Source: Prostheceraeus crozeri (taxonomy: Eukaryota; Platyhelminthes; Polycladida; Euryleptidae). Taken from it: a DNA stretch of 64,000 bases. Below, one piece after another: positions 1 to 64,000 of this stretch. The DNA lies in contig CAJQUW010004462.1 of assembly GCA_907163375.1 (NCBI GenBank), positions 306,001 to 370,000 on the forward strand, given 5' to 3'. A program made the position numbers and the translations under genes. The notes under the pieces were generated by a model, which did not search any database, had not been told where the DNA came from, and saw nothing but the letters and a program-made list of their open reading frames with translations. The first letter of the stretch is position 1, and every line of letters begins with the position of its first letter.

Positions 1-479
1 TTTTTAATGTGAGTGTATTTTTGCGCAAAAATGCTTTTGAGCATGAGCATGAGGTTAGCATTTCTTTTTATACCAATTGGACTTGCGATGACCAACATTT
101 CCAGGCTAACAAATGCTATCTAGTCACATCATGCCAATGCAAGTACCATATGCTACTACTGTCGAACATACGAGTGTAAGTGCTATAGATTGTGACTAAA
201 GGTGGAATTCGAATGACACGACTGTAATGATTGAAGAAATCCAGATTTGTTTGCTCCGATTCGCCGTAGTTCCTGAGTTACAAGGCCTCAAAGTTGCCAA
301 CGTCGCTTTGTATTGGACGACAGATCTTCCCTACCAACGGTCCTTACCAAAGACTAAAATGCGTTTACATTTTTTTCTTTTGAAGCTAGCCTCACCAAGC
401 GTTGTTCACTTATTGTTGATGTGCTTTATTTGTCCAGACAATCAATTTAACGTTTGTGATGTTTAGGACATAGATATTG

Positions 480-1026
480 ACGCTCTAAGTTGGCGATTTT
501 CTTTCCAAAAATTGTGAAATGATGGTGATAATGGTATAATCGAGAAATCTAACATTGAAAAGTTGATAAAGAATGACGGTTTAACGCATCTCTGAGAAAA
601 CTTCCTAATGATCTTGAATTACCGTATGCATGTGTGGGTGATGAAGCGTTCAAATTGTCAACCACATGATGAAGCCGTACCCAAGAAAAATTGCCAGAAT
701 TGACACTTCAAAAGTCATTTTTGATCATAATATAGGCCTGCACGTGCAATGAGAGTTTCTGAGAACTCTTTCACCCTTTTGAGTGTTTCGAATATTTCAT
801 GTAGCCACTGCTGTGAATGTCTTAGTCACAGATGCAATGATAGTGACAGCATGTTGTCTTCACAACTTGCTACTTTAAAGTCACTAAGGTAAAATCACCA
901 ACGGAGAACTTGATTTCTTTAAGAGCAAATGGTGGTTTTGGAAATTTTGAGGTCTTTGATATCAGGGAGCGCTTCACTTCTTATTTTGCAACTTCTGAGA
1001 AACTTTCATGGGAACTGAATAATGTG
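480..1026 (+). pseudogene. HARBI1-like (Harbinger/PIF) transposase relic
   Basis: Read across several frameshifts and stops, this stretch gives HARBI1 nuclease blocks in the right order. They are an LPYACVGDEAFKLS segment near 610-660, an MMKPYPRK segment just after it in another frame, RAMRVSENSF near 740, TACCLHNLL near 845, and a C-terminal RERFTSYF block near 965. These correspond to the DEAF, MKPYP, R(A)RR.xEN and LHN motifs of the PIF/Harbinger DDE transposase family. The N-terminal part is not recognisable and no intact frame remains, so this is an old dead copy. I found no matching MYB-like partner gene and no clear inverted repeats. Confidence 0.7.
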
Positions 1027-1029
1027 ATG

Positions 1030-3040
1030 AGAGCTGATTTGGATGCTGATTCATGAGATCCAATTGAAAGATTATGCTATTTTCAGTTTTATTATAATTC
1101 CTGCATCTAAAAGATGAATTTGATGACTGACTTCTCATGTTCTTTAATGTACGTGAACATTAAACGCTATGAGCGTTGGGCACATGGATTTAGCTTCAAA
1201 GATAGACATATCAGCAGGCTTACAACTTATATCAGAATATTAGCTAGAATTGGAGAATATGCTCAAAATTGGTATTACGGAGCAAAAACAACAGATTTCG
1301 ACATGATGCTTTCATTACATCAGAAATATTTCTCCATCCATTATCATGCATGTCGATATCCTTGTGCTGCAATGTTTTGCATCATAAATGCCAGGATTTG
1401 ATGTACTAACTACTAATTCAAACAGCTTCGTGTCATCCATTGTCTTTCTTTTCTTGTTGCTGTGGTGAGTCATTAAGCAGTTGCGAGTCGCGACGACTAT
1501 CACCAACTGACTGCCTCCGAAGCGACTGGAGTCGCGTGCTTAGAGCCGCGTTGCTACAGACACGTCGACTGTACGACTAGAGATGCGTGATTCGAAGTGG
1601 GGTCATTCGATACAATGGAAAGCAGTGGAAGTTGAGAGCCGCGCGTCTCGAGTCGTACGCCTGGAGTCGCCTCATCGCGTCATACGAATTCGACCTTGGA
1701 ATAATTTTTGAAATCTTGCTGCCACATTAGACCAGTAACAACAACGGTTCAACATATCAACTTGTTACCCTAGATTCTGGCTTTGAAAGATCTGCGACAA
1801 GAACAACTTTCGCTGCATGAAACCGTCAAACTCATTGATGGCACCATGATGGAACTCAAAACTCATTAACCCGAATGCTTCACAGAAGTTGACTTGTGTT
1901 TCTAACATAAAAAATGACAGAGGAAGATGCTACGAGGAAGTTCTGGTTGGTCGCCAAGTATCTCATTGCGAATCCCCATCTGATGACTGTCCCATTCTTA
2001 AGTGCGGTGCTAAAGATTTCAGTTGCCAAGACAGCGCCTTGATCGTGATAGTATCGCGTCAAGTTTAATGATCGGTCAGTGTGGATGCGGCATCAAATCA
2101 CTGAAAATCGAACTGCTCTCAAGAAGAACATTTGAAGCAAGCAACTCTCATTCAGTTTAATTAGCGCACCTCACTTAGCAACTTATATTCTTATCGCCTG
2201 CAATGGTGTACTATACTTAATTACATGTATATTCCATTTAATCTGCAATATACTTTTACATAACACCCATTAAGAGTTTTCATTTCAAAAAATTAATCCT
2301 TTTAACAGTCCTATTAGCAGACATCAAATTTGAATTTAGCTACTGTAGCGTTTGCCAATTGCACAGCCTGAGTCAATTTGTATGATTGATTTAAATGTAC
2401 TCGTAGTAAAGGAAGAGCTTATTTTTTTAAATTCATGCGCGTGTAATGTGGGTCATGGTCATATGGAATTTCTAAAGATCTCTTGAACCAGTTTTCAGGC
2501 ATCTGAGTTTTCGACCGTGATGGTTATACACGTGTGCGTATTTTGAAACTTCCATTGCTCAGCAAATGCTCATGTGTTAGGAAATACAAGTCTGATGACT
2601 CCTTCAGTTTTTGCGCAATATCAGTAGGGTATATGTCACTACCAAAGGTCACATTTATCGTGTAAGTTAGTTGTGAATCAATCGATATTTCTGATATTTT
2701 GAGCTTCAAATGAATGTTTTTCGGATCAGAATATCTTTTGGACGCTCATTAAAAAATGTTTTCCGAATACCGCGGGTGCGTTCAAGAAATATTATCCCAA
2801 GGACGAGAAGTTTCCGCGGGACTCACAATATCATCTCGTATTTTTCAAAATTTCTATCATTCGACGTAAATATTTCTCTGGAACACCTGTGTCCTCTACA
2901 CATTATAGTAGGACCCTGCAAATCGGCAAATTTAAAGTCGAATTGAATCGAGTGAAATCTCGAAACTTCGTTGGTCCCTACAATATGCATATTTTGTTTA
3001 CTGTACTAAGTAATTCAAAGATTTCTTTTCTCTTCTTCAG
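1030..3040. other. No supported gene
   Basis: Only short chance ORFs with poor composition are present. A GC-richer stretch with repeated gagtcgc/gcgact words lies near 1,480-1,690. I see no convincing exon, RNA gene or transposon end. Confidence 0.5.
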
Positions 3041-3228
3041 GATGAATGAATGGACCCGTGTGACATCTACGCTGAAAGATACCGTCAGTGCGTTCTTGAT
3101 GTTGCGAATAAGTACATCACCCATTTAGAGAGAGATGAATTGCTGAATATGAAACAGCAGTTTAAAATATGGAAAAAAGAGCCAGATAAATTGAATGTCA
3201 ACAATTTGTACACCCTGAGTGGATGGAG
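3041..3228 (+). CDS. Candidate first coding exon of an unidentified host gene
   Basis: A pyrimidine-rich acceptor (tttcttttctcttcttcag) ends at about 3,040. An ATG at 3,050 opens a frame of about 59 codons that runs into a consensus donor, ggatggag|gtaagc, near 3,229. The encoded segment (MDPCDIYAERYRQC..., with charged helices and a C-terminal LYTLSGWR) looks like ordinary protein rather than random translation. A stop lies directly upstream of the ATG in the same frame, so this would be the initiating exon. I could not find the next exon or recognise a family. It may be chance. Confidence 0.3.
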
Positions 3229-5397
3229 GTAAGCCACTACTTATAATGCTGTCACAGGCCTCACAGACCTGTTTTTTTGTTATTTCCATTTTTTAAGGAT
3301 TTTCTCCTATTTCTTCGGTTAATATCTATTTTCGGGATTTCTCCTACTTTTTTTAGAAATCTCTCAGATCGATGAAAACCGCTGACGAAGCCCTTGAAGT
3401 GGGCGAATATATTGATGTTTTCAAATATCGACAAATTTTTAATGATGCTAATTTGGGACTTAATTGGGCAGAGTTACATACATTCGTCGATCATCCAATG
3501 GTCGACGCTTTCCTTTGGCTGATCACTTTTTTCGAAATCTTTTGAATTTTACTGAGCGGTGCAGAGTGAGAGATAAATGTTAAAGTTGTTAAGCGGCGTT
3601 TTCTTTTTCACGATCCCAAGTCTTATGAGGAATGAATTTCACTTATTTATCTGCGCAGAGCAATAGACTTGCCTTGATCATGAAATGGTCGACCTTTTCT
3701 ACGGTCCTACTTTTTGGCAATAGCTTTCAGTTTACGCTATCTGAGCAGAGTGAGAGACTTGCTTTGATAGAACACTAAAAAGCCTGCGTTTTCTCTAGCT
3801 CCATATTTTTTGAGAATTTTTCCAATGCATTATTTCTACAGGAATTTCTATATTCTATTTACCGAAGACTGACCGAGGCATCAGCTCAGAAGGAACGTAG
3901 AATCATTCGCACGTGACACTCAAATAGGTGGTGCCGACTGACCGATAAGCAATATTCTGTGGTAAGAAGTCTACTAGAAGTTTAGACCATCTTTTCATTG
4001 CAATCATGGGATATTTTATGGTTTAATGGAATCAATGACCGCTCCACCGTGTCGACTTTCGACCCGACTAGTGCTTACCGTGCAGGCAATGAAGCTGATA
4101 TTTCGCTGCCGTAATATACCGTCTCTTTTCTAAGCTGTGGACCAAAATTTCGGATTCCACATCTGCTTAATGATAAATTTCAGAGGAAAAGCAGATTGTC
4201 GATATACTGAGCAAACTTATCTCGATCGTTCAGTACCCGGCATTTTCATTTTCCCCTCTTCCACGTATTTTTTGAATTTTTTTCAATTAATTCTATTTTG
4301 ATTCTGGGCAGTCTGAGAGACCTATCTCTGACTATTGGTAGATCCTCACATTTTCTTTTTCCCGCTCCTATTTTTGGGGATTTTCTTCTATCTGATCTAC
4401 CGAGGATTGAGTTCCGCCTTGTGCTCTCGCTTTACAATGCCTCCCCGGTTCTGCATCTTCATATCCGTCAATGGAACTCTACCTCGAGCCTTTAATGACG
4501 AAGAGCGATATACAGGTTAGTTTCATTCTAGAGCACAATAATGGTCCAGTGAGTCTGCTCTGCATACACGCCATAATTTCCTATCTTAAATATGGTTTCC
4601 TAAATGTCTTAGGAAAATTTGTTTAACACAGACTGCAAATGGACATGGATGCCTCAAGAAATCAAACAAGTGTGAATGAAACAGAATGGTATTTTAATTT
4701 TCCTCAGCTATAAGACATGCGCTATTTTTTAGGCTTTTTTTGATGACGTTTATGGCATCTAAATTTACCAATTTGAGCCTATGTTAGCCCAGTTTGGTCG
4801 CAGAGACTCATCTCTTTACTATAAATGCTGCTTGAGTATTGTTTCCATCTTCTATGTAGAATTCGAAATTCGATTGCGATTAATCAAATCTCAGATCTCC
4901 TAAAGAAACTCATGACACAGCTTCTTTAGAAAATTATTGAAATCCTAATAATATTTGATTCATATTTCAATTGACTAAGAGAAAACAACAGTGCTTCAAG
5001 AAAATAGTCAATTAAAAATCAGTTAGAAAAGCAACTTCATTGCCGTCTTTTTTGGCTCATTTGATACCACGAAGTTAATACTCCTCTTTTTGCTTGCTTA
5101 CTTACTTGCTGTGAGGCCAGCTATCTTTATGGTCCAAAGACCACAAATCCCGAAAGGCTGAGTGTCACGACTTCACCAATTAGCCACTTACATATCGCTT
5201 TATGTTAATCAAATGATCCATGATCATTCTTATGGTCATGTCATTTGTCATGACAAAATTATCGAAAAAAAGAAGTAGATAGGCTGAAGAAGTATGAACA
5301 ACAGTAGCGCTTGCACATGATTATATTAATGAACTTCCTTTCAGTGAACAGTTGCTGCTGTGGGTAGGTATATGATGAGGATAAACTTAGATTATGT

Positions 5398-5399
<2 letters not shown>
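3229..5399. other. No supported gene
   Basis: AT-rich sequence with several gt/ag-like signals but no frame that continues the exon at 3,041-3,228 convincingly. Probably intron or intergenic DNA. Confidence 0.4.

Positions 5400-5400
<1 letters not shown>

Positions 5401-5440
<40 letters not shown>
5401..5440. repeat. (TA)n microsatellite
   Basis: Uninterrupted ta dinucleotides over about 40 bp. Shorter TA tracts follow at 5,650 and 5,845-5,862. Confidence 0.9.
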
Positions 5441-5443
<3 letters not shown>

Positions 5444-5862
5444 ATATATTATTATTTATTTAATAATTAACTTATATATTATTCTGTCTTGTTGGCTGTA
5501 CTGCACGCACGTGGAATTGAGAAAGATTAACAATCGAAACCGGTCTTCCACAATCTATCGTTCTTACTGTCTCCTGTAGATATTAGTGGTCGTCAGGTCG
5601 GTGTGGAGATCTTTTTTAAATAGATAGCAATATCTATTTATATACATTTATATATATATATATGTATATTTATACGAGTATATATGTATAAAAATGAAAG
5701 GCGATGAAACCAAAAACACGTCTTTGCGTAACCGGTTTCTGTGGTTTATTGGTTACCACTTCATCAGACGCAAATATTTATATATATATGATTTATATAA
5801 TATATAATTAATTTTATATACAAAATTTTATATACATATCAATATATATATATATATATATA

Positions 5863-6118
5863 CTTATCTCCTGTCTCAGCTCCACTCACATGTCCTGTCT
5901 CTGCACCACATCCCCTGTCTCTGCTCCAATTTTCAAGAAATTCATATATCTAAGTCCTGTCTCTGCACCATTCACCCCTGTCTCTGCTCCACAACATACT
6001 GTCTGTGCTCCAAAACCCCATGTCTCTGCACCATATATCATGTCTCTGCACCACCAAAACGGATTCTTTTTGAAACAACGCCTGTCTCTGCACCTTTTTG
6101 TCCTGTCTCTGCACCACA
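5863..6118. repeat. Degenerate minisatellite of tgtctctgc(a/t)cca units
   Basis: The core cctgtctctgcaccac, or ctccac in some copies, recurs about ten times over 250 bp with irregular spacers. Both strands show spurious ORFs made of the same repeated peptide. The first unit plus its flanking tatata-cttatctcctgtctcagctccac reappears in reverse complement at 12,319-12,345 beside another TA tract, so the array belongs to a dispersed repeat family. Confidence 0.8.
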
Positions 6119-6129
6119 TGTAAACGAAT

Positions 6130-9100
6130 TCTGTTCAGACTCACGCAACTACTTAGCATTCCGATAACGTTACCTACAGGAAAGCATTTACCATGGCAAT
6201 ATTATCAAATTAAATCAAATCTTCTTTTTTTAAGTAACTATAAAATGAGCGATGGAATGATAACTATCTACAAACTAAAGAAAACAAGTTTGCTGTAAGG
6301 CCGAATCAAAGAAGATCTGCATGGAACTTTTGCATTTTGATGCTTGACACTTTTTCTATCATTCCAACCACAATAGCACAATATTATAATTTTAATTATG
6401 TGATGCTTTGCCTTCGATTTCAATGTTGTTGCACATAAATACCTCTAAACTGACATCATTTCGAATGAGATATGATATGGGAATTGTTAAAAATGTACGT
6501 TTAAATACTATCTTCTGAAAGTTTGTCTTCACTAAGAAAATAGGTCGGCTGATTTATAAAAGTATGAATTGGGAATCTACATTTTATGTTGAGTTTACCA
6601 AATAACAAAGTTAATCTTTAAATATCGTCCATTCGGCAGATAGCCGCGTTGAAACATTTTCTCCGCTTTCGAGGAGGAGTATTCACTGCGAAGTTATAAG
6701 CAGATGCCTGATGCAAACCGTCGGTAGCACCTGTTCCGGCACCACCTCTTGTGGTAGCATCTCCCGTTGTATTTTACAGCAAAAATACCACCATTTATTA
6801 CAGACAATGCCTCCGTGGATATTAAACCCCTCTTTGCTGTTCCTATACGTACAGATGCAGTGTAGCAGGGATCACGTAGTCAATGTTTGTATGCTTACTC
6901 CCGAAGCACTGGAGTGGAGCTTTACACTCCGATACAAATACACTGATTGCCGATGAATGGTGAATTTGAAACCTTTTTGGAATTGTAAATCCGCTGATTA
7001 ACTTGCAATTAAAAAACATCCCTCTAAGTTGAGTAAAACACATTCGAATTTTAGATAAGGGCCATAGTTGCATTATTTATTCGGTCTTTTTGTAAACTAA
7101 AAATTAAAAACTTTCTTTAGCAATTCAGCTCTAACTTAACTATCACACTCATTACATTTATTTCATGAAACATGACTGATTCACAGGCTTCCCATTGGGA
7201 TTGGGCCACCAAAAATTAAATAAGGTAGCACTACCAGGTCTTGTCCACGAAAGAAATGACATACAAAAATTAAGAAAAATGAGCATATGTTTCATACTAG
7301 GCCATTATGGAAGGAATTTATTCTTTATTACTGAAAGTTGCTTCAATTGATAATTAATAGGTATGTTTTGGAAGCACAATGCTAAAATAATGCAATGACA
7401 TCTATAGAACACTATAGGCCTAATTTTTTCTTCAGGTCTACACCTTATTAGGAATAAGCCTAAATGAATTTGTGGTTTTGTTTTCCTCTTTTATTCCATC
7501 CTCGAAATCAAGTTTACATTCATTTGAAACTTGTGATTCAGATTATCGCACATCGTTATTTCTTTCTGATCTATTGACGTGAATGCATGCAATTGTGAAA
7601 TTACCTGGACAATGAAAAAAATTCAGCAAAATTTGCAAAAGGAATGATAATTTAAAAATATGGAGGAAATAAAGGATAAGGTGGAAAAATGAGAAATGGA
7701 GAATGATTTTCGGAAAAGCGGAGAATAATGAAAATAAAGAAACTCTTGGAATCACGTTCGGATTTAGAAATAGGCATGGAAGCCTGAGATTGAATCGAAA
7801 ATTCTTGGAAATTTTTCTTAGAGAAAGATTAAGTGGGAGTGAACGTAAACCTAATTTTAATTGAAGTCGTCAGTAGAGCTGTGAAATTTGATTTTGCGTA
7901 TCAGAATTGTTTTGTCAAAAACGTCGCCGTCCGGACCTTTACTCTCTTGGACAAGCCCAGCAGAGACCGTACCCCACATTATTCTGAAGAAACTAAGCAA
8001 CTAACAAAATTCCTCAACTGAAAGAAGCAGCAAACAGAATTCTATCAATCCCTGGATCCAGCGCGGATTTAGACAATATTTAGTGAAACTGGAATAACAA
8101 TTTTCCCTTAGCGTCGACGCATATATGCCCAGACCTAGTATGAGCCCTGGTGTACCTCCAATATCAGGAACGAGTACAACATCCGTTGAAATCTCTGTTG
8201 ATTTCGGGAAATGCAGACCGTACAATATCTGGGGATGCAGTGAAAAAGTTCTCGATTACGAGAACGAGTAGGCCAACTATGCATATGTACAGGTACCTAC
8301 TTCGAGCAAGTTCTGTAGAGATTTTTGTAATCAATCATTTGTTTTAAAGGATTTATTGATTGATTCATGCTACCAATGTCATCCTCACTAAATAAAGAAT
8401 TTATTATCATTAAGGATGCTTTAAGGTTTTTTTATACAGACCGTTTCCTAAATCGTTGCACAGCCCAAAAATTCCTGCGTGTTTTGTATAGACTATTCTC
8501 ATCAAATTTAATCGCAAACTGATAACTAATTTCTAAATTGATTTACTTGGTCAGCCGAGACACTTGGTTTAGAAAACAGTGTGGTTTGCTTAAATAAATG
8601 AAGTAATGAGTGATGGTCTGTTTAGTTATTTTGAGATATCATGTTGTTGACCCTCTTATCACTCAGTCGTGTCATCATTGATGAGCTGCTCCTGTTGATG
8701 AGCAGCATTGATGAGCCGCAGGCGTCAGCATTCCTACGGCGCAAAGAAAATGTTTTTGTTTATTGTCAACTGGTGCAGACGAGACAAGTCCTCCTCTGAT
8801 CTGATATTAAAAATCTTCTGATCTCAAGTGTGGGAAATGATGACTCAACCAATGACTGAGTATGGCAATGTTACAAATTTGAAGCCTGCCATTGAAAAGA
8901 TGGGTACATATTCTCGGAGCTGATTAGACAAGCATCCTTTTAAATCCAAACTAGAAAAACTCCAGCATTAATGCAACAAAATATATTTTTAATAGTTGTC
9001 TGTTGTTGACCGCAGAAAACATTGCTTCATCCAACAAATAGCGCAAAATCAGGTAAAAGTATAAGCTGAATGAAATTGTGCCAAATGTTGTCGAAATTCG

Positions 9101-11760
9101 AAAAAATGAGAGCTGATCGAAGGCGAGATTCAGTGGTGATAATCTTAATTTTCTATAGTGTGAAACTTCGTCTGTAGGCATCGGTGAAGATAAAACTCGT
9201 GCAATCATACACATGTCAACAGAGTCACGAGTGGTGTTTCCATTACTTTCGAGTAGGCCAAATTTGAGATAGTGCTAACATTCGTGTACTTTGAGAGAAC
9301 GAACAGGTAACCTATAAGTTTGGTAACATATGAAAGAACTGGAGTACAACTAGGAAACGCTTCTCTAGTTACAGAACAAATTCTACAAACGCCTGCTGAT
9401 GATATACGTCCACTTGCTTGAGCTTTTCATAAATCGAAATGCGATGATACAGCAGCTGAGAAGATTATCATTACAATGTAATCTGGGAGTATAACATGCA
9501 GATCTATCATCAAATGAGCAATTTTAGAAGGCTCATCGTATTCCTTTCAAGCACATTCCCTTTAAACGCATGCAATTTCGTCTACTTTCCGTTATCACCC
9601 AAAGTTACATTTACTCGTTATTATATTTTACTAGACACGTGGCATGCAGCAATGCCAATTACATGCAACAGCAGACAAACTATACTCACACGAAGTGAAC
9701 AGTGAATTTGACGAAAAATACTACAGCGAATTATGAAATAACTTCAGAAACACAATTCTTCGAAGTATGGGTTGAAAAAGTCAACTGTTTTCAATTCAAC
9801 TGCTTTCATGAGAGTTCTTAGGAAATATGTTCTCTCTTAGGAATTATCTAACGACAAGGTTTCACAGTCGCAAGCAATTTTGCGTGTCTGGTCCGTTTAA
9901 TGGGTAGCCAAAAGTGAATAGCAGAAAGAAGATGAGTCAACAATACCATGAAGGTCCAACATTGTACGAGCGTATGTATCAAATATTGTTTTACATACAA
10001 ATCTCAAAACAGAAAACATCTTATCTATTTGCATCTACAAAATAAAATAAAGTACAAAAGCTGCGATGCATGGCTTGTGAGGACGTGTCCAGAAAACTTT
10101 CGTTGGTTAGGCAAATAAACACCGCACAAGTGTAAACGTGCGATTCAACAATTGAATATGCATATATAATTGATGTGTATATTGATATTCCTATATCTCT
10201 TATTCCATATGATGGGCTGCGACACATATCCTTAGTTAAATTTAGAACAAAACTAAAGGAACTTCTCAATTCTCTGAAATGTAGGTCTAGAAGTAGGAAT
10301 GTAGGTATACACCGAGGCCTGCATGTAGGCTGGGTTATAGGCCCATGTTTTTAGACAACCAATACAATCACTGTAGAAGTATCATTGACAACATTTTTGA
10401 TGCTAGGATTCTTGCCTGGATTCGGTTGGGTTAAGATCTCAGCGCAAATTCCTCTTGGGATTGTGCTGGACTACCATGTCCACCGACAACCATGCTGATT
10501 CAGCCTCTCGCTCAAATATTTGTGAAAGAATATAATGGAACACTTCATGGGAATTCATGTTTGGACCCTTTCATTGCCCTCACAACCAGAGACTCTGACC
10601 ATTTCACCTCCAACTTTGCCAGACTGTTCACCATTATCTCATGAAGTGGTTGTGACTGGTTGTATTTTAGTGTCTTCTAATTCTATTCTTTCATTTAACA
10701 CTGCAGCAGTAAATAGGTCGACTACATGACAGAATGAGTTGAATTTTATACTGCCATTGGAAAAGGCATCCAAAACTTGACGTGATGACATGTTCTGAAC
10801 GTAAAAGGAAATACTGAGTTATGACTTTTTGCATATTTTCCTAATTGCGTACAATTGGATTTGACTCACCAGTCACGCTGCATTTCAATATTATTTTAGA
10901 TAAAGCATGAGTTCTTTGTCAACTTGACACAGCAACTATTGACATTGATAGATTAGAGAATGAGCAACAGCAAGGGAAAGATATCATATAAGAGATCTGT
11001 CACTTTAGCGGATGGAAATAAAATATTTGCGAAAATTTAAATGAGTAAAACGGCTTTGTAATAAATATGTATAGAATTTAAACAAACACAGTGTAAATCT
11101 GACATCACTTCCAAAGTGCGCTTTTTTCGTTGGAAAGGAAGTGAAACAGCAAGCTACTTTCCTACATGTGCACATTTACTCCCAAATCAATGTAGTTTAT
11201 CTTCACATTGCCTTTGGGCTCCATGTTCTGATGTTCTCGATTTTATTGTCCAACACACACTAAACTCGGATCTTTTGTTAATCTTTTTGTTTGTCAAATT
11301 AAGAGCAAAATAATTGACATGATGCCTTAAAAATATAATTGTGGCAATCCATGGATCAAGCTGATGGGGAAACAAACTTTTCAGAAATAAATTTTTACCA
11401 TTTTGATGCAAAGTGGTGCAGAGACCACGTTAAATATATATAATTTTTTCATAATATTCACTAAATGAGATCAGTCGGTTGATGAGGCCTCTTTTTTGTA
11501 CAAGATTGATTCTGCAGACAATGTTGCAGATGTTTTGACTTATTTGCGGTCAATGCAACCCTTCAGTACATCCGTACTCCCATCTTTTTAAAAAACTGAT
11601 ATATCCCTTCTTTTTAGTGTTTTTTCAATGTACAGCGGAGAATAGTTCACCAGACTAGCTAAAAAATCTGGCTATATCTGCCCAAACTATGCTATTATTG
11701 ATGTGCACTTCCGAACTCAACAACAGAACCATTGTTTTGGAGAAATATGCAAAAAGATTA
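6130..11760. other. No supported gene
   Basis: Long AT-rich intergenic or intronic stretch. Open frames are short, overlap on both strands and show no recognisable domain or clear exon signals. I see nothing I can support here. Confidence 0.5.
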
Positions 11761-12342
11761 CATCTTGATGGTGCAGAGACAGGATTTAAATACAAAATTT
11801 TCGATTTCAAGTCATGATTACGACCATTTATCATGCTCAGATTGCAAAACGAGCTACATATTCGGTTTCTATGCCTAATGATACATAATATAACGTCATA
11901 AACTCAAAAAAAATTTGGACGATCTTGTCGACCCTCATCCATATTTCTCGTTTATTCTAGTATGCCCGACAACCCTATTTTCTTAGTTGAAAATCGGAGA
12001 TATATATAATCTTCGATATATATTATTTTATGAATTTCTTCTGATGACACTTTCGGTGAAAAAATGTTATAGGAACATGAACATTGGTAGAAAATGCGAT
12101 GTTCCACAAAATTTCATCGTCCAATTTTGCCAAATAAAGTGGCAATCCGCGATTTTTGCCTGTAGGAAAAATGTCAAATTTTTAGAACAAGTGATGCTTC
12201 ATGAGCTCCAATCATCATCCCAATGTATTTTAGTGCATTTCCAAGGTTGACCCGAAGTTTTGGCACCTCTCGAGTTGATCTTCATACTCAACTCCGCATT
12301 TGAAAAATTCGACTTTTTTAGTGGAGCTGAGACAGGAGATAA

Positions 12343-12343
<1 letters not shown>

Positions 12344-12408
<65 letters not shown>
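12344..12408. repeat. (TA)n microsatellite
   Basis: About 65 bp of ta/at dinucleotides. The tyrosine-isoleucine ORFs in this interval are products of the repeat and not genes. Confidence 0.9.
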
Positions 12409-12415
<7 letters not shown>

Positions 12416-12416
12416 A

Positions 12417-13018
12417 AAAATAATAGAATCCAAAATGGAAAAAATAGAAAATTCCAAAAAAGGTTCCAAGGAAAACTGAGAAATCTTATTCCCTGACGCG
12501 TTTCTGCTCACTCTTAGAGCTTTTATATCGTTGCGGCCATGAATTTTACTTCATGCTCACTAGCACAAGATGCTATGTGCTTGCTTACGTTTATGGATGG
12601 CATAATGCGGATGTAATATACGACATATATTACATATACATATCCGCATTATATATTACATCCGCATTATGCCATCCTAAACGTAAGCAAGCACATAGCA
12701 TCTTGTGCTAGTGAGCATGAGGTAAAATTTATGGCCGCACCGATATATCAATTGCCTCCTCAATGCAGTAAATACCACAGAGAAAAAAGAAGAGTTTTTC
12801 ATTTCTATGCTTGCACCCAACCTCCGCTGAATAAGAATGAACATTAAAATATCCATGCATATTTTGTATTATGTTGTTTAATGTAAATATAATTTCATTC
12901 CCTTTGACAAGCTCTAAGAGTGAGCAGAAACGCGTCAGGGAATAAGATTTATCAGTTTTCCTTGGAACCTTTTTTGGAATTTATTATTTTTTCCATTTCG
13001 GATTCTATTATTTTATAT
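12417..13018. mobile_element. Foldback/MITE-like element, about 0.6 kb
   Basis: The outer arm at 12,417-12,525 (taatagaatcc... to gcgtttctgctcactcttagagct) is repeated inverted at about 12,905-13,018. A second, inner palindrome spans 12,534-12,738 (cggccatgaatttt... and its complement). There is no coding capacity. The TA-rich flanks on both sides suggest insertion into a TA microsatellite, so the target duplication cannot be read. Confidence 0.65.
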
Positions 13019-13039
13019 ATATATATATATATATCACAC

Positions 13040-13824
13040 AGATTAAGTCCAAATGGACGCCAACAACCTCTCTTCCCGACCGCAGCTCGTATGTCCGGGG
13101 TTCGAACACATGTCAGCAAGAAGAAACCTTTGCAAGTGCTTTTGCTATACTGTCGGAACGTTGGTACAAGAAATGTTGACTTAAGTCCATGTCATGCATT
13201 GTTTTCCACAGCAGATGCATGATACAATGTTATTGTGGACGAGACAGTCTATTACTGTCAAGCCACTGTCTACTTAGTAATAGGGAGTGTTTCAGTTGAT
13301 CTCATCACTGTTTCATGGCTATGCAGTAGTGACCTGCGGTTGCGGATAGAGCCTCACGGCCACAGGTAGATGGAAACTTCGGCACGGGTACGGACGGGTA
13401 AGGATATTTTCGAGCATGCATGAGACGGACTACTACGAGTAGAATAAGAGTGAAAATCAAAAGTCAATTGCAGTCCAATCACTGGACCCCTTTCTGTTGT
13501 GGTCTGTTGAGTCAGATGATCCATTCAGGACAATAGACAACTTCATGTATATTTTTGATGAAAGAATGTCATAATGATGTTATGTATTGCGTATGAGGTC
13601 AAATTACCACAGCTAAATAAGAAAAATTGTGAGGTTCTGAAATTAGTTCAAGGCCCATTCACTTTCACTATCTACATAATTTTAGATTGAATAACATACT
13701 TCCTTGATAGTAACCAAATTAATTGTGAGCAGTGCTGCTACATGCATCTACATGGAAATGTACATGTACCACTTCTATGTATAAAACAGCAACCGTTATG
13801 TACTCTTCAAAATACAGAATAACC
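13040..13824. other. No supported gene
   Basis: One stretch near 13,100 contains ggttcgaac, which resembles a polymerase III B box, but no convincing A box or tRNA fold goes with it. Nothing else is supported. Confidence 0.4.
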
Positions 13825-14059
13825 AGTGCTCCGACAGCGACGTGAATTTCGCGTTGAACGCGAAATTTTAAAAACTCGACGCGAAACGCGAAATTGGCCC
13901 TTGCGACGCGAAATTGAGACTGTTTGAGACGCAACTTTAAAGATTTTTTACAGAATTTTCACCTCTAGGACAGCTATGAGCCATGAAGGAAGCTAGGGGT
14001 TACTCAATGAAAAAGTGACATTGTATTATTTTGAATAAATAGAAGGAAAAAAACATCTT

Positions 14060-15566
14060 CTAATTTGGTTGAGGTGTCCCCATTAGAAACCTGTTCGCAC
14101 GCCTCTTGAAAGTATCAAAATTGTATTGGTCAAGGAAAGTGGTCTGGGGAGGCTGATTCCAAAGCTTTGCCATGCGATTGCGAACAAAAAGGCTTTTCGA
14201 GCGACTCACAGTACGCGTGCGTTCTAGGCTCACATGATAGCATGTGAGTGCATTAGCTCTACGTGTGCTTCTGGAGAAAGTCTTAGGTTTAGGTACGCAC
14301 TCATTTACTGCAGAGCTGCTTCTACCGAAATAGTATCTGTAGAAGAGACTGAGTGAAGCAACATCACGTTTGACGGAGAGCGGCTGCAACTTGTTAGCAA
14401 GTTTTTCACCCATAAGATTCTTGACACGTTTCTCAACACGTTCAAAGAGGTTAAGATGCGTTTGTGGGGCGCCGGCCCGCAGATGACAGCAATAGTCCAT
14501 CAGAGGACGAATAGTGGACTTGTAAAGATAGCAGACAGTCTGTTGTGGAAGATAGTTTCTGGCACGATAGAGACTATCAAAGCGTTGAGCTGCCTGCTTG
14601 CCAATGGATTGGATGTACGGTTTCCATGACAAGTTTTTCGTAACCACCAATCCAAGGATGTAGATGGAATATTGTTCTCTGATCCTATTATCTGACATCT
14701 TAATGCTATGATCATCATCATCTCCTTTAAGTATTGAGTGAAGAATACCCTGAGTTTTTGAAGGATTGAAGGAAACAAACCAATTGGCGCCCCATTCTGA
14801 GAACCTGCGTAAGTCTTCATTAAGAACGTCGCATAACTGCTGACGTTGCTGAGTGTTCTTAGCAAATCGCTCATTGGAATTGAAGAGTGCCGTGTCATCT
14901 GCATGCATCGCCAATTTGCTCACTAAGCACTCGGGGAGGTCGTTGATGTACAACAGAAGAGTTGGTCCCAAAATTTACCCTTGAGGAACTCTTGCATTGA
15001 CAACCTTGGTGGAAGACATTTGGCCATCTAAGACGACAGATATCTGCCGGTCACTAAGGGAAGAGGCAAGAAGTTTGTTGACTTGATCAGTAACTCCATA
15101 GGACTTCAGCTTCCTAAGGAGTCTTTGATGCCAGACTTTATCGAATGCCTTGGAAATATCCAGGGCAACTGATCTCGTCTCACCCTGTGTGGCAAGGATA
15201 CGACTCACATGTTGAGTGACATATGAAAAAAGATCTGCAGTTGATCGAGAGTACCTGAAGCCATACTTTTCTTCTGATAAAAGGTTTTCAGTTTCAAGGA
15301 AGTTAACAATATGTTGGTTAATCACTGCTTCAAAAAATCTTGTCAGCAATTGGAAGCAGGCTGATAGGACGGTAACTAGATGGAAGAGATGAGTCAGAGC
15401 CTTTCTTTGAAATTGGAACCACGGAAGCTACTTTCCAATAAGAGGGAAACTCACCGGTGGATGCACATCCACTGATCAGTTTGGTTAAAAGTGGAGAAAG
15501 CTCAGGTGAGAGATGCTTGAAGACCGAAACCGGTATGCCATCTGGTCCACTAGACTTAGAGCTATA
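14060..15566 (-). pseudogene. 5'-truncated non-LTR retrotransposon reverse transcriptase (jockey/CR1-like)
   Basis: Reverse transcriptase blocks run in order along the minus strand. They are an SSGPDGIP start near 15,550, SYRPISLLP near 15,380, KYGFR near 15,260, LDISKAFDKVWH near 15,150, a VPQG box near 14,980 and the catalytic HADD box near 14,900. These are followed by the long 3' domain (RPLMDYCCHL, FERVEKRV, LWNQPP) typical of LINE ORF2. There is no endonuclease domain upstream, so the copy is 5' truncated. It is dead: an in-frame stop sits at 14,972-14,974 just after the VPQG box, and a frameshift lies in a T run near 15,335. Confidence 0.85.
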
Positions 15567-15689
15567 GAAGATATAAAACGTTTTTTGATACTAAATTGGT
15601 TAATGAACAAATTACTATTATGGACTCCGGAGTGTATTTTCGAATTCTATGATAATTTTGATTGTAAGTAATACAAATTGCATTTTCAG

Positions 15690-16765
15690 ACTTTTTACCC
15701 ACTGGGCGAAAACAAGGTAGAGCGAGTTAATGATGTATTCGAACTTCATGACCATCTCGTACATCTCTATGAGCGACGGATGCTTCGTTTTATCAAGAGG
15801 GAAAAAAGCTTCACGTAATGCACTGGAAGACTGATATTTCCGACCAAAGAAATTGTCTGGGATGCTGCAACATCGTCCTTGGTCCTGCTGCAAAAAGAAC
15901 TTTTTGCAATATGAGCTCTTTAAATCAGGCTATTGTTATCGAGCAGATGCGCAAGTTCTACTCGGTCAGGAATGATCCCAATTTTTAGAAATTGGTTTTG
16001 CAATTCGCAAGTCATATTCCGAAAGTTATTTCCGAGGAGGAAGTATCTGACTTGTCTGTCGATATCCACACGTATCAGCTCCTCGTAAAAGATTTTGCCT
16101 CCACGGACAACGCTTCGACTGGAACAATTGAAAGTTCTCCCAACTTAGAAAGTTTCACTGTTGGAACTCCTAGGGCGACAATAGAACAAAGCAAAAAATT
16201 TCCAACTTAGGTAAAGGTTACTAAAGCTGCTTTTATCCTCCCTCATTCATGGTAATGCTGAAATCGAGAGAATTTTTCCAATTCTGGCTGATGTTATAAC
16301 GAAGAAAAAGTATTTGTTACCCGATACCGTTAATGCCCTTGTGGTTTGCAAGTCAATCATGAAGACCAAAAATTGGTCTCCTGAAATTTTTCCTTTTAAT
16401 AAGGAATCTGTTAAGCAGTTTGTGTCTGCCAGGGCATCCTATGAGGAGGTGAAGCGAGATAAGGAAAAAAGAGGAAGTGAGGAAAAGACAGCAGGAAATG
16501 GAGATAATGCTTCAAGAAGAGATCTCGAAAGAGAAGGAGGCAATCAAACGTCGAAAGGGTGTACTTCCGAAGGCAAATGAAACAAAGAAGAAATTCGGCG
16601 GCATATCGCTGAAAAGAATCAGCTACAAGAGCTTTTGATTGAGGCGAATGATAAACTTGAACCATTAAGAAATGAAAAAGACAAACTCACCGACAAAGAG
16701 AAGAAGTTAGACCAAAAAAATGGTTCAGCCAGTCTTCAAACGGCTGTGTAAAGACGGTTGCGATT
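15690..16765 (+). pseudogene. Decayed hAT-like transposase, C-terminal half
   Basis: Frame-broken fragments align in order with the transposase of the neighbouring element at 17.9-20.4 kb. A block ending LLRFIKPEK there matches MLRFIKREK here (about 15,780). FASHIPKVISEEEVSDLSVD (from 15,998) matches the segment before the C-terminal domain. A PHxxNAEIER...LLPDTVNALVV block (16,240-16,345) matches the hAT dimerisation region. A lysine/glutamate-rich coiled coil with LTDKEKKL near 16,690 matches the tail. Multiple stops and frameshifts make this an old copy. It is the probable transposase of the outer element whose ends are at 13,825 and 21,424. Confidence 0.7.
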
Positions 16766-16769
16766 CACA

Positions 16770-17160
16770 GAATGTCCATCAATTGAAAGGTTGAATTGGT
16801 CTTTATATACATGCATACATGCTGCTTTTTAGTTTATATGTACTTAATTCAAATAAGAAAGTAATATATCACTCCTTGTCGTTCATATCAGCATTTTGAA
16901 GCTGAGTCCACGTCACAATGAAAATAGCGTATTTGAGTATCGTATTATGCTTATCTGTATGAGCTAATCGTTCCTCGAATATAAGACGTATTCTCAAGCA
17001 ATTTCAGAGGAATAAGTAACAAAACAGTGACCATTATTTTATTCGTCATGATTTCTCATTCTTGTAGCTCTGAATTTGAAAAGTTTCTAATCCAGTCCAT
17101 GTTTGCTCTTGAATTAGAATAGACGAAATACATAGTGCGACAGAATTGGCTTTAGTATTG
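16770..17160. other. No supported gene
   Basis: AT-rich remainder of the outer element between its decayed transposase and the inserted younger hAT copy. Nothing recognisable. Confidence 0.4.
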
Positions 17161-20100
17161 CAGGGTGTCAACTCGATCCTATATTCCTATATTTTTTCAT
17201 TTATCCTATATATCCTATATTTATCCCATATTTCGTTGAAAGGTCCTATATTATCCTATATTTCTAAATTGAAAACCAATCATAGTGGAGTTAAGGCATT
17301 TATTCACGATTTATTTACGTATTAATGAATGAATTGAGCCTTGATGTATAATTACTCACATACTCGTACTTGTAGGATGAATGATATTATAAAAATTATT
17401 CTAATCGATGTTTGTATGCAAATATTGAAGATGTCATAACATCGTAGGCTGTAAATAAATTTACATATAGAATGGCTGATAACAGGATGTACATATTTTT
17501 AGCGTAATTTTCTTTTTTCTGCAATTACAGGAAATCAAATCGCCCTGTGCAGACTCGGGGCTGTGACGAATAAGTCTGCTGCTGCACCCTTGCATGTCGT
17601 AAAAGGCGACTGATAGGACTAAATTTTCATAATCCCATTAAAATATAGAATCAGTGTGATTGCAAGTAGGAAATTTAATGTAGGTTATGTTATGTCGCTA
17701 TATATCCAATTCAGTCATAAAATACTGATTGAACATAAAATTTCTATTCATTCGAACAATCTTGAACGATTTAGGCCTGCATGTAACATAAGATTTCATA
17801 TGCATTATATTTGTCATATATGTGCCTTTCGTCGATGCATGTACGTACATGTGTGCTTACAAAATGCTTTCTTTGTAGAAACCGGTTTGGTATACAAAAC
17901 TCTACCCGAAAAGTCCACGCGATGCCGAAAGCAAAGACAAAGTTTCAGGAACACTGGTTGAAAGAAAAGGATAGACATGGCCATTTATTAAGCAAATGGT
18001 GCGTTCGAGGGAAAGATGAACATCATGCATTGTGTCTTGCCTGTAACAAGCAAATTGGTTGCGATAATGCAGGTTTATCACAAGTAAAGCAACACGCTGA
18101 AACTCAAGGACACGTGAAACTCTTCAAATCAACATCTGATTATGTTCAATCAAGGATCAAACTTCAACCTCAATCTAGTTCCTCTACAAAGTCAAGTTTG
18201 GGCATCAGTATAATTAACGACGACGTCACAGCGGCTGAAGTAATTTGGGCAGGAAAGAGTGCAGTTTCGAACTATGGTTTCAGGTCATCCGATGGAATTG
18301 CTGAAACTTTCCAAGCAATGTTTAAATGTCCAATAGCGGAAAAGATGACATTAAGCAGGACAAAAATGTCATACCTGTATTCTGACGGCATTGGTTCAGT
18401 ATTTAGAGAAGAGATGGTAGCCGATTTAGTTTCGTCAGGAGGCGCTTTCTCTTTACAATATGACGAAACAACAAATGTTCAAGTGAAAAAACAGATGGAC
18501 CTTTTACTGCGATACTGGTCAACGGAGCACAACGAAGTTTGGTGCCGCTATTATAAGTCTCTATTTTTTGGTCATGCCCGTGGAGAAGTTGTCGCTGAAG
18601 CATTAATGAAGTCGATGAAGTTTGATAATGTGCCAATAAGTAAGATGGTCGCTCTCGGAAGTGATGGCCCAAATGTAAATAAAACAATATGGAGAGAAAT
18701 GGAAAAAGAGTGAAAGACGAGGGCAATAATGGATTGATAGATATCGGTACATGTAATGTTCATGTTATACACAATGCCTTTGCTAAGGGACTATCCGAGT
18801 ATGGCGGCGATGTTGAGCAGCTAGCCGTGGACTTGTTCAGCTTGTTCAAATACTCTGCAGCAAGAAGAGAAGATTTCAAAGAAATCCAACTCGATTTGGA
18901 ACTCGAAATTCAGATGTTCCATCAACATACTAACACACGCTGGTTGTCAATCGGTCCAAGTATTCGACGGATCCTCGATCAATGGACTGGAGTATGTCAA
19001 TTCATTGATTCATTGCAGAAAGATTCGAAAAGCACTCCGAAGAGTATTGCCTTTAGAAGAACAGCCACGGCCCTTGGACCACTGAAACAGGCAACACGTG
19101 TTCAGTTGCACTTTTTGGATTGTACTGTGAAGATCTTCGAAGAATTTTTGAGATCTTTTCAGTCGAAAGAGCCAATGGTTAATCGATTATATGATATGTG
19201 CGCACTTCTGAAAACTTTGTTACTTCGATTCATCAAACCTGAAAAGCTGAAGGGAAAAGATGGAGTTGATTTAGCTTCTGTCGATCTTTCTAGGTCTCAC
19301 CAACTTTCTGATGATGATATTTCAATCGGAGAACCCGCCAGAAAAGCTCTAGCAAAGCTAACAATGGACCAGCAAGCCAAATCATTGTTCGGTATGCGGG
19401 ATTGTTTTTGTGCAATAGCATCATATCTGAAAACCAGGCTTCCCCTCGACAACAGAATTTTAGAATGTCTCGGATTCCTCAATCCACAGAAGACAAATCT
19501 CGCCAATGTTGAAGATATCGCTCACGTGGCTCGAAAATTTCACTTGTCCGACTCAAACATCGTGACAGTCAAGGATGAATGGAAAGTATTATGCTTGGGT
19601 GATGACATGAAATTATTCTCATCCATTAATCGCGTGGACCATTTCTGGCGAGAAATTTTTATGTTAAAGCGGTCCGATGGTCAACCCAAATATCCTTGTC
19701 TGACTGATGTAATCAAAACTGCCTTGGTTATTCCACATGGAAATGCAGATGTGGAAAGGGGATTATCTGTAAATAATTCATTTGTAACCGCAGGGCGATC
19801 TCTGCTTATTGAGACAGTCATAAACGGTGTCAGAGCAACGAAAGACATGGTACAGTTTTGTGACCCTGAATTGAATCGACCAGAAAAATTGCCCTTGACA
19901 AAGAAAATAATCACCGCCGCAAGAGGAGCTCATTCGGAATACGTTATGAGGCTGGAAGCTGATCGCAAGAGAGAAGAAGAAGAGAAGCAAAGAAAACAAA
20001 AACAGAAAGTTGAGATAGAGCTAATTGAGAAAGAGCGGCAACAATTGAAAGAAAAACAATCAAGTCTCTAGGAAAAAGGTGAAAAACTTCTTTTAAAAGA

Positions 20101-21080
20101 AAAGAAGACGAATGATGCGCTTGCAGCGGCACATGAATTTTTGAGTGATGGAAACAATAAATTAAGAGATGCATTGAAGAATGGAAATCTACAGTATGCG
20201 GCAACTGCACACTTGATGATAGACACTGGAACTCAAAAAACAAGAGAATTGACTACTACTCTCGAGGAAGTGAGACATAAGCAGAGAAGCTTAACTAACA
20301 AAAAGCGCAAACTCTTCGATAAGAATCTCAGTCTGCTGGAATCGGTCAAAAAGTTCAAACCCGGTAATGCTGAATAATGGATTTGATTGTTTGAAACACA
20401 TTAGTGAAATAACATTTTCTTTTGATAGAGTGTATTTTATAGTGACTTTCTTGACTTTCTATGACTATTTTTCTCAATTTTGTTATTGGTTTAACTACCT
20501 GGGGATGTCCTACATTTTGAAAACCTCAATTTTGCATGTAATCGTTTTTATAATGATTTTTTAGCTGAGGAGAGTATCCTGTGGTCACCATATTTGTTAT
20601 ATACTCGTAGTTATGTGGTCACACCATTCGAAATTTTTATTCAAGATTTGTTAGTTGTGACATTTTGTAAAGATTTTTTTATCGTTCCATTGTTGAAATT
20701 GTTTTTACATTTATTTGTTAACTGATTGTATGAAAAATATGTTTGTGGAGGAACGGGATGGCTGTGAGGGGTGGAGGCCATCAAAAAAAATAATAAATAG
20801 AACATTTGTGTACAATGATGTGTGTTATTTTCTTGAGATGGTAACCGATTTAGTCTTGACAACTTGATGAAATACTCTACAATTTATGATCATTGACTTA
20901 TTAAATCGAATTTGAGGTGAAATACGTAGGATATTTTACATTATGCGAAATCAAAAATAAGAAAAATTGGCTATTTTATAATATTGTGTACTGAAATTTG
21001 ATCCTATATTTATCCTATATTTTTTGTTTCTCCGATCCTATATTCCTATATTTTCTGGATTATTTCGAGTTGACACCCTG
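17161..21080. mobile_element. hAT transposon, 3.9 kb, with matching 16-bp inverted ends
   Basis: The left end cagggtgtcaactcga (from 17,161) is repeated exactly inverted at the right end (to 21,080). CAGGG is a usual hAT terminus. Subterminal cctatatt words are repeated at both ends (17,175-17,270 and 21,000-21,055). The plus-strand transposase gene occupies 17.9-20.4 kb. The flanking bases gtattg and gtatta are similar, but I do not see a clean 8-bp target duplication. Confidence 0.8.
17922..20377 (+). pseudogene. hAT-like transposase with BED-type zinc finger, one frameshift and one nonsense codon
   Basis: From the ATG at 17,922 the order is as follows. First comes a zinc finger (CLACNK...H...GH, about residues 42-65), then a catalytic-core segment with FSLQYDETT near 18,450 and a GSDGPNV block near 18,660. 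CNVHVIHN lies near 18,750 and TRWLSI near 18,940. The C-terminal hAT dimerisation region (NADVERGLSVNNSF) is near 19,745, and a highly charged coiled-coil tail follows. The first frame stops at 18,713 and the protein continues in another frame from about 18,689, so one frameshift is needed. An in-frame TAG at 20,069-20,071 then interrupts the tail, which continues open to 20,377. The copy is recently dead. Confidence 0.8.
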
Positions 21081-21424
21081 GTATTAAGAATCTATTGAAC
21101 ATTGCGCGGCTTTCTACTGGAAAATTTCCTGAAAGGGTTTCATTTTTCAAGAGCAAAATGTAATTGTGTTTCTCATTTTTTGACCAACATGTTGCCACCA
21201 GAGCGACAATAGTACCGTTATATGTGATCTTGATATATGTTTCCATTCCAGGATTCGATGAATATAAATAATGGAGCACTTGCATGATAATGACGAAAAA
21301 CACATTAAAATAATGATAAATACAAACTTCTGTTCATTAGAATTTCGGAAATGCAAGTTACATGTAAAATCGTTATAAATATTTTTCGAAGCGAAATTGA
21401 GAATTGACCCCCTGTCGGAGCACT

Positions 21425-22511
21425 AAATGACATAATTTTGAGCCCACTACTGCTGCCTTGAAAAATTGGTGCCCCGCTATCACAACTTGGTTGCTCCTTG
21501 CAAGATAAACAAATTTTCTTTTTGGAAAGCGAATTTGATTCTTGTAACCAGTTTAAGCTTCATTTCTATAACGAGTGATTCTCAAAACGACTGTTCTCTG
21601 TACATGCATGCATGTGCCACGGAAATCAAGGGCTGTCATCAATTACATTGATAATTTTGCGTGGGTCACTTGCATGTTGATTTCTGTCATATCTAGGTAA
21701 ATCAATCTTAACTTTGAAGCTTTTTCTACAGTGATTATCTGAGAGTATGATTGCGCCGTTCGAATGTGCATTCTGACCATTAAATTGAGGCCCTTATGTT
21801 TTTTGTTTCAAGAGAAATATTGACACTTATTAACGTAGAGGACAAGTGTATGGTAGTCCTGTACAAAAGTTAAAATTTTGTTGTTCATTATTTCTACTAT
21901 TACATTGTATGTGTAATGATTGGTGGGCAAGTGTCGCAATTATATGACAAGAAAAAGGTAAAGTTCTTCAGTTCGCGGTCCTGCCGTGGATCTTAAACTG
22001 GGATAAATGCTATCTGGATTTTCTATGTCAATTTTCGTTGACCAAAATGGTGCATTTATCGCTTTTTAGTTCAGGTCTCCTCTGAAGTATTAAGTCATCT
22101 GTGAGGTTTAATCATTTCTTGATTTTTTCCATTCTGATATTCAATTTAATTGCAGATTCATTTTTACATCCTTGAACATGTTTGGAAGGTGATCAAGCCT
22201 ATTGAGCGAAGAACATCGGACTATAAACTACAGAATTAGTTAAATGGTTAGAAATAATTTAAAGTGTAGTCGAGTACTCTCTTGACCATCATTATGAAGC
22301 TCCCACTTAGCTAAAGCGACCGGTTTTTACAGTCTCTAATTTTTGCAGATTTTCGACAAATTTGAAAAGTTGGGGGGGGGGGATTGGAGGTAACAATCCA
22401 TAAGCACTGATACCAGTTATATCATGTAAGACACAAAAGCATGACAATCTGATCTTCTTTCTGTTGAGTTATAAATATATCGAAACTCAGCTTCTGACAA
22501 TGTCATGATAC
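21425..22511. other. No supported gene
   Basis: Intergenic or 5' intronic DNA before the methyltransferase-like ORF. A poly-G tract lies at 22,372-22,382. No exon is clear. Confidence 0.4.
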
Positions 22512-24371
22512 ATGAAAACTATGCTTCATTCTCTCATTTGCAGGGCGCTGTACACTCAAAATTTGTTTATGTCTCGAATTTCAACCATGCTTCTAACCTT
22601 CCGTCAAGTTTTGGTTCAACCGCACGTGTTTGAAATAATGAAGTGTGTGAAACGAGTTGTTTCTATCGGTTGTGGTCCGGGTCCTGACATCGCTGCGGTT
22701 TTGATGCTCCTTCGAGTCAACATCGGAGTCAGTCATTTTGTGAAAGTAATCGGCATAGACCAGTTCATCGGTTGGCGTCAATATGTTCTCAGTCTCAATA
22801 AAGTTGACTTGGACGGTCTGACATGCAGTGTTGAATTCTGGCAACTGCGTGTCGAAGAAAAGACGCTAGATGAAGTGCTTGCTGCTGAGATGTGTGTCAT
22901 GTCTTACACTGATGCTGCCATTCATACTCAAAAGTTCTGGCAGGGTCTAAAGCTTAAATTCAGTTTGATAGTTATACTCGATCAAAAGAAAGGCAGTTTG
23001 ACACGGTTATTGCGACGTGAAAATTTCAGAATGGTGGAATATGAGTACAAGGGTACTAAACGTTTCTTTTATTGGGTTGATCCACGTGGGGTTAAGGATT
23101 CTTTGAGTTATATTAGCACTCGATTTATTCGAAGTGAAGCACTGACCCATAAAGCTGAGATTAGTCCCGCTGCCGCGCCAATTTCAGCATCGACCCCGAT
23201 CGAACAATCTGTAGAAGAGGAGGTTGAAGAAGAGGAAGAAGAAGAAGATGAAGATGATAATAGTGAACAACAGAGAGAACTGGCTGCGATATTCGATCGT
23301 CTAGGTAACATTGGCAAAATGCCAGTTGCACAATTAAATGAGCTTGATGAAGTTCAGAGAATTAGAGAGGAGCTCTCCCGAACATATGATAGCATTAAAG
23401 ATGGAAGCAGTTTCAACGCTGCTGTGAAACCGAAACGCTCTTATCGGTCTGCTCTTGAGCCACAGAAGCATTTGTCGAAAGAGCGCAAAAATCAACTTTT
23501 GAAAGCCAAACTGAGAGAGTTAGGTGTCGAGTCAGAAGAGGAGGAGGAGGAGGAAAAAGATGAGAGTGACGATGAAGATGAGGAATCAGAAAGCAATTTA
23601 AGTGAAGTTGGTGATCAGAATAATAGCTTTGTCGATTTAACTGAAGATAGTAGAATATCACCTCTTACTATTGATGCCAGTGAAAGCACTGGTCCAATTT
23701 CTGTGGCTGACAGTGAAGGTGGCATGCCAATCATATGCGTCTCCTCTAGAATGTTGTCTCCTACACCGATAGGTAATGCTATTCCCACAGTGGATCACCT
23801 AATGCCAAATTACTCACCACCAATTGTCATACCACCAATTAATATGCAATCTGATCAAGGCCATGTAAATGCACTTCCCGTTGGCCAGCCTATATCTAAG
23901 GTACCATTGTCGTTTGTTAATTATCCGGTGACACCAAAATCCCCAATTTCTGAAACGTCATATTTACGTTTCGATTCCCATTTACCAAATGCATATTCAG
24001 TAGTTTCTGAGACTGCACGAAGTCGACTGAGTTGTGATTCAGGATTCAGCAATTCAATAAATAGTAAGTTCGAACCTGCTAATAATCGTGCTTCCCTTGT
24101 TTTGTTAAGCAACGGAAATGAATTTGCTAAGCAACCAAAACAAGATCAAAGAAGTTTCAGTTCACGACCTTTCAAGCGACCTAACTCATGCTTGGGTACT
24201 GTCGAGAACATAAGACGTAGTGACTTATCCACTAAACGCGTTAATCTAGCTTCTCCAAATGACACAAATTTGGCACACTTCAACAGCGCAGCTGCAGCTA
24301 AAAACAAAGAGGTGACCGACCTTCGTCAATTGCTGAATAATCGGCGACATAAGAGGTCATCAAATCCGTGA
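22512..24371 (+). CDS. Methyltransferase-like protein with acidic and disordered C-terminal half (terminal exon likely)
   Basis: This is the longest intact frame outside the Polinton, 619 codons. Residues about 48-62 (VVSIGCGPGPDIAAV) form a glycine-rich motif I of SAM-dependent methyltransferases. VIGIDQF about 20 residues later suits the motif II acidic residue. After residue 210 the protein is low-complexity, with two poly-Glu/Asp runs, KR-rich patches and FVDLTEDS near residue 375. That last motif resembles a SUMO-interaction motif. An acceptor (ctctcatttgcag) ends at 22,543 inside the ORF, so the true N-terminus may come from an upstream exon. The start at 22,512 and the ATG at 22,569 are alternatives. 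Probably a host nuclear protein; I do not recognise the exact family. Confidence 0.65.
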   Translation: MKTMLHSLICRALYTQNLFMSRISTMLLTFRQVLVQPHVFEIMKCVKRVVSIGCGPGPDIAAVLMLLRVNIGVSHFVKVIGIDQFIGWRQYVLSLNKVDLDGLTCSVEFWQLRVEEKTLDEVLAAEMCVMSYTDAAIHTQKFWQGLKLKFSLIVILDQKKGSLTRLLRRENFRMVEYEYKGTKRFFYWVDPRGVKDSLSYISTRFIRSEALTHKAEISPAAAPISASTPIEQSVEEEVEEEEEEEDEDDNSEQQRELAAIFDRLGNIGKMPVAQLNELDEVQRIREELSRTYDSIKDGSSFNAAVKPKRSYRSALEPQKHLSKERKNQLLKAKLRELGVESEEEEEEEKDESDDEDEESESNLSEVGDQNNSFVDLTEDSRISPLTIDASESTGPISVADSEGGMPIICVSSRMLSPTPIGNAIPTVDHLMPNYSPPIVIPPINMQSDQGHVNALPVGQPISKVPLSFVNYPVTPKSPISETSYLRFDSHLPNAYSVVSETARSRLSCDSGFSNSINSKFEPANNRASLVLLSNGNEFAKQPKQDQRSFSSRPFKRPNSCLGTVENIRRSDLSTKRVNLASPNDTNLAHFNSAAAAKNKEVTDLRQLLNNRRHKRSSNP

Positions 24372-24686
24372 AAATTGATACTGTCTAATTCGATATGCAT
24401 TTAAGTCCTATTTTTGTATTTGTACAAATCATAGTCACTTCCATTTTGGATTGTAATCGTGTACAGTGAGAAAATGTTCCTTTCCAATGTGTACATAAGT
24501 TTCATAAAATGTACAAATTCCTACTCGTGAATCGACTTTTGTACTGATAGAGATTAGAAGACTTTCTTGATAAAATACTGTTTTTACTTGATATTTTCTA
24601 TCTTGGAATTTAGCACACAAGCGAGCACGTATACTACAGGGTGGGTGTTAAGCTGTGAGCAATTATCGTAGGATGGTCGAGGAACG
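24372..24686. other. 3' flank of the methyltransferase-like gene
   Basis: Presumed 3' untranslated and intergenic DNA. No further gene seen. Confidence 0.4.
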
Positions 24687-24694
24687 CCTACACC

Positions 24695-24819
24695 CAGGGA
24701 TCGCAATTTTCCGGTTTTTTTGCGAAATTAATCTAATGTAAATATTTCTAATTTATGCATTCAACCCCTGGTTTTTCCAGATTTTCCGGGGTTTTTTCTT
24801 GGATGAATTGCAATCCCTG
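24695..24819. mobile_element. hAT-type MITE, 125 bp, with perfect 8-bp target duplication
   Basis: The ends cagggatcgcaatt and aattgcaatccctg form terminal inverted repeats with one mismatch. The octamer cctacacc occurs immediately before (24,687-24,694) and after (24,820-24,827). There is no coding capacity, so it must have been moved by a transposase in trans. Confidence 0.85.
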
Positions 24820-24827
24820 CCTACACC

Positions 24828-26578
24828 TTTTGCTGCTCATGAAGACTGAATGCCCATTCAATTGCGACCCTGATTGTTGACATAAAGCCAGCCAAATCAG
24901 GTCGCAGCTGTGTTCTTCCCTACACCGTTGCACACGCAATTATAGAGAACTAAGGTGGATGAATTTATAAAAGCTATGGAATTAACCATTGTCGTGACTA
25001 GGGGTGTACCGATTAGTGATTTTGTTAATCGGCCGATTACCGATTAATCGGTGGAGGAATTGGAATCGACGCTTGTATTTACTGAAAGCGTCGATTTTTA
25101 TTTTAAGGAAACTTAATGATAGTGAAGTACACTAAATAATAAGTGAATGTAGCCTATTATAATAATGCATTTTTAATAATATATAAGCAATGAATAATCA
25201 GGTCCTGAATGTGCCATGCAATATGCGTTGTGATGCTAGTCCTATGTTGAGTTGAATGATTTTGAATTTTTGTCACTTGCTTTTGATCAAATTCTAGGTT
25301 GCTTCAAGCATTACTCGTAGAAGAATATTGGTGACAGAAATATACAGCAATTACATATGCATTACACTACAAGCAAAATCACATCAATAAACAGCATCAT
25401 TAAAATATTAGAGACGCAAGAATCTATCCATTTTCTAACTGATGATGCCATGAAACGACAGCCCACCCCTGATCTTATTTTGCAGGGTCTGAAGTTACTC
25501 GTAATTACTTAAGCTATAGGACTCCACTTTGGTAAATGATAATTTCATCCGTTATTTACGAAAATTAATTTGTAGGCCGACATTCCGCGCTAAAATTCAA
25601 ACCCAAGTGCCCTTGTACAAGTGAGAACCCCGTCACAAGGTTACAATCGAAGCTGCAAGGCGAATGGCTATTTGTCTTCAGTCAAACAGAGACGAGATCG
25701 TGTCATCTGGCCAAGGGATGCCAGGAATTTGAAAAGCATGAAGGTTGAGATCAGCGCGAGATTTATCGGTTATAAATGCTTCACAGCAACAGTGTGTAAT
25801 AGGCTACTGCTACTTGCACAGAATTTACTTGCGTTGACAGCGAGCTGACTTATAAGAGTCTGGAACAATGAGCTTGCCACAGTTGTCATCAATTTTTTAT
25901 TTCAGTCAGTGTCCCAAGACCGAACGGGAGTGCTGCTGTACCTGTACAACGTCAATCAGAATTTAGCCTATTAAACAAAACCTTAGCGTGCATTTAGCCT
26001 ATCAAACAACTATCCACTGTCAAATGTTCGGGTAGTAGGCCCTAGATTCCACTGAAATCCATTACTCATTGCATCGCTAAGCTCGATCACGCATTATATG
26101 AACTATCCCGCCCATGTAGTTCTGTGGATTTTATTGTAGATAGGTTGAGAAACACGCAATGCTTCCAAAATTCATACAGACTATAGAATTCATGATTCTG
26201 GAAACTTCATTTGAGATAAAGTAGGGTTTGAACTACATGTATAAGTTGCCGGTAATCATTTTAAACAAAAAAACAGGTGGCAATATTTATATCACAAAAC
26301 ATGCGTTTAGATACTTTCAAATTATGTTACATTTACATGTTCTTAATATTGTAATCATTAACGAAGTAATTTATTCTAGACTGAATGTCGTCAACAGTCG
26401 CAATGGGTCCAATAAAATGAACCAGCTGGCAGAAACCGTCCCGCCCCGTTCGACCGGCGGCCGGTTCCAACCCTGGTGGAGGCACAAGACAGTCGAAATC
26501 GTATGCGGAAAAGGCGTACTCGTGGAGTTTTTAAAAGTTGTAGTTTCTTTTGCATGAATGCAAGGAGAACATCTATTG
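24828..26578. other. No supported gene; possible hAT end fragment
   Basis: Sequence from 24,999 (taggggtgtaccgattagtgatt... with repeated cgatta words) resembles one end of another hAT element, but no partner end with a target duplication was found. The rest is non-coding by eye. Confidence 0.35.
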
Positions 26579-26586
26579 CCATGAAC

Positions 26587-27738
26587 TAGAGATGCACATG
26601 GCTCGACCTGACGAGCCGCGAGCCGATGTAATTTTGAAATATCCAAGCCGAGCCGACGAGCCGTTTTAATTTTGGGTAACACAAAGTTAAAATTCAACCT
26701 AATGTAGTGTCTATACACATAGTTTGTTAACAAGTGCTGATTGTAGAACATTTACGGGATATAATTACAGCTGCATCATCAATTATAGATTGTGAAGGAA
26801 ATTCTTCACTTGACGAGTAATATGGCAACATTACAATGATTATCTTGTCTTATGAAGATTCCTGGTTGTTGATGCAATATTTATACATGGCTATCGTTTT
26901 CCCTGTCTATTATTCTTACAAATTTCCTACGCAGTTTTCTACTTTTCATTTTCTCCAACGATCTGATGCATCTGGCTAATATAATTACGCATCATCAGTT
27001 TTATCATAAAATTTTGATAGACATTTATCGTTGTGCAAGCTATCATTTGAGGATGATGGTCCTTGGCGAATAATAAAGAGCCCCTGGTCCATCAATCTTA
27101 GCATAAGAATATCAAATCTGTCCATTACTGAGTTTAGGCAAAAGTCTTAAAGTCTGCCTAGAGTCTCCTAAATGAATGAATTTCAATTCTTTGATAAATT
27201 TGTGCTTTCATTATGTAATTTAAATCACGAAAATTCGGGAAATAATTCGATGTAATTTTTTTAAAATTCATTAAACAGATATTTTTTGACACAAATTTAT
27301 TCATTTGGTAGGCTGCAATGTCAGTTAAAATGAAGAAAAATCAGACTTTGGAAAAACCATTTCCGGTGTGAAGCGATAAACCTCATTTTATAACTACGAT
27401 TGCGATTAGGCCTACCCATAAATATCGTGTATGATCAAAAGTTCATCTAAATATATCGAATTCGATATTATCTAAAAAATATTTTTGTATGCCTTAACTC
27501 TAACTCTGAAGTAGGTCTTTTAATTCTATAAATCAGCATCCTATAGTTAAAACTTTAAATAGGCCTGCTTATTAAATATTACCAAATTTAGGTAGCCCAC
27601 TACAAAAAATTGAATAAAAATCTATCTTACACCTTACAACGATATATTTTAAGACAAGCCGAATAGCTGCGGCTCTGACCAGCTCGAACAAGTGGATCCG
27701 AGCCGCCATCGGTTCGGCTCGGCTTAGGTACATCTCCA
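26587..27738. mobile_element. Non-autonomous hAT-type element, 1.15 kb, with perfect 8-bp target duplication
   Basis: The left end tagagatgcacatggctcg and right end cggctcggcttaggtacatctcca are imperfect inverted repeats. Both are followed internally by many gagccg/cggctc words (26,605-26,670 and 27,655-27,725). The octamer ccatgaac flanks both sides (26,579-26,586 and 27,739-27,746). There is no transposase frame inside. Confidence 0.8.
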
Positions 27739-27746
27739 CCATGAAC

Positions 27747-28110
27747 ATCTGTGTTGAAGCGGCGTTCTGATGCATCGATTGGGGCATGAGGAACCGTTTC
27801 TTGCGAGTAATAAATCCAGAGGAATGAACATTTCGAAGGATTTCACCAAGCTCAGTGTCCCGTCATGCAAGTCGGAGGATATGGGTCGATAAAAAATAGA
27901 ATTGCATAACTGAAGTTGGCACTCATCATGATAAGACGAATAATCGACGATGACACAGCTTCCACCTTTGTCTGCTGGACGCATGATAATGTCAGAATTG
28001 AGTAGCAGCGCTTCCATGCATGCTCGCTCATCAGGTGAAATGTTATCGTTGTTGCAGCAGTTGTAATCCTGGAACAGTATCTTTGAGAAGACCTTGAGAA
28101 TTCACTCATC
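27747..28110 (-). pseudogene. Penelope-like element reverse transcriptase fragment
   Basis: The minus-strand frame contains DIIMRPADKGGSCVIVDYSS followed by YHDECQLQL and FYRPI. That matches the conserved region before the reverse transcriptase core of Penelope-like elements (a (K/R)PADKGG block, then a tyrosine/glutamine-rich helix). Only this part survives and no downstream catalytic core is seen. The hAT-type element at 26,587-27,738 abuts it. Confidence 0.6.
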
Positions 28111-29863
28111 AGGCGAAGGTGTTCAGACGGGAGCGAGTAGCTGAGAGACGGCTGTTTGGTAGAGCCAAGATACGACAGCCATCCTCTCGAAAGCTAGACA
28201 AGTTGGAGTCTCCCAGGATAAGGAAGTAAGGCGGACTGTAAAGTGGTCGTTCGATTCTTCGTTGTGCTCTGGCGTTGGGCGGGGATAACGCCAGATGCTG
28301 GTTGATCCGAAGGCAGTGAGAAGCTATTTGATTAAGTGGAAGCGAGTTCAGTCGAGGCGCTTGCAAGCTGAGCGATCTTATTGACGTCTGGGACTGCTGG
28401 GATCACGTTCTGACTTACAGAGTTGCTCCTCAGCAAGAAGCGCAGGAAGAAGACAGATGTATGGTATCGATGAAGTTCGAATCTTGTGAGAAAGACCGAC
28501 TCTCAGACGCAGGAGGATATGGATGACAGAGAGTTGAGCTGTCTTTCACATGGCATCTTGGTTGATAATGTCACTGGAACGCGAATATGCTGTATACTGA
28601 ACAGCACAAGTATAAGATTCAGTTCTTCCTTCACGCGGATGCCCGATCACAGCATCAGTGGGCGCGTGGTAACTGTTGTTCGAGAGAAGATGTTTTGGTT
28701 CTGGAGGATGCAGGAAATTCGAAGCAACGGTTCTGGAGAAATAAGTAATGCAGTACATTTGCAAATTCACGCCCATTTCCGGATTATCATAAGCTTAATA
28801 TGCGAGTAGATCTTAAGTTTTCCAGTATCTTACCTGTTTCTACATTATTAGGTCTAGCGGTTAAGGCCTACATTGCAGTATAGAAATATACCAGCTACAT
28901 TTATTTGTTAAAAAACAGATGAGGCTCATTTCTTTGTATTTTTTAAATTTGAATTTTCAACTAGGTATACCGGTAATTTGCGTTGGCCTACGAACCTTAA
29001 TCGACTTATAATACATACTATCTCTGATCTCAAATTCCATAAATCAAAATTCTTTGAAGCAAAAGGAAGGCACTGGATGTAAAAGTTCTGATATTTCCAT
29101 GTAGAAATCTGATAATTGCAAAATTTTTGATAAAGCCTGAATATGGTAGGCCTATTGTCTAACAAACAAAATATACAAATTAGTCCTCAGATGCGCTTGT
29201 TTCAGACGCGCTGGAATCATATCACTGTCACTGCATGAATCCGAACTGCTGCCATCAATGTCAACGTGGGATACGTTATTGTTTGGGTCTAGAGACAGAA
29301 CTGAATCTCGAGCACCTTCAGTCATGTTTCCCCTCTTGGTGAAGTGGATTACTTCAGGGTCAGTGGTGGTTACTCGACATGCAGAGAAAGAGCGAATAAT
29401 CACATCGGTGCTGAGTCGAATCTACAGCGACTTTAAGTTAAGAATGGACAATTATTCTATTCAAACTACGGTTACTTGTGTTAAGTTCTAAGCTTTCTGC
29501 CTATCTAAAAATTTCTGCTCGTGGTCAGCTATTTTTGATGAATTCCCGTTCTAGTTATCCATACCATAAGCGCTAAAATCAAGTTCTATGCAGTAATTCA
29601 CTAGTGGTCAGGAGCAGGTGAACAAAGAAATCAATTTCAAGTCAAAATTTTCGTCTCATCGCATCAGTCAAGCTACTGATTATGGAACTTTTTAATAGTA
29701 GCCGCCCTCAAATGGTGGTCGCATCCGAAATGTATACAGTTTTAATAGTAGTCGCGGTTATTATTCTAAGAAATGCGGTACTTGCGATTTGGTACCTCTA
29801 TATAAGTAGTGTAGTGAAGCTTAGTGGATATCAAAATGAATGAAATTTTACTAGCAGGTGTAG
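28111..29863. other. No supported gene
   Basis: Degenerate sequence. The first 300 bp may be more of the Penelope-like relic, as open frames rich in R and S persist on the minus strand. The rest is unrecognised. Confidence 0.4.
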
Positions 29864-29871
29864 CCTATTAC

Positions 29872-31444
29872 CAGGGATGGAACCGGTCGTGAATTTCCCG
29901 ACCCGACCGGCCGGTCGACCGGTTGGTTATACAAAATGCGGTTATGCCAAACTACATGTAGGCCTATATAGTACCCAAAGAATGACTAAATACTAATATA
30001 TCTGAGTAGCCTATATGTACTAGCTAGATAGGTAATTAGCAAATTAATTTATTGTCTTCGACTGTACCAATATATCTACTAGATTAGTAGGTCTAATTAG
30101 CAAATCAAGAAGACATATAGCAGTAAAATTACATATAGCCTTCAGAACAATCATGAATTTAAGATAAGTATAAGCATAACTAATTTTGACTACAAGTAGG
30201 CATATGTACGACGTGTAAGGAAATGATATATGACTACATGTACATTATACGAGTCTTTATTATTACTAAGTATATTTAATCTTTAAATTAAATTTTACTT
30301 ACTATCTCATTTTGAAACGTTTTCTGGAATCATGGAATGAAAACTGAAAATTTCTCAAATCGTTTAAAACAAATATGATTAACATGAAAAACTTATCCTA
30401 GCTACCACAATCCATTTATGTCTCCTTCTTTTAATACAATAAGATTTTCGACAGTGGATGGGTCAAGTCTATTGCGACTCGCGGTCAATACAGAACCTCC
30501 AATGCTAAAGTGTCTTTCACTCTCTCCTGACGATGCCTGAATTACGAACATCTTCCGGGATATTTCACTCAAAAGAAGGTAGGTCGATTGTTTCTTTTTC
30601 CAAAAATCTAATGGATTGGTTGAATATATTCCATGAAAATTTTCGTTCATATAGTTTTCAAATTCTTGCAACAATTCGAGTTTGTTTGAAGAATGCAAAG
30701 AAACAGGAGCAGCTGAACACGAAGATCGGAAATTCGAAAACGGATCAATTTTGGTAATTTTTGGTGGTACTTCGGTAGAGACCGTAGATTCACTTGCTGT
30801 AGGTTTGATTTTAATATATGAAGAAAACGTCGATGTGACATGAATTTTCACATTCTCCATAAACTGATTACGAAATTGGCGATCTTCAATAAAAGATAGT
30901 TGTCAAAAAGTTGGATCCATGACAGTTGCAACTTTATGTAGTTCAATCGTAGACGACCAATACTTTTCATCCAATCCGCTCAGAAAGTATTCCTTTAGTA
31001 ATATCACGCCACGTGACTCATGTACATTGGGAGTAGCGGCTGCGAATTCTTTCATCAAATAATAACTTGGTATGACATTTTGAATCGATGGTTTGTCAGA
31101 CATTTCTAAATAATCAAATATAGAATTGAAATGTCGAAAAAAATCAACCAATTCTTTTAGAAGTTCCGGAGAAACGAGTAACAAACGGTATTCCATGTCT
31201 CGTGTATGAAGAATACATCGAAGATCTTCATATGACACACTAAAAGAATGATACACATCGTAGAAGGACCGCCATGGACAAGTAGGACTTGGTCTCTTCA
31301 GAGTTAAAGTAAGTTCATCAGAGGAGACAGTCAGTGACCGGCCGGTTGCCTGACCGGTCACATGACCGGCCGGTCAGAAAGTTTGACCGGTACCCGACCG
31401 GTGACCCGACCGGCGCCGGTCGACCGGTAACGGTTCCATCCCTG
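29872..31444. mobile_element. Internally deleted hAT element, 1.57 kb, with perfect 8-bp target duplication
   Basis: The ends are cagggatggaaccggt and, inverted on the right, cggttccatccctg, each followed by dense ccggt/accgg subterminal words. The octamer cctattac flanks both sides (29,864-29,871 and 31,445-31,452). It contains the minus-strand C-terminal half of a hAT transposase. A paralogous copy of the flanking DNA at 32,821-33,209 lacks the insertion, which confirms the boundaries independently. Confidence 0.92.
30402..31361 (-). pseudogene. hAT transposase C-terminal half, one in-frame stop
   Basis: Two open segments in the same frame (31,361-30,903 and 30,860-30,402) are separated by a TGA near 30,906. 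The second carries the hAT dimerisation region: PLDFWKKK, then SSGESERHFSIGGSVLTASRNRL, then VENLIVLKE. The first is the alpha-helical region before it, ending VATVMDPTF. The N-terminal zinc finger and first catalytic residues are missing because of the internal deletion. Confidence 0.85.
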
Positions 31445-31452
31445 CCTATTAC

Positions 31453-34315
31453 AAGCGGAAATTAAGTTGATTACCAAGGAAATTTCATAAACCTCATTAT
31501 AATGCATTTAGTCTTCATGGAAAAGTTGAGCTGCTATTGTACTTCTTGGATGAAATTTAAAGTTTTTAATTGAATTTTGATCGGCATAATTAATTTTCCT
31601 GATTCACTAAATTTGTGCTTCATTCCTTGAATCATCTTTAAAAGTTAATTATGATGATTGTCTGATATTCTGCTCTTTCAATGGCAAGTAGTTTTTGATA
31701 TAAACATGCTTCATAAAATACTCTAATTATTATAATAAGGCTGATCATTAAAGTAACAGTAATCCATCGAATTGCTAATTTAAAGGTATAGTTCGGTCTA
31801 ATTTTCAACTTTGTCTCAATGGCTACTTTATTGTATGCCTAGTCAATCTTGCTAACTAAGACAGACATCTGATGCCTCATTTAACCGCAATCATCAACTT
31901 AAGGAGACGTGATGACGTCATATCTGCCGGTGATCTGATGCGCCATCTTTCGGCGATCGTGACGAATCAGCTATGGGGAAGACGATTAACGCACAGGGAG
32001 AATGAAAAGGAAGTCACTTGTTTGTGTTCTATGAACACAAAAAATCGACAAAATGGAGCAATTCTGCGAACACAAGTGTACAAACAGAACGGACCATCTG
32101 AAGGAACTTGTCTACCATAGCTTTCGGAGACAAAATACAGAAAAAAATATCGTGAAAAAGGATTGAACGAGTTCATTTTAAACCGACACAGGTGTTGTAT
32201 GTTTTGAACATTTCAAATAACTAGAGAAAACTTAAGATAAAGTAGAAAATTTAGGATGCACGATTTTGAAGGAGCTGTGCAAAATCGGACAGTTTTTACT
32301 TTGCTTGAGTTAGGAGGCTACACCATGCTTGAAAATGAGACGCTAATCCAAAGATTATGTATTTGACGCTAATCGTTGAAAATTTTCCCTTGAAAAAACG
32401 AATGTTCTATAGAAAACTGAATGGAAGTCGGACCGAATTATAGATCCATATAAACAAGTAGTGTTAAATATCTTTAGATGGACCTGTCAATTCATTCGCT
32501 AGTCGAACTTGAGATTTTTGCCGATGAAATGGGTGTGCATTTTTATAGTTTCTACATGTGATGCATGACTAGAAAGTGAAGACAGCCAAGTCAGCTGCTC
32601 TAGTTCGTCTGACAAACAGAGTGAGTATATGTAGGTAGAGTGTCGACTTAAAAAAGTATCTGTATACAGTGAAAATTTTTGTATGAAAAGATTCAGTTTT
32701 TTGCGGAGTTTGCGTTCCTGCGGTCCAAAATATTATTTGAGCAGTTTTGAAAAAGCGAAAGTTTTGCCAATTTAAATACTACCGACATGACGCCCCGTTA
32801 TGAGCAGTATGAAACAAGTTGGATATCAAAGGGAATGAACATTCGCTAACAAGCATCGTAACTAAGCGGAACTTATGCTGGTGATCAAGGAAATTTCATG
32901 ACCGGCATTATGATGTAACTTCATGAAAAAGTCGCGATATTATTCGTGCTTTCTTGGCTGAAATTTCAAGTTTTAAATTCAAATTTCACCGGCTTGATTT
33001 TATGATTCACTAAATTCATGTTTCAGTTCTTGAATTTGAATGGTGATGTGGACCCATTTACATCTTTCAAAGTTAATTAAAATCATTGTCTTTGATTATG
33101 TGATTTTGCTATACCAGTTGCAGGTTGCCTGTGATATGATCACGCTTAAGAAAATACTCTTTGAGGTTGAGCATGAAAGTAATAGGAACCCATCGAATTG
33201 CTAGTCTAACAAACATTAAATCTCCAAAGCTGTCATGACACGGACGATCTGCAAAATAATATCATTTCCTTCTGCTTTATGATATCATGATCAGTCAAAT
33301 CCGTTGTTATTTCTTCAAAACTGCATTAATGTGCATATCTCACATTCGGAAACAATTCCGACGGTATCCCCTTTGAGTTCATTTAATAAAATCGAAAGTG
33401 TATACACATTGCGGAGTTGCCACTCTACCTAATATACCTACTATATGGTCTAACTTTCGATTTTCCAAATAATCAAAACACTTTTAGGGTTCAATTGCAG
33501 TATCGACATATTTCTTGTAGTTATCGCATGCCTCTGATACTTGCAACTTAAGTGTACATTTAGGAATCTGACACCTAATAAGCAGCGAACTCAGGTCTCA
33601 GTACAATCAGTTGATGTATTGTGCCTTCCTTAGGAATGAAAATGTTGCATCGGGATCAACCACATGTATTTCATTTCATTCGATATATTATATTCAAGAA
33701 TGATGTAGTTAAGTTCGATCATGCTTTTGGACCACTTACAGATTTGCAGAGATTTGTTTGCTTGCATGTTACAGGGCTCCTCTATCAGCCACCACAGCGA
33801 ACCTTCTGTTTCGTGAGCGACGTTCTGTTTCTCAGTTATGCAATAAGCGTGTATGGCACCTGTGAGGTCATCATGAATATTTGAAATTAACTTGTAGACA
33901 AGCTAACGAACAGATAAGTGGGAAAGCGACAGGAAATTGTCGTAGTGGTTGAATACTTCAATTTACAGTGATACTTTGCTTACTTTATGCGGTTAGTCTT
34001 TGTCGCATGGCATCCTAGCCACTTTTAGACGGCGATCTGATCAGAGAATGCACGTCATTTGCGTTAATTCCATATTCAGGCAGTGAATCTGGAAAAAAAT
34101 TAATTGATGCTATCAGAAGCCCAAATTTCACACTCACTGACATGGAACAATCATGACACAAAATTAACATTCACTCAGTAATAATGATAAATCATTCTAT
34201 TTTAAATAATTTAAGACAACTTTCGTATCTATGGAAATGTCATATTATCACTCATTAAATTGAAATGACAGCAGAGGTTATTTAAATATGGAACAAAAAT
34301 ACATTTGTCATGATA
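31453..34315. repeat. Old duplication plus otherwise empty flank
   Basis: About 330 bp at 31,453-31,784, together with 29,826-29,871 on the far side of the hAT insertion, is related to 32,821-33,209. Shared blocks include aaggaaatttcat, gattcactaaatt and ccatcgaattgcta. Identity is roughly 70 percent by eye. The remainder of this stretch has no supported gene. Confidence 0.65.
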
Positions 34316-34321
34316 GTTGTC
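34316..34321 (+). repeat. Polinton target-site duplication, left copy
   Basis: The hexamer gttgtc directly precedes the left terminus agtagtaag and is repeated at 62,428-62,433 directly after the right terminus cttactact. Six bp is the duplication size known for Polinton/Maverick integration. Confidence 0.95.
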
Positions 34322-36110
34322 AGTAGTAAGAAAACGGCGAACACCAGATAGCGCAAGATGGCCGCCATCGCTGACGTCCCCCCCCTCTGGAACGGCAGAG
34401 TGTCGTGGTCGGCCGCCGTGGTGCTTCGGGTCTGAGTCCCCCCCTCTGGAACGGCAGAGGTTGTAGTCTGTCGTGGTGTGCCGACCGGGTGGGTTCACAA
34501 ACTGTTCGCTGACGTCCCCCCCCCCCCTCTGGAACGATAGAGTGTCGGTCGTGGTGGACTTGGGCGACCGCCAGGATTAGTCTTGAGGCTATAGTGTGTG
34601 ATGTTTTTCGTGCAATCTGCTGAATGTTGGGTTGTAAAATGGGTTGTTTCGAGTGGAAGGAGTGGTCGGATGAGAAAACGGAGGTCGGATTCGTATTCAG
34701 CGTGAAATTCTGCATCGGTATGGTGAGTTTCAAGGCAATCGGTGAGAAAAAATTTTCAACATTTTTCGAAAAACGACAGAGTTAGAATTTGGGACGTTTT
34801 GGTGTGTAGCGTCAAAACGAAGCATCGGATGAGAAAACGGAGGTCAGATTCGGATTCAGCGTGAAATTCTGCATCGCTATGGTGAGTTTCAAGTCAATCG
34901 GAGAGAAAAAATTTTCGGCTGACGTCCCCCCCCCTGGACAGCTTGCTTCGATTTCGGCTTCCAGTGGACGGATTTTGTCGTGCGATAGCTCGTTTGAAAG
35001 CTAAGAGTGAGACAAATTCAGTGAAAGAATCGGCTTGTTCCTATCTGTCTTCGTTCAAAAGTTAGAGCGGTTACAAGATTTTAGGTCGGAGCTCGCTCAC
35101 CTGAAAAAATCCTAAGTGTCAGAGTGACTTTGTATGGGTAAAATTTTGAAAATTTTCCAAAGTGTGGAATTTCGACCTGGGACCTTCACCAAAACATTTT
35201 TCATCAAATTTCACTGACCTCCCCCCCCTCTGGACAGCTAGCTTCGATCTTGGCTTCTAGTGGACGGATTTTGTCGTGCCATAGCTCGTTTGAAAGCTAA
35301 GAGTGAGACAAATTCAGTGAAAGAAACGGCTTGTTCATATCCGTCTTCGTTCAAAAGTTAGAGCGGTTACAAGATTTTAGGTCGGAGCTCGCTCACCTGA
35401 AAAAATCCTAAGTGTCAGAGTGGCTTTGTATGGGTAAAATTTTGAAAATTTTCCAAAGTGTGGAATTTCGACCTGGGACCGTCACCAAAACATTTTTCAT
35501 CAAATTTCACTGACCTCCCCCCCTCTGGACAGCTAGCTTCGATCTTGGCTTCTAGTGGACGGATTTTGTCGTGCAATAGCTCGTTTGAAAGCTAAGAGTG
35601 AGACAAATTCAGTGAAAGAAACGGCTTGTTCCTATCTGTCTTCGTTTAGATGTGAGACGCCATTTAAGATTTTGGGACATTGGCGAAAAACGACAGAGTT
35701 AGAATTTGGGACGTTTTGGGCTCTAGCTTCAAAACGAAGCATCGGATTGGAAAACGGATTTCAGATTTGGAATCAGCGTGAAATTCTCTATCGATATGGT
35801 GAATTTGAACGCCATCGGAGAGAAAAATTTTCGCTGACTCCCCCCCCCTCTGGACAGCTTGCTTCGATTTTGGCTTCCAGTGGACGGATTTTGTCGTGCG
35901 ATAGCTCGTTTGAAAGCTAAGAGTAAGACAAATTCAGTGAAAGAATCGGCTTGTTCCTATCTGTCTTCGTTTAGATGTGAGACGCCATTTAAGATTTTGG
36001 GACATTGGCGAAAAACGACAGAGTTAGAATTTGGGACGTTTTGGGCTGTAGCACCAAGACGAAGGCTCGGATGGGTAAACGGAGGCCAGATTTGGAATCA
36101 GCTTGATGTT
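34322..36110 (+). repeat. Left terminal inverted repeat with internal tandem array
   Basis: The outer part is the inverted complement of 60.9-62.4 kb, including repeated blocks of ccccccctctggaac(g) and the atggccgccatcgctgacgtc segment. Inside, a unit of about 295 bp begins ctgac(g/c)tccccccc...tggacagc at 34,919, 35,214 and 35,510. A divergent fourth unit begins at 35,834. The two inner units carry a variant (gatgtgagacgccatttaag) that I did not find in the right arm, so the arms differ at their inner ends. Confidence 0.9.
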
Positions 36111-36155
36111 ATTGTCCAATGAGGATCATCATCCAATGAGAATCAAGCATTTCTT

Positions 36156-36163
36156 TATAAATA
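36156..36163 (+). promoter_or_regulatory. TATA box of the left-end spliced gene
   Basis: tataaata lies about 112 nt before the ATG exon at 36,268-36,270. A CT-rich tract at 36,226-36,241 lies between. Transcription would start near 36,185-36,190. Confidence 0.7.
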
Positions 36164-36267
36164 GCGAGCCTTCCACAGTGAGAATCATTCCATCGTTGAA
36201 TCACACGAGTGACGGACGCACATTTTCTCTCTCTCTCTCTAGTTCCCTGTTCTATTATCCAACTAAA

Positions 36268-37043
36268 ATGGTAAGTCGCTACTTCCCTCCCTCTCCTCCC
36301 TTGAACGTAAACTTAATACAATCTTTTTTCATTTTCAGGCATCTACTCCATCTGCTGCACTAGTAGGACAAAATGGCGGTCAAACGTTACAAGGTTCGCT
36401 ACGGTCAGATCATCTACAACTGAGGCCAGTGGAAGAAACAACCAAGGTACATAATCCTACACCGCTACAGCGTAAATTTAAACAAGCCTTGCGTTATGAT
36501 GATCATAGCGTAGTACTCCAAACGGGAATGCTCCCTTCCACGGATGTCAAGATAATGCACAATCAGTATGGGGACTACATACTGATCCCCGTGAGTCCGT
36601 ACATTCGCCACCAACTTGATATTATTGAGGAGTACGTGACATTAAATATGGACATTCCTACTCCTCTTGCTCAAGAGTGGAAGGCGAGAGATGACAAGGA
36701 TACTCCCTATAGAAAGATTTGGGATGGTAATCACATTTGCCTACCGGTATCACATTGGTGTACTTACTATAAGAAGGATGGAGATCCTTCAATACCCATC
36801 AGATGTGATGAGCTCGGAGAAGGTACTTGGGATATCCTTTTCAAAGTGAATGGGCTATATTATGGTCGACACAAGGATAATAAAATAGCCTCTCTCTCCA
36901 TGCATATGGAATCCATCCTATATATTCCGAAACCACCCAACGTGGACGACATAATTGATCAAATCCTTAACAGCAGTGGTACGAAGCGCAAGTCGGAGAA
37001 GAATGCTACATCAAAACGCAAATCAAAGAAGGAGAATTGCTAG
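36268..37043 (+). CDS. Spliced Polinton left-end protein of unknown function, ATG-only first coding exon
   Basis: The open frame from about 36,429 lacks an ATG. It is open back to a 3' splice site, ttttcattttcag, ending at 36,338. Sixty-eight nt upstream is atg|gtaagt (36,268-36,273). Splicing 36,268-36,270 to 36,339-37,043 gives 235 residues in one phase-0 frame. The product is mixed alpha/beta with a GTWDILFKVNGLYYGRH segment near residue 172 and a C-terminal lysine-rich nuclear-localisation-like tail (KRKSEK...KRKSKK). Its place next to the terminal repeat and its TATA box suggest an early DNA-binding or replication role, which is inference only. Confidence 0.7.
36271..36338 (+). other. 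68-nt intron after the ATG
   Basis: It begins gtaagt and ends with a pyrimidine-rich tract and cag. It separates the start codon from the rest of the coding sequence, the same arrangement as in the polymerase gene. Confidence 0.75.
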
Positions 37044-37077
37044 TCCTTTCCTAACTCTACCCTATGACAATTCGCTT

Positions 37078-37203
37078 ATGTGCTTTGAGTGTCGTAGACG
37101 TGGTCTTATTAGATACATTTTACTTCTTCGTTGCCATCATATCATTTGTGTATTTTGTCGTGAAAAGCATCGATGTAATTCTTCATTTTGTAATATGTTA
37201 TAG
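37078..37203 (+). CDS. Small RING-like Cys/His protein
   Basis: From the ATG at 37,078 the 41-residue frame has the spacing C-x2-C-x12-C-x-H-x2-C-x2-C (CFEC ... CHHIICVFC) and then two further Cys. That is the first half of a RING/treble-clef finger. The same spacing occurs in the larger protein at 38,287-38,610, so the two may be paralogues. An upstream exon may exist because the frame is open to 36,955. Function unknown. Confidence 0.4.
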   Translation: MCFECRRRGLIRYILLLRCHHIICVFCREKHRCNSSFCNML

Positions 37204-37237
37204 AACGTTTCCTTAGATGTGTAAATTTCCGTTTTAG

Positions 37238-37786
37238 GCTTCTATCATCATTTTTATGGATTGTGAGGGTGAACCTGTACAGGAGCTCAGTGCTATTGCT
37301 ATGAACAATTGGACATATCAGATTGTTAGTGTCTATCATCAACATGCCAACTGCGATCCCAATGTTGATCAATGGGCGAGAAAACACATTCATGGACTTA
37401 ATCTGAAATATTTGCAAGACTATGGCTTTTCTTGTGAAAGTGCTCTTCTTATTGACTTTAAACGATGGTTAGCTGCTTTCAATGTTATACGCATCTTTTG
37501 TAATAATCCTGGTAAGGAGAGGAAAGTATTTCCCAATCTAATCATTGATGATATTTTGCTCCCGCCTTGGGATAGTAGAGTGAATCAACATTATCATGAA
37601 GTCACGAAACGTTTTAAGGATTTGTGTGTTCCTATTTTGTCTGTTCGTTGTAGTAGCTACGTTCATAACCAATGCTTCTTTCCTCCTTACCTCAACACTG
37701 CCAAAGTCCTGTATGGTTATCATTGCTCGCTGTATGATAGTTATCAGCTGTATCTATTTTATCTCTTTCAAACCATTGATTTATAA
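37238..37786 (+). CDS. DEDDh-type 3'-5' exonuclease-like protein
   Basis: ATG at 37,256 gives 176 residues. The frame is open back to a splice acceptor, gttttag, ending at 37,237, and using it adds a hydrophobic strand (ASIIIF) directly before the motif-I residues D-C-E. A C-terminal H-x4-D (His156, Asp161 counted from 37,256) suits motif III of DEDDh exonucleases, and IHGL plus NNPGKE in between suit the intervening strands. The weak spot is motif II, where the usual Asp is not obvious. The acceptor exon begins gcttct, like the gcatct acceptor of the left gene, so it may use the same ATG leader exon. A role in proofreading or end processing during element replication is inferred. Confidence 0.5.
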   Translation, partial: ASIIIFMDCEGEPVQELSAIAMNNWTYQIVSVYHQHANCDPNVDQWARKHIHGLNLKYLQDYGFSCESALLIDFKRWLAAFNVIRIFCNNPGKERKVFPNLIIDDILLPPWDSRVNQHYHEVTKRFKDLCVPILSVRCSSYVHNQCFFPPYLNTAKVLYGYHCSLYDSYQLYLFYLFQTIDL

Positions 37787-37873
37787 TGCATGCTTGTTAC
37801 CGTTATTCAATAAATGTTACTATGAGAAGAGTTGTTGTTTTCATGCAATGGATGGGTTAGATAAAGGGCGATC

Positions 37874-38284
37874 ATGTCTTTCTCAAACGACTGCGGAACA
37901 TTACGTTTTCATAGGCAAAGTTTAAAAGGAGCTGTTCAAGATTATGTGATAAAATTTCATAAAGATGAGACCGACATCGAAGCAGTGGTCGATGATGCTA
38001 GCACTCTATTTCTAGAATTAATGAATACATTCTCTGATAGCATTATCATGGCGCGATTAGTTGCGAAAATTAAGTTTAGTCATTTTGGAAAGCAAGAGGT
38101 GGAAAGTCGCTCTTTCCATTTTGCTTCTTACTCAATGGAAGTGGTAGATCACCCCCAAGAATTTTTTAAAAGACATATGATAAAAATTGCTGAACGTCTT
38201 AACGCATTTAACCATCATGGTAGCAGTCTAGTGATTGAAGCGATTTCAGATATTCACATTCAACTTTCCTTAAAGAAAAATTGA
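37874..38284 (+). CDS. Stand-alone homologue of the polymerase N-terminal domain
   Basis: This 136-residue protein resembles residues about 130-240 of the element's own polymerase. Both have MARLVAKIKF/MKALIYLKIKY, then an FHF/FHI strand, EVVD followed by a helix, and a closing block where VIEAISDIHIQL parallels IFDGIESALFKISL. In the polymerase this domain lies between the zinc fingers and the DCESQC region. A separate copy suggests a subunit or accessory factor that shares a partner or DNA-binding surface with the polymerase. The start ATG at 37,874 is the first in frame. Confidence 0.6.
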   Translation: MSFSNDCGTLRFHRQSLKGAVQDYVIKFHKDETDIEAVVDDASTLFLELMNTFSDSIIMARLVAKIKFSHFGKQEVESRSFHFASYSMEVVDHPQEFFKRHMIKIAERLNAFNHHGSSLVIEAISDIHIQLSLKKN

Positions 38285-38286
38285 AA

Positions 38287-38610
38287 ATGCAGTGGTACTT
38301 GATTGTAGCACAACTGGTTTTCGAGCTATGTCTGCTCACTCTCGAAGTATATTCCTTCTGTACATGTGTCTATTATTTAGAAAAGGCTAGCAAATTCATA
38401 TCTTCAAAAAGACTTGCTATAGACATCAGTAACGGTGAAACTATGTGTTGCGATGTATGTAAGCGAAAGGATGGAAATGAAAAGCGCATCTTCAAGAGAT
38501 GTAAGCATGCTTTTTGTCAACGCTGTTTCATACGTAATTGCATTCAACTTTGCCAATGTAACCACTGTGATATTGCTCATTTCGAGTGTCACTTATGTCG
38601 CAATAGTTAG
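38287..38610 (+). CDS. Membrane-anchored RING-like protein
   Basis: From ATG 38,287 (2 nt after the previous stop) the 107-residue product starts with a hydrophobic helix of about 25 residues (YLIVAQLVFELCLLTLEVYS). It ends in a Cys/His-rich finger, C-x2-C (CDVC), then C-x-H-x2-C-x2-C (CKHAFCQRC), then CQCNHC and CHLC. This fits a RING-type ubiquitin-ligase finger behind a signal anchor, a layout used by several viral membrane E3 proteins. Activity is not shown by sequence alone. Confidence 0.55.
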   Translation: MQWYLIVAQLVFELCLLTLEVYSFCTCVYYLEKASKFISSKRLAIDISNGETMCCDVCKRKDGNEKRIFKRCKHAFCQRCFIRNCIQLCQCNHCDIAHFECHLCRNS

Positions 38611-38615
38611 TACCT

Positions 38616-38623
38616 ATGCAAAT
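38616..38623 (+). promoter_or_regulatory. ATGCAAAT late-promoter-like motif
   Basis: atgcaaat followed by gtgg, 46 nt before the ATG of the basic core protein at 38,662. One of six such motifs before capsid-module genes. Confidence 0.45.
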
Positions 38624-38661
38624 GTGGTAAAGATAGGTTTTAGCAAAGACTAATACGGAAA

Positions 38662-39018
38662 ATGGCGAAACGTAAAATGACGAAACGTAAAAGTCAAAAG
38701 TTTTCTTCAGCCATTCAAGCTCTCCGACGAATGAAAGCAAATCAGCGATACAATGCTATACGACATGCTAACGATAAATTCATTTGTGAAATTATTTCTC
38801 ATGTGAGGAAGTTGAGGACGAAGAAATTAGCGCCAAAACAACGAAAGTTACTTAAGCGATATGCTACGAAATTGCGTTTCATCTCCAATCCTAAAGTCAC
38901 CCTTCAAAGAAAGAGGAAAACTCTAACACAAAAGGGCGGTTTCCTTTCAGCAATACTTCCAATGATAGCTCCTGCCGTGGGCAACCTATTGGGTAATATC
39001 TTTGGCTCTAAGCGTTAA
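38662..39018 (+). CDS. Basic core protein with C-terminal hydrophobic segment (adenovirus pX/pVI-like)
   Basis: This 118-residue product is very rich in K and R over its first 95 residues. It ends with a short glycine-rich amphipathic/hydrophobic segment after a double glycine (KGGFLSAILPMIAPAVGNLL). Small basic proteins with a GG-type cleavage site and a membrane-active segment are typical of adinto-like and adenovirus cores and are usually processed by the virion protease. Here the residues before GG are only a partial match to the adenain consensus. It lies directly upstream of the ATPase gene. Confidence 0.6.
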   Translation: MAKRKMTKRKSQKFSSAIQALRRMKANQRYNAIRHANDKFICEIISHVRKLRTKKLAPKQRKLLKRYATKLRFISNPKVTLQRKRKTLTQKGGFLSAILPMIAPAVGNLLGNIFGSKR

Positions 39019-39020
39019 TT

Positions 39021-39028
39021 ATGCAAAT
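39021..39028 (+). promoter_or_regulatory. ATGCAAAT late-promoter-like motif
   Basis: atgcaaatgttg lies 29 nt before the ATPase start at 39,050. Confidence 0.5.
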
Positions 39029-39049
39029 GTTGAATCTCAAAGTAATAAA

Positions 39050-39667
39050 ATGGATTTCAGACTTCAATGTGATAAAGTTCTGACTGTATCAGGTCCATCT
39101 CATGCAGGTAAAACTGTTTTCACGCTGAATTTATTGGATAAAAGAAGGGAGTTGTTTAAGGAACCTATCAATCGAGTGATTTGGTGTTATGGTATTTATC
39201 AACCGTCCCTGTTTCAGGAATTGCAAAGTCGCAACTTTATTCGACATGAAGGAATTATTCCAGTGGATAAACTTCAGTCTAATGATGTTGTTGTATTGGA
39301 TGATTTATTAAAAGAAAGTAAGAATTCAAAAGATGTTACAGATATGTTCACTCGCGCAGCACACCATAAAAGGTGCTTTATCATCTATATCACACAAAAT
39401 TTGTTTCCTGATGGAAAAGAAGCTCGTACACGAAACCTGAATACACACTATTATGCTATTTTCAAGAATCCGCGAGATAAAAGTCAATTTGAAATTTTAG
39501 CGCGACAAGTTGCACCCAGAGGATCAAAAGCCTTAATTGAAATTTTTCAAGCAGCTACTGAAAAACCATACGGTTACTTATTCATTGACTTTACGCAAGA
39601 GTGTCCGGAAGAATTTAGATTTCGAAGTGATATTTTGAAAACTCCCATGATTATCTACAAACTATGA
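39050..39667 (+). CDS. Polinton genome-packaging ATPase (FtsK/HerA-type, A32-like)
   Basis: The first ATG of the frame (39,050) gives 205 residues. Walker A is GPSHAGKT near residue 16. Walker B is VVVLDDL near residue 83. A conserved polar residue follows at the end of the next strand (IIYITQN). This length and motif order match the packaging ATPases of Polintons and adintoviruses, which pump linear DNA into the capsid. The gene is intact. It overlaps the next start by ATGA at 39,664-39,667. Confidence 0.92.
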   Translation: MDFRLQCDKVLTVSGPSHAGKTVFTLNLLDKRRELFKEPINRVIWCYGIYQPSLFQELQSRNFIRHEGIIPVDKLQSNDVVVLDDLLKESKNSKDVTDMFTRAAHHKRCFIIYITQNLFPDGKEARTRNLNTHYYAIFKNPRDKSQFEILARQVAPRGSKALIEIFQAATEKPYGYLFIDFTQECPEEFRFRSDILKTPMIIYKL

Positions 39668-40356
39668 GTTCTTATTCTCGCATGATTGTTATTCCTCAGG
39701 ATGAATATGTACAATTGACTGCCATGCAGCAAGTAAAGCAACCTCTTGCAAATCAAATGTATAGGAAAGAAATAGATTATCAGCAAAATGTTCACATCAA
39801 AGATCCACATCGTGCTGTATTATTACAATCGGAAACTGTTGAGCAATTGAAAAACTTGAAGAATAAGATGCGTGACTCTGTATCGACTGCTACACCTTTA
39901 GCATCTCGCGCACATGCCATATCTCTTTTCAACAGTATTGAACCCCATCTCAATGTAAATGATAGAGGAGAAATCATTACAGATGAAAATAAAGTGATTG
40001 ATGCTTCACGTTATGAAGACTTGATTCAGTATGCGACACGTAGAAAGCGCCGTCAGGGCTATGTTCCACCTGGTTGGTCATACTTTCTTAAACTATTGAA
40101 AAAGCATAATGTACCAAAATTTGCTTTAAATAATGAGACATTGAAAGAACTTGATTCAACAGTGGCTACTACTCCAATGCCTCAGGCGATGAAAATGCCA
40201 ACAAATTGGTTTAAGACGTCACCTGCTACATCCCCTCCCACACTCACTAAGCAAACAAGAGGAAGAACTCGACGTAGATCTACATCGCCACTAAAACTGG
40301 TAAAAGGAAAACGTAAAACAGCTCCTCCTAGGAAATACATGTTCTCAGACTATTAA
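39664..40356 (+). CDS. Conserved Polinton structural-module protein of unknown function
   Basis: This 230-residue protein starts in an ATGA overlap with the ATPase stop. It opens MIVIPQDEYVQL, has a central helical part, an RRKRRQGYVPPGW block near residue 130, and a basic serine/proline-rich C-terminus ending in KYMFSDY. Proteins with this IPxxEY opening lie between ATPase and integrase in many invertebrate Polintons, as I recall, but no function is assigned. The PPGW segment and basic tail would suit a capsid-associated DNA-binding role, which is inference. Confidence 0.65.
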   Translation: MSSYSRMIVIPQDEYVQLTAMQQVKQPLANQMYRKEIDYQQNVHIKDPHRAVLLQSETVEQLKNLKNKMRDSVSTATPLASRAHAISLFNSIEPHLNVNDRGEIITDENKVIDASRYEDLIQYATRRKRRQGYVPPGWSYFLKLLKKHNVPKFALNNETLKELDSTVATTPMPQAMKMPTNWFKTSPATSPPTLTKQTRGRTRRRSTSPLKLVKGKRKTAPPRKYMFSDY

Positions 40357-40357
40357 T

Positions 40358-40573
40358 ATGAAGCAGATGTGTTGCTTGCCATGTAATGAGCCGCCAGAGG
40401 TGAATGTCGTTGTCACTTGCACTTGCTGCGCCAGCTCTCATAATGAAACCCCTAAGCAATGTGAACACGATCGCAAAACCGCTAAAGCTAAATGCTGCAG
40501 TTGTTGTAAATGTAGAAAGGCAAGAAAACAAAAAGATGAGAAGGAGGAAAAAGAGTCAGCCGTCATCGACTGA
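40358..40573 (+). CDS. Small cysteine-rich protein overlapping the integrase start
   Basis: The ATG follows the previous stop by one base. The 71-residue product has about 15 Cys, with pairs and clusters such as CCLPC, CTCCASS and CCSCCKC, then a lysine/glutamate tail. The frame overlaps the 5' part of the integrase ORF in another frame. Such density could bind zinc. It could also be a chance frame across the true integrase N-terminus, but the position right after a stop and its own ATG favour a real gene. Confidence 0.4.
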   Translation: MKQMCCLPCNEPPEVNVVVTCTCCASSHNETPKQCEHDRKTAKAKCCSCCKCRKARKQKDEKEEKESAVID

Positions 40574-41624
40574 ACGTTTGAAGTCAATCTATTATGATGT
40601 AAAACATCCGGCAGGATTTGCATCTATCAAGAAATTATCAAAAGCGAGTGGTCTTCCACAATCACAAGTGAAACGATGGTTAAAGGGTCAGGCTACCTAT
40701 ACACTCCACAAACAAGCGAAAAAGAAGTACCGCACCCGCCATTATATTGTTCATGACATCGATGAACAGTGGCAAGCAGATTTGTGTGATGTTGCCTCCA
40801 TTTCAAAACATAACTCGGGCAATAATTTTATTTTAACCGTCATTGATATTTTCTCGCGTTATGCGTGGGCTCAACCTTTAAAAACTAAAGAAGGGAAAGG
40901 AGTAGCAAAAGCATTCCAAACAATTTTTCGAGAAGGTCGCATTCCAAAAAGAATTCAGAGTGATCAAGGAAAAGAGTTTGAAAATCAGCATGTGACAAGA
41001 TTATTTGAGAGGCATGACATTGAGTTGTTTAGTGTAAAGAGCGCTTATAAAGCTGCACTCGTTGAACGTTTTAATCGCACATTAAAAAATCGCTTGTGGC
41101 GACATTTTACTGCCAACTTGACACAAAATTGGACAAAGGTTCTACAAGATACACTCCATGCCTACAATCACTCTATCCATCGTTCTATTGGACTCAGACC
41201 AGTAGATGTAAATGCTGACAATGTAGATAAAGTGCGCGAATCATTCCAACGTAAACGCACTCATGTGAAAAGTGATGTGAAAATTGGCGATAAAGTTCGT
41301 ATCTCAAAAGTGAAAAGTGTTTTTGCTAAAGGGTACCTCCCGAATTGGACAGAGGAGGTATTTACAGTATCAAGGATTAATCAAAAAGACTCTCCGACCA
41401 CCTACAAGTTGAAAGATTACGATAATGAAGAAATTGAGGGTAGCTTTTACCGCGATGAGATTGAGGTAGTCACTGAAAGTGAAACATATTTGGTAGAGAA
41501 AATCATTCGATGTAAAAAACGGCAAGGTGAAGAATGGTGTCTTGTTAAATGGACTGGTTATCCTTCAAGTATGAACTCTTGGATGCGTCGTGCCGACATC
41601 TTTCATCTAAGTGATCGACAGTGA
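40536..41624 (+). CDS. Polinton integrase (retroviral DDE type) with C-terminal chromodomain
   Basis: Counted from the ATG at 40,404, the residue order is as follows. A basic helix-turn-helix-like segment lies at 50-95 (SGLPQSQVKRWL). The catalytic core has Asp in WQADLCD, Asp in IQSDQGKEF and Glu in ALVERFNRT, giving the D,D-35-E pattern. An SH3-like segment follows (KIGDKVRISKV), and a chromodomain forms the last 45 residues (YLVEKIIRCKK ... WCLVKWTGY). The start is uncertain. I prefer the internal ATG at 40,536 because upstream codons overlap the Cys-rich gene; ATGs at 40,404 and 40,443 are alternatives. It cuts and joins element ends, giving the 6-bp duplication. Confidence 0.93.
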   Translation: MRRRKKSQPSSTERLKSIYYDVKHPAGFASIKKLSKASGLPQSQVKRWLKGQATYTLHKQAKKKYRTRHYIVHDIDEQWQADLCDVASISKHNSGNNFILTVIDIFSRYAWAQPLKTKEGKGVAKAFQTIFREGRIPKRIQSDQGKEFENQHVTRLFERHDIELFSVKSAYKAALVERFNRTLKNRLWRHFTANLTQNWTKVLQDTLHAYNHSIHRSIGLRPVDVNADNVDKVRESFQRKRTHVKSDVKIGDKVRISKVKSVFAKGYLPNWTEEVFTVSRINQKDSPTTYKLKDYDNEEIEGSFYRDEIEVVTESETYLVEKIIRCKKRQGEEWCLVKWTGYPSSMNSWMRRADIFHLSDRQ

Positions 41625-41627
41625 TTC

Positions 41628-41635
41628 ATGCAAAG
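41628..41635 (+). promoter_or_regulatory. ATGCAAAG late-promoter-like motif
   Basis: atgcaaagttg lies 38 nt before the pVI/pX-like gene at 41,666. It is the likely promoter for that gene and perhaps the capsid and protease genes behind it. Confidence 0.5.
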
Positions 41636-41665
41636 TTGTAACTAACAATGTTTAGGGTTTGAGCT

Positions 41666-42121
41666 ATGAATCCAACTGCCTCATTTTATTCACGACCCTC
41701 CTATGTAAGTGGCGGAGGACAAATTTACATCGGCGCTCGCCGCCAACGTGGAGGTAGCATACTTGGTGCACTGAAATCTGTTGTAGCACCTCTCATATCC
41801 AATGTCGGTAGATCTTTAAAACGAAATGTTTTAAGTAATGCCGTTGGCTTTGCTGGTGATGTTGCTAGTGATCTTTCCAGAGGTAGAAGTTTTAAGAGCA
41901 GTTTGTTGAATCGTGGGAAGGAACGCGGTTTAAAAACATTGAAGCAGACCATTGCTGGTGTTACTCAAGGAAAGAAATCACCTAAACGAATGAAAAAAGG
42001 AAGGAGGAAACATCGCGGAGCTGGTAAGGTGCGATCTTCAGTCAAAAGGCATTCACGCAAACGTCGCAGAGGCTCTAATCATTCATCAGGCGCTAAACGA
42101 CGACGCTGCTATAACTTCTAA
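41666..42121 (+). CDS. Minor core protein, adenovirus pVI/pX-like
   Basis: This 151-residue protein has a short N-terminal part followed by a QRGGSILGALKSVVAPLISN segment. That is a double-glycine site before an amphipathic helix, as in the membrane-lytic part of adenovirus pVI. Next comes an alanine/glycine-rich helix (NAVGFAGDVASDL), and the tail is very basic (KKGRRKHRGAGK ... RKRRRG). The gene position directly before the capsid gene is typical of adinto-like elements. It is probably a cement or DNA-condensing protein cleaved by the protease at 43.4-43.9 kb. The capsid ATG follows its stop by 2 nt. Confidence 0.75.
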   Translation: MNPTASFYSRPSYVSGGGQIYIGARRQRGGSILGALKSVVAPLISNVGRSLKRNVLSNAVGFAGDVASDLSRGRSFKSSLLNRGKERGLKTLKQTIAGVTQGKKSPKRMKKGRRKHRGAGKVRSSVKRHSRKRRRGSNHSSGAKRRRCYNF

Positions 42122-42123
42122 TC

Positions 42124-43401
42124 ATGGAGTGTAAAACTTCCGGTTTTTGTTTGTTCGATCAACAAGCCATACAGACAGATATTCTTAGTTCAAGTATTGT
42201 AGATTATCATCCTCGAACAGCTGAGAATGCTGGCCCCATTGAATTTGTTATTCCTGGTGGTAGTGATGACTACATAGATTTGAGTTATGCGATGCTTGAT
42301 TTGAGGTTTAGAATTCAGCAAGCAGATGGAACTGCTATTGACGATGCACATAAAGTTGGACTGAACAATTTACCATTGACTACATTACTTCGTGATGTTT
42401 CTCTAACGATTGGAGAGCAGCAGGTGGAAGGTGGTCAAAGCGATTATCCCTATAAATCATATTTCAATCATGTATCACAGTTTCATCCAGCAGCACAAAA
42501 AAGTCATATGGAAGCCATGGGATGGTACAGAGATGAAGCAGGAAAATTTGATGTTGAAACAAACAGTGGCTTTGTAAAGCGATCTGCTATGATTAAAGAT
42601 AGTAGAGTATGTCAGCTATATGGTCCGCTGAATTTAGACTTCTTTAGACAGTCAAAGTTTTTACTGTGTAATACCAGCATGCGACTCAAGCTGACATTGA
42701 ATAAGCCTGAATTTGCGCTGAATGCATTTGCTAAAGTTGACAATTTTAGAATTCATGTGGAAGATATTGCACTTTACATTCGTCGAGTAGTACCGAATCC
42801 AAGTGTCATTAGAGGGCATGCTGAAGGCCTTAACCGCCAAAATGCCATTTACCCCGTTCAGCATACAAAGCTTCTCACCTTTACAATTCCGAAAGATCAA
42901 AAGAGTTTCATGAAAGATGGCCTCTTTCCATCGGAAGCACCGAAGCTCCTCATGGTGGCAATGGTTGAAAATGATGCATTTAATGGTAATATAAAGAAGA
43001 ATCCTTTCAATTTTAAACACAATCAGTTAAGTGAAATTGCTTTACGTGTAAATGGTGTGAGTCATCCTGGTCCACCCTACAAACCAGATTTTGCTTCGGA
43101 TCAATTTATGCGCAGTTATGTTGATTTTATGGATGTCTTTGGCTTTTACAATACGGATGACACCAACGGACTGACTATGAAAGAGTTTAAGAGTGGATAT
43201 ACTATTTATGCATTTGATTTGACTGCTGACAGCGATATTAGTGCACCCTATCGTCAAGCGAACGTGCCTCATAATATTCGTTTGGATTTGACGTTCAAAA
43301 GAACACTACCTGAGACGATCAATGTATTAATTTATGCAGTCTTCGATTCAAATATTGAAATTACAAAGTATCGTGACGTGATTCTTCAGTATAATCGTTA
43401 A
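42124..43401 (+). CDS. Major capsid protein, double jelly-roll (hexon-like)
   Basis: The 425-residue protein is intact. It shows the conserved opening of Polinton capsid proteins: a DQQAIQTDI segment, then ENAGPIEFVIPGGSDDYIDL near residue 35, then LLRDVSLTIGEQQVEGG near residue 96 and a YPYKSYF block. The second half has HTKLLTFTIPKDQKSF near residue 246 and a strand-rich end. Length and position between the core protein and protease genes fit. Trimers would form the faces of an icosahedral virion. Its stop overlaps the protease start (taatg). Confidence 0.93.
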   Translation: MECKTSGFCLFDQQAIQTDILSSSIVDYHPRTAENAGPIEFVIPGGSDDYIDLSYAMLDLRFRIQQADGTAIDDAHKVGLNNLPLTTLLRDVSLTIGEQQVEGGQSDYPYKSYFNHVSQFHPAAQKSHMEAMGWYRDEAGKFDVETNSGFVKRSAMIKDSRVCQLYGPLNLDFFRQSKFLLCNTSMRLKLTLNKPEFALNAFAKVDNFRIHVEDIALYIRRVVPNPSVIRGHAEGLNRQNAIYPVQHTKLLTFTIPKDQKSFMKDGLFPSEAPKLLMVAMVENDAFNGNIKKNPFNFKHNQLSEIALRVNGVSHPGPPYKPDFASDQFMRSYVDFMDVFGFYNTDDTNGLTMKEFKSGYTIYAFDLTADSDISAPYRQANVPHNIRLDLTFKRTLPETINVLIYAVFDSNIEITKYRDVILQYNR

Positions 43402-43862
43402 TGAGTTGGTTGACTGCTGACGATATTAAGACTAAAGTGCAGCGTAATGCAGACGAAGCGACGTTGAAAGCTTTCGATAATGTCTATTCACTCGATACCT
43501 TACCACCTGCAGTAAATCACTATCCCATCTTTATTGTGCTAAACACTCATTCACAGAATTTAGGCGGTGAGCATTGGAAAGCGATCTTTATTGGAGAAGA
43601 CCGACGTGGTGAACTATTTGACTCTCTTGCTCAACCTCCAAATATACCAACACAGCAGTGGTTGAGAAAACATACGCGTCAATATCAGCGAAATGAACGC
43701 ATACTACAACATCCACTTTCATCAACGTGTGGTGCTTTTGTACTGTACTTCATCTTAAAACGTTTACATGTATCTCGATTTGCATCTGTTATTCAAAACT
43801 TTTCATGTAATCCATCCTCTAATGAAAAAATGATTTGTAAGTTCTATCATGATTTGAAATAA
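43401..43862 (+). CDS. Adenain-like virion cysteine protease
   Basis: The 153-residue protein has His in GGEHWKAIFI (near residue 58), an acidic residue in ELFDSL (near 74) and the catalytic Cys in STCGAFVLYF (near 110). That is the H-D/E-C order of the adenovirus protease family (peptidase C5/Ulp1-like). Polintons use it to mature core and minor capsid proteins. All three positions are present. Translation starts within the capsid stop codon. The stop overlaps an AATAAA signal. Confidence 0.92.
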   Translation: MSWLTADDIKTKVQRNADEATLKAFDNVYSLDTLPPAVNHYPIFIVLNTHSQNLGGEHWKAIFIGEDRRGELFDSLAQPPNIPTQQWLRKHTRQYQRNERILQHPLSSTCGAFVLYFILKRLHVSRFASVIQNFSCNPSSNEKMICKFYHDLK

Positions 43863-43893
43863 AAACATCATGTTGGAAAAATTGTTTTTTATT
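43858..43893. terminator. Back-to-back polyadenylation signals
   Basis: aataaa on the plus strand (43,858-43,863) overlaps the protease stop. aataaa on the minus strand (complement of 43,888-43,893) overlaps the stop of the TBP-like gene. The convergent transcripts thus end within about 30 bp of each other. Confidence 0.65.
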
Positions 43894-44434
43894 TTACAAT
43901 CCGCTGGGTACGTACATACTCAATGAGATAGTCTAGGATCATATTTGCTTGTACATGAGATTTTAGTCCAGTAATGATCACTTTACTATTATGAAAGATT
44001 GCCACATGCACAGGTAACCAACAACTAATGAGAGCTGCAGGAAAAAGTTCGGGTTCATAACACAAACTGTAACTGCTGGTACGAATCTTCAAAAATGATA
44101 GACTGTCACTCAATTGAGTAGAGATCACCATATTGTCCACAGTCAGATTCGACATCACACACCTCTCCCTCTTCCATATCCGACGTAGTAGTCTTTGTAG
44201 CTCTAAGCGCATTGACTGCGCCGATGAATGAGAAAGGGCGCCGAGAATCTGTACAGTCCCATTTGGGAAGAGTTGAAGATTCCGTGAATTGTTCATCTTC
44301 ACCACTAACATTTGAGGACGGCCCGGGTAATACTTGCTGTTTGGAAGCTGTTGGTGTAATGTTGTGAGATCGATTTTGGTGTAGAGTCTGAAGCGACGGA
44401 GAATGTTGACGATGGTGTAGCGATGGCGCTTCAT
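43889..44434 (-). CDS. TATA-binding-protein-like protein encoded by the Polinton
   Basis: The ATG at 44,434 gives 181 residues, the length of the TBP core. Two repeats are visible. Repeat 1 opens YTIVNILRRF, continues KIDLTTL and PGRPQMLVVKM, and ends LFPNGTVQILGA near residue 65. Repeat 2 has VDNMVIST, then the TBP signature YEPELFP and IFHNSKVIITG. By eye three of the four DNA-kinking Phe positions are kept (LF in repeat 1; ELF and IF in repeat 2); the first is lost. The frame upstream to 44,578 is open but overlaps the neighbouring gene and lacks TBP similarity, so I chose 44,434. TBPs nucleate transcription by bending promoter DNA. It lies inside the capsid module on the opposite strand. 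I am confident of the fold, not of the target sequence. Confidence 0.85.
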   Translation of the reverse strand: MKRHRYTIVNILRRFRLYTKIDLTTLHQQLPNSKYYPGRPQMLVVKMNNSRNLQLFPNGTVQILGALSHSSAQSMRLELQRLLRRIWKRERCVMSNLTVDNMVISTQLSDSLSFLKIRTSSYSLCYEPELFPAALISCWLPVHVAIFHNSKVIITGLKSHVQANMILDYLIEYVRTQRIVK

Positions 44435-44756
44435 GATGAAAGAATGAGTAAATTGAGCGATGTACCTTCCTTTTATACTTTTCCCAACTACCTTGATGAA
44501 ATGTGAAGTTAGTATGAAGTTGGGAATGATAGAGTTGAATTCGCCGATTGTTGACGCGCAGCCAGATGCGATTTCCAATACGTGAATGTCTTTTCATATA
44601 GAAGTATTTCAAGTCCTTCATGATATGATGTAGAGATTGAAAATGACGATAAGATAAAGCAAACTCTCTTCTCACATTTCCAGTTGAATCTTTGAAATAG
44701 ACGTTTCGATCATGATCCGTTTCAATACGTTGTAGGGAATCTAATTTCCAACTCAT
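44106..44756 (-). CDS. PC4-like candidate A, with a long tail overlapping the TBP-like gene
   Basis: The open frame encodes 216 residues. Only the first about 108 resemble the neighbouring protein at 44,779-45,135 (LDSLQ, FK.S.G, IM.DL.YF, IQ.YHS, WEKY, HRSI shared; about 40 percent identical by eye). This domain looks like two copies of a strand-strand-helix unit, as would be expected of two joined PC4/Sub1 subunits; that fold assignment is inference. The conserved part ends almost exactly where the TBP-like gene begins, and the remaining 108 codons run through it in another frame for about 329 nt. Either the tail is a genuine overlapping product or a splice or termination event removes it. 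Confidence 0.6.
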   Translation of the reverse strand: MSWKLDSLQRIETDHDRNVYFKDSTGNVRREFALSYRHFQSLHHIMKDLKYFYMKRHSRIGNRIWLRVNNRRIQLYHSQLHTNFTFHQGSWEKYKRKVHRSIYSFFHHEAPSLHHRQHSPSLQTLHQNRSHNITPTASKQQVLPGPSSNVSGEDEQFTESSTLPKWDCTDSRRPFSFIGAVNALRATKTTTSDMEEGEVCDVESDCGQYGDLYSIE

Positions 44757-44778
44757 GATGTGTGGTAGTCATGTCTGA

Positions 44779-45135
44779 TTAAGATTTGCATAGTAGGGCG
44801 ATGAACTCACGACGAATAAATGTCATGATGGAGCGATGTATATATCTTCTATACTTCTCCCAATTGTATTTGCGAAATGAGAAACAGTTTGCGGAATGAG
44901 AATGGTAGATTTGAATTTCATTTCTGTAATGTTGAAGCCAAACTTGATCACCCAAGGAGATGAATCTTAATGTTTCAAAATATTCCAAATCCCTCATGAT
45001 ATCATTGAGGTTGACAAATTGTCGCCATGTTAATGTAATTCCTCTTGATGTATGACCATGAGAATTTTTGAAATGTACGTTTCCATCACGATCAACTCTG
45101 ATATATTGTAGAGAGTCCAAAATCCAAGTCTTCAT
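44779..45135 (-). CDS. PC4-like candidate B, tandem paralogue
   Basis: ATG at 45,135 gives 118 residues, nearly all the domain shared with candidate A, ending shortly after HRSIMTF. Each half has a strand pair followed by a helix: NVHFKNS...ITLTWRQFVNLNDIM, and NEIQIYHS...FSFRKYNWEKYRRYIHRSI. This suggests an internal duplication of a PC4-like unit. PC4 proteins bind single-stranded or melted DNA and assist TBP-dependent transcription. Lying beside a TBP-like gene makes that reading attractive, but it needs a structural comparison. Confidence 0.55.
   Translation of the reverse strand: MKTWILDSLQYIRVDRDGNVHFKNSHGHTSRGITLTWRQFVNLNDIMRDLEYFETLRFISLGDQVWLQHYRNEIQIYHSHSANCFSFRKYNWEKYRRYIHRSIMTFIRREFIALLCKS
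44784..44791 (-). promoter_or_regulatory. ATGCAAAT late-promoter-like motif, minus strand
   Basis: The complement of atttgcat reads atgcaaat, 35 nt before the ATG of PC4-like candidate A (44,756). Confidence 0.45.
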
Positions 45136-45141
45136 GATGTT

Positions 45142-45149
45142 ATGCAAAG
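45142..45149 (+). promoter_or_regulatory. ATGCAAAG late-promoter-like motif
   Basis: atgcaaagttg lies 29 nt before the penton-like gene at 45,171, in the short gap shared with the divergent PC4-like candidate B. Confidence 0.5.
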
Positions 45150-45170
45150 TTGCAGATTAGCAATATAAAA

Positions 45171-46568
45171 ATGTCGTTTTATCATATTTTGCTTAGCAAT
45201 GCGGCTACAAAGAGATTTACTAGTAATCGAGCTGCACTCTTTTCTACTCCCATTGATCATGCACAACAGCTAAATGGAAATTGGGAAGTGGGTGTCACTC
45301 AACTTGTTTATAGCAACTGTGTCTATACTTTTGATCATGAGGTGATGACTATTAATATGAGGCGTACAGCTGCTTATCAATGTGAAAAGGGGTGCCGAGT
45401 ATACATTCCACAGTGGCCAAAGAAAGATCTCTTATCATGTAAAAAGTTTATATATGATTTCTTGAATAAAGCGAGTAAACATATTGTTCAATTTACTCCG
45501 CACAATGATGATTATAATTATGTACATCATGTAGTTGAGAAAGATTGGATTGTTGGTTTAAGTCCAAGTTTAAGAAATGATTTAGGCTACCTCGCTAGCG
45601 CCTTAACAAGCTATGATAATTTTAACGTTAATTACCACATAAGTGGTCATAAACAGTTAATATATCGAGAGGAAGCTTATTATGTAGATCTTATTCCAAG
45701 AAATGAGAAGACGTTGGTGAAGAAGATTGTGATTAAGCCAAGAAAGACAAACATGACTCCTGAAACATTATTGAAGAAATTTAATTATCTCCTTCGAGTT
45801 GATGGCAAACAAGTGGCAACATTGACTTATATTAAATCATCTAATCATATTGCAATAAGCAAATTAAATGATGATGATCTAGTATTAGTTTGTTCAAAAG
45901 ATTTTCATCAGTTCTTACGACATCGTTCTGCAGCTGTTCATGGAAAATCTGATATGCAACATTTACCATGTGAAAGGTCAAATCAATTTGATACAGAATG
46001 GACCGTATCTTTATACAGAAAGTGTGTAGAGCCTTTAGGTGGTATCTTACATGAAACAAGAGTGTTGATGCCTCGCATTATTACTTCGGTTAAATTGGTT
46101 GTAGATTATTTAAATGAAGTGATTAATGACCAACATATTTCATTTTCTGAAAAAGAAGGTACTTTGTCTCTCACTATAAGTGGAAAAGGTATTGAACTAA
46201 TTATGGATAAAACTCTAATGGACATTTTGGGTTTTGATCAAAATATCTTTAAAAGTGGTACTGTAACCAAAGCTAGCGCAGACATGTCGCTATCGCGTCG
46301 TATTAACTATTTTCAGATATATTCCAATATTGGTGAAGATGTACGTGTGGGAGATGTTGAAGCTCCATTGCTAGCAATGATACCATACCAGCCAAAGAGC
46401 TGCAGTATTTTATCTGAGCATACTTTCAAGAAAGTGCATTATACAAAGCTGAAATCAAACTACATCCCACAAATTGATATTGCCATTTATGACGATGCTG
46501 GTGCGTTGATTCCTTTTCATAAAGATGCTGTGACAAGTATCACACTCCATTTCCGAATGAAGAGTTAA
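45171..46568 (+). CDS. Penton-like minor capsid protein 1
   Basis: ATG at 45,171 gives 465 residues. The N-terminus (FYHILLSNAATKRF ... LNGNWEVGVTQL) is the conserved opening of a large group of Polinton proteins. The C-terminal 90 residues carry the widely shared QIYSNIGEDVRVGDVEAPLL block and end in a LHFR strand. These features mark the minor capsid (vertex) protein family of Polintons and adintoviruses. The next gene is a paralogue with the same beginning and end. Confidence 0.75.
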   Translation: MSFYHILLSNAATKRFTSNRAALFSTPIDHAQQLNGNWEVGVTQLVYSNCVYTFDHEVMTINMRRTAAYQCEKGCRVYIPQWPKKDLLSCKKFIYDFLNKASKHIVQFTPHNDDYNYVHHVVEKDWIVGLSPSLRNDLGYLASALTSYDNFNVNYHISGHKQLIYREEAYYVDLIPRNEKTLVKKIVIKPRKTNMTPETLLKKFNYLLRVDGKQVATLTYIKSSNHIAISKLNDDDLVLVCSKDFHQFLRHRSAAVHGKSDMQHLPCERSNQFDTEWTVSLYRKCVEPLGGILHETRVLMPRIITSVKLVVDYLNEVINDQHISFSEKEGTLSLTISGKGIELIMDKTLMDILGFDQNIFKSGTVTKASADMSLSRRINYFQIYSNIGEDVRVGDVEAPLLAMIPYQPKSCSILSEHTFKKVHYTKLKSNYIPQIDIAIYDDAGALIPFHKDAVTSITLHFRMKS

Positions 46569-46575
46569 TGCAAAC
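46568..46575 (+). promoter_or_regulatory. ATGCAAAC late-promoter-like motif
   Basis: The motif overlaps the previous stop codon and lies 40 nt before the preferred start of the second penton-like gene at 46,608. Confidence 0.4.
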
Positions 46576-46607
46576 GTATGCTAATATATTTTTCCAATGT
46601 GAATAAT

Positions 46608-48128
46608 ATGGAAAGTGAAAATAAGGACTCGTTTCTAATCTACTTGCCCAGTAATGCTTCTATGAATAAATTTCCCAAAAATAAACCATCAGACTATCGA
46701 GTAGAATTAAATCGGCCACTGCATTTAGAAGGTGAATGGGAGGTTGGCGTTTCTAGTATTTGCTATGATAGCAATATTCAGAATGTGAATGATTTGGAAG
46801 AAATGATATTGACTCCTCGCACCCATGATGGAATAACGATGAATAATGCATTTCAGTTCCCATACAATTTAACATCAGATGGAAAGTGGAACTATGAATG
46901 GATTCAGATAAAATCAGATTCTTATGAGCCATTTGGGAATGAGAAAATTATTAAGGCATTCAACAGTGGTAATACTTCCATCATGAAGAATAAAAATCAG
47001 AAAGCTTATGAGTTTACTATCTATCATTGGAGTGGGAGACAGTTCCTCCGCTTTCATTCTTTTACTAAAGGTCTTACGCTGAGGTTGGATAGTGAATTCT
47101 ATCCACATCTTGGTTTTGGTCATGGACTACATCTAACGTCAATTGCTACTGCAAATGTTAAAAAAGTTTATTCAAATCGAATCAACAAATTTCATTATAG
47201 ATTTAAAATATTTGATGAAGATGTTGTAGAATGCGAAGAACGCATCATTTTGAAAAAGCGTGGTGTTCAACCTTTATCACTTATTGAGTTAGTAAAACGA
47301 TGGAATGAGACTGTGGGTAAGAAGTATGGAGAAAAAATTATGGCGGACAAAAATAAGTTGGTTATTCAGAAATATAATGACAAACTTACAGTTTATTTCT
47401 CTCCAACCTTGCGTCATTTTGTAAGACATTATACACCTATTATTGGAAGCGGTGTGGTGTATGCTTCTCATGAATATCACACTAAAGCTGATTCAGTTAA
47501 TGATGAATGGTGGGTGGACATCTATGGCGATCGCATCAAGAAAATTTACCAGTCTTATGAAGAATCTAAAGTTGCTATCAATATAATGCCGCGTCTATAT
47601 CATACAGTTGAAAGCTTCATTCATGTAGTAAATCCTTATATACAACAGAAGTTGAAGCATGTGATGAAAAGTAAATATGATGTAAAGACACACCACATTT
47701 CGTTTTCAATTGAAAATCAACGCGTTGTTCTGAGACTGGGTGATGACATTCAATGTCAATTGAGTAAAAATTTGAAAAAACTCTTTGGTTTTTCAATGCT
47801 ACAAACAGTGTTTGCTGCTGCGCATACGATTGGTATAGAAACACCAATGACACTTGATAAACATGAACAGCACCTTTACATTCAAAGTGATTTGATTCTA
47901 CCTATTTCTGTTGGTGAGAAAAAAGAATACATTTTACGCGATTTCATTCATGATAAAGACGCTTCATATGGAATAGTCGAGAAGATGTTTGAATCTATTT
48001 TCTATCATCCCGTCGTCAAACAAACTATACCCTCTATTGCTATCAAAATTACCAATGGTTTACAAGAGTGCATCCACGTGAAAGATACTAAATCCCTCAT
48101 AACGTTAGTGTTTCGGAAAACAAAGTGA
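46608..48128 (+). CDS. Penton-like minor capsid protein 2
   Basis: ATG at 46,608 gives 506 residues; an ATG at 46,578 in the same frame is the alternative. The opening FLIYLPSNASMNKFPKNKPS ... LEGEWEVGV parallels the first penton-like gene. The end also parallels it (LYIQSDLILPISVG ... SITLVFRKTK in place of the RVGD/LHFR block, more diverged). The middle regions differ. Two copies may supply different vertex or receptor-binding parts of the capsid; that division of labour is inference. Confidence 0.7.
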   Translation: MESENKDSFLIYLPSNASMNKFPKNKPSDYRVELNRPLHLEGEWEVGVSSICYDSNIQNVNDLEEMILTPRTHDGITMNNAFQFPYNLTSDGKWNYEWIQIKSDSYEPFGNEKIIKAFNSGNTSIMKNKNQKAYEFTIYHWSGRQFLRFHSFTKGLTLRLDSEFYPHLGFGHGLHLTSIATANVKKVYSNRINKFHYRFKIFDEDVVECEERIILKKRGVQPLSLIELVKRWNETVGKKYGEKIMADKNKLVIQKYNDKLTVYFSPTLRHFVRHYTPIIGSGVVYASHEYHTKADSVNDEWWVDIYGDRIKKIYQSYEESKVAINIMPRLYHTVESFIHVVNPYIQQKLKHVMKSKYDVKTHHISFSIENQRVVLRLGDDIQCQLSKNLKKLFGFSMLQTVFAAAHTIGIETPMTLDKHEQHLYIQSDLILPISVGEKKEYILRDFIHDKDASYGIVEKMFESIFYHPVVKQTIPSIAIKITNGLQECIHVKDTKSLITLVFRKTK

Positions 48129-48240
48129 AGTCTTTATACAACATTTATTGAAATATGTACATGAATGTGAAGCAATAGACTTTATACAACATCCACTGAA
48201 AATATATACATGAGTGTACTTCAATAAACATTGCTATATA
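48129..48240 (+). repeat. Imperfect tandem 50-bp repeat after the penton-like genes
   Basis: ctttatacaacat(tt/cc)a(t/c)tgaaa(a)tat(g/a)tacatgagtgt occurs twice in tandem, followed by caataaa near 48,222, which could serve as the 3' end of the penton-like transcripts. Confidence 0.6.
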
Positions 48241-48289
48241 CAAAAAGTCTTTTTACTTCGTGAAGGGTGGAAATATACAGGGATAGGAA

Positions 48290-48425
48290 AAATGTCTTTC
48301 AGTGGAAAAGTCATCACATGGGGAATGTACAGATGTGGACACATATTCACAAGGAAAAAACAATCTCATGCGATACATAAAACAACAATGTTTATCTACA
48401 GAAATCAACATCAAAATACTAAGTT
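48290..48425 (+). pseudogene. Frame-broken zinc-finger relic similar to the polymerase N-terminal finger
   Basis: One frame reads RCGHIFTRKK and, after a one-base shift, the next reads NNLMRYIKQQC, preceded in that frame by GECTD-like codons. The polymerase N-terminus has ECADCGHIFTRKWDLTRHIKRGVC. The same finger is therefore present here on the opposite strand, broken by a frameshift and with a missing Cys. It may be the remains of another zinc-finger gene that once lay beyond the polymerase 3' end. Confidence 0.45.
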
Positions 48426-48433
48426 AAGGATGA

Positions 48434-51400
48434 TTATGCTAAGACGTCTCCTGAATGTGGTAGTGTGAGTTTAATTCTTTTGGGTGGTGGTATGTTTGTG
48501 TCAGGATGTCCATGTGGAAGAGATATGTTGTGTTCTAGCCAGCACCTCTTATCCTCCCATGCTGAAAGCGCCCGTTTCCTAAAAGTATGAGTTTTGATCT
48601 CATGCGACTTAGATTTTAAGATTGTCATATTGACAAACGTTATATTTTTATTTCTATAGGCTTTCCTGAAATTCTTATGTTTCATGTTAGAGACCAATGA
48701 TCTTGATATGCCTTTAGCGCGCTTAATGCTATCATCACTATCCTTTAATTTCATAGAATACATTTTAGGGCGGAGGAGAATCATTTCAGCTATCTCCTTC
48801 CCTGCTGTCTCATCCTTAAAGCAGCCAAGTTTTGCCTTATTTTTGATGGAGTATAGTGGATGATCAGCAGGATAATTTGATGTATCAAAATATCTTTCTA
48901 AAGATTTTCCTACTTCATTAAAATTTAAATCTTTTTGAGTGGTAATACCTAAAAAGAAACTATCTGTGTCACCACCCAACAAACGAACCTCTTTTACGAG
49001 AGGACACGGTTTTAGTATTTTATAGAAGAGTTGATACATTTCAAGCTTGGAGTAATCTAGAACAGCTTGACCAATATAGATGGGTTTGCACAACTCAACT
49101 TCAGATTTTATCATTTTAATACCTACAAGATCCTCATCGATTATGTCTCTATCGATGAATAGAGGTGATGAGGTCAATTTGTGATACTTTTGATCATCAT
49201 TAACTAGTTTGTAGTTTACGCGCTTTCTAACATCCTCCATCGTCTTACCAAATAGACTGTTGTTCTTATATTTATAAAAATCTTTTTCAAAATTATTTTG
49301 GGCTAGTGCACGTTTCTGGCTGTTACTATCTATGTAGGGTTTGAGGAAGGCTTTCTGTCTAAATTTAATAATGCGGTGAACTCTTTTTAAAATCATGCCC
49401 ATTTCTAAATAAAATTTTAAGATGCTAAAGTGGACTAGATAGTTTTCTTTATCATATTGAGTGAGCAAAAGTTTGCGGCAAGGCTTATACTTGGGTTGTC
49501 CACATGATTCTAAATCTTTATGAAATTGTTTCATAAAGTCGGAAAACATATCTTTACTCACTTCACCTGATTCGGGTGCGAGTGGAAAATCTACGGTTTT
49601 ATGTTTAATATTATTTGGATAGATTAGATCTATCTCAAAATAATATCCCCAATCACCTTGATCTGGAATTGCTAGTATGTTGGAAGGGTTGGAGAAATGT
49701 TGAATTTCACTATCATCTAACCAGCTAAACTCAGAGTGAGGTAGCGGTTTGGATAATGAACTACCATACAAATTATTTTGGTCATAATACTTAAGATGAG
49801 TCTGATCATCGCCTACTATTTTTGATTTTAACCTATGTTTATTTACAAATGTGAGACCACCGCGAATTCCTCGCTCAAATAAATTATACATCTCTGGATC
49901 TTGTAAGAGATGAATGGTCTCACCAGTCATTTTAAAAGCAGACTTAAATGACATGGCTGGTAGACTGACAAAGTGGACGGGATCTAACTTATCTTCTTCT
50001 AATGCCACTCGTCGAAACTCCTGAAATACATCAGCCAGCAAAAATACATCTAACTTAAGATAGGCAATCATATATTCGCCAAATGTATGGCAGTCAAATT
50101 TTATCCATGCATCTTGTGCATGTTCATAATCTTCGGTCTTACATTCTGCGCCGATCAAATCATTTTTAAATTTATCTATGGGTGGAAGAGAAGTCTCGCC
50201 GAGTTTACTAATCGCATCAAAATATGCATATGGAAAGACTCCTTTCCGTGTGATGACTTCATCGGTTAGATTTGGATATTGTTTCTTAAGATTTTGTGTT
50301 AGTGGAAGAGACTTTAGATTTTGTACGAGAGAGGCCAGTGATGCAGTCATAAATTGGTAGGAATCTAAAAATTTTATATCAAAATAGACCGTCTTATTTT
50401 CTTTAGTTTTATCGACAGGCACTTTTGCTGTCATGGCCATAAACTTCTCTCTCGTTTGTGCTATTACATCAAGCTTCCACTCTTTCATTTGACCTAAACC
50501 TCCTTTTATTATCATATGGCTATCGTAGCCCTTGAAATTATGGAAAATGACGGGTAATGTACGCCGTTTCATCCTAAGTGAAAAATTGCATTTTGAACAT
50601 AGTGCGTTTCTAAATTTACCAGTGATGTGATCATGGTCGCGCACTTTCTTAATCTTATCATCATCAAATGTTTTCCTACATTTGGGGCAAACGTTGCAAC
50701 TATCAAATTTTACTTGATCATCTGCTGTCATATGCAATGATCTGCGATAGAGTTCACCATCATACTTTTGCTGAAATTTTACAGCCTGTTTGAGGAATTG
50801 TAGGAATTGGTAAATACAATCCTCACCTTGCCAGACGTGCATTTTATTTTTTCTATTTTGGAAATGGTCATGCCATACTTCATAGCAGGAAATGGCTGCT
50901 GGTCGATGGATGTTATCATCGATATAACATTCGATGTCAGCATAGATGACACGAAGAGGACTTAGTTCATCGCCATTCTCTCTATATGAAAACTCCTTAT
51001 CTTTGGGCATGCGTTCCATTTGCAGTTTACCTCGCTTACACCACTCATAATGAGTTTCAAATTTGTTTTTACTCCTAAAGTTCCGAATGCATCTGTCACA
51101 GTAATAAATCTCTGATGAGGTAGAATTTCTTAAGTGGTGGTATAAGCGAGAAATTTTGGGAATGCCGCAGTAGTGCCATTCCTCACTATCATCCTGTCTT
51201 ACTAATAAAAGGTTGACAACGTGGTCATAACAACTCGAACGCGAGTTGTAGCGCACACCCTTCAATCCCTTTTCCCAAACATGGAGAACTATTTTAATGT
51301 TGTTCAATTTTTCAAATTTTTCTATATCTTTAATTTTCATATCGTCACTATTACAGTCATCGAAGTTTAATTCATTCTCCCACTGCCTATAGCTATATGT

Positions 51401-52408
51401 GCGATTTCGATTCGCATTGATATCATTATAGTGGAGAATGGAGAGGACAGCATATTTAAAACATTGCGATTCGCAATCGACATTAATGACTGCTGTTTTG
51501 TTTTTTAAAATTTTTGGAAGTTTAAAGGAGCCTCGACCACTATGATTTCCTAATAAACTGATTTTAAATAAGGCGGACTCAATGCCATCAAAAATGAGAC
51601 CGCTATCGCGCTCGTTAAATTTATCAATATTTAATTTTAATCCTTGGATGTGAAAATTTATCCAAGACTCATAGTCTACAACCTCGGTTGCAGGAGAGGA
51701 GGGTATGTGAAACTCCAACCTCTCTATTATTTGTCCAGTATGGTGGTCGATTTTTACATATTTTATTTTAAGATAGATGAGCGCCTTCATCCTAAAATTG
51801 TCTAAATTGTTGAAGAGCGCTTCTATCAATGATGAATTTTGATGAAACCATTCCTCAAAGTTAGCAATGGTTTCTGAGGAGTCCATCTGGTAGTTCCTCA
51901 CTAAATTATTTATGGACACTTCAGTGAGTCGGATAGAGGAGGTACCGTTGGTGTAGGTATCGTTCGTGTGTGTATGTTGAAGTCTGTGCGAAGATAGTTC
52001 AAAACGTGTCTCGAAAGACTGAGCGCACAAGTCGCAAGAAAAGGAGACGACGTTAACAGAATCATCCCCACCTCCGGAGATTGATGCCGGCTTAGGTCGA
52101 CAAACACCTCGCTTGATGTGTCGGGTGAGATCCCATTTCCTCGTGAAGATGTGCCCACAGTCAGCACATTCCCACTCGTTGCCATGTCGCGAAAGTTCTG
52201 AGCTGGAACTCACATCACCTGAAAGAGAAATCATTCTATCATCTCTGTTCAAGCCTCAGTGTAGTGTTACAACCTACCTTGACTCAATAACTCTAAACTT
52301 TCCTCGAGAAGGGAGGGCGTTGGTGATGAAGTTGATGCCTGAAATTGAGGAAGATGCTATTAGTCACACGTTTGAGGGAGATGAGAGAGGAAATCTTTAA
52401 CTTACCAT
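48434..52408 (-). CDS. Protein-primed DNA polymerase B with zinc fingers and EndoVII-like domain, three coding exons
   Basis: The coding segments are 52,408-52,406 (ATG only), 52,338-52,278 and 52,218-48,434, giving 1,282 residues. Both introns have gt...ag ends and keep the frame. The order is: a C2HC and a C2H2 finger, the domain shared with the ORF at 37,874, a VDCESQCFKYAVLSIL segment, another zinc finger, and exonuclease motif I YADIECYI. Next come an endonuclease VII-like C-x2-C...VRDHDHITGK...C-x2-C block, FHNFKGYDSH, and exonuclease motif III YLKLDVFLLADVF. Polymerase motif A is YDQNNLYG, B is KNNSLFGKTMED, and C is GGDTDSF. It replicates the linear element from its protein-capped ends. 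Intact. Confidence 0.95.
52219..52277 (-). other. Polymerase intron 2, 59 nt
   Basis: On the minus strand it begins gtaggt and ends tttctctttcag. It splits a Gly codon (phase 1). Without splicing the frame would start at a non-ATG codon. Confidence 0.75.
52339..52405 (-). other. Polymerase intron 1, 67 nt
   Basis: On the minus strand atg|gtaagt opens it and ctcaatttcag closes it. It separates the start codon from the rest of the protein, exactly as in the left-end gene at 36,268. Confidence 0.75.
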
Positions 52409-52512
52409 TTTAATGAAATATGATCAGACAGAATAATAGTCAAAGAGAGAGATCGTGCGATCGTCACTTTTATGATTCACAGATTAAATGAAATGACATG
52501 AATGTCACTTTG

Positions 52513-52520
52513 CTTATATA
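52513..52520 (-). promoter_or_regulatory. TATA box of the polymerase gene
   Basis: tatataag on the minus strand, 105-112 nt before the ATG exon. A ccaat word sits 35-40 nt further upstream, in the gap shared with the divergent gene at 52,634. Confidence 0.7.
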
Positions 52521-52633
52521 CTTTCATTCTCTTCATTCATTGGATGTTCATTCTGATTGGCTGCTTGTGTATACTTAAGAATTAGAAAAATGTTAAAGTT
52601 ATCATTATTCAAAGTCAGCATTTCAAAGACAAC

Positions 52634-53071
52634 ATGACAAGTCCTCCAACAACACCAAATACCGCATTGGAGTTCTCCTCTCCATGCACATCAGCAAAGG
52701 TGCTCGTTACACCAAATGCACCAAGAAAGGCGAAGGTGGAGAAGACATACAATCTCGACAATATACGAAAGTTATCATTATCGGAGGACGATGAAGAGGA
52801 GTTGCCCGACCTAACAGGCATACGGTGGAAATATTTACAATATGATGCCGAAGGGGTGATGGAGATGACCAGCAAGTCGCACTTGCATCAAATATGGGAG
52901 TGGTACACCCCTAACTCCCAACCGCGAACCGTGGCGGAGTGGGCGTACATTGAGAAAGTGAGGGACGCTGCAGAAGAACGTTTAAAGCAGCTCAACTGTT
53001 TTTGCTATCTATGTGAAACCAGACTCTGGGACGATATTGACGATGAAAACCTTTTGAAATACATGCCATAA
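52634..53071 (+). CDS. Polinton protein of unknown function, divergent from polymerase
   Basis: The 145-residue protein starts with a proline/threonine-rich stretch (TSPPTTPNTA). It then has an acidic patch (SEDDEEELPDL) and a C-terminal half with many Trp and a C-x2-C pair (CFCYLC). No family is recognised. It shares a compact bidirectional promoter region with the polymerase. An aataaa overlaps its end at 53,070-53,075. Confidence 0.6.
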   Translation: MTSPPTTPNTALEFSSPCTSAKVLVTPNAPRKAKVEKTYNLDNIRKLSLSEDDEEELPDLTGIRWKYLQYDAEGVMEMTSKSHLHQIWEWYTPNSQPRTVAEWAYIEKVRDAAEERLKQLNCFCYLCETRLWDDIDDENLLKYMP

Positions 53072-53075
53072 TAAA

Positions 53076-54330
53076 TGTTTATTTCGTATTATCTTTGCTT
53101 TCATACTGACTTACTTGAATGGGGTTTTAGTGAATAATTTAACCATGCCCGGTGATAAATGATGTCAGGGTCCCTGACGGGGCCCTTTAGGGCACTCGGG
53201 CAAAACTAGGGCAACGATAAATTTTCAAAATAGGCTCTTTGTCTTTGTAAATGACAAGATTTTTGATAATTTCCCTAAGAAAATCAATAACGAGCACGTT
53301 TTCTCAAAATTCGATATCAGGGCAAGATTAGGGTAACCTTAGGGCAATGTGATTTCAGGGCAGAGTAGGGCATGCTCAGGGTATGCCCTGATTACACTAG
53401 ATGGTGCTGCAGCTGCACACACATCATTCACATGCTTCCTTAGTTATGTGCCACTTCCTACACTGTAATTTGACAGACTCGGCAATATAATTTTACCGTA
53501 CAACTTTTGGGTCACGTAAAATTACATTATGAAAAGATGTCTGTAATATAACATAGCTGAGCCTGTGAAATAACGAGCACTGCTAATGTTCAGGTAAAAT
53601 TGACTGTAAAGTCACATTGTGTTCTGGAAGTTGCTTTTCACATAACCGTGCTCGCCAAAGATAATGTATATTGTCTTATATCAGCGCTATCAATTTCATT
53701 GTATAAGTATACATATTGATTATTATCATTGATTAAATGAATACTCTTCTTATCTTTTCAAAGTAATTGAAATGGTCAGTCAATAGGAGATTCCTCAACT
53801 GAAATTGTAAATGAATTCATCTAGAAGAGATAAGACATATGATTCATTAATAGATAGAAAATTTGGAAATTAATTGCGGTCATGTGATTTATACACCTGC
53901 AAAAGGAATATTTAGTTCAATCTACTCCGTCTCTCCTCTTCTCTTCTCTCACTCACTCACTCACTCTCTCTCTCTCTCTCTCTCGTAATTCATTTATTCA
54001 TTTTCTTGCATCTTCTTTATCCATTCAGAAACTTATCTTAAATGTTATCCGGGCTGGAACATATGGGAAGTCACAATGCTGTTCAGATGACTGTTGCTCC
54101 TACAATTACGTAAGACTCGTCTCCGTACACCGATTTACTATATGAAATAGTTTCCCCGTTGCTTGCCTGCTGAACCGACCTTCATTCCATGAGTCACATG
54201 ACAAGAGGATGCGAGCTGGCAATGTCATTTATTTGCTAGTTGACTCCCACTGCATCGTGATATGTGGCTGTACGCATGTCAGTCAGCAAACTCACCGGCA
54301 TCAATATATTGTGAGTCTCAAACTTGCGAA
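53076..54330. other. Non-coding stretch inside the Polinton
   Basis: Repeated agggca/gggtaa words lie at 53,180-53,390. A (TC)n tract of about 45 bp lies at 53,940-53,985. There is no supported frame. It may contain upstream exons of the gene that ends at 56,653. Confidence 0.45.
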
Positions 54331-54332
54331 TT

Positions 54333-54340
54333 TATAAAAA
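54333..54340 (+). promoter_or_regulatory. TATA box, candidate
   Basis: tataaaaa lies about 85 nt before the open frame at 54,420. It is the likely promoter of the long-intron gene. Confidence 0.45.
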
Positions 54341-54419
54341 CTTTAACGACGCTTCAAGTCAGTAATTTGTGTTTTGGACATTCAGAGGAATTCTGTCGTA
54401 ATTCGATTATGCCTACATT

Positions 54420-56653
54420 TTGGAAATAATTTCTGATATATCTTCATCTATTGGACACGTTTTTGATTCGCATTTAATTACAGACACAGTGACATACGTA
54501 CTGCACTGTCTCTATATTTTCGCTGAAAACCATCAAATTCATGTGATATTGATTATTGCTCCAAAGTCAAAGAGAATGCAAAATTTGATAAAAAATTTTG
54601 GACCCGCTACAGGTGAGATGTTTATTTTGATACTTACAACAGCATTGCATGAGCTCATTATTGATAAATAAAGTTTCATTAGGGTGTAGGTATGTTGTGA
54701 GAAGAACCAAGTAAGCTGATGTTCTGTTCAAGGTTAGAATATTTTCTTTTTGTAATATATTTCGAGATCATCGTCAGACAAGTGAATCGTAGTTAAGGTA
54801 AACAATAAATTCAAGTATGAAAACTAATAAGTAACATAGAAGAGAGCTTGAACCAAACACTTAGGCATGGTTATTCACTGACTTCCTTTTCATCTAAATT
54901 TGTTAAGTTTGATAACTGTCCTGTCAGACTGGAGTATATGGTCTAACTACCGGTGAATTGTAATCCGGTGAAGGTTTTTGCAAGAATTTTCAAAATCACT
55001 TTCATGATTGGAAATAGGCTCTCCCTGCTTTTTTTAGACAATTGATTGAAATTAAAAAATATGAGCTGTCACTAGCTGTATATAAACCCATTGTAAAAAT
55101 GGCTGGACTTTGTTGCCCATGATTAAGTCCGTGACGGACGAAACGTTGGGTTTTTAACGCTCATATTTTTTAATTTCAATAAATTGTCTAAAAAAAGCAG
55201 GGAGAGCCTATTTCCAATCATGAAAGTGAAAAATCACCTCCCGTATGACGCCGTTAATTTCAAAATGCTTATATAGTACAGCTAGAACCTCGATTAATTT
55301 TATATCAAAAATTAATGAAAGAGGTTTTTGTCACACAATTCTTGATCAAATTAGATAAATGTACGAAGTGGGTTGGTTGCTATATACAAGTTGTAAGCAA
55401 TTTTTTTATCCATAACAATATAGCCTACGTTACGTAGTTTATTCATTTTATTTGTCTGCGTAAATGTACGAAGTGGGTTGGTTGCTATATACTAGTTGTA
55501 AGCAATTTTTTTATCCATAACAATATACGTTACGTGGTTCATTCATTTTATTTGTCTGTGTCACTTTGAGTGATCTATGTTACATGTTTCTTCCACTATC
55601 TGCACGAAAGAAGATGACAAATTTAAAATATAATGCGTAAGTATAAGGATATTGACTGCAATAAACATGCTTGCATCCGTAAATGTCATTAAGTGAGCAA
55701 TGTAATGATCGTCCATTCTTTAAAGAGTAACGAATCTTTTACAAACTTGTTTTCAAATTGTGCTTGTTAAGGCCACCAGATCCGTCATTATAATGTTCTT
55801 AGGAATTGCAAAAAATCTGTCATATTTCGTACATATCATGCTGATAACGAAACGTTAATTAACGTTTACATATTAATATGTAAACATTTCATTAAATTTT
55901 ATAAGATCTCTAAATATTTGATTGATTTTCATAAAATTTGCACATATTCAATTAAATCATTAAGTATTTTATAAAGGAATAAATGTGATTTATGTCATCA
56001 ATAAAGTAATAACCCACACTTTTATTTGTCTGGGTTAATGTCATTTCCTTTCCATTGACCCATATTTCAATTGATATCTCATTTTTTCAAAGAAGTATAT
56101 CTATATCCAACAAGTTTTAATTGAATAAACATTAAATCAATCATCGTAGCTGATGTTATCATCACATTTTCTTTATTTGTGTCATTTTCATTTCTTTGGT
56201 GTTGGCCCTCGTCTCTCTCTCTTTCTCTCTCCACTGTTTGTTATGATTGTGAGCAATGGAATATCTGTCAAAATCTTTGGTTGAATTGCAAATAATATTG
56301 AATTGTAAATAAACGTTATTTTATTGTGTCTTGGTTATTTATTTTTCATTGTTTTTCGGAAAATCGATTTAATTAATTTCATAAAATCCTGTTGTTTTGT
56401 GCATTACTGTTCTGTAGGTATGACTTGAATATATATTTTAACTACCAGTGAATTTAACAGGCGTTTTCTCCTTTCAGAGTCATCTACAGATCTATTTGAG
56501 ACAACCTGCAAGGAGGTCGAACTGACTGTGTCTAAGTTCTTCAACAACGCCCGCGATCGGTATGGTGGAAGAGGAAAGAGACAACAGGAATCTAGTGATA
56601 TTGGCACTCCACCTATCAAGAGACCACGTGTATTGGATTCCAACAGTGAATGA
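54420..56653 (+). CDS. Polinton gene with a 1.87-kb intron, start unresolved
   Basis: An open segment (54,420-54,612) ends at a donor, ctacag|gtgaga. It joins in frame (phase 1) to a segment starting after the strong acceptor ctcctttcag at 56,477 and ending TGA at 56,653. The first part is hydrophobic/helical (VLHCLYIF...LIIAPKSKRM). The second has ETTCKEVELTVSKFF and a basic tail, TPPIKRPRV, which looks like a nuclear localisation signal. No ATG opens the first segment. An acceptor at 54,483 (catttaattacag) may mark its real start, with an unseen upstream exon. No family recognised. Confidence 0.45.
54997..55228. mobile_element. Foldback element with 70-bp arms
   Basis: Arms 54,997-55,066 and 55,159-55,228 are inverted copies (cactttcatgattggaaatag...). 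The 92-bp loop holds ccatgattaagtccgtgacggacgaaacgttg. That resembles the gaaacgttg-bearing 3' sequence found with some Penelope-like elements. Flanking a-runs prevent a clear target duplication. Confidence 0.7.
55357..55560 (+). repeat. Tandem direct repeat, about 100 bp each
   Basis: aaatgtacgaagtgggttggttgctatata... to tttatttgtctg(c/t)gt occurs at about 55,357-55,461 and again at 55,462-55,561, with a small deletion in the second copy. Confidence 0.85.
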
Positions 56654-56974
56654 CTTATATATGTGATTTCTTGCGTGATGATTTATATAACGTGATTTCT
56701 TCAAAAATATAAAGAAAATCTGAATGCGAACTGTTTTCATAACTCAATCACGTACGGTTGTCGGGTAGGATTTTTAAGATCTAAATTAAAAGAGGGTATA
56801 CTACTGATATATTACTATTTAATGAATAATGAGTAGCACAAATAACCCTGCTTTTTTAAAAATTGGACGCGGTTTAATACCGCTACGGGCCCTGATCAAA
56901 GCTTGCGGAACTCCACCGTTGGGGCCCCTGAATGCAAACCTGTTAAGGGCTCCTGATGTGATTTATCACCGGGT

Positions 56975-57359
56975 GTATACTTTTTCATTTGGAAATAGTA
57001 GCACGCTTAGTTTAACTTGCAAATCTTATAACATTTCATATGGGTGATAATGGTAGATGAAATAGTGTTAAATAAAATTAAGATAGGTTACATGATTCTG
57101 CGGTAGCAATCGACTGCGATCCATGTGTGAAGAGCTTGTTAGACTACGGATGGGCTTAAGTGGATGATTTAACCATGTATACTTTTTCATTTGGAAATAG
57201 TAGCACGCTTAGTCTAACTTGTAAATCTTAAAACATTTCATATGGTCGATGATGATGATAGATGAAATAGTGTCAAATAAAATTAAGATAGCTTACACTT
57301 CTGATACACGGATAGCAATCGACTGTGATCCATGTGTAAAGAGCTTGTTAGACTACGGA
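56975..57359 (+). repeat. Direct repeat, about 180 bp, two copies
   Basis: Copies at 56,975-57,150 and 57,177-57,359 both run from gtatactttttcatttggaaatag to gagcttgttagactacgga. They differ by scattered substitutions and a short insertion. A piece (ggatagcaatcgactgc) recurs at 58,199. The region has no supported gene. Confidence 0.85.
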
Positions 57360-57470
57360 AGAGAGAAGTGTGTTATGTTGCGTGTGGCGCGTGAGTGTCC
57401 TCCCATTTCATTCCATTCATCAATTCGTCTCATTGATAGAGACAGGTAGAACTCATGGTTCTCATAACGT

Positions 57471-57866
57471 ATGCAATGGAAAGTTTTAGGCAACCTTCGA
57501 CAGTTGGCTAAATGTCGCCCTGACGCGAATGCATACTACGTTGAGACAGAGGCAATCACTTGCAAACATGACGCAGAGAGGTTTAACAAGATTGACCATT
57601 GCCGAATGTCCCTTGCGGTATACATAGCTACGGGTTTCACCGCCGCCCTTTACAGGAACGCCCGTCGAAAGGAAGTATTACACCGAACTTCATTTGCAAC
57701 GTTCAAGTTGACTGATAGCAGATTCAACTTAATGATAGTATTCGCCAGTCCGAAGACTGCCCAGGGCAAACCGCGAGGAGGTTCTCTCATGTCTTGCCCC
57801 ATGGTGGCCCTTAAGAGAGCCGATGGTTCGTTCTCGGGGTGTGAATTTGACTATTGGCTGGAATAA
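57471..57866 (+). CDS. Candidate plus-strand ORF containing the 138-bp repeat
   Basis: The frame encodes 131 residues, with MQWKVLGNLRQLAKC opening and the translated repeat (FKLTDSRF ... KRADGSFSG) near the end. Composition is protein-like before the repeat. The repeat copies elsewhere (58,221 and 58,697) have no such upstream part, and the third has an in-frame stop. This could therefore be the source gene of the repeat, or only a chance frame. Confidence 0.3.
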   Translation: MQWKVLGNLRQLAKCRPDANAYYVETEAITCKHDAERFNKIDHCRMSLAVYIATGFTAALYRNARRKEVLHRTSFATFKLTDSRFNLMIVFASPKTAQGKPRGGSLMSCPMVALKRADGSFSGCEFDYWLE

Positions 57867-57882
57867 TCCATGGGTATGACGG

Positions 57883-58104
57883 TTAGGTTGTCATAGACCC
57901 TATACCGCCGAGGTCGTACTGGTGCATCTGGCACCTTTCGGATGCGGGTGGTATTTGGAGTCCACACCTCATCCGTCCAAACGATCCTCTTGATCTTCCC
58001 TTCTTCTCATCCTCCTCATCCCACTCGTCGAGGATGACGAACTCGGGAATGGCGTTGTCTTCATCGGTGAAGACGGGAATGTTGTCGGCAGATGTCGCTT
58101 CCAT
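57883..58104 (-). CDS. Small acidic Polinton protein with its own TATA box
   Basis: The 73-residue frame starts at 58,104, 41 nt after a TATA box. Its N-terminal half is acidic (EFVILDEWDEEDEKK) and the C-terminal half is Gly/Pro/Cys-bearing. Unknown function. A 138-bp repeat follows 45 nt after its stop. Confidence 0.45.
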   Translation of the reverse strand: MEATSADNIPVFTDEDNAIPEFVILDEWDEEDEKKGRSRGSFGRMRCGLQIPPASERCQMHQYDLGGIGSMTT

Positions 58105-58144
58105 CGTGACTTCAAATTGAATGAGAAGCGCTACAATCTTCTGG

Positions 58145-58152
58145 CTTATATA
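58145..58152 (-). promoter_or_regulatory. TATA box of the 58,104 gene
   Basis: tatataag on the minus strand. Confidence 0.6.
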
Positions 58153-58370
58153 GCGTTTTCAACAATGAATTGCTCAACAGCGAATCAGAATGCTTCAGGG
58201 ATAGCAATCGACTGCATAATGTTCAAGTTGACTGATAGCAGATTCAACTTAATGATAGTATTCGCCAGTCCGAAGACTGCCCAGGGCAAACCGCGAGGAG
58301 GTTCTATCATGTCTTGCCCCATGGTGGCCCTTAAGAGAGCCGATGGTTCATTCTCGGGAGTAACGTCATC

Positions 58371-58637
58371 TTACACCCTACCAATTCTGCTGAGAGAGTC
58401 TTTGACTCTCTCTTTGGTAGCACTGTCGACTTCCACACTAACTGGTACATGGCTAAAAAGTGGAATGTAGCGCCATTCCGTTGGATTCACAGCAGTTGCT
58501 GTCATCGGATTGCCAATCCGAGCAAGATTATTAAAAACTCTGTCTTGCTCCTCTAGCCTGACAAACTCCTCAAATAAATTTCGCGGCCTTAACTGCGGTC
58601 CGCGAGGAGAGCTGACTTGACTGTTCGGCGTCTGCAT
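58371..58637 (-). CDS. Small Polinton protein with its own TATA box
   Basis: The 88-residue frame starts at 58,637. It has a helical, charged N-terminal part (RNLFEEFVRLEEQDRVFNNL) and a VSVEVDSATKERVKDSL end. A TATA box lies only 32-39 nt upstream, which would give a very short leader. Unknown function. A 138-bp repeat follows 12 nt after the stop. Confidence 0.5.
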   Translation of the reverse strand: MQTPNSQVSSPRGPQLRPRNLFEEFVRLEEQDRVFNNLARIGNPMTATAVNPTEWRYIPLFSHVPVSVEVDSATKERVKDSLSRIGRV

Positions 58638-58668
58638 GATTGAAATGAAATGAAATGAGAGGCAGTGG

Positions 58669-58676
58669 TTTATATA
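58669..58676 (-). promoter_or_regulatory. TATA box of the 58,637 gene
   Basis: tatataaa on the minus strand. Confidence 0.6.
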
Positions 58677-58934
58677 CCCCTCTAACGCGACGCAACGTTC
58701 AAGTTGACTGATAGCAGATTCAACTTAATGATAGTATTCGCCAGTCCGAAGACTGCCCAGGGCAAACCGCGTGGAGGTTCTATCATGTCTTGCCCCTAGG
58801 TGGCCCTTAAGAGAGCCGATGGTTCGTTCTCGGGAGTGTCGTGATGGGGTGGTGAAGGCGGGCAAAGATCTGCAATGAAAATGATATGTATTAGAATAGG
58901 ATATACTATCTTATTTACTTTTTCACTTACTAAG

Positions 58935-60125
58935 TTAGGCATCCTTTGGCAGTCTCGCGCGTTTCCGAATCGAGAATTTATGTAAGTGACCGCGCATTCT
59001 TAGGCTAGCATGCAGACATTTCTTGGTCGGATGGCCGTTATAACATATTATTGATTCGTCGAGGCTTTGATTTACCAATACTTCGCCGGCCAAATGATTA
59101 TCCCGAATAGGGATGTGAAACTCAAACAAACGATCCTCATTCACACGTTCCCACTCATCCCTCATGCGCTCCAACTTCTCATACGCCTGCCTCTCATTAC
59201 CCCGCCGAGCCACAGTCCTCTCCAACTCAACATTCCTCGCTCTCAACACACTCATCTCCTTCATCATCTCCTCAAACTTCGCTTCTGCATCTCTCATTCT
59301 TCTCTCCGCAGCACTCGCCCTCTTCTCACACTCATCATTCTTCTCTTCCAACTCACGCGTCTTATTCTTCAAATCAGTCACACTACGCCTCATTCTAATA
59401 TTTTCATCCGCTACCTCCTTCGACTTCAGTTCCTTCTTTTTCAACTCATCCAACTCCTTCACAACTTCATCCTTCACTTTCTTCAAACTCTCATACTTAT
59501 TCACCAACAAATCATGCGCCATCTGCTGCGAAACATGCCTCTTCTCTTCATCCTTCAACCACCTCGCCGACTGCACACGAATCCCACCACTCTTCACTTT
59601 TGGGGAAGATGAGCTCTTCGGGGGGTCGGTGATGACAATGTTTGACACCTCCGACGACGAAGAGCTCAACTTCCTCACACGCTTCCTCACACGCTTCCTC
59701 ACACGCTCCCTATCTAAATCCACATCATCCTCATCATCACTCTCAAGCACTCTCTTTCGCTCAATCTCACCCTCCAACGACGCAACCGCTCTCGCCAACT
59801 CATCATTCTCAACAACATTCTCAACAACATTCTCAGCCTTACCCTCTCGCTCGATCGCCAACATTCGCTCCCTCTCTTCCACAATCAACTGCGTAAATCT
59901 CAAATCAGTCACTAAACCACCACTACAGTCAGCATGCACTCTGTAAAAACGCGCCTCATCCTCATCACCCTTCAGCACTCTACACTTCACGCACGCAACC
60001 CTATTCAAGATAATCATGTGGCCGGTGCCCGCCTTCTTGACATGAGCTTTGGCGTCCGCACTGCGATTAACTCGCCCACATGAGCACATTTTAATATGGT
60101 ATTTGCGGTTCCTGTCATTAGCCAT
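58935..60125 (-). CDS. Right-end coiled-coil protein with N-terminal Cys/His region
   Basis: ATG at 60,125 gives 396 residues. The N-terminal 80 residues have CSCG, H, CVKC and a later H and C, which may bind zinc. Next come acidic and RKRVRKRVRKL basic segments, SSSS runs, then a coiled coil of about 140 residues (KLK-type heptads from about 215 to 345), and a C-terminal segment with ICYNGHPTKKCLH and a basic end. The open frame upstream of 60,125 lacks a better start. A splice acceptor (cttacag) lies 17 nt before the ATG. Unknown family; the layout suggests a DNA- or chromatin-associated early protein. Confidence 0.65.
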   Translation of the reverse strand: MANDRNRKYHIKMCSCGRVNRSADAKAHVKKAGTGHMIILNRVACVKCRVLKGDEDEARFYRVHADCSGGLVTDLRFTQLIVEERERMLAIEREGKAENVVENVVENDELARAVASLEGEIERKRVLESDDEDDVDLDRERVRKRVRKRVRKLSSSSSEVSNIVITDPPKSSSSPKVKSGGIRVQSARWLKDEEKRHVSQQMAHDLLVNKYESLKKVKDEVVKELDELKKKELKSKEVADENIRMRRSVTDLKNKTRELEEKNDECEKRASAAERRMRDAEAKFEEMMKEMSVLRARNVELERTVARRGNERQAYEKLERMRDEWERVNEDRLFEFHIPIRDNHLAGEVLVNQSLDESIICYNGHPTKKCLHASLRMRGHLHKFSIRKRARLPKDA

Positions 60126-60142
60126 GTTAGATTTATCGTTAG

Positions 60143-60675
60143 CTGTAAGATAATGAAATTTGTATAAGTTTGGAATCATGTAGTACAGTCATATTCCTAA
60201 AGAGTGTAGTGAGTGGCACTCGATCCCGTTGACAGCCCGAAGGCCTTGTACTGATCACTAGGGAAGTGAGAGATCTTCCCCGATACCCGCTCTTTACAGC
60301 TGAAGACATCATTGTCACTGCCCCGAAGTGGTAACAGGAACGCCGAGTCAAAGGTAGTGATCAGTAGCTGGGATCTAACCTCTCAAAGCTGCCTTAGACA
60401 TAGTTAAATTTCAAATCTGATAGCATATTTGAACTCAGGATACTTAAAAACCTTAGTCTATATGTTAAAACTTTGAAAAAACTGAAAATTAAGAATTTTT
60501 AAAAAATTCCGCATTTTACTACTCATACTACTTTTAAAAAATTTTATCAGTAGTAAAGACACTATCAAACTCTATCATACAAACTTTGAAGTAAGAAGAT
60601 AGCTTGCCTACTTCAAAAGATAGAGTCCTTTGAAACACCCGATATCGGGAGCTCAGAGCGACGACCGTCGCTTAC
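60143..60675 (-). other. Candidate 5' leader intron, 533 nt
   Basis: On the minus strand a donor gacgag|gtaagc at 60,675 and an acceptor ttatcttacag at 60,143 frame the stretch between the TATA box and the ATG at 60,125. This sequence holds no coding frame of note. Confidence 0.5.
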
Positions 60676-60716
60676 CTCGTCTTTCGATGAAGTGATCAGA
60701 CTTACGTTGTCGGGGT

Positions 60717-60724
60717 TTTATATA
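60717..60724 (-). promoter_or_regulatory. TATA box of the right-end coiled-coil gene
   Basis: tatataaa on the minus strand, about 40 nt before the leader-intron donor. Confidence 0.65.
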
Positions 60725-60888
60725 TGCTCGGAAGAAAACTTAAAATGGCTCTATCTCCGAAAGTATTCATCGTAGCGACATGCGGTTTGTTGCAAACGAT
60801 TCGTCTCATCATTCTATATCATATGACACCTGAACCATTCTCATATGATTACGGGAAGTTGGTCCGTCAGCACATGTCCATGTAACAT

Positions 60889-62427
60889 GCCACAAGTGAA
60901 AAAATTCCTAAGTGTGAGAGCTCCAGTGTGGTGAAAATTTTGAAAAATTTAAAACTTCCGAATTTCGACCTGGGACCTTTACCAAAACATTTTTCATCAA
61001 ATTTCACTGACACCCCCCTCGGTCAGAGAAATTTGATGAAAAATGTTTTGGTGACGGTCCCAGGTCGAAATTCCACACTGGAAAATTTTCAAAATTTTAC
61101 CCATACAAAGTCACTCTGACACTTAGGATTTTTTTCAGGTGAGCGAGCTCCGACCTAAAATCTTGTAACCGCTCTAACTTTTGAACGAAGACAGATAGGA
61201 ACAAGCCGTTTCTTTCACTGAATTTGTCTCACTCTTAGCTTTCAAACGAGCTATCGCACGACAAAATCCGTTCACTGGAAGCCAAAATCGAAGCAAGCTG
61301 TCCAGAGGGGGGGCGGTCAGTGAAATTTGATGAAAAATGTTTTGGTGACGGTCCCAGGTCGAAATTCCACACTTTGGAAAATTTTCAAAATTTTACCCAT
61401 ACAAAGTCACTCTGACACTTAGGATTTTTTTTCAGGTGAGCGAGCTCCGACCTAAAATCTTGTAACCGCTCTAACTTTTGAACGAAGACAGATAGGAACA
61501 AGCCGATTCTTTCACTGAATTTGTCTCACTCTTAGCTTTCAAACGAGCTATCGCACGACAAAATCCGTCCACTGGAAGCCAAAATCGAAGCAAGCTGTCC
61601 AGAGGGGGGGGAGGTCAGTGAAATTTGATGAAAAATGTTTTGGTGACGGTCCCAGGTCGAAATGCCACACTTTGGAAAATTTTCAAAATTTTACCCATAC
61701 AAAGCCACTCTGACACTTAGGATTTTTTCAGGTGAGCGAGCTCCGACCTAAAATCTTGTAACCGCTCTAACTTTTGAACGAAGACAGATAGGAACAAGCC
61801 GATTCTTTCACTGAATTTGTCTCACTCTTAGCTTTCAAACGAGCTATCGCACGACAAAATCCGTCCACTGGAAGCCAAAATCGAAGCAAGCTGTCCAGGG
61901 GGGGACGTCAGCCGAAAATTTTTTCTCTCCGATTGACTTGAAACTCACCATAGCGATGCAGAATTTCACGCTGAATCCGAATCTGACCTCCGTTTTCTCA
62001 TCCGATGCTTCGTTTTGACGCTACACACCAAAACGTCCCAAATTCTAACTCTGTCGTTTTTCGAAAAATGTTGAAAATTTTTTCTCACCGATTGCCTTGA
62101 AACTCACCATACCGATGCAGAATTTCACGCTGAATACGAATCCGACCTCCGTTTTCTCATCCGACCACTCCTTCCACTCGAAACAACCCATTTTACAACC
62201 CAACATTCAGCAGATTGCACGAAAAACATCACACACTATAGCCTCAAGACTAATCCTGGCGGTCGCCCAAGTCCACCACGACCGACACTCTATCGTTCCA
62301 GAGGGGGGGGACTCAGACCCGAAGCACGACGGCGGCCGACCACGACACTCTGCCGTTCCAGAGGGGGGGGGACGTCAGCGATGGCGGCCATCTTGCGCTA
62401 TCTGGTGTTCGCCGTTTTCTTACTACT
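60889..62427 (-). repeat. Right terminal inverted repeat with internal tandem array
   Basis: This is the inverted counterpart of the left arm. Units of about 297 bp begin near 61,908, 61,612 and 61,314 (reading inward). At the inner edge (60,895-61,130) a partial unit lies in opposite orientation to its neighbour, forming a hairpin of about 100-bp arms. The arm ends cttactact at 62,427. Confidence 0.9.
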
Positions 62428-62433
62428 GTTGTC
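62428..62433 (+). repeat. Polinton target-site duplication, right copy
   Basis: gttgtc, identical to 34,316-34,321. Confidence 0.95.
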
Positions 62434-62568
62434 AGAATATTTGATGATAACGATGAATACATAGCTTTCGAAGCATATACGAAGTCACCGAGGTCCGGAA
62501 CATCGCCAATTTAACGTATTTAGTTTTCATAAATCGCGATCCTTTGCAGAATCAAAACAAGATCAACT

Positions 62569-63780
62569 ATGGATACTGCAACATCTTATATAATCTCCAC
62601 TCAACCATCAACTTCGGAGAAAGTTATTGGACAATCTGGATGCTGCAAGCAATCGGTGAAAGAAATAGATCCATCTCTCAAGTGTGAAAAGTGTAACAAC
62701 TTCTTTCATGTGTACTGTACTTATCTTCCTAATTACGAACTGATAAAGTATTTCAAAATGAAAAGAAAATACTCTTGTGAAAGTTGCATTACTAGCATAT
62801 ACCCCATTGAAATCAAAAACATTTTACATTCAACACAAACAGCCACGTCACACCACAAGACAGAACAACAAACGATTACAACGCAAACACAGAACACACA
62901 AACAGACAATCAAACGTTCAAAACACAAGCAAGTAACACTGAATTCGAAAAAGAAAAAAAGAAGCGCCAAGATGAGAGAGAAAATCTATTGAAGGCCATC
63001 AATACTTACGAAATTGAAATGAAAGAGCAAGACGAAAAATCAGAAAACTACAAAGAAATGTTGAAGACATGAAGCAGAAAAATGAAGAAATAATTGCACT
63101 CGAAGACTTGATCAATCGCAAAGATGAACTAAATGAATTGAGGCGAGAAATAGACCACCTAAAGTTGAATGCCAGAAAGGAAGAAAGAAGAAGATATGGC
63201 TTACATGATGACAGCAGTGAAAGTGACAGCGCAGAAGAAAATGAAGTAAGAAATGAAATCAATGACTTATTAAAGAAAATTAATGTCATCGAAAAAGAAA
63301 AACACGGAATTTAGACAGCAGCAACAACAAAATCAACAAATCCAGCAGTCAGAACATCAACGAGAAGCGCAAGAACAACATCAAGCTCAACAACAACATC
63401 GGCAATTAAGATTCAGTAACAGAGTCATCACATGTTTCTACTGTAACAGAAGAGGCCACCATATACGAAACTGCTATCGTGCGCCATGGAATCGTCAAAG
63501 AAATTATAATCGAAGCAGATACAGAAATAATAACAGCAGAAGATATGATAACGATAGACAAAGAAACAAAAATCATCGAGAATTTGGAAATCAGTACAGA
63601 TATGAAAATGAGAGAAATCGAGAAAACAGGAGATACGATCTTGATAGAGAGAGAAGAGTACAAGAAGACAGATTTAGAGTGTCAAGAGTGGAAGATGAAA
63701 ATGGACGCAGCTATTACACTCCAACACGCGTGCTACACACAAACACTAGACAACACTCACCTGTAAGACCTTATTTTTAG
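62569..63780 (+). pseudogene. LINE ORF1 with PHD-like finger, coiled coil and CCHC knuckle, two frameshifts
   Basis: The first frame (62,569-63,072) has a PHD-like finger (CCKQSVKE...CEKCNNFFHVYC...CESC) and a QT-rich linker. The second (from 63,069) is a charged coiled coil, and the third (63,283-63,780) has a glutamine-rich stretch, then a CCHC knuckle (CFYCNRRGHHIRNC) and an RN-rich tail. The frames are offset, so at least two frameshifts separate them. PHD-type ORF1 proteins are known from CR1-like non-LTR retrotransposons, where ORF1 binds the RNA. Confidence 0.65.
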
Positions 63781-63837
63781 CGCATCATTTGAAGGAGAGG
63801 ACGAAATACAAGAAAGCGATGAATAAAAATCAGTTAT

Positions 63838-64000
63838 ATAAATATAAACGGTTTGAATGATAATAAAGTCAATGATACTGATATGATCAAGGACATGGAT
63901 GCGGACATAATCTGTTTCTCTGAAACACATTTGAAGGAGGAAGATAATTTTCCCATAAATAAATAGATATTCAGGTCGACATACCATGGGAAGAAATCAT
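63838..64000 (+). pseudogene. Start of LINE ORF2, AP endonuclease domain (cut by window end)
   Basis: The frame reads INGLNDNKVNDTDMIKDMDADIICFSETHLKEEDN. That is the N-terminal part of an APE-type endonuclease, with the N-x-N/ING opening and the catalytic Glu in SETHL. A stop follows near 63,964, so this copy also looks damaged, or a shift occurs. The rest lies outside the window. Confidence 0.65.

Follow-up and report, generated by a model that had tools for sequence, protein, structure and literature searches.

A Maverick/Polinton element with a gene for a TATA-binding-protein homologue that keeps a predicted TFIIB dock and departs from human TBP in its N-lobe

Background

The TATA-binding protein (TBP) helps to start most transcription. 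In the available portions of the literature, virus-encoded TBPs are recorded from large DNA viruses, that is giant viruses and mirusviruses, with those of the herpesviruses as distant mimics. A TBP gene is reported in a giant virus (PMC11464507), in mirusvirus-type elements (PMC10675990) and in 59% of mirusvirus genomes (PMC10132985), and the mimics of beta- and gamma-herpesviruses (EBV BcRF1, MHV-68 ORF24) use a TATT box at late genes (PMC4893493) and act together with other viral proteins, six in all (PMC7498053). As far as the accessible text of PMC7221094 goes, a TFIIB-like protein accompanies TBP in almost all TBP-bearing viruses, poxviruses excepted, two Glu residues (E284 and E286) contact TFIIB, the first of them (C.L3.2) is kept in only ~40% of viral TBPs, and the regulator-contact signature has been lost from viral TBP N-lobes.

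The 181-aa TBP-like protein described here is encoded in a stretch of 64,000 nucleotides, hereafter the window, within a Maverick/Polinton element. Like the herpesvirus mimics it is a virus-encoded TBP-like protein, and their noncanonical TATA-like element at late genes, served by host Pol II (PMC4893493, available part), may have its parallel in the placement of the heptamer ATGCAAA, known from the DNA sequence. The mimics are only distantly related to TBP, whereas the 181-aa protein has a significant Pfam TBP match and lies in a transposon-like element. With the TBPs of double-stranded DNA viruses it shares, as predicted from its sequence, two lobes, largely kept DNA contacts and lost N-lobe regulator contacts, but those viruses, in the accessible text of PMC7221094, mostly have a TFIIB of their own and diverged Glu residues, whereas here both Glu are kept and none of 28 ORFs with a length of 100 aa or more matches TFIIB. 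Mirusviruses, set beside the element by description, likewise encode a TBP as viruses of eukaryotes, but they are large (one genome of 431.5 kb in the portion available of PMC10132985) in comparison with a 28-kb integrating element. The cellular TBP paralogues TLP and TBPL2, both outside the four-reference tree given below, are altered TBPs with altered promoter choice, as proposed here for the Polinton protein, but they are cellular genes.

The element itself shares with the Mavericks/Polintons of PMC8097293 the integrase, the inverted repeats, the (AGT)2//(ACT)2 ends and 6-bp duplication that are reported for vertebrate Mavericks, and protease-, ATPase- and PolB-like ORFs, whereas neither TBP nor the orfA/orfB pair is named in the gene set of its available part. 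The accessible portions of PMC10675990, PMC10132985 and PMC11464507 report no TBP in a Polinton or Maverick, subscription literature lying mostly outside the search, and TBP as a term is absent from those of PMC11071296, PMC11071308, PMC10120064 and PMC10328495. A viral TBP is of a known kind; this one is set apart by the Polinton setting, the kept predicted TFIIB dock and the altered N-lobe.

Results and Discussion

The element and its genes

The initial annotation had placed the TBP gene in a complete virus-like element, between the protease gene and genes that it called penton-like; the element and the position hold (Table 1). The element has terminal inverted repeats, the reported end motif (AGTAGT...ACTACT), a retroviral-like integrase and a perfect 6-bp target duplication, the left border reading GTTGTC followed by AGTAGTAAG and the right border CTTACTACT followed by GTTGTC; these are features of a Maverick/Polinton. 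The TBP gene lies between the protease-like ORF and a pair of paralogous ORFs, the candidates for the penton-like proteins, with two more minus-strand ORFs intervening. The outer arms of the inverted repeats (34520-34932 and 61898-62310) are 100% complementary, and such near-identical repeats together with the open ORFs suggest that the insertion is recent.

Table 1. Positions in the window of the element, its genes and its promoter-like motifs
Feature	Position	Strand	Remarks
Complete Maverick/Polinton, 28,106 bp	34322..62427	.	inverted repeats; ends AGTAGTAAG...CTTACTACT
Left 6-bp target-site duplication	34316..34321	.	GTTGTC; end sequence
Right 6-bp target-site duplication	62428..62433	.	GTTGTC; end sequence
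Small basic ORF	38662..39018	+	adenovirus core protein X (Adeno_PX), E 0.0025, weak, under cut-off
Packaging-ATPase-like ORF	39050..39667	+	Pox_A32, E 0.022, under cut-off; phrog ATPase, 0.005; weak matches
rve integrase, C-terminal chromodomain	40404..41624	+	Pfam rve, 1.3e-10; Chromo, 6.4e-07
Probable major capsid protein, 425 aa	42124..43401	+	263 proteins at E<=1e-10, including itself
Adenain/Ulp1-like protease	43401..43862	+	Peptidase_C48, 0.0012; Peptidase_C5, 0.043; both under cut-off
Viral TBP, predicted, 181 aa	43889..44434	-	ATG to TAA; Pfam PF00352; 61 homologues; AlphaFold2 model
orfB	44445..44756	-	conserved part of 216-codon ORF 44106-44756, which overlaps the TBP ORF in another frame
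orfA, 118 aa	44779..45135	-	directly upstream of orfB and TBP
ORF, 465 aa, possible virion protein	45171..46568	+	paralogue of 46608-48128
ORF, 506 aa	46608..48128	+	paralogue of 45171-46568
PolB-like ORF, 1266 aa	48434..52234	-	N-terminal C2H2 fingers; endonuclease VII-like stretch
ATGCAAA	38616..38622	+	46 nt upstream of 38662 start
ATGCAAA	39021..39027	+	29 nt upstream of ATPase ATG (39050)
ATGCAAA	41628..41634	+	38 nt upstream of 41666 start
ATGCAAA	44785..44791	-	35 nt upstream of orfB start
ATGCAAA	45142..45148	+	29 nt upstream of 45171 start
ATGCAAA	46568..46574	+	40 nt upstream of ATG 46608; 10 nt upstream of first ATG 46578
TATAAA (in TATAAAAGG)	44472..44477	-	candidate TATA box; starts 43 nt upstream of TBP start codon

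The ORF at 42124-43401, which we take to be the Polinton major capsid protein (MCP), has no match in Pfam or PDB. It has a weak PHROG match to a late promoter regulator (E 0.0047), probably by chance, and one homologue (P0069, 86% identical) is an NCBI protein of a Pseudomonadota MAG (AAGK05_12265), probably through a binning error. The paralogous ORFs at 45171-46568 and 46608-48128 lie side by side and align over 508 columns with 22% identity (BLASTP E 2e-17); they have no Pfam match and are possibly duplicated virion proteins. In the PolB-like ORF the polymerase motifs were read by eye only; no polymerase profile was returned by Pfam (E<=10), PHROGs (0.1) or PDB (0.01), and a Pfam Endonuclease_7 match (5.2e-07) covers residues 514-552.

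Identity and predicted structure of the TBP homologue

The 181-codon ORF matches the TBP family of Pfam in two stretches with an E-value of 4.9e-20 (71.6 bits against a cut-off of 22.9), and this is its sole Pfam-A family at E<=10. A sequence search of PDB returned 35 TBP chains (E 2.1e-12 to 2.3e-07) and one further, unrelated match at E 1.9, and ten TBP models of NCBIfam matched with E-values from 2.7e-18 to 4.1e-06, each below its own curated cut-off. This similarity is far beyond chance, and the predicted protein is a TBP homologue that lies outside the named NCBIfam subfamilies. Both TBP repeats, the YEPELFP signature and three of the four intercalating Phe had been read from the letters, and each reading agrees with the present data: the two Pfam stretches correspond to the repeats, the profile search that was to put the idea to the proof gave a significant match, YEPELFP occupies residues 126-132, and the Phe are F56, F131 and F147, with P40 at the fourth position. 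A canonical TATA-reading TBP has all four intercalating Phe and the Glu pair that contacts TFIIB; since only the latter is found complete in this family, we class the predicted protein as a TBP homologue but not as a canonical TBP.

An AlphaFold2 model built on a 35-sequence alignment had a mean pLDDT of 87.7 and a pTM of 0.79. Its first half displays the full order of a TBP lobe, namely strand, helix, four strands and helix (E6-17, H23-29, strands 33-36, 42-46, 52-55 and 60-65, H69-87). The second half has the opening strand (E98-107), two strands near its end (E143-146, E151-157) and the closing helix (H160-176), whereas residues 111-140 are poorly modelled (pLDDT block means of 70, 53 and 57), without a helix matching H23-29 and with a helix at 133-139 in place of the expected strand. 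With a first lobe that is complete in the model and a second that is partly of low confidence and irregular at 111-140, a two-repeat saddle is likely on the sequence and borne out by one half of the model.

Conserved and changed residues

A search of 5.8 billion proteins yielded 95 candidates, 61 of which were TBP homologues at E<=0.001; they are 34-82% identical, all have PF00352, none of the proteins is named, and they lie on contigs of up to 24,690 bp. Residues were counted in 62 family sequences aligned with human TBP (339-residue numbering). DNA-contact positions were assigned after the yeast TBP structure, L212, V220 and T222 being taken as yeast L114, V122 and T124; A184, N189, E191 and R205 were taken as TFIIA contacts, and R231, R235 and R239 as the basic helix, all in the N-lobe.

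Three intercalating Phe are kept across the family (F214 62/62, F288 61/62, F305 62/62), as are the central Asn pair (N167 50/50, N257 62/62) and, in the C-lobe, V259 (62/62), P289 (62/62) and T313 (61/62). The TFIIB-docking pair is kept as well, E284 in 61 of the 62 sequences (one has Asp) and E286 in all. The first N-lobe Phe, F197, is replaced by Pro in 58 of the 59 members with a residue there, and further N-lobe contacts are changed from L212 to Gln (58/62), from V220 to Gln (62/62) and from T222 to Leu (56/62). The family also departs from human TBP at all seven of the presumed TFIIA-contact and basic-helix positions. Two C-lobe contacts differ as well: 46/62 members have Ala at L303, and 56/62 have Ile or Met at V311. 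As the N-lobe contacts are changed in nearly all members, an altered specificity is predicted; because some C-lobe contacts (L303, V311) are changed too, DNA binding could be weak.

Such a combination could also belong to a host shut-off factor or decoy, which would titrate host TFIIB or occupy host promoters and so block host transcription, viral genes not being driven by it. A kept Glu pair next to altered N-lobe DNA contacts is what a dominant-negative TBP might have. However, a pure decoy would have no need of three of the four intercalating Phe nor of most C-lobe DNA contacts, near-invariant in the 62 sequences, and the element contains a positioned promoter-like motif (see below), so that we hold a decoy to be unlikely.

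A TFIIB homologue, as encoded by viruses with an orthogonal TBP-TFIIB system, was looked for in the 28 element-overlapping ORFs with a length of 100 aa or more and was not found (limits of E 10, 0.1 or 0.01 according to the search). The kept Glu pair together with the absence of a TFIIB-like ORF from this set argues that the element would redirect host TFIIB and Pol II and not replace the machinery; of the earlier proposal that it redirects or replaces part of the host transcription machinery, the first half is retained and the second is dropped.

Promoter motifs

The initial annotation had mentioned a possibly distinct promoter motif, and a candidate was found in ATGCAAA, which is promoter-like and unlike TATA. 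Between 36100 and 53100 it occurs eight times on both strands, and six copies are located 29-46 nt upstream of a same-strand start (6 of 18 genes), the other two having no start codon downstream at that distance. When eight sites were placed at random, six within 20-50 nt upstream were reached in 0 of 200,000 trials. ATGCAAA ranks first of 11,784 heptamers for the position 20-50 nt upstream, as a heptamer picked post hoc in a single element, and the only other heptamers with more than two such copies overlap it (TATGCAA with four, TGCAAAT with three). For gene 46608 the second ATG was used, chosen by comparison with its paralogue; if the first ATG is taken throughout, ATGCAAA stands at 5 of 18 genes, and in 12 of 3000 draws of random windows the best heptamer scored as high. 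A hexamer control was weaker, its observed best count of 6 being reached in 71 of 3000 random draws. Over the whole window the heptamer is no more frequent than expected (21 copies against 22.6), and within 80 nt upstream an exact copy is absent at 12 of the 18 genes, including those for MCP, protease, integrase and PolB.

At the TBP gene ATGCAAA is absent and TATAAAAGG stands at -43; on this sequence the promoter looks host-like. Among the TBP homologues, 11 have a reading that continues for 15 residues or more before the aligned Met, and 9 of these, all but P0028 and P0049, show Ile-Lys 13-14 codons ahead of that Met; TATAAA would yield Ile-Lys, which makes this a lead for conservation of the TATA box in relatives, although the orfB protein, which overlaps there, is another possible source.

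The candidate TATA box at the TBP gene, canonical in sequence, would also suit an ordinary TBP substitute, binding canonical TATA and raising TBP dosage, with ATGCAAA serving a host POU-domain or other factor: ATGCAAAT is the POU octamer, and three of the six placed copies end in T. Against this stand the changed N-lobe contacts (Pro at F197, Gln at L212 and V220, Leu at T222) and the position of ATGCAAA, which is where a TATA box would be; we give a plain substitute little credence, about as much as a decoy.

Proposed function

On balance it is probable that the viral TBP brings host TFIIB and Pol II to promoters of the element with an altered specificity, probably through ATGCAAA, as a late-gene switch. 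Host TBP would drive the viral TBP gene early from its host-type TATA promoter. The product would then bind the element's own promoters, probably the ATGCAAA boxes, by a mostly conserved C-lobe and an altered N-lobe, whose Gln residues may accept G/C pairs disfavoured by normal TBP. It would dock host TFIIB through the Glu pair, so that host Pol II would be recruited at the ATPase, core-protein-like, putative virion and orfB genes, and it would escape host regulators that grip a normal N-lobe. The element would thereby possess a compact late-gene switch, comparable to the TATT-box TBP mimics of beta- and gamma-herpesviruses. The early or late timing of the genes is a guess from gene type. More tentative is the wider proposal of a Polinton lineage with a minimal switch, in which a 181-aa TBP, with its C-lobe on DNA and host TFIIB and an N-lobe (Pro for Phe, two near-invariant Gln) reading the G/C-containing ATGCAAA at virion genes, together with a TATA-driven TBP gene, would move host Pol II from the early genes to the late ones with no other viral general factor.

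The TBP fold bends DNA, and the ORF sits among putative virion genes, so that an architectural DNA-bending protein for replication, packaging or integration, and not for transcription, might be considered; this leaves the conserved TFIIB-contact Glu pair without a role and appears improbable.

If the late-gene switch is real, the earliest step of host Pol II transcription would be open to reprogramming by a small integrating virus, 28 kb long and with a TBP that has 61 relatives. This would offer a testable account of gene timing in Mavericks/Polintons, a topic absent from the available portions of the literature cited here, and changes in TBP specificity could be studied in a natural TBP whose N-lobe is altered.

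Relatives of the TBP gene

For the tree, 58 family rows (four short ones having been dropped) were combined with the TBPs of human, E. cuniculi, M. jannaschii and Sulfolobus. The viral family and the four cellular TBPs are split with 100/100 support, with branches of 2.48 and 1.9 changes per column, in a tree that is unrooted, has 15 of its 59 inner branches below 80 and includes an M. jannaschii sequence of unusual residue composition. The predicted viral TBPs are no recent copy of cellular TBPs like the four compared. A profile of the family matched archaeal TBPs of PDB best (2z8u, 1.5e-28), ahead of those of E. cuniculi (5.6e-20) and human (3.1e-17), an order that may reflect rates of change rather than descent.

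Some contigs of relatives are of equal size. TBP P0013 and MCP P0154 each lie on a 7106-bp contig, TBP P0002 and the orfA-type protein P0064 each on one of 1771 bp, and the orfA-type protein P0066 and MCP P0069 each on one of 11119 bp; for 60 of the 61 TBP homologues, no MCP-bearing contig of equal size was present among the 120 of 263 MCP matches listed. The linkage of TBP with MCP, TBP with orfA and orfA with MCP in relatives is suggestive only. Scans of viral contigs with the TBP ORF, TBP alignments, MCP, an MCP alignment, PolB and integrase confirmed no relative, nor did scans of genome contigs with the TBP and MCP alignments, and the TBP ORF had zero matches among phages, as had MCP among plasmids.

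Eukaryotic hosts possess TBP, from which a captured or degenerating host gene, functionless in the element, might derive, but the open intronless ORF with its 61 homologues, the fully supported split of the 58 family rows from the human, E. cuniculi and two archaeal TBPs and the P0002/P0064 pair of 1771-bp contigs make this very improbable.

The orfA/orfB pair

orfA and orfB are paralogues, 44% identical in alignment, and orfA has four homologues besides itself. In the homologue P0067, read by eye, an orfA-like tail runs into an orfB-like start; as P0064 and P0002 lie on contigs of one size, the order orfA-orfB-TBP may be conserved. Neither ORF has a significant Pfam match, a Nudix-type one (0.015) being under the cut-off, nor a PDB match better than E 0.19, and an internal repeat was looked for in both and not found. 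By eye, a stretch GITLTWRQF.NL in orfA/orfB is PC4-like. A PC4-like coactivator was not supported, with no Pfam PC4 match and an E-value of 0.2 in profile comparison; a full-text literature search, mostly outside subscription papers, gave nothing that joins Polinton, PC4 and transcription.

Other observations in the window

The ORF at 38287-38610 has a Cys/His-rich C-terminal half, resembling a RING-type finger by eye, and no Pfam match. A spliced gene may lie within 52-57 kb; at ~56479-56654 an exon-like stretch follows an acceptor-like TTTCAG and ends, as read by eye, in a basic KRPRV-like motif. Outside the element, an ORF pair at 17811-20071 is transposase-like by eye, with no Pfam match, and a hAT dimerisation domain is matched at 30402-30860 (3.4e-18).
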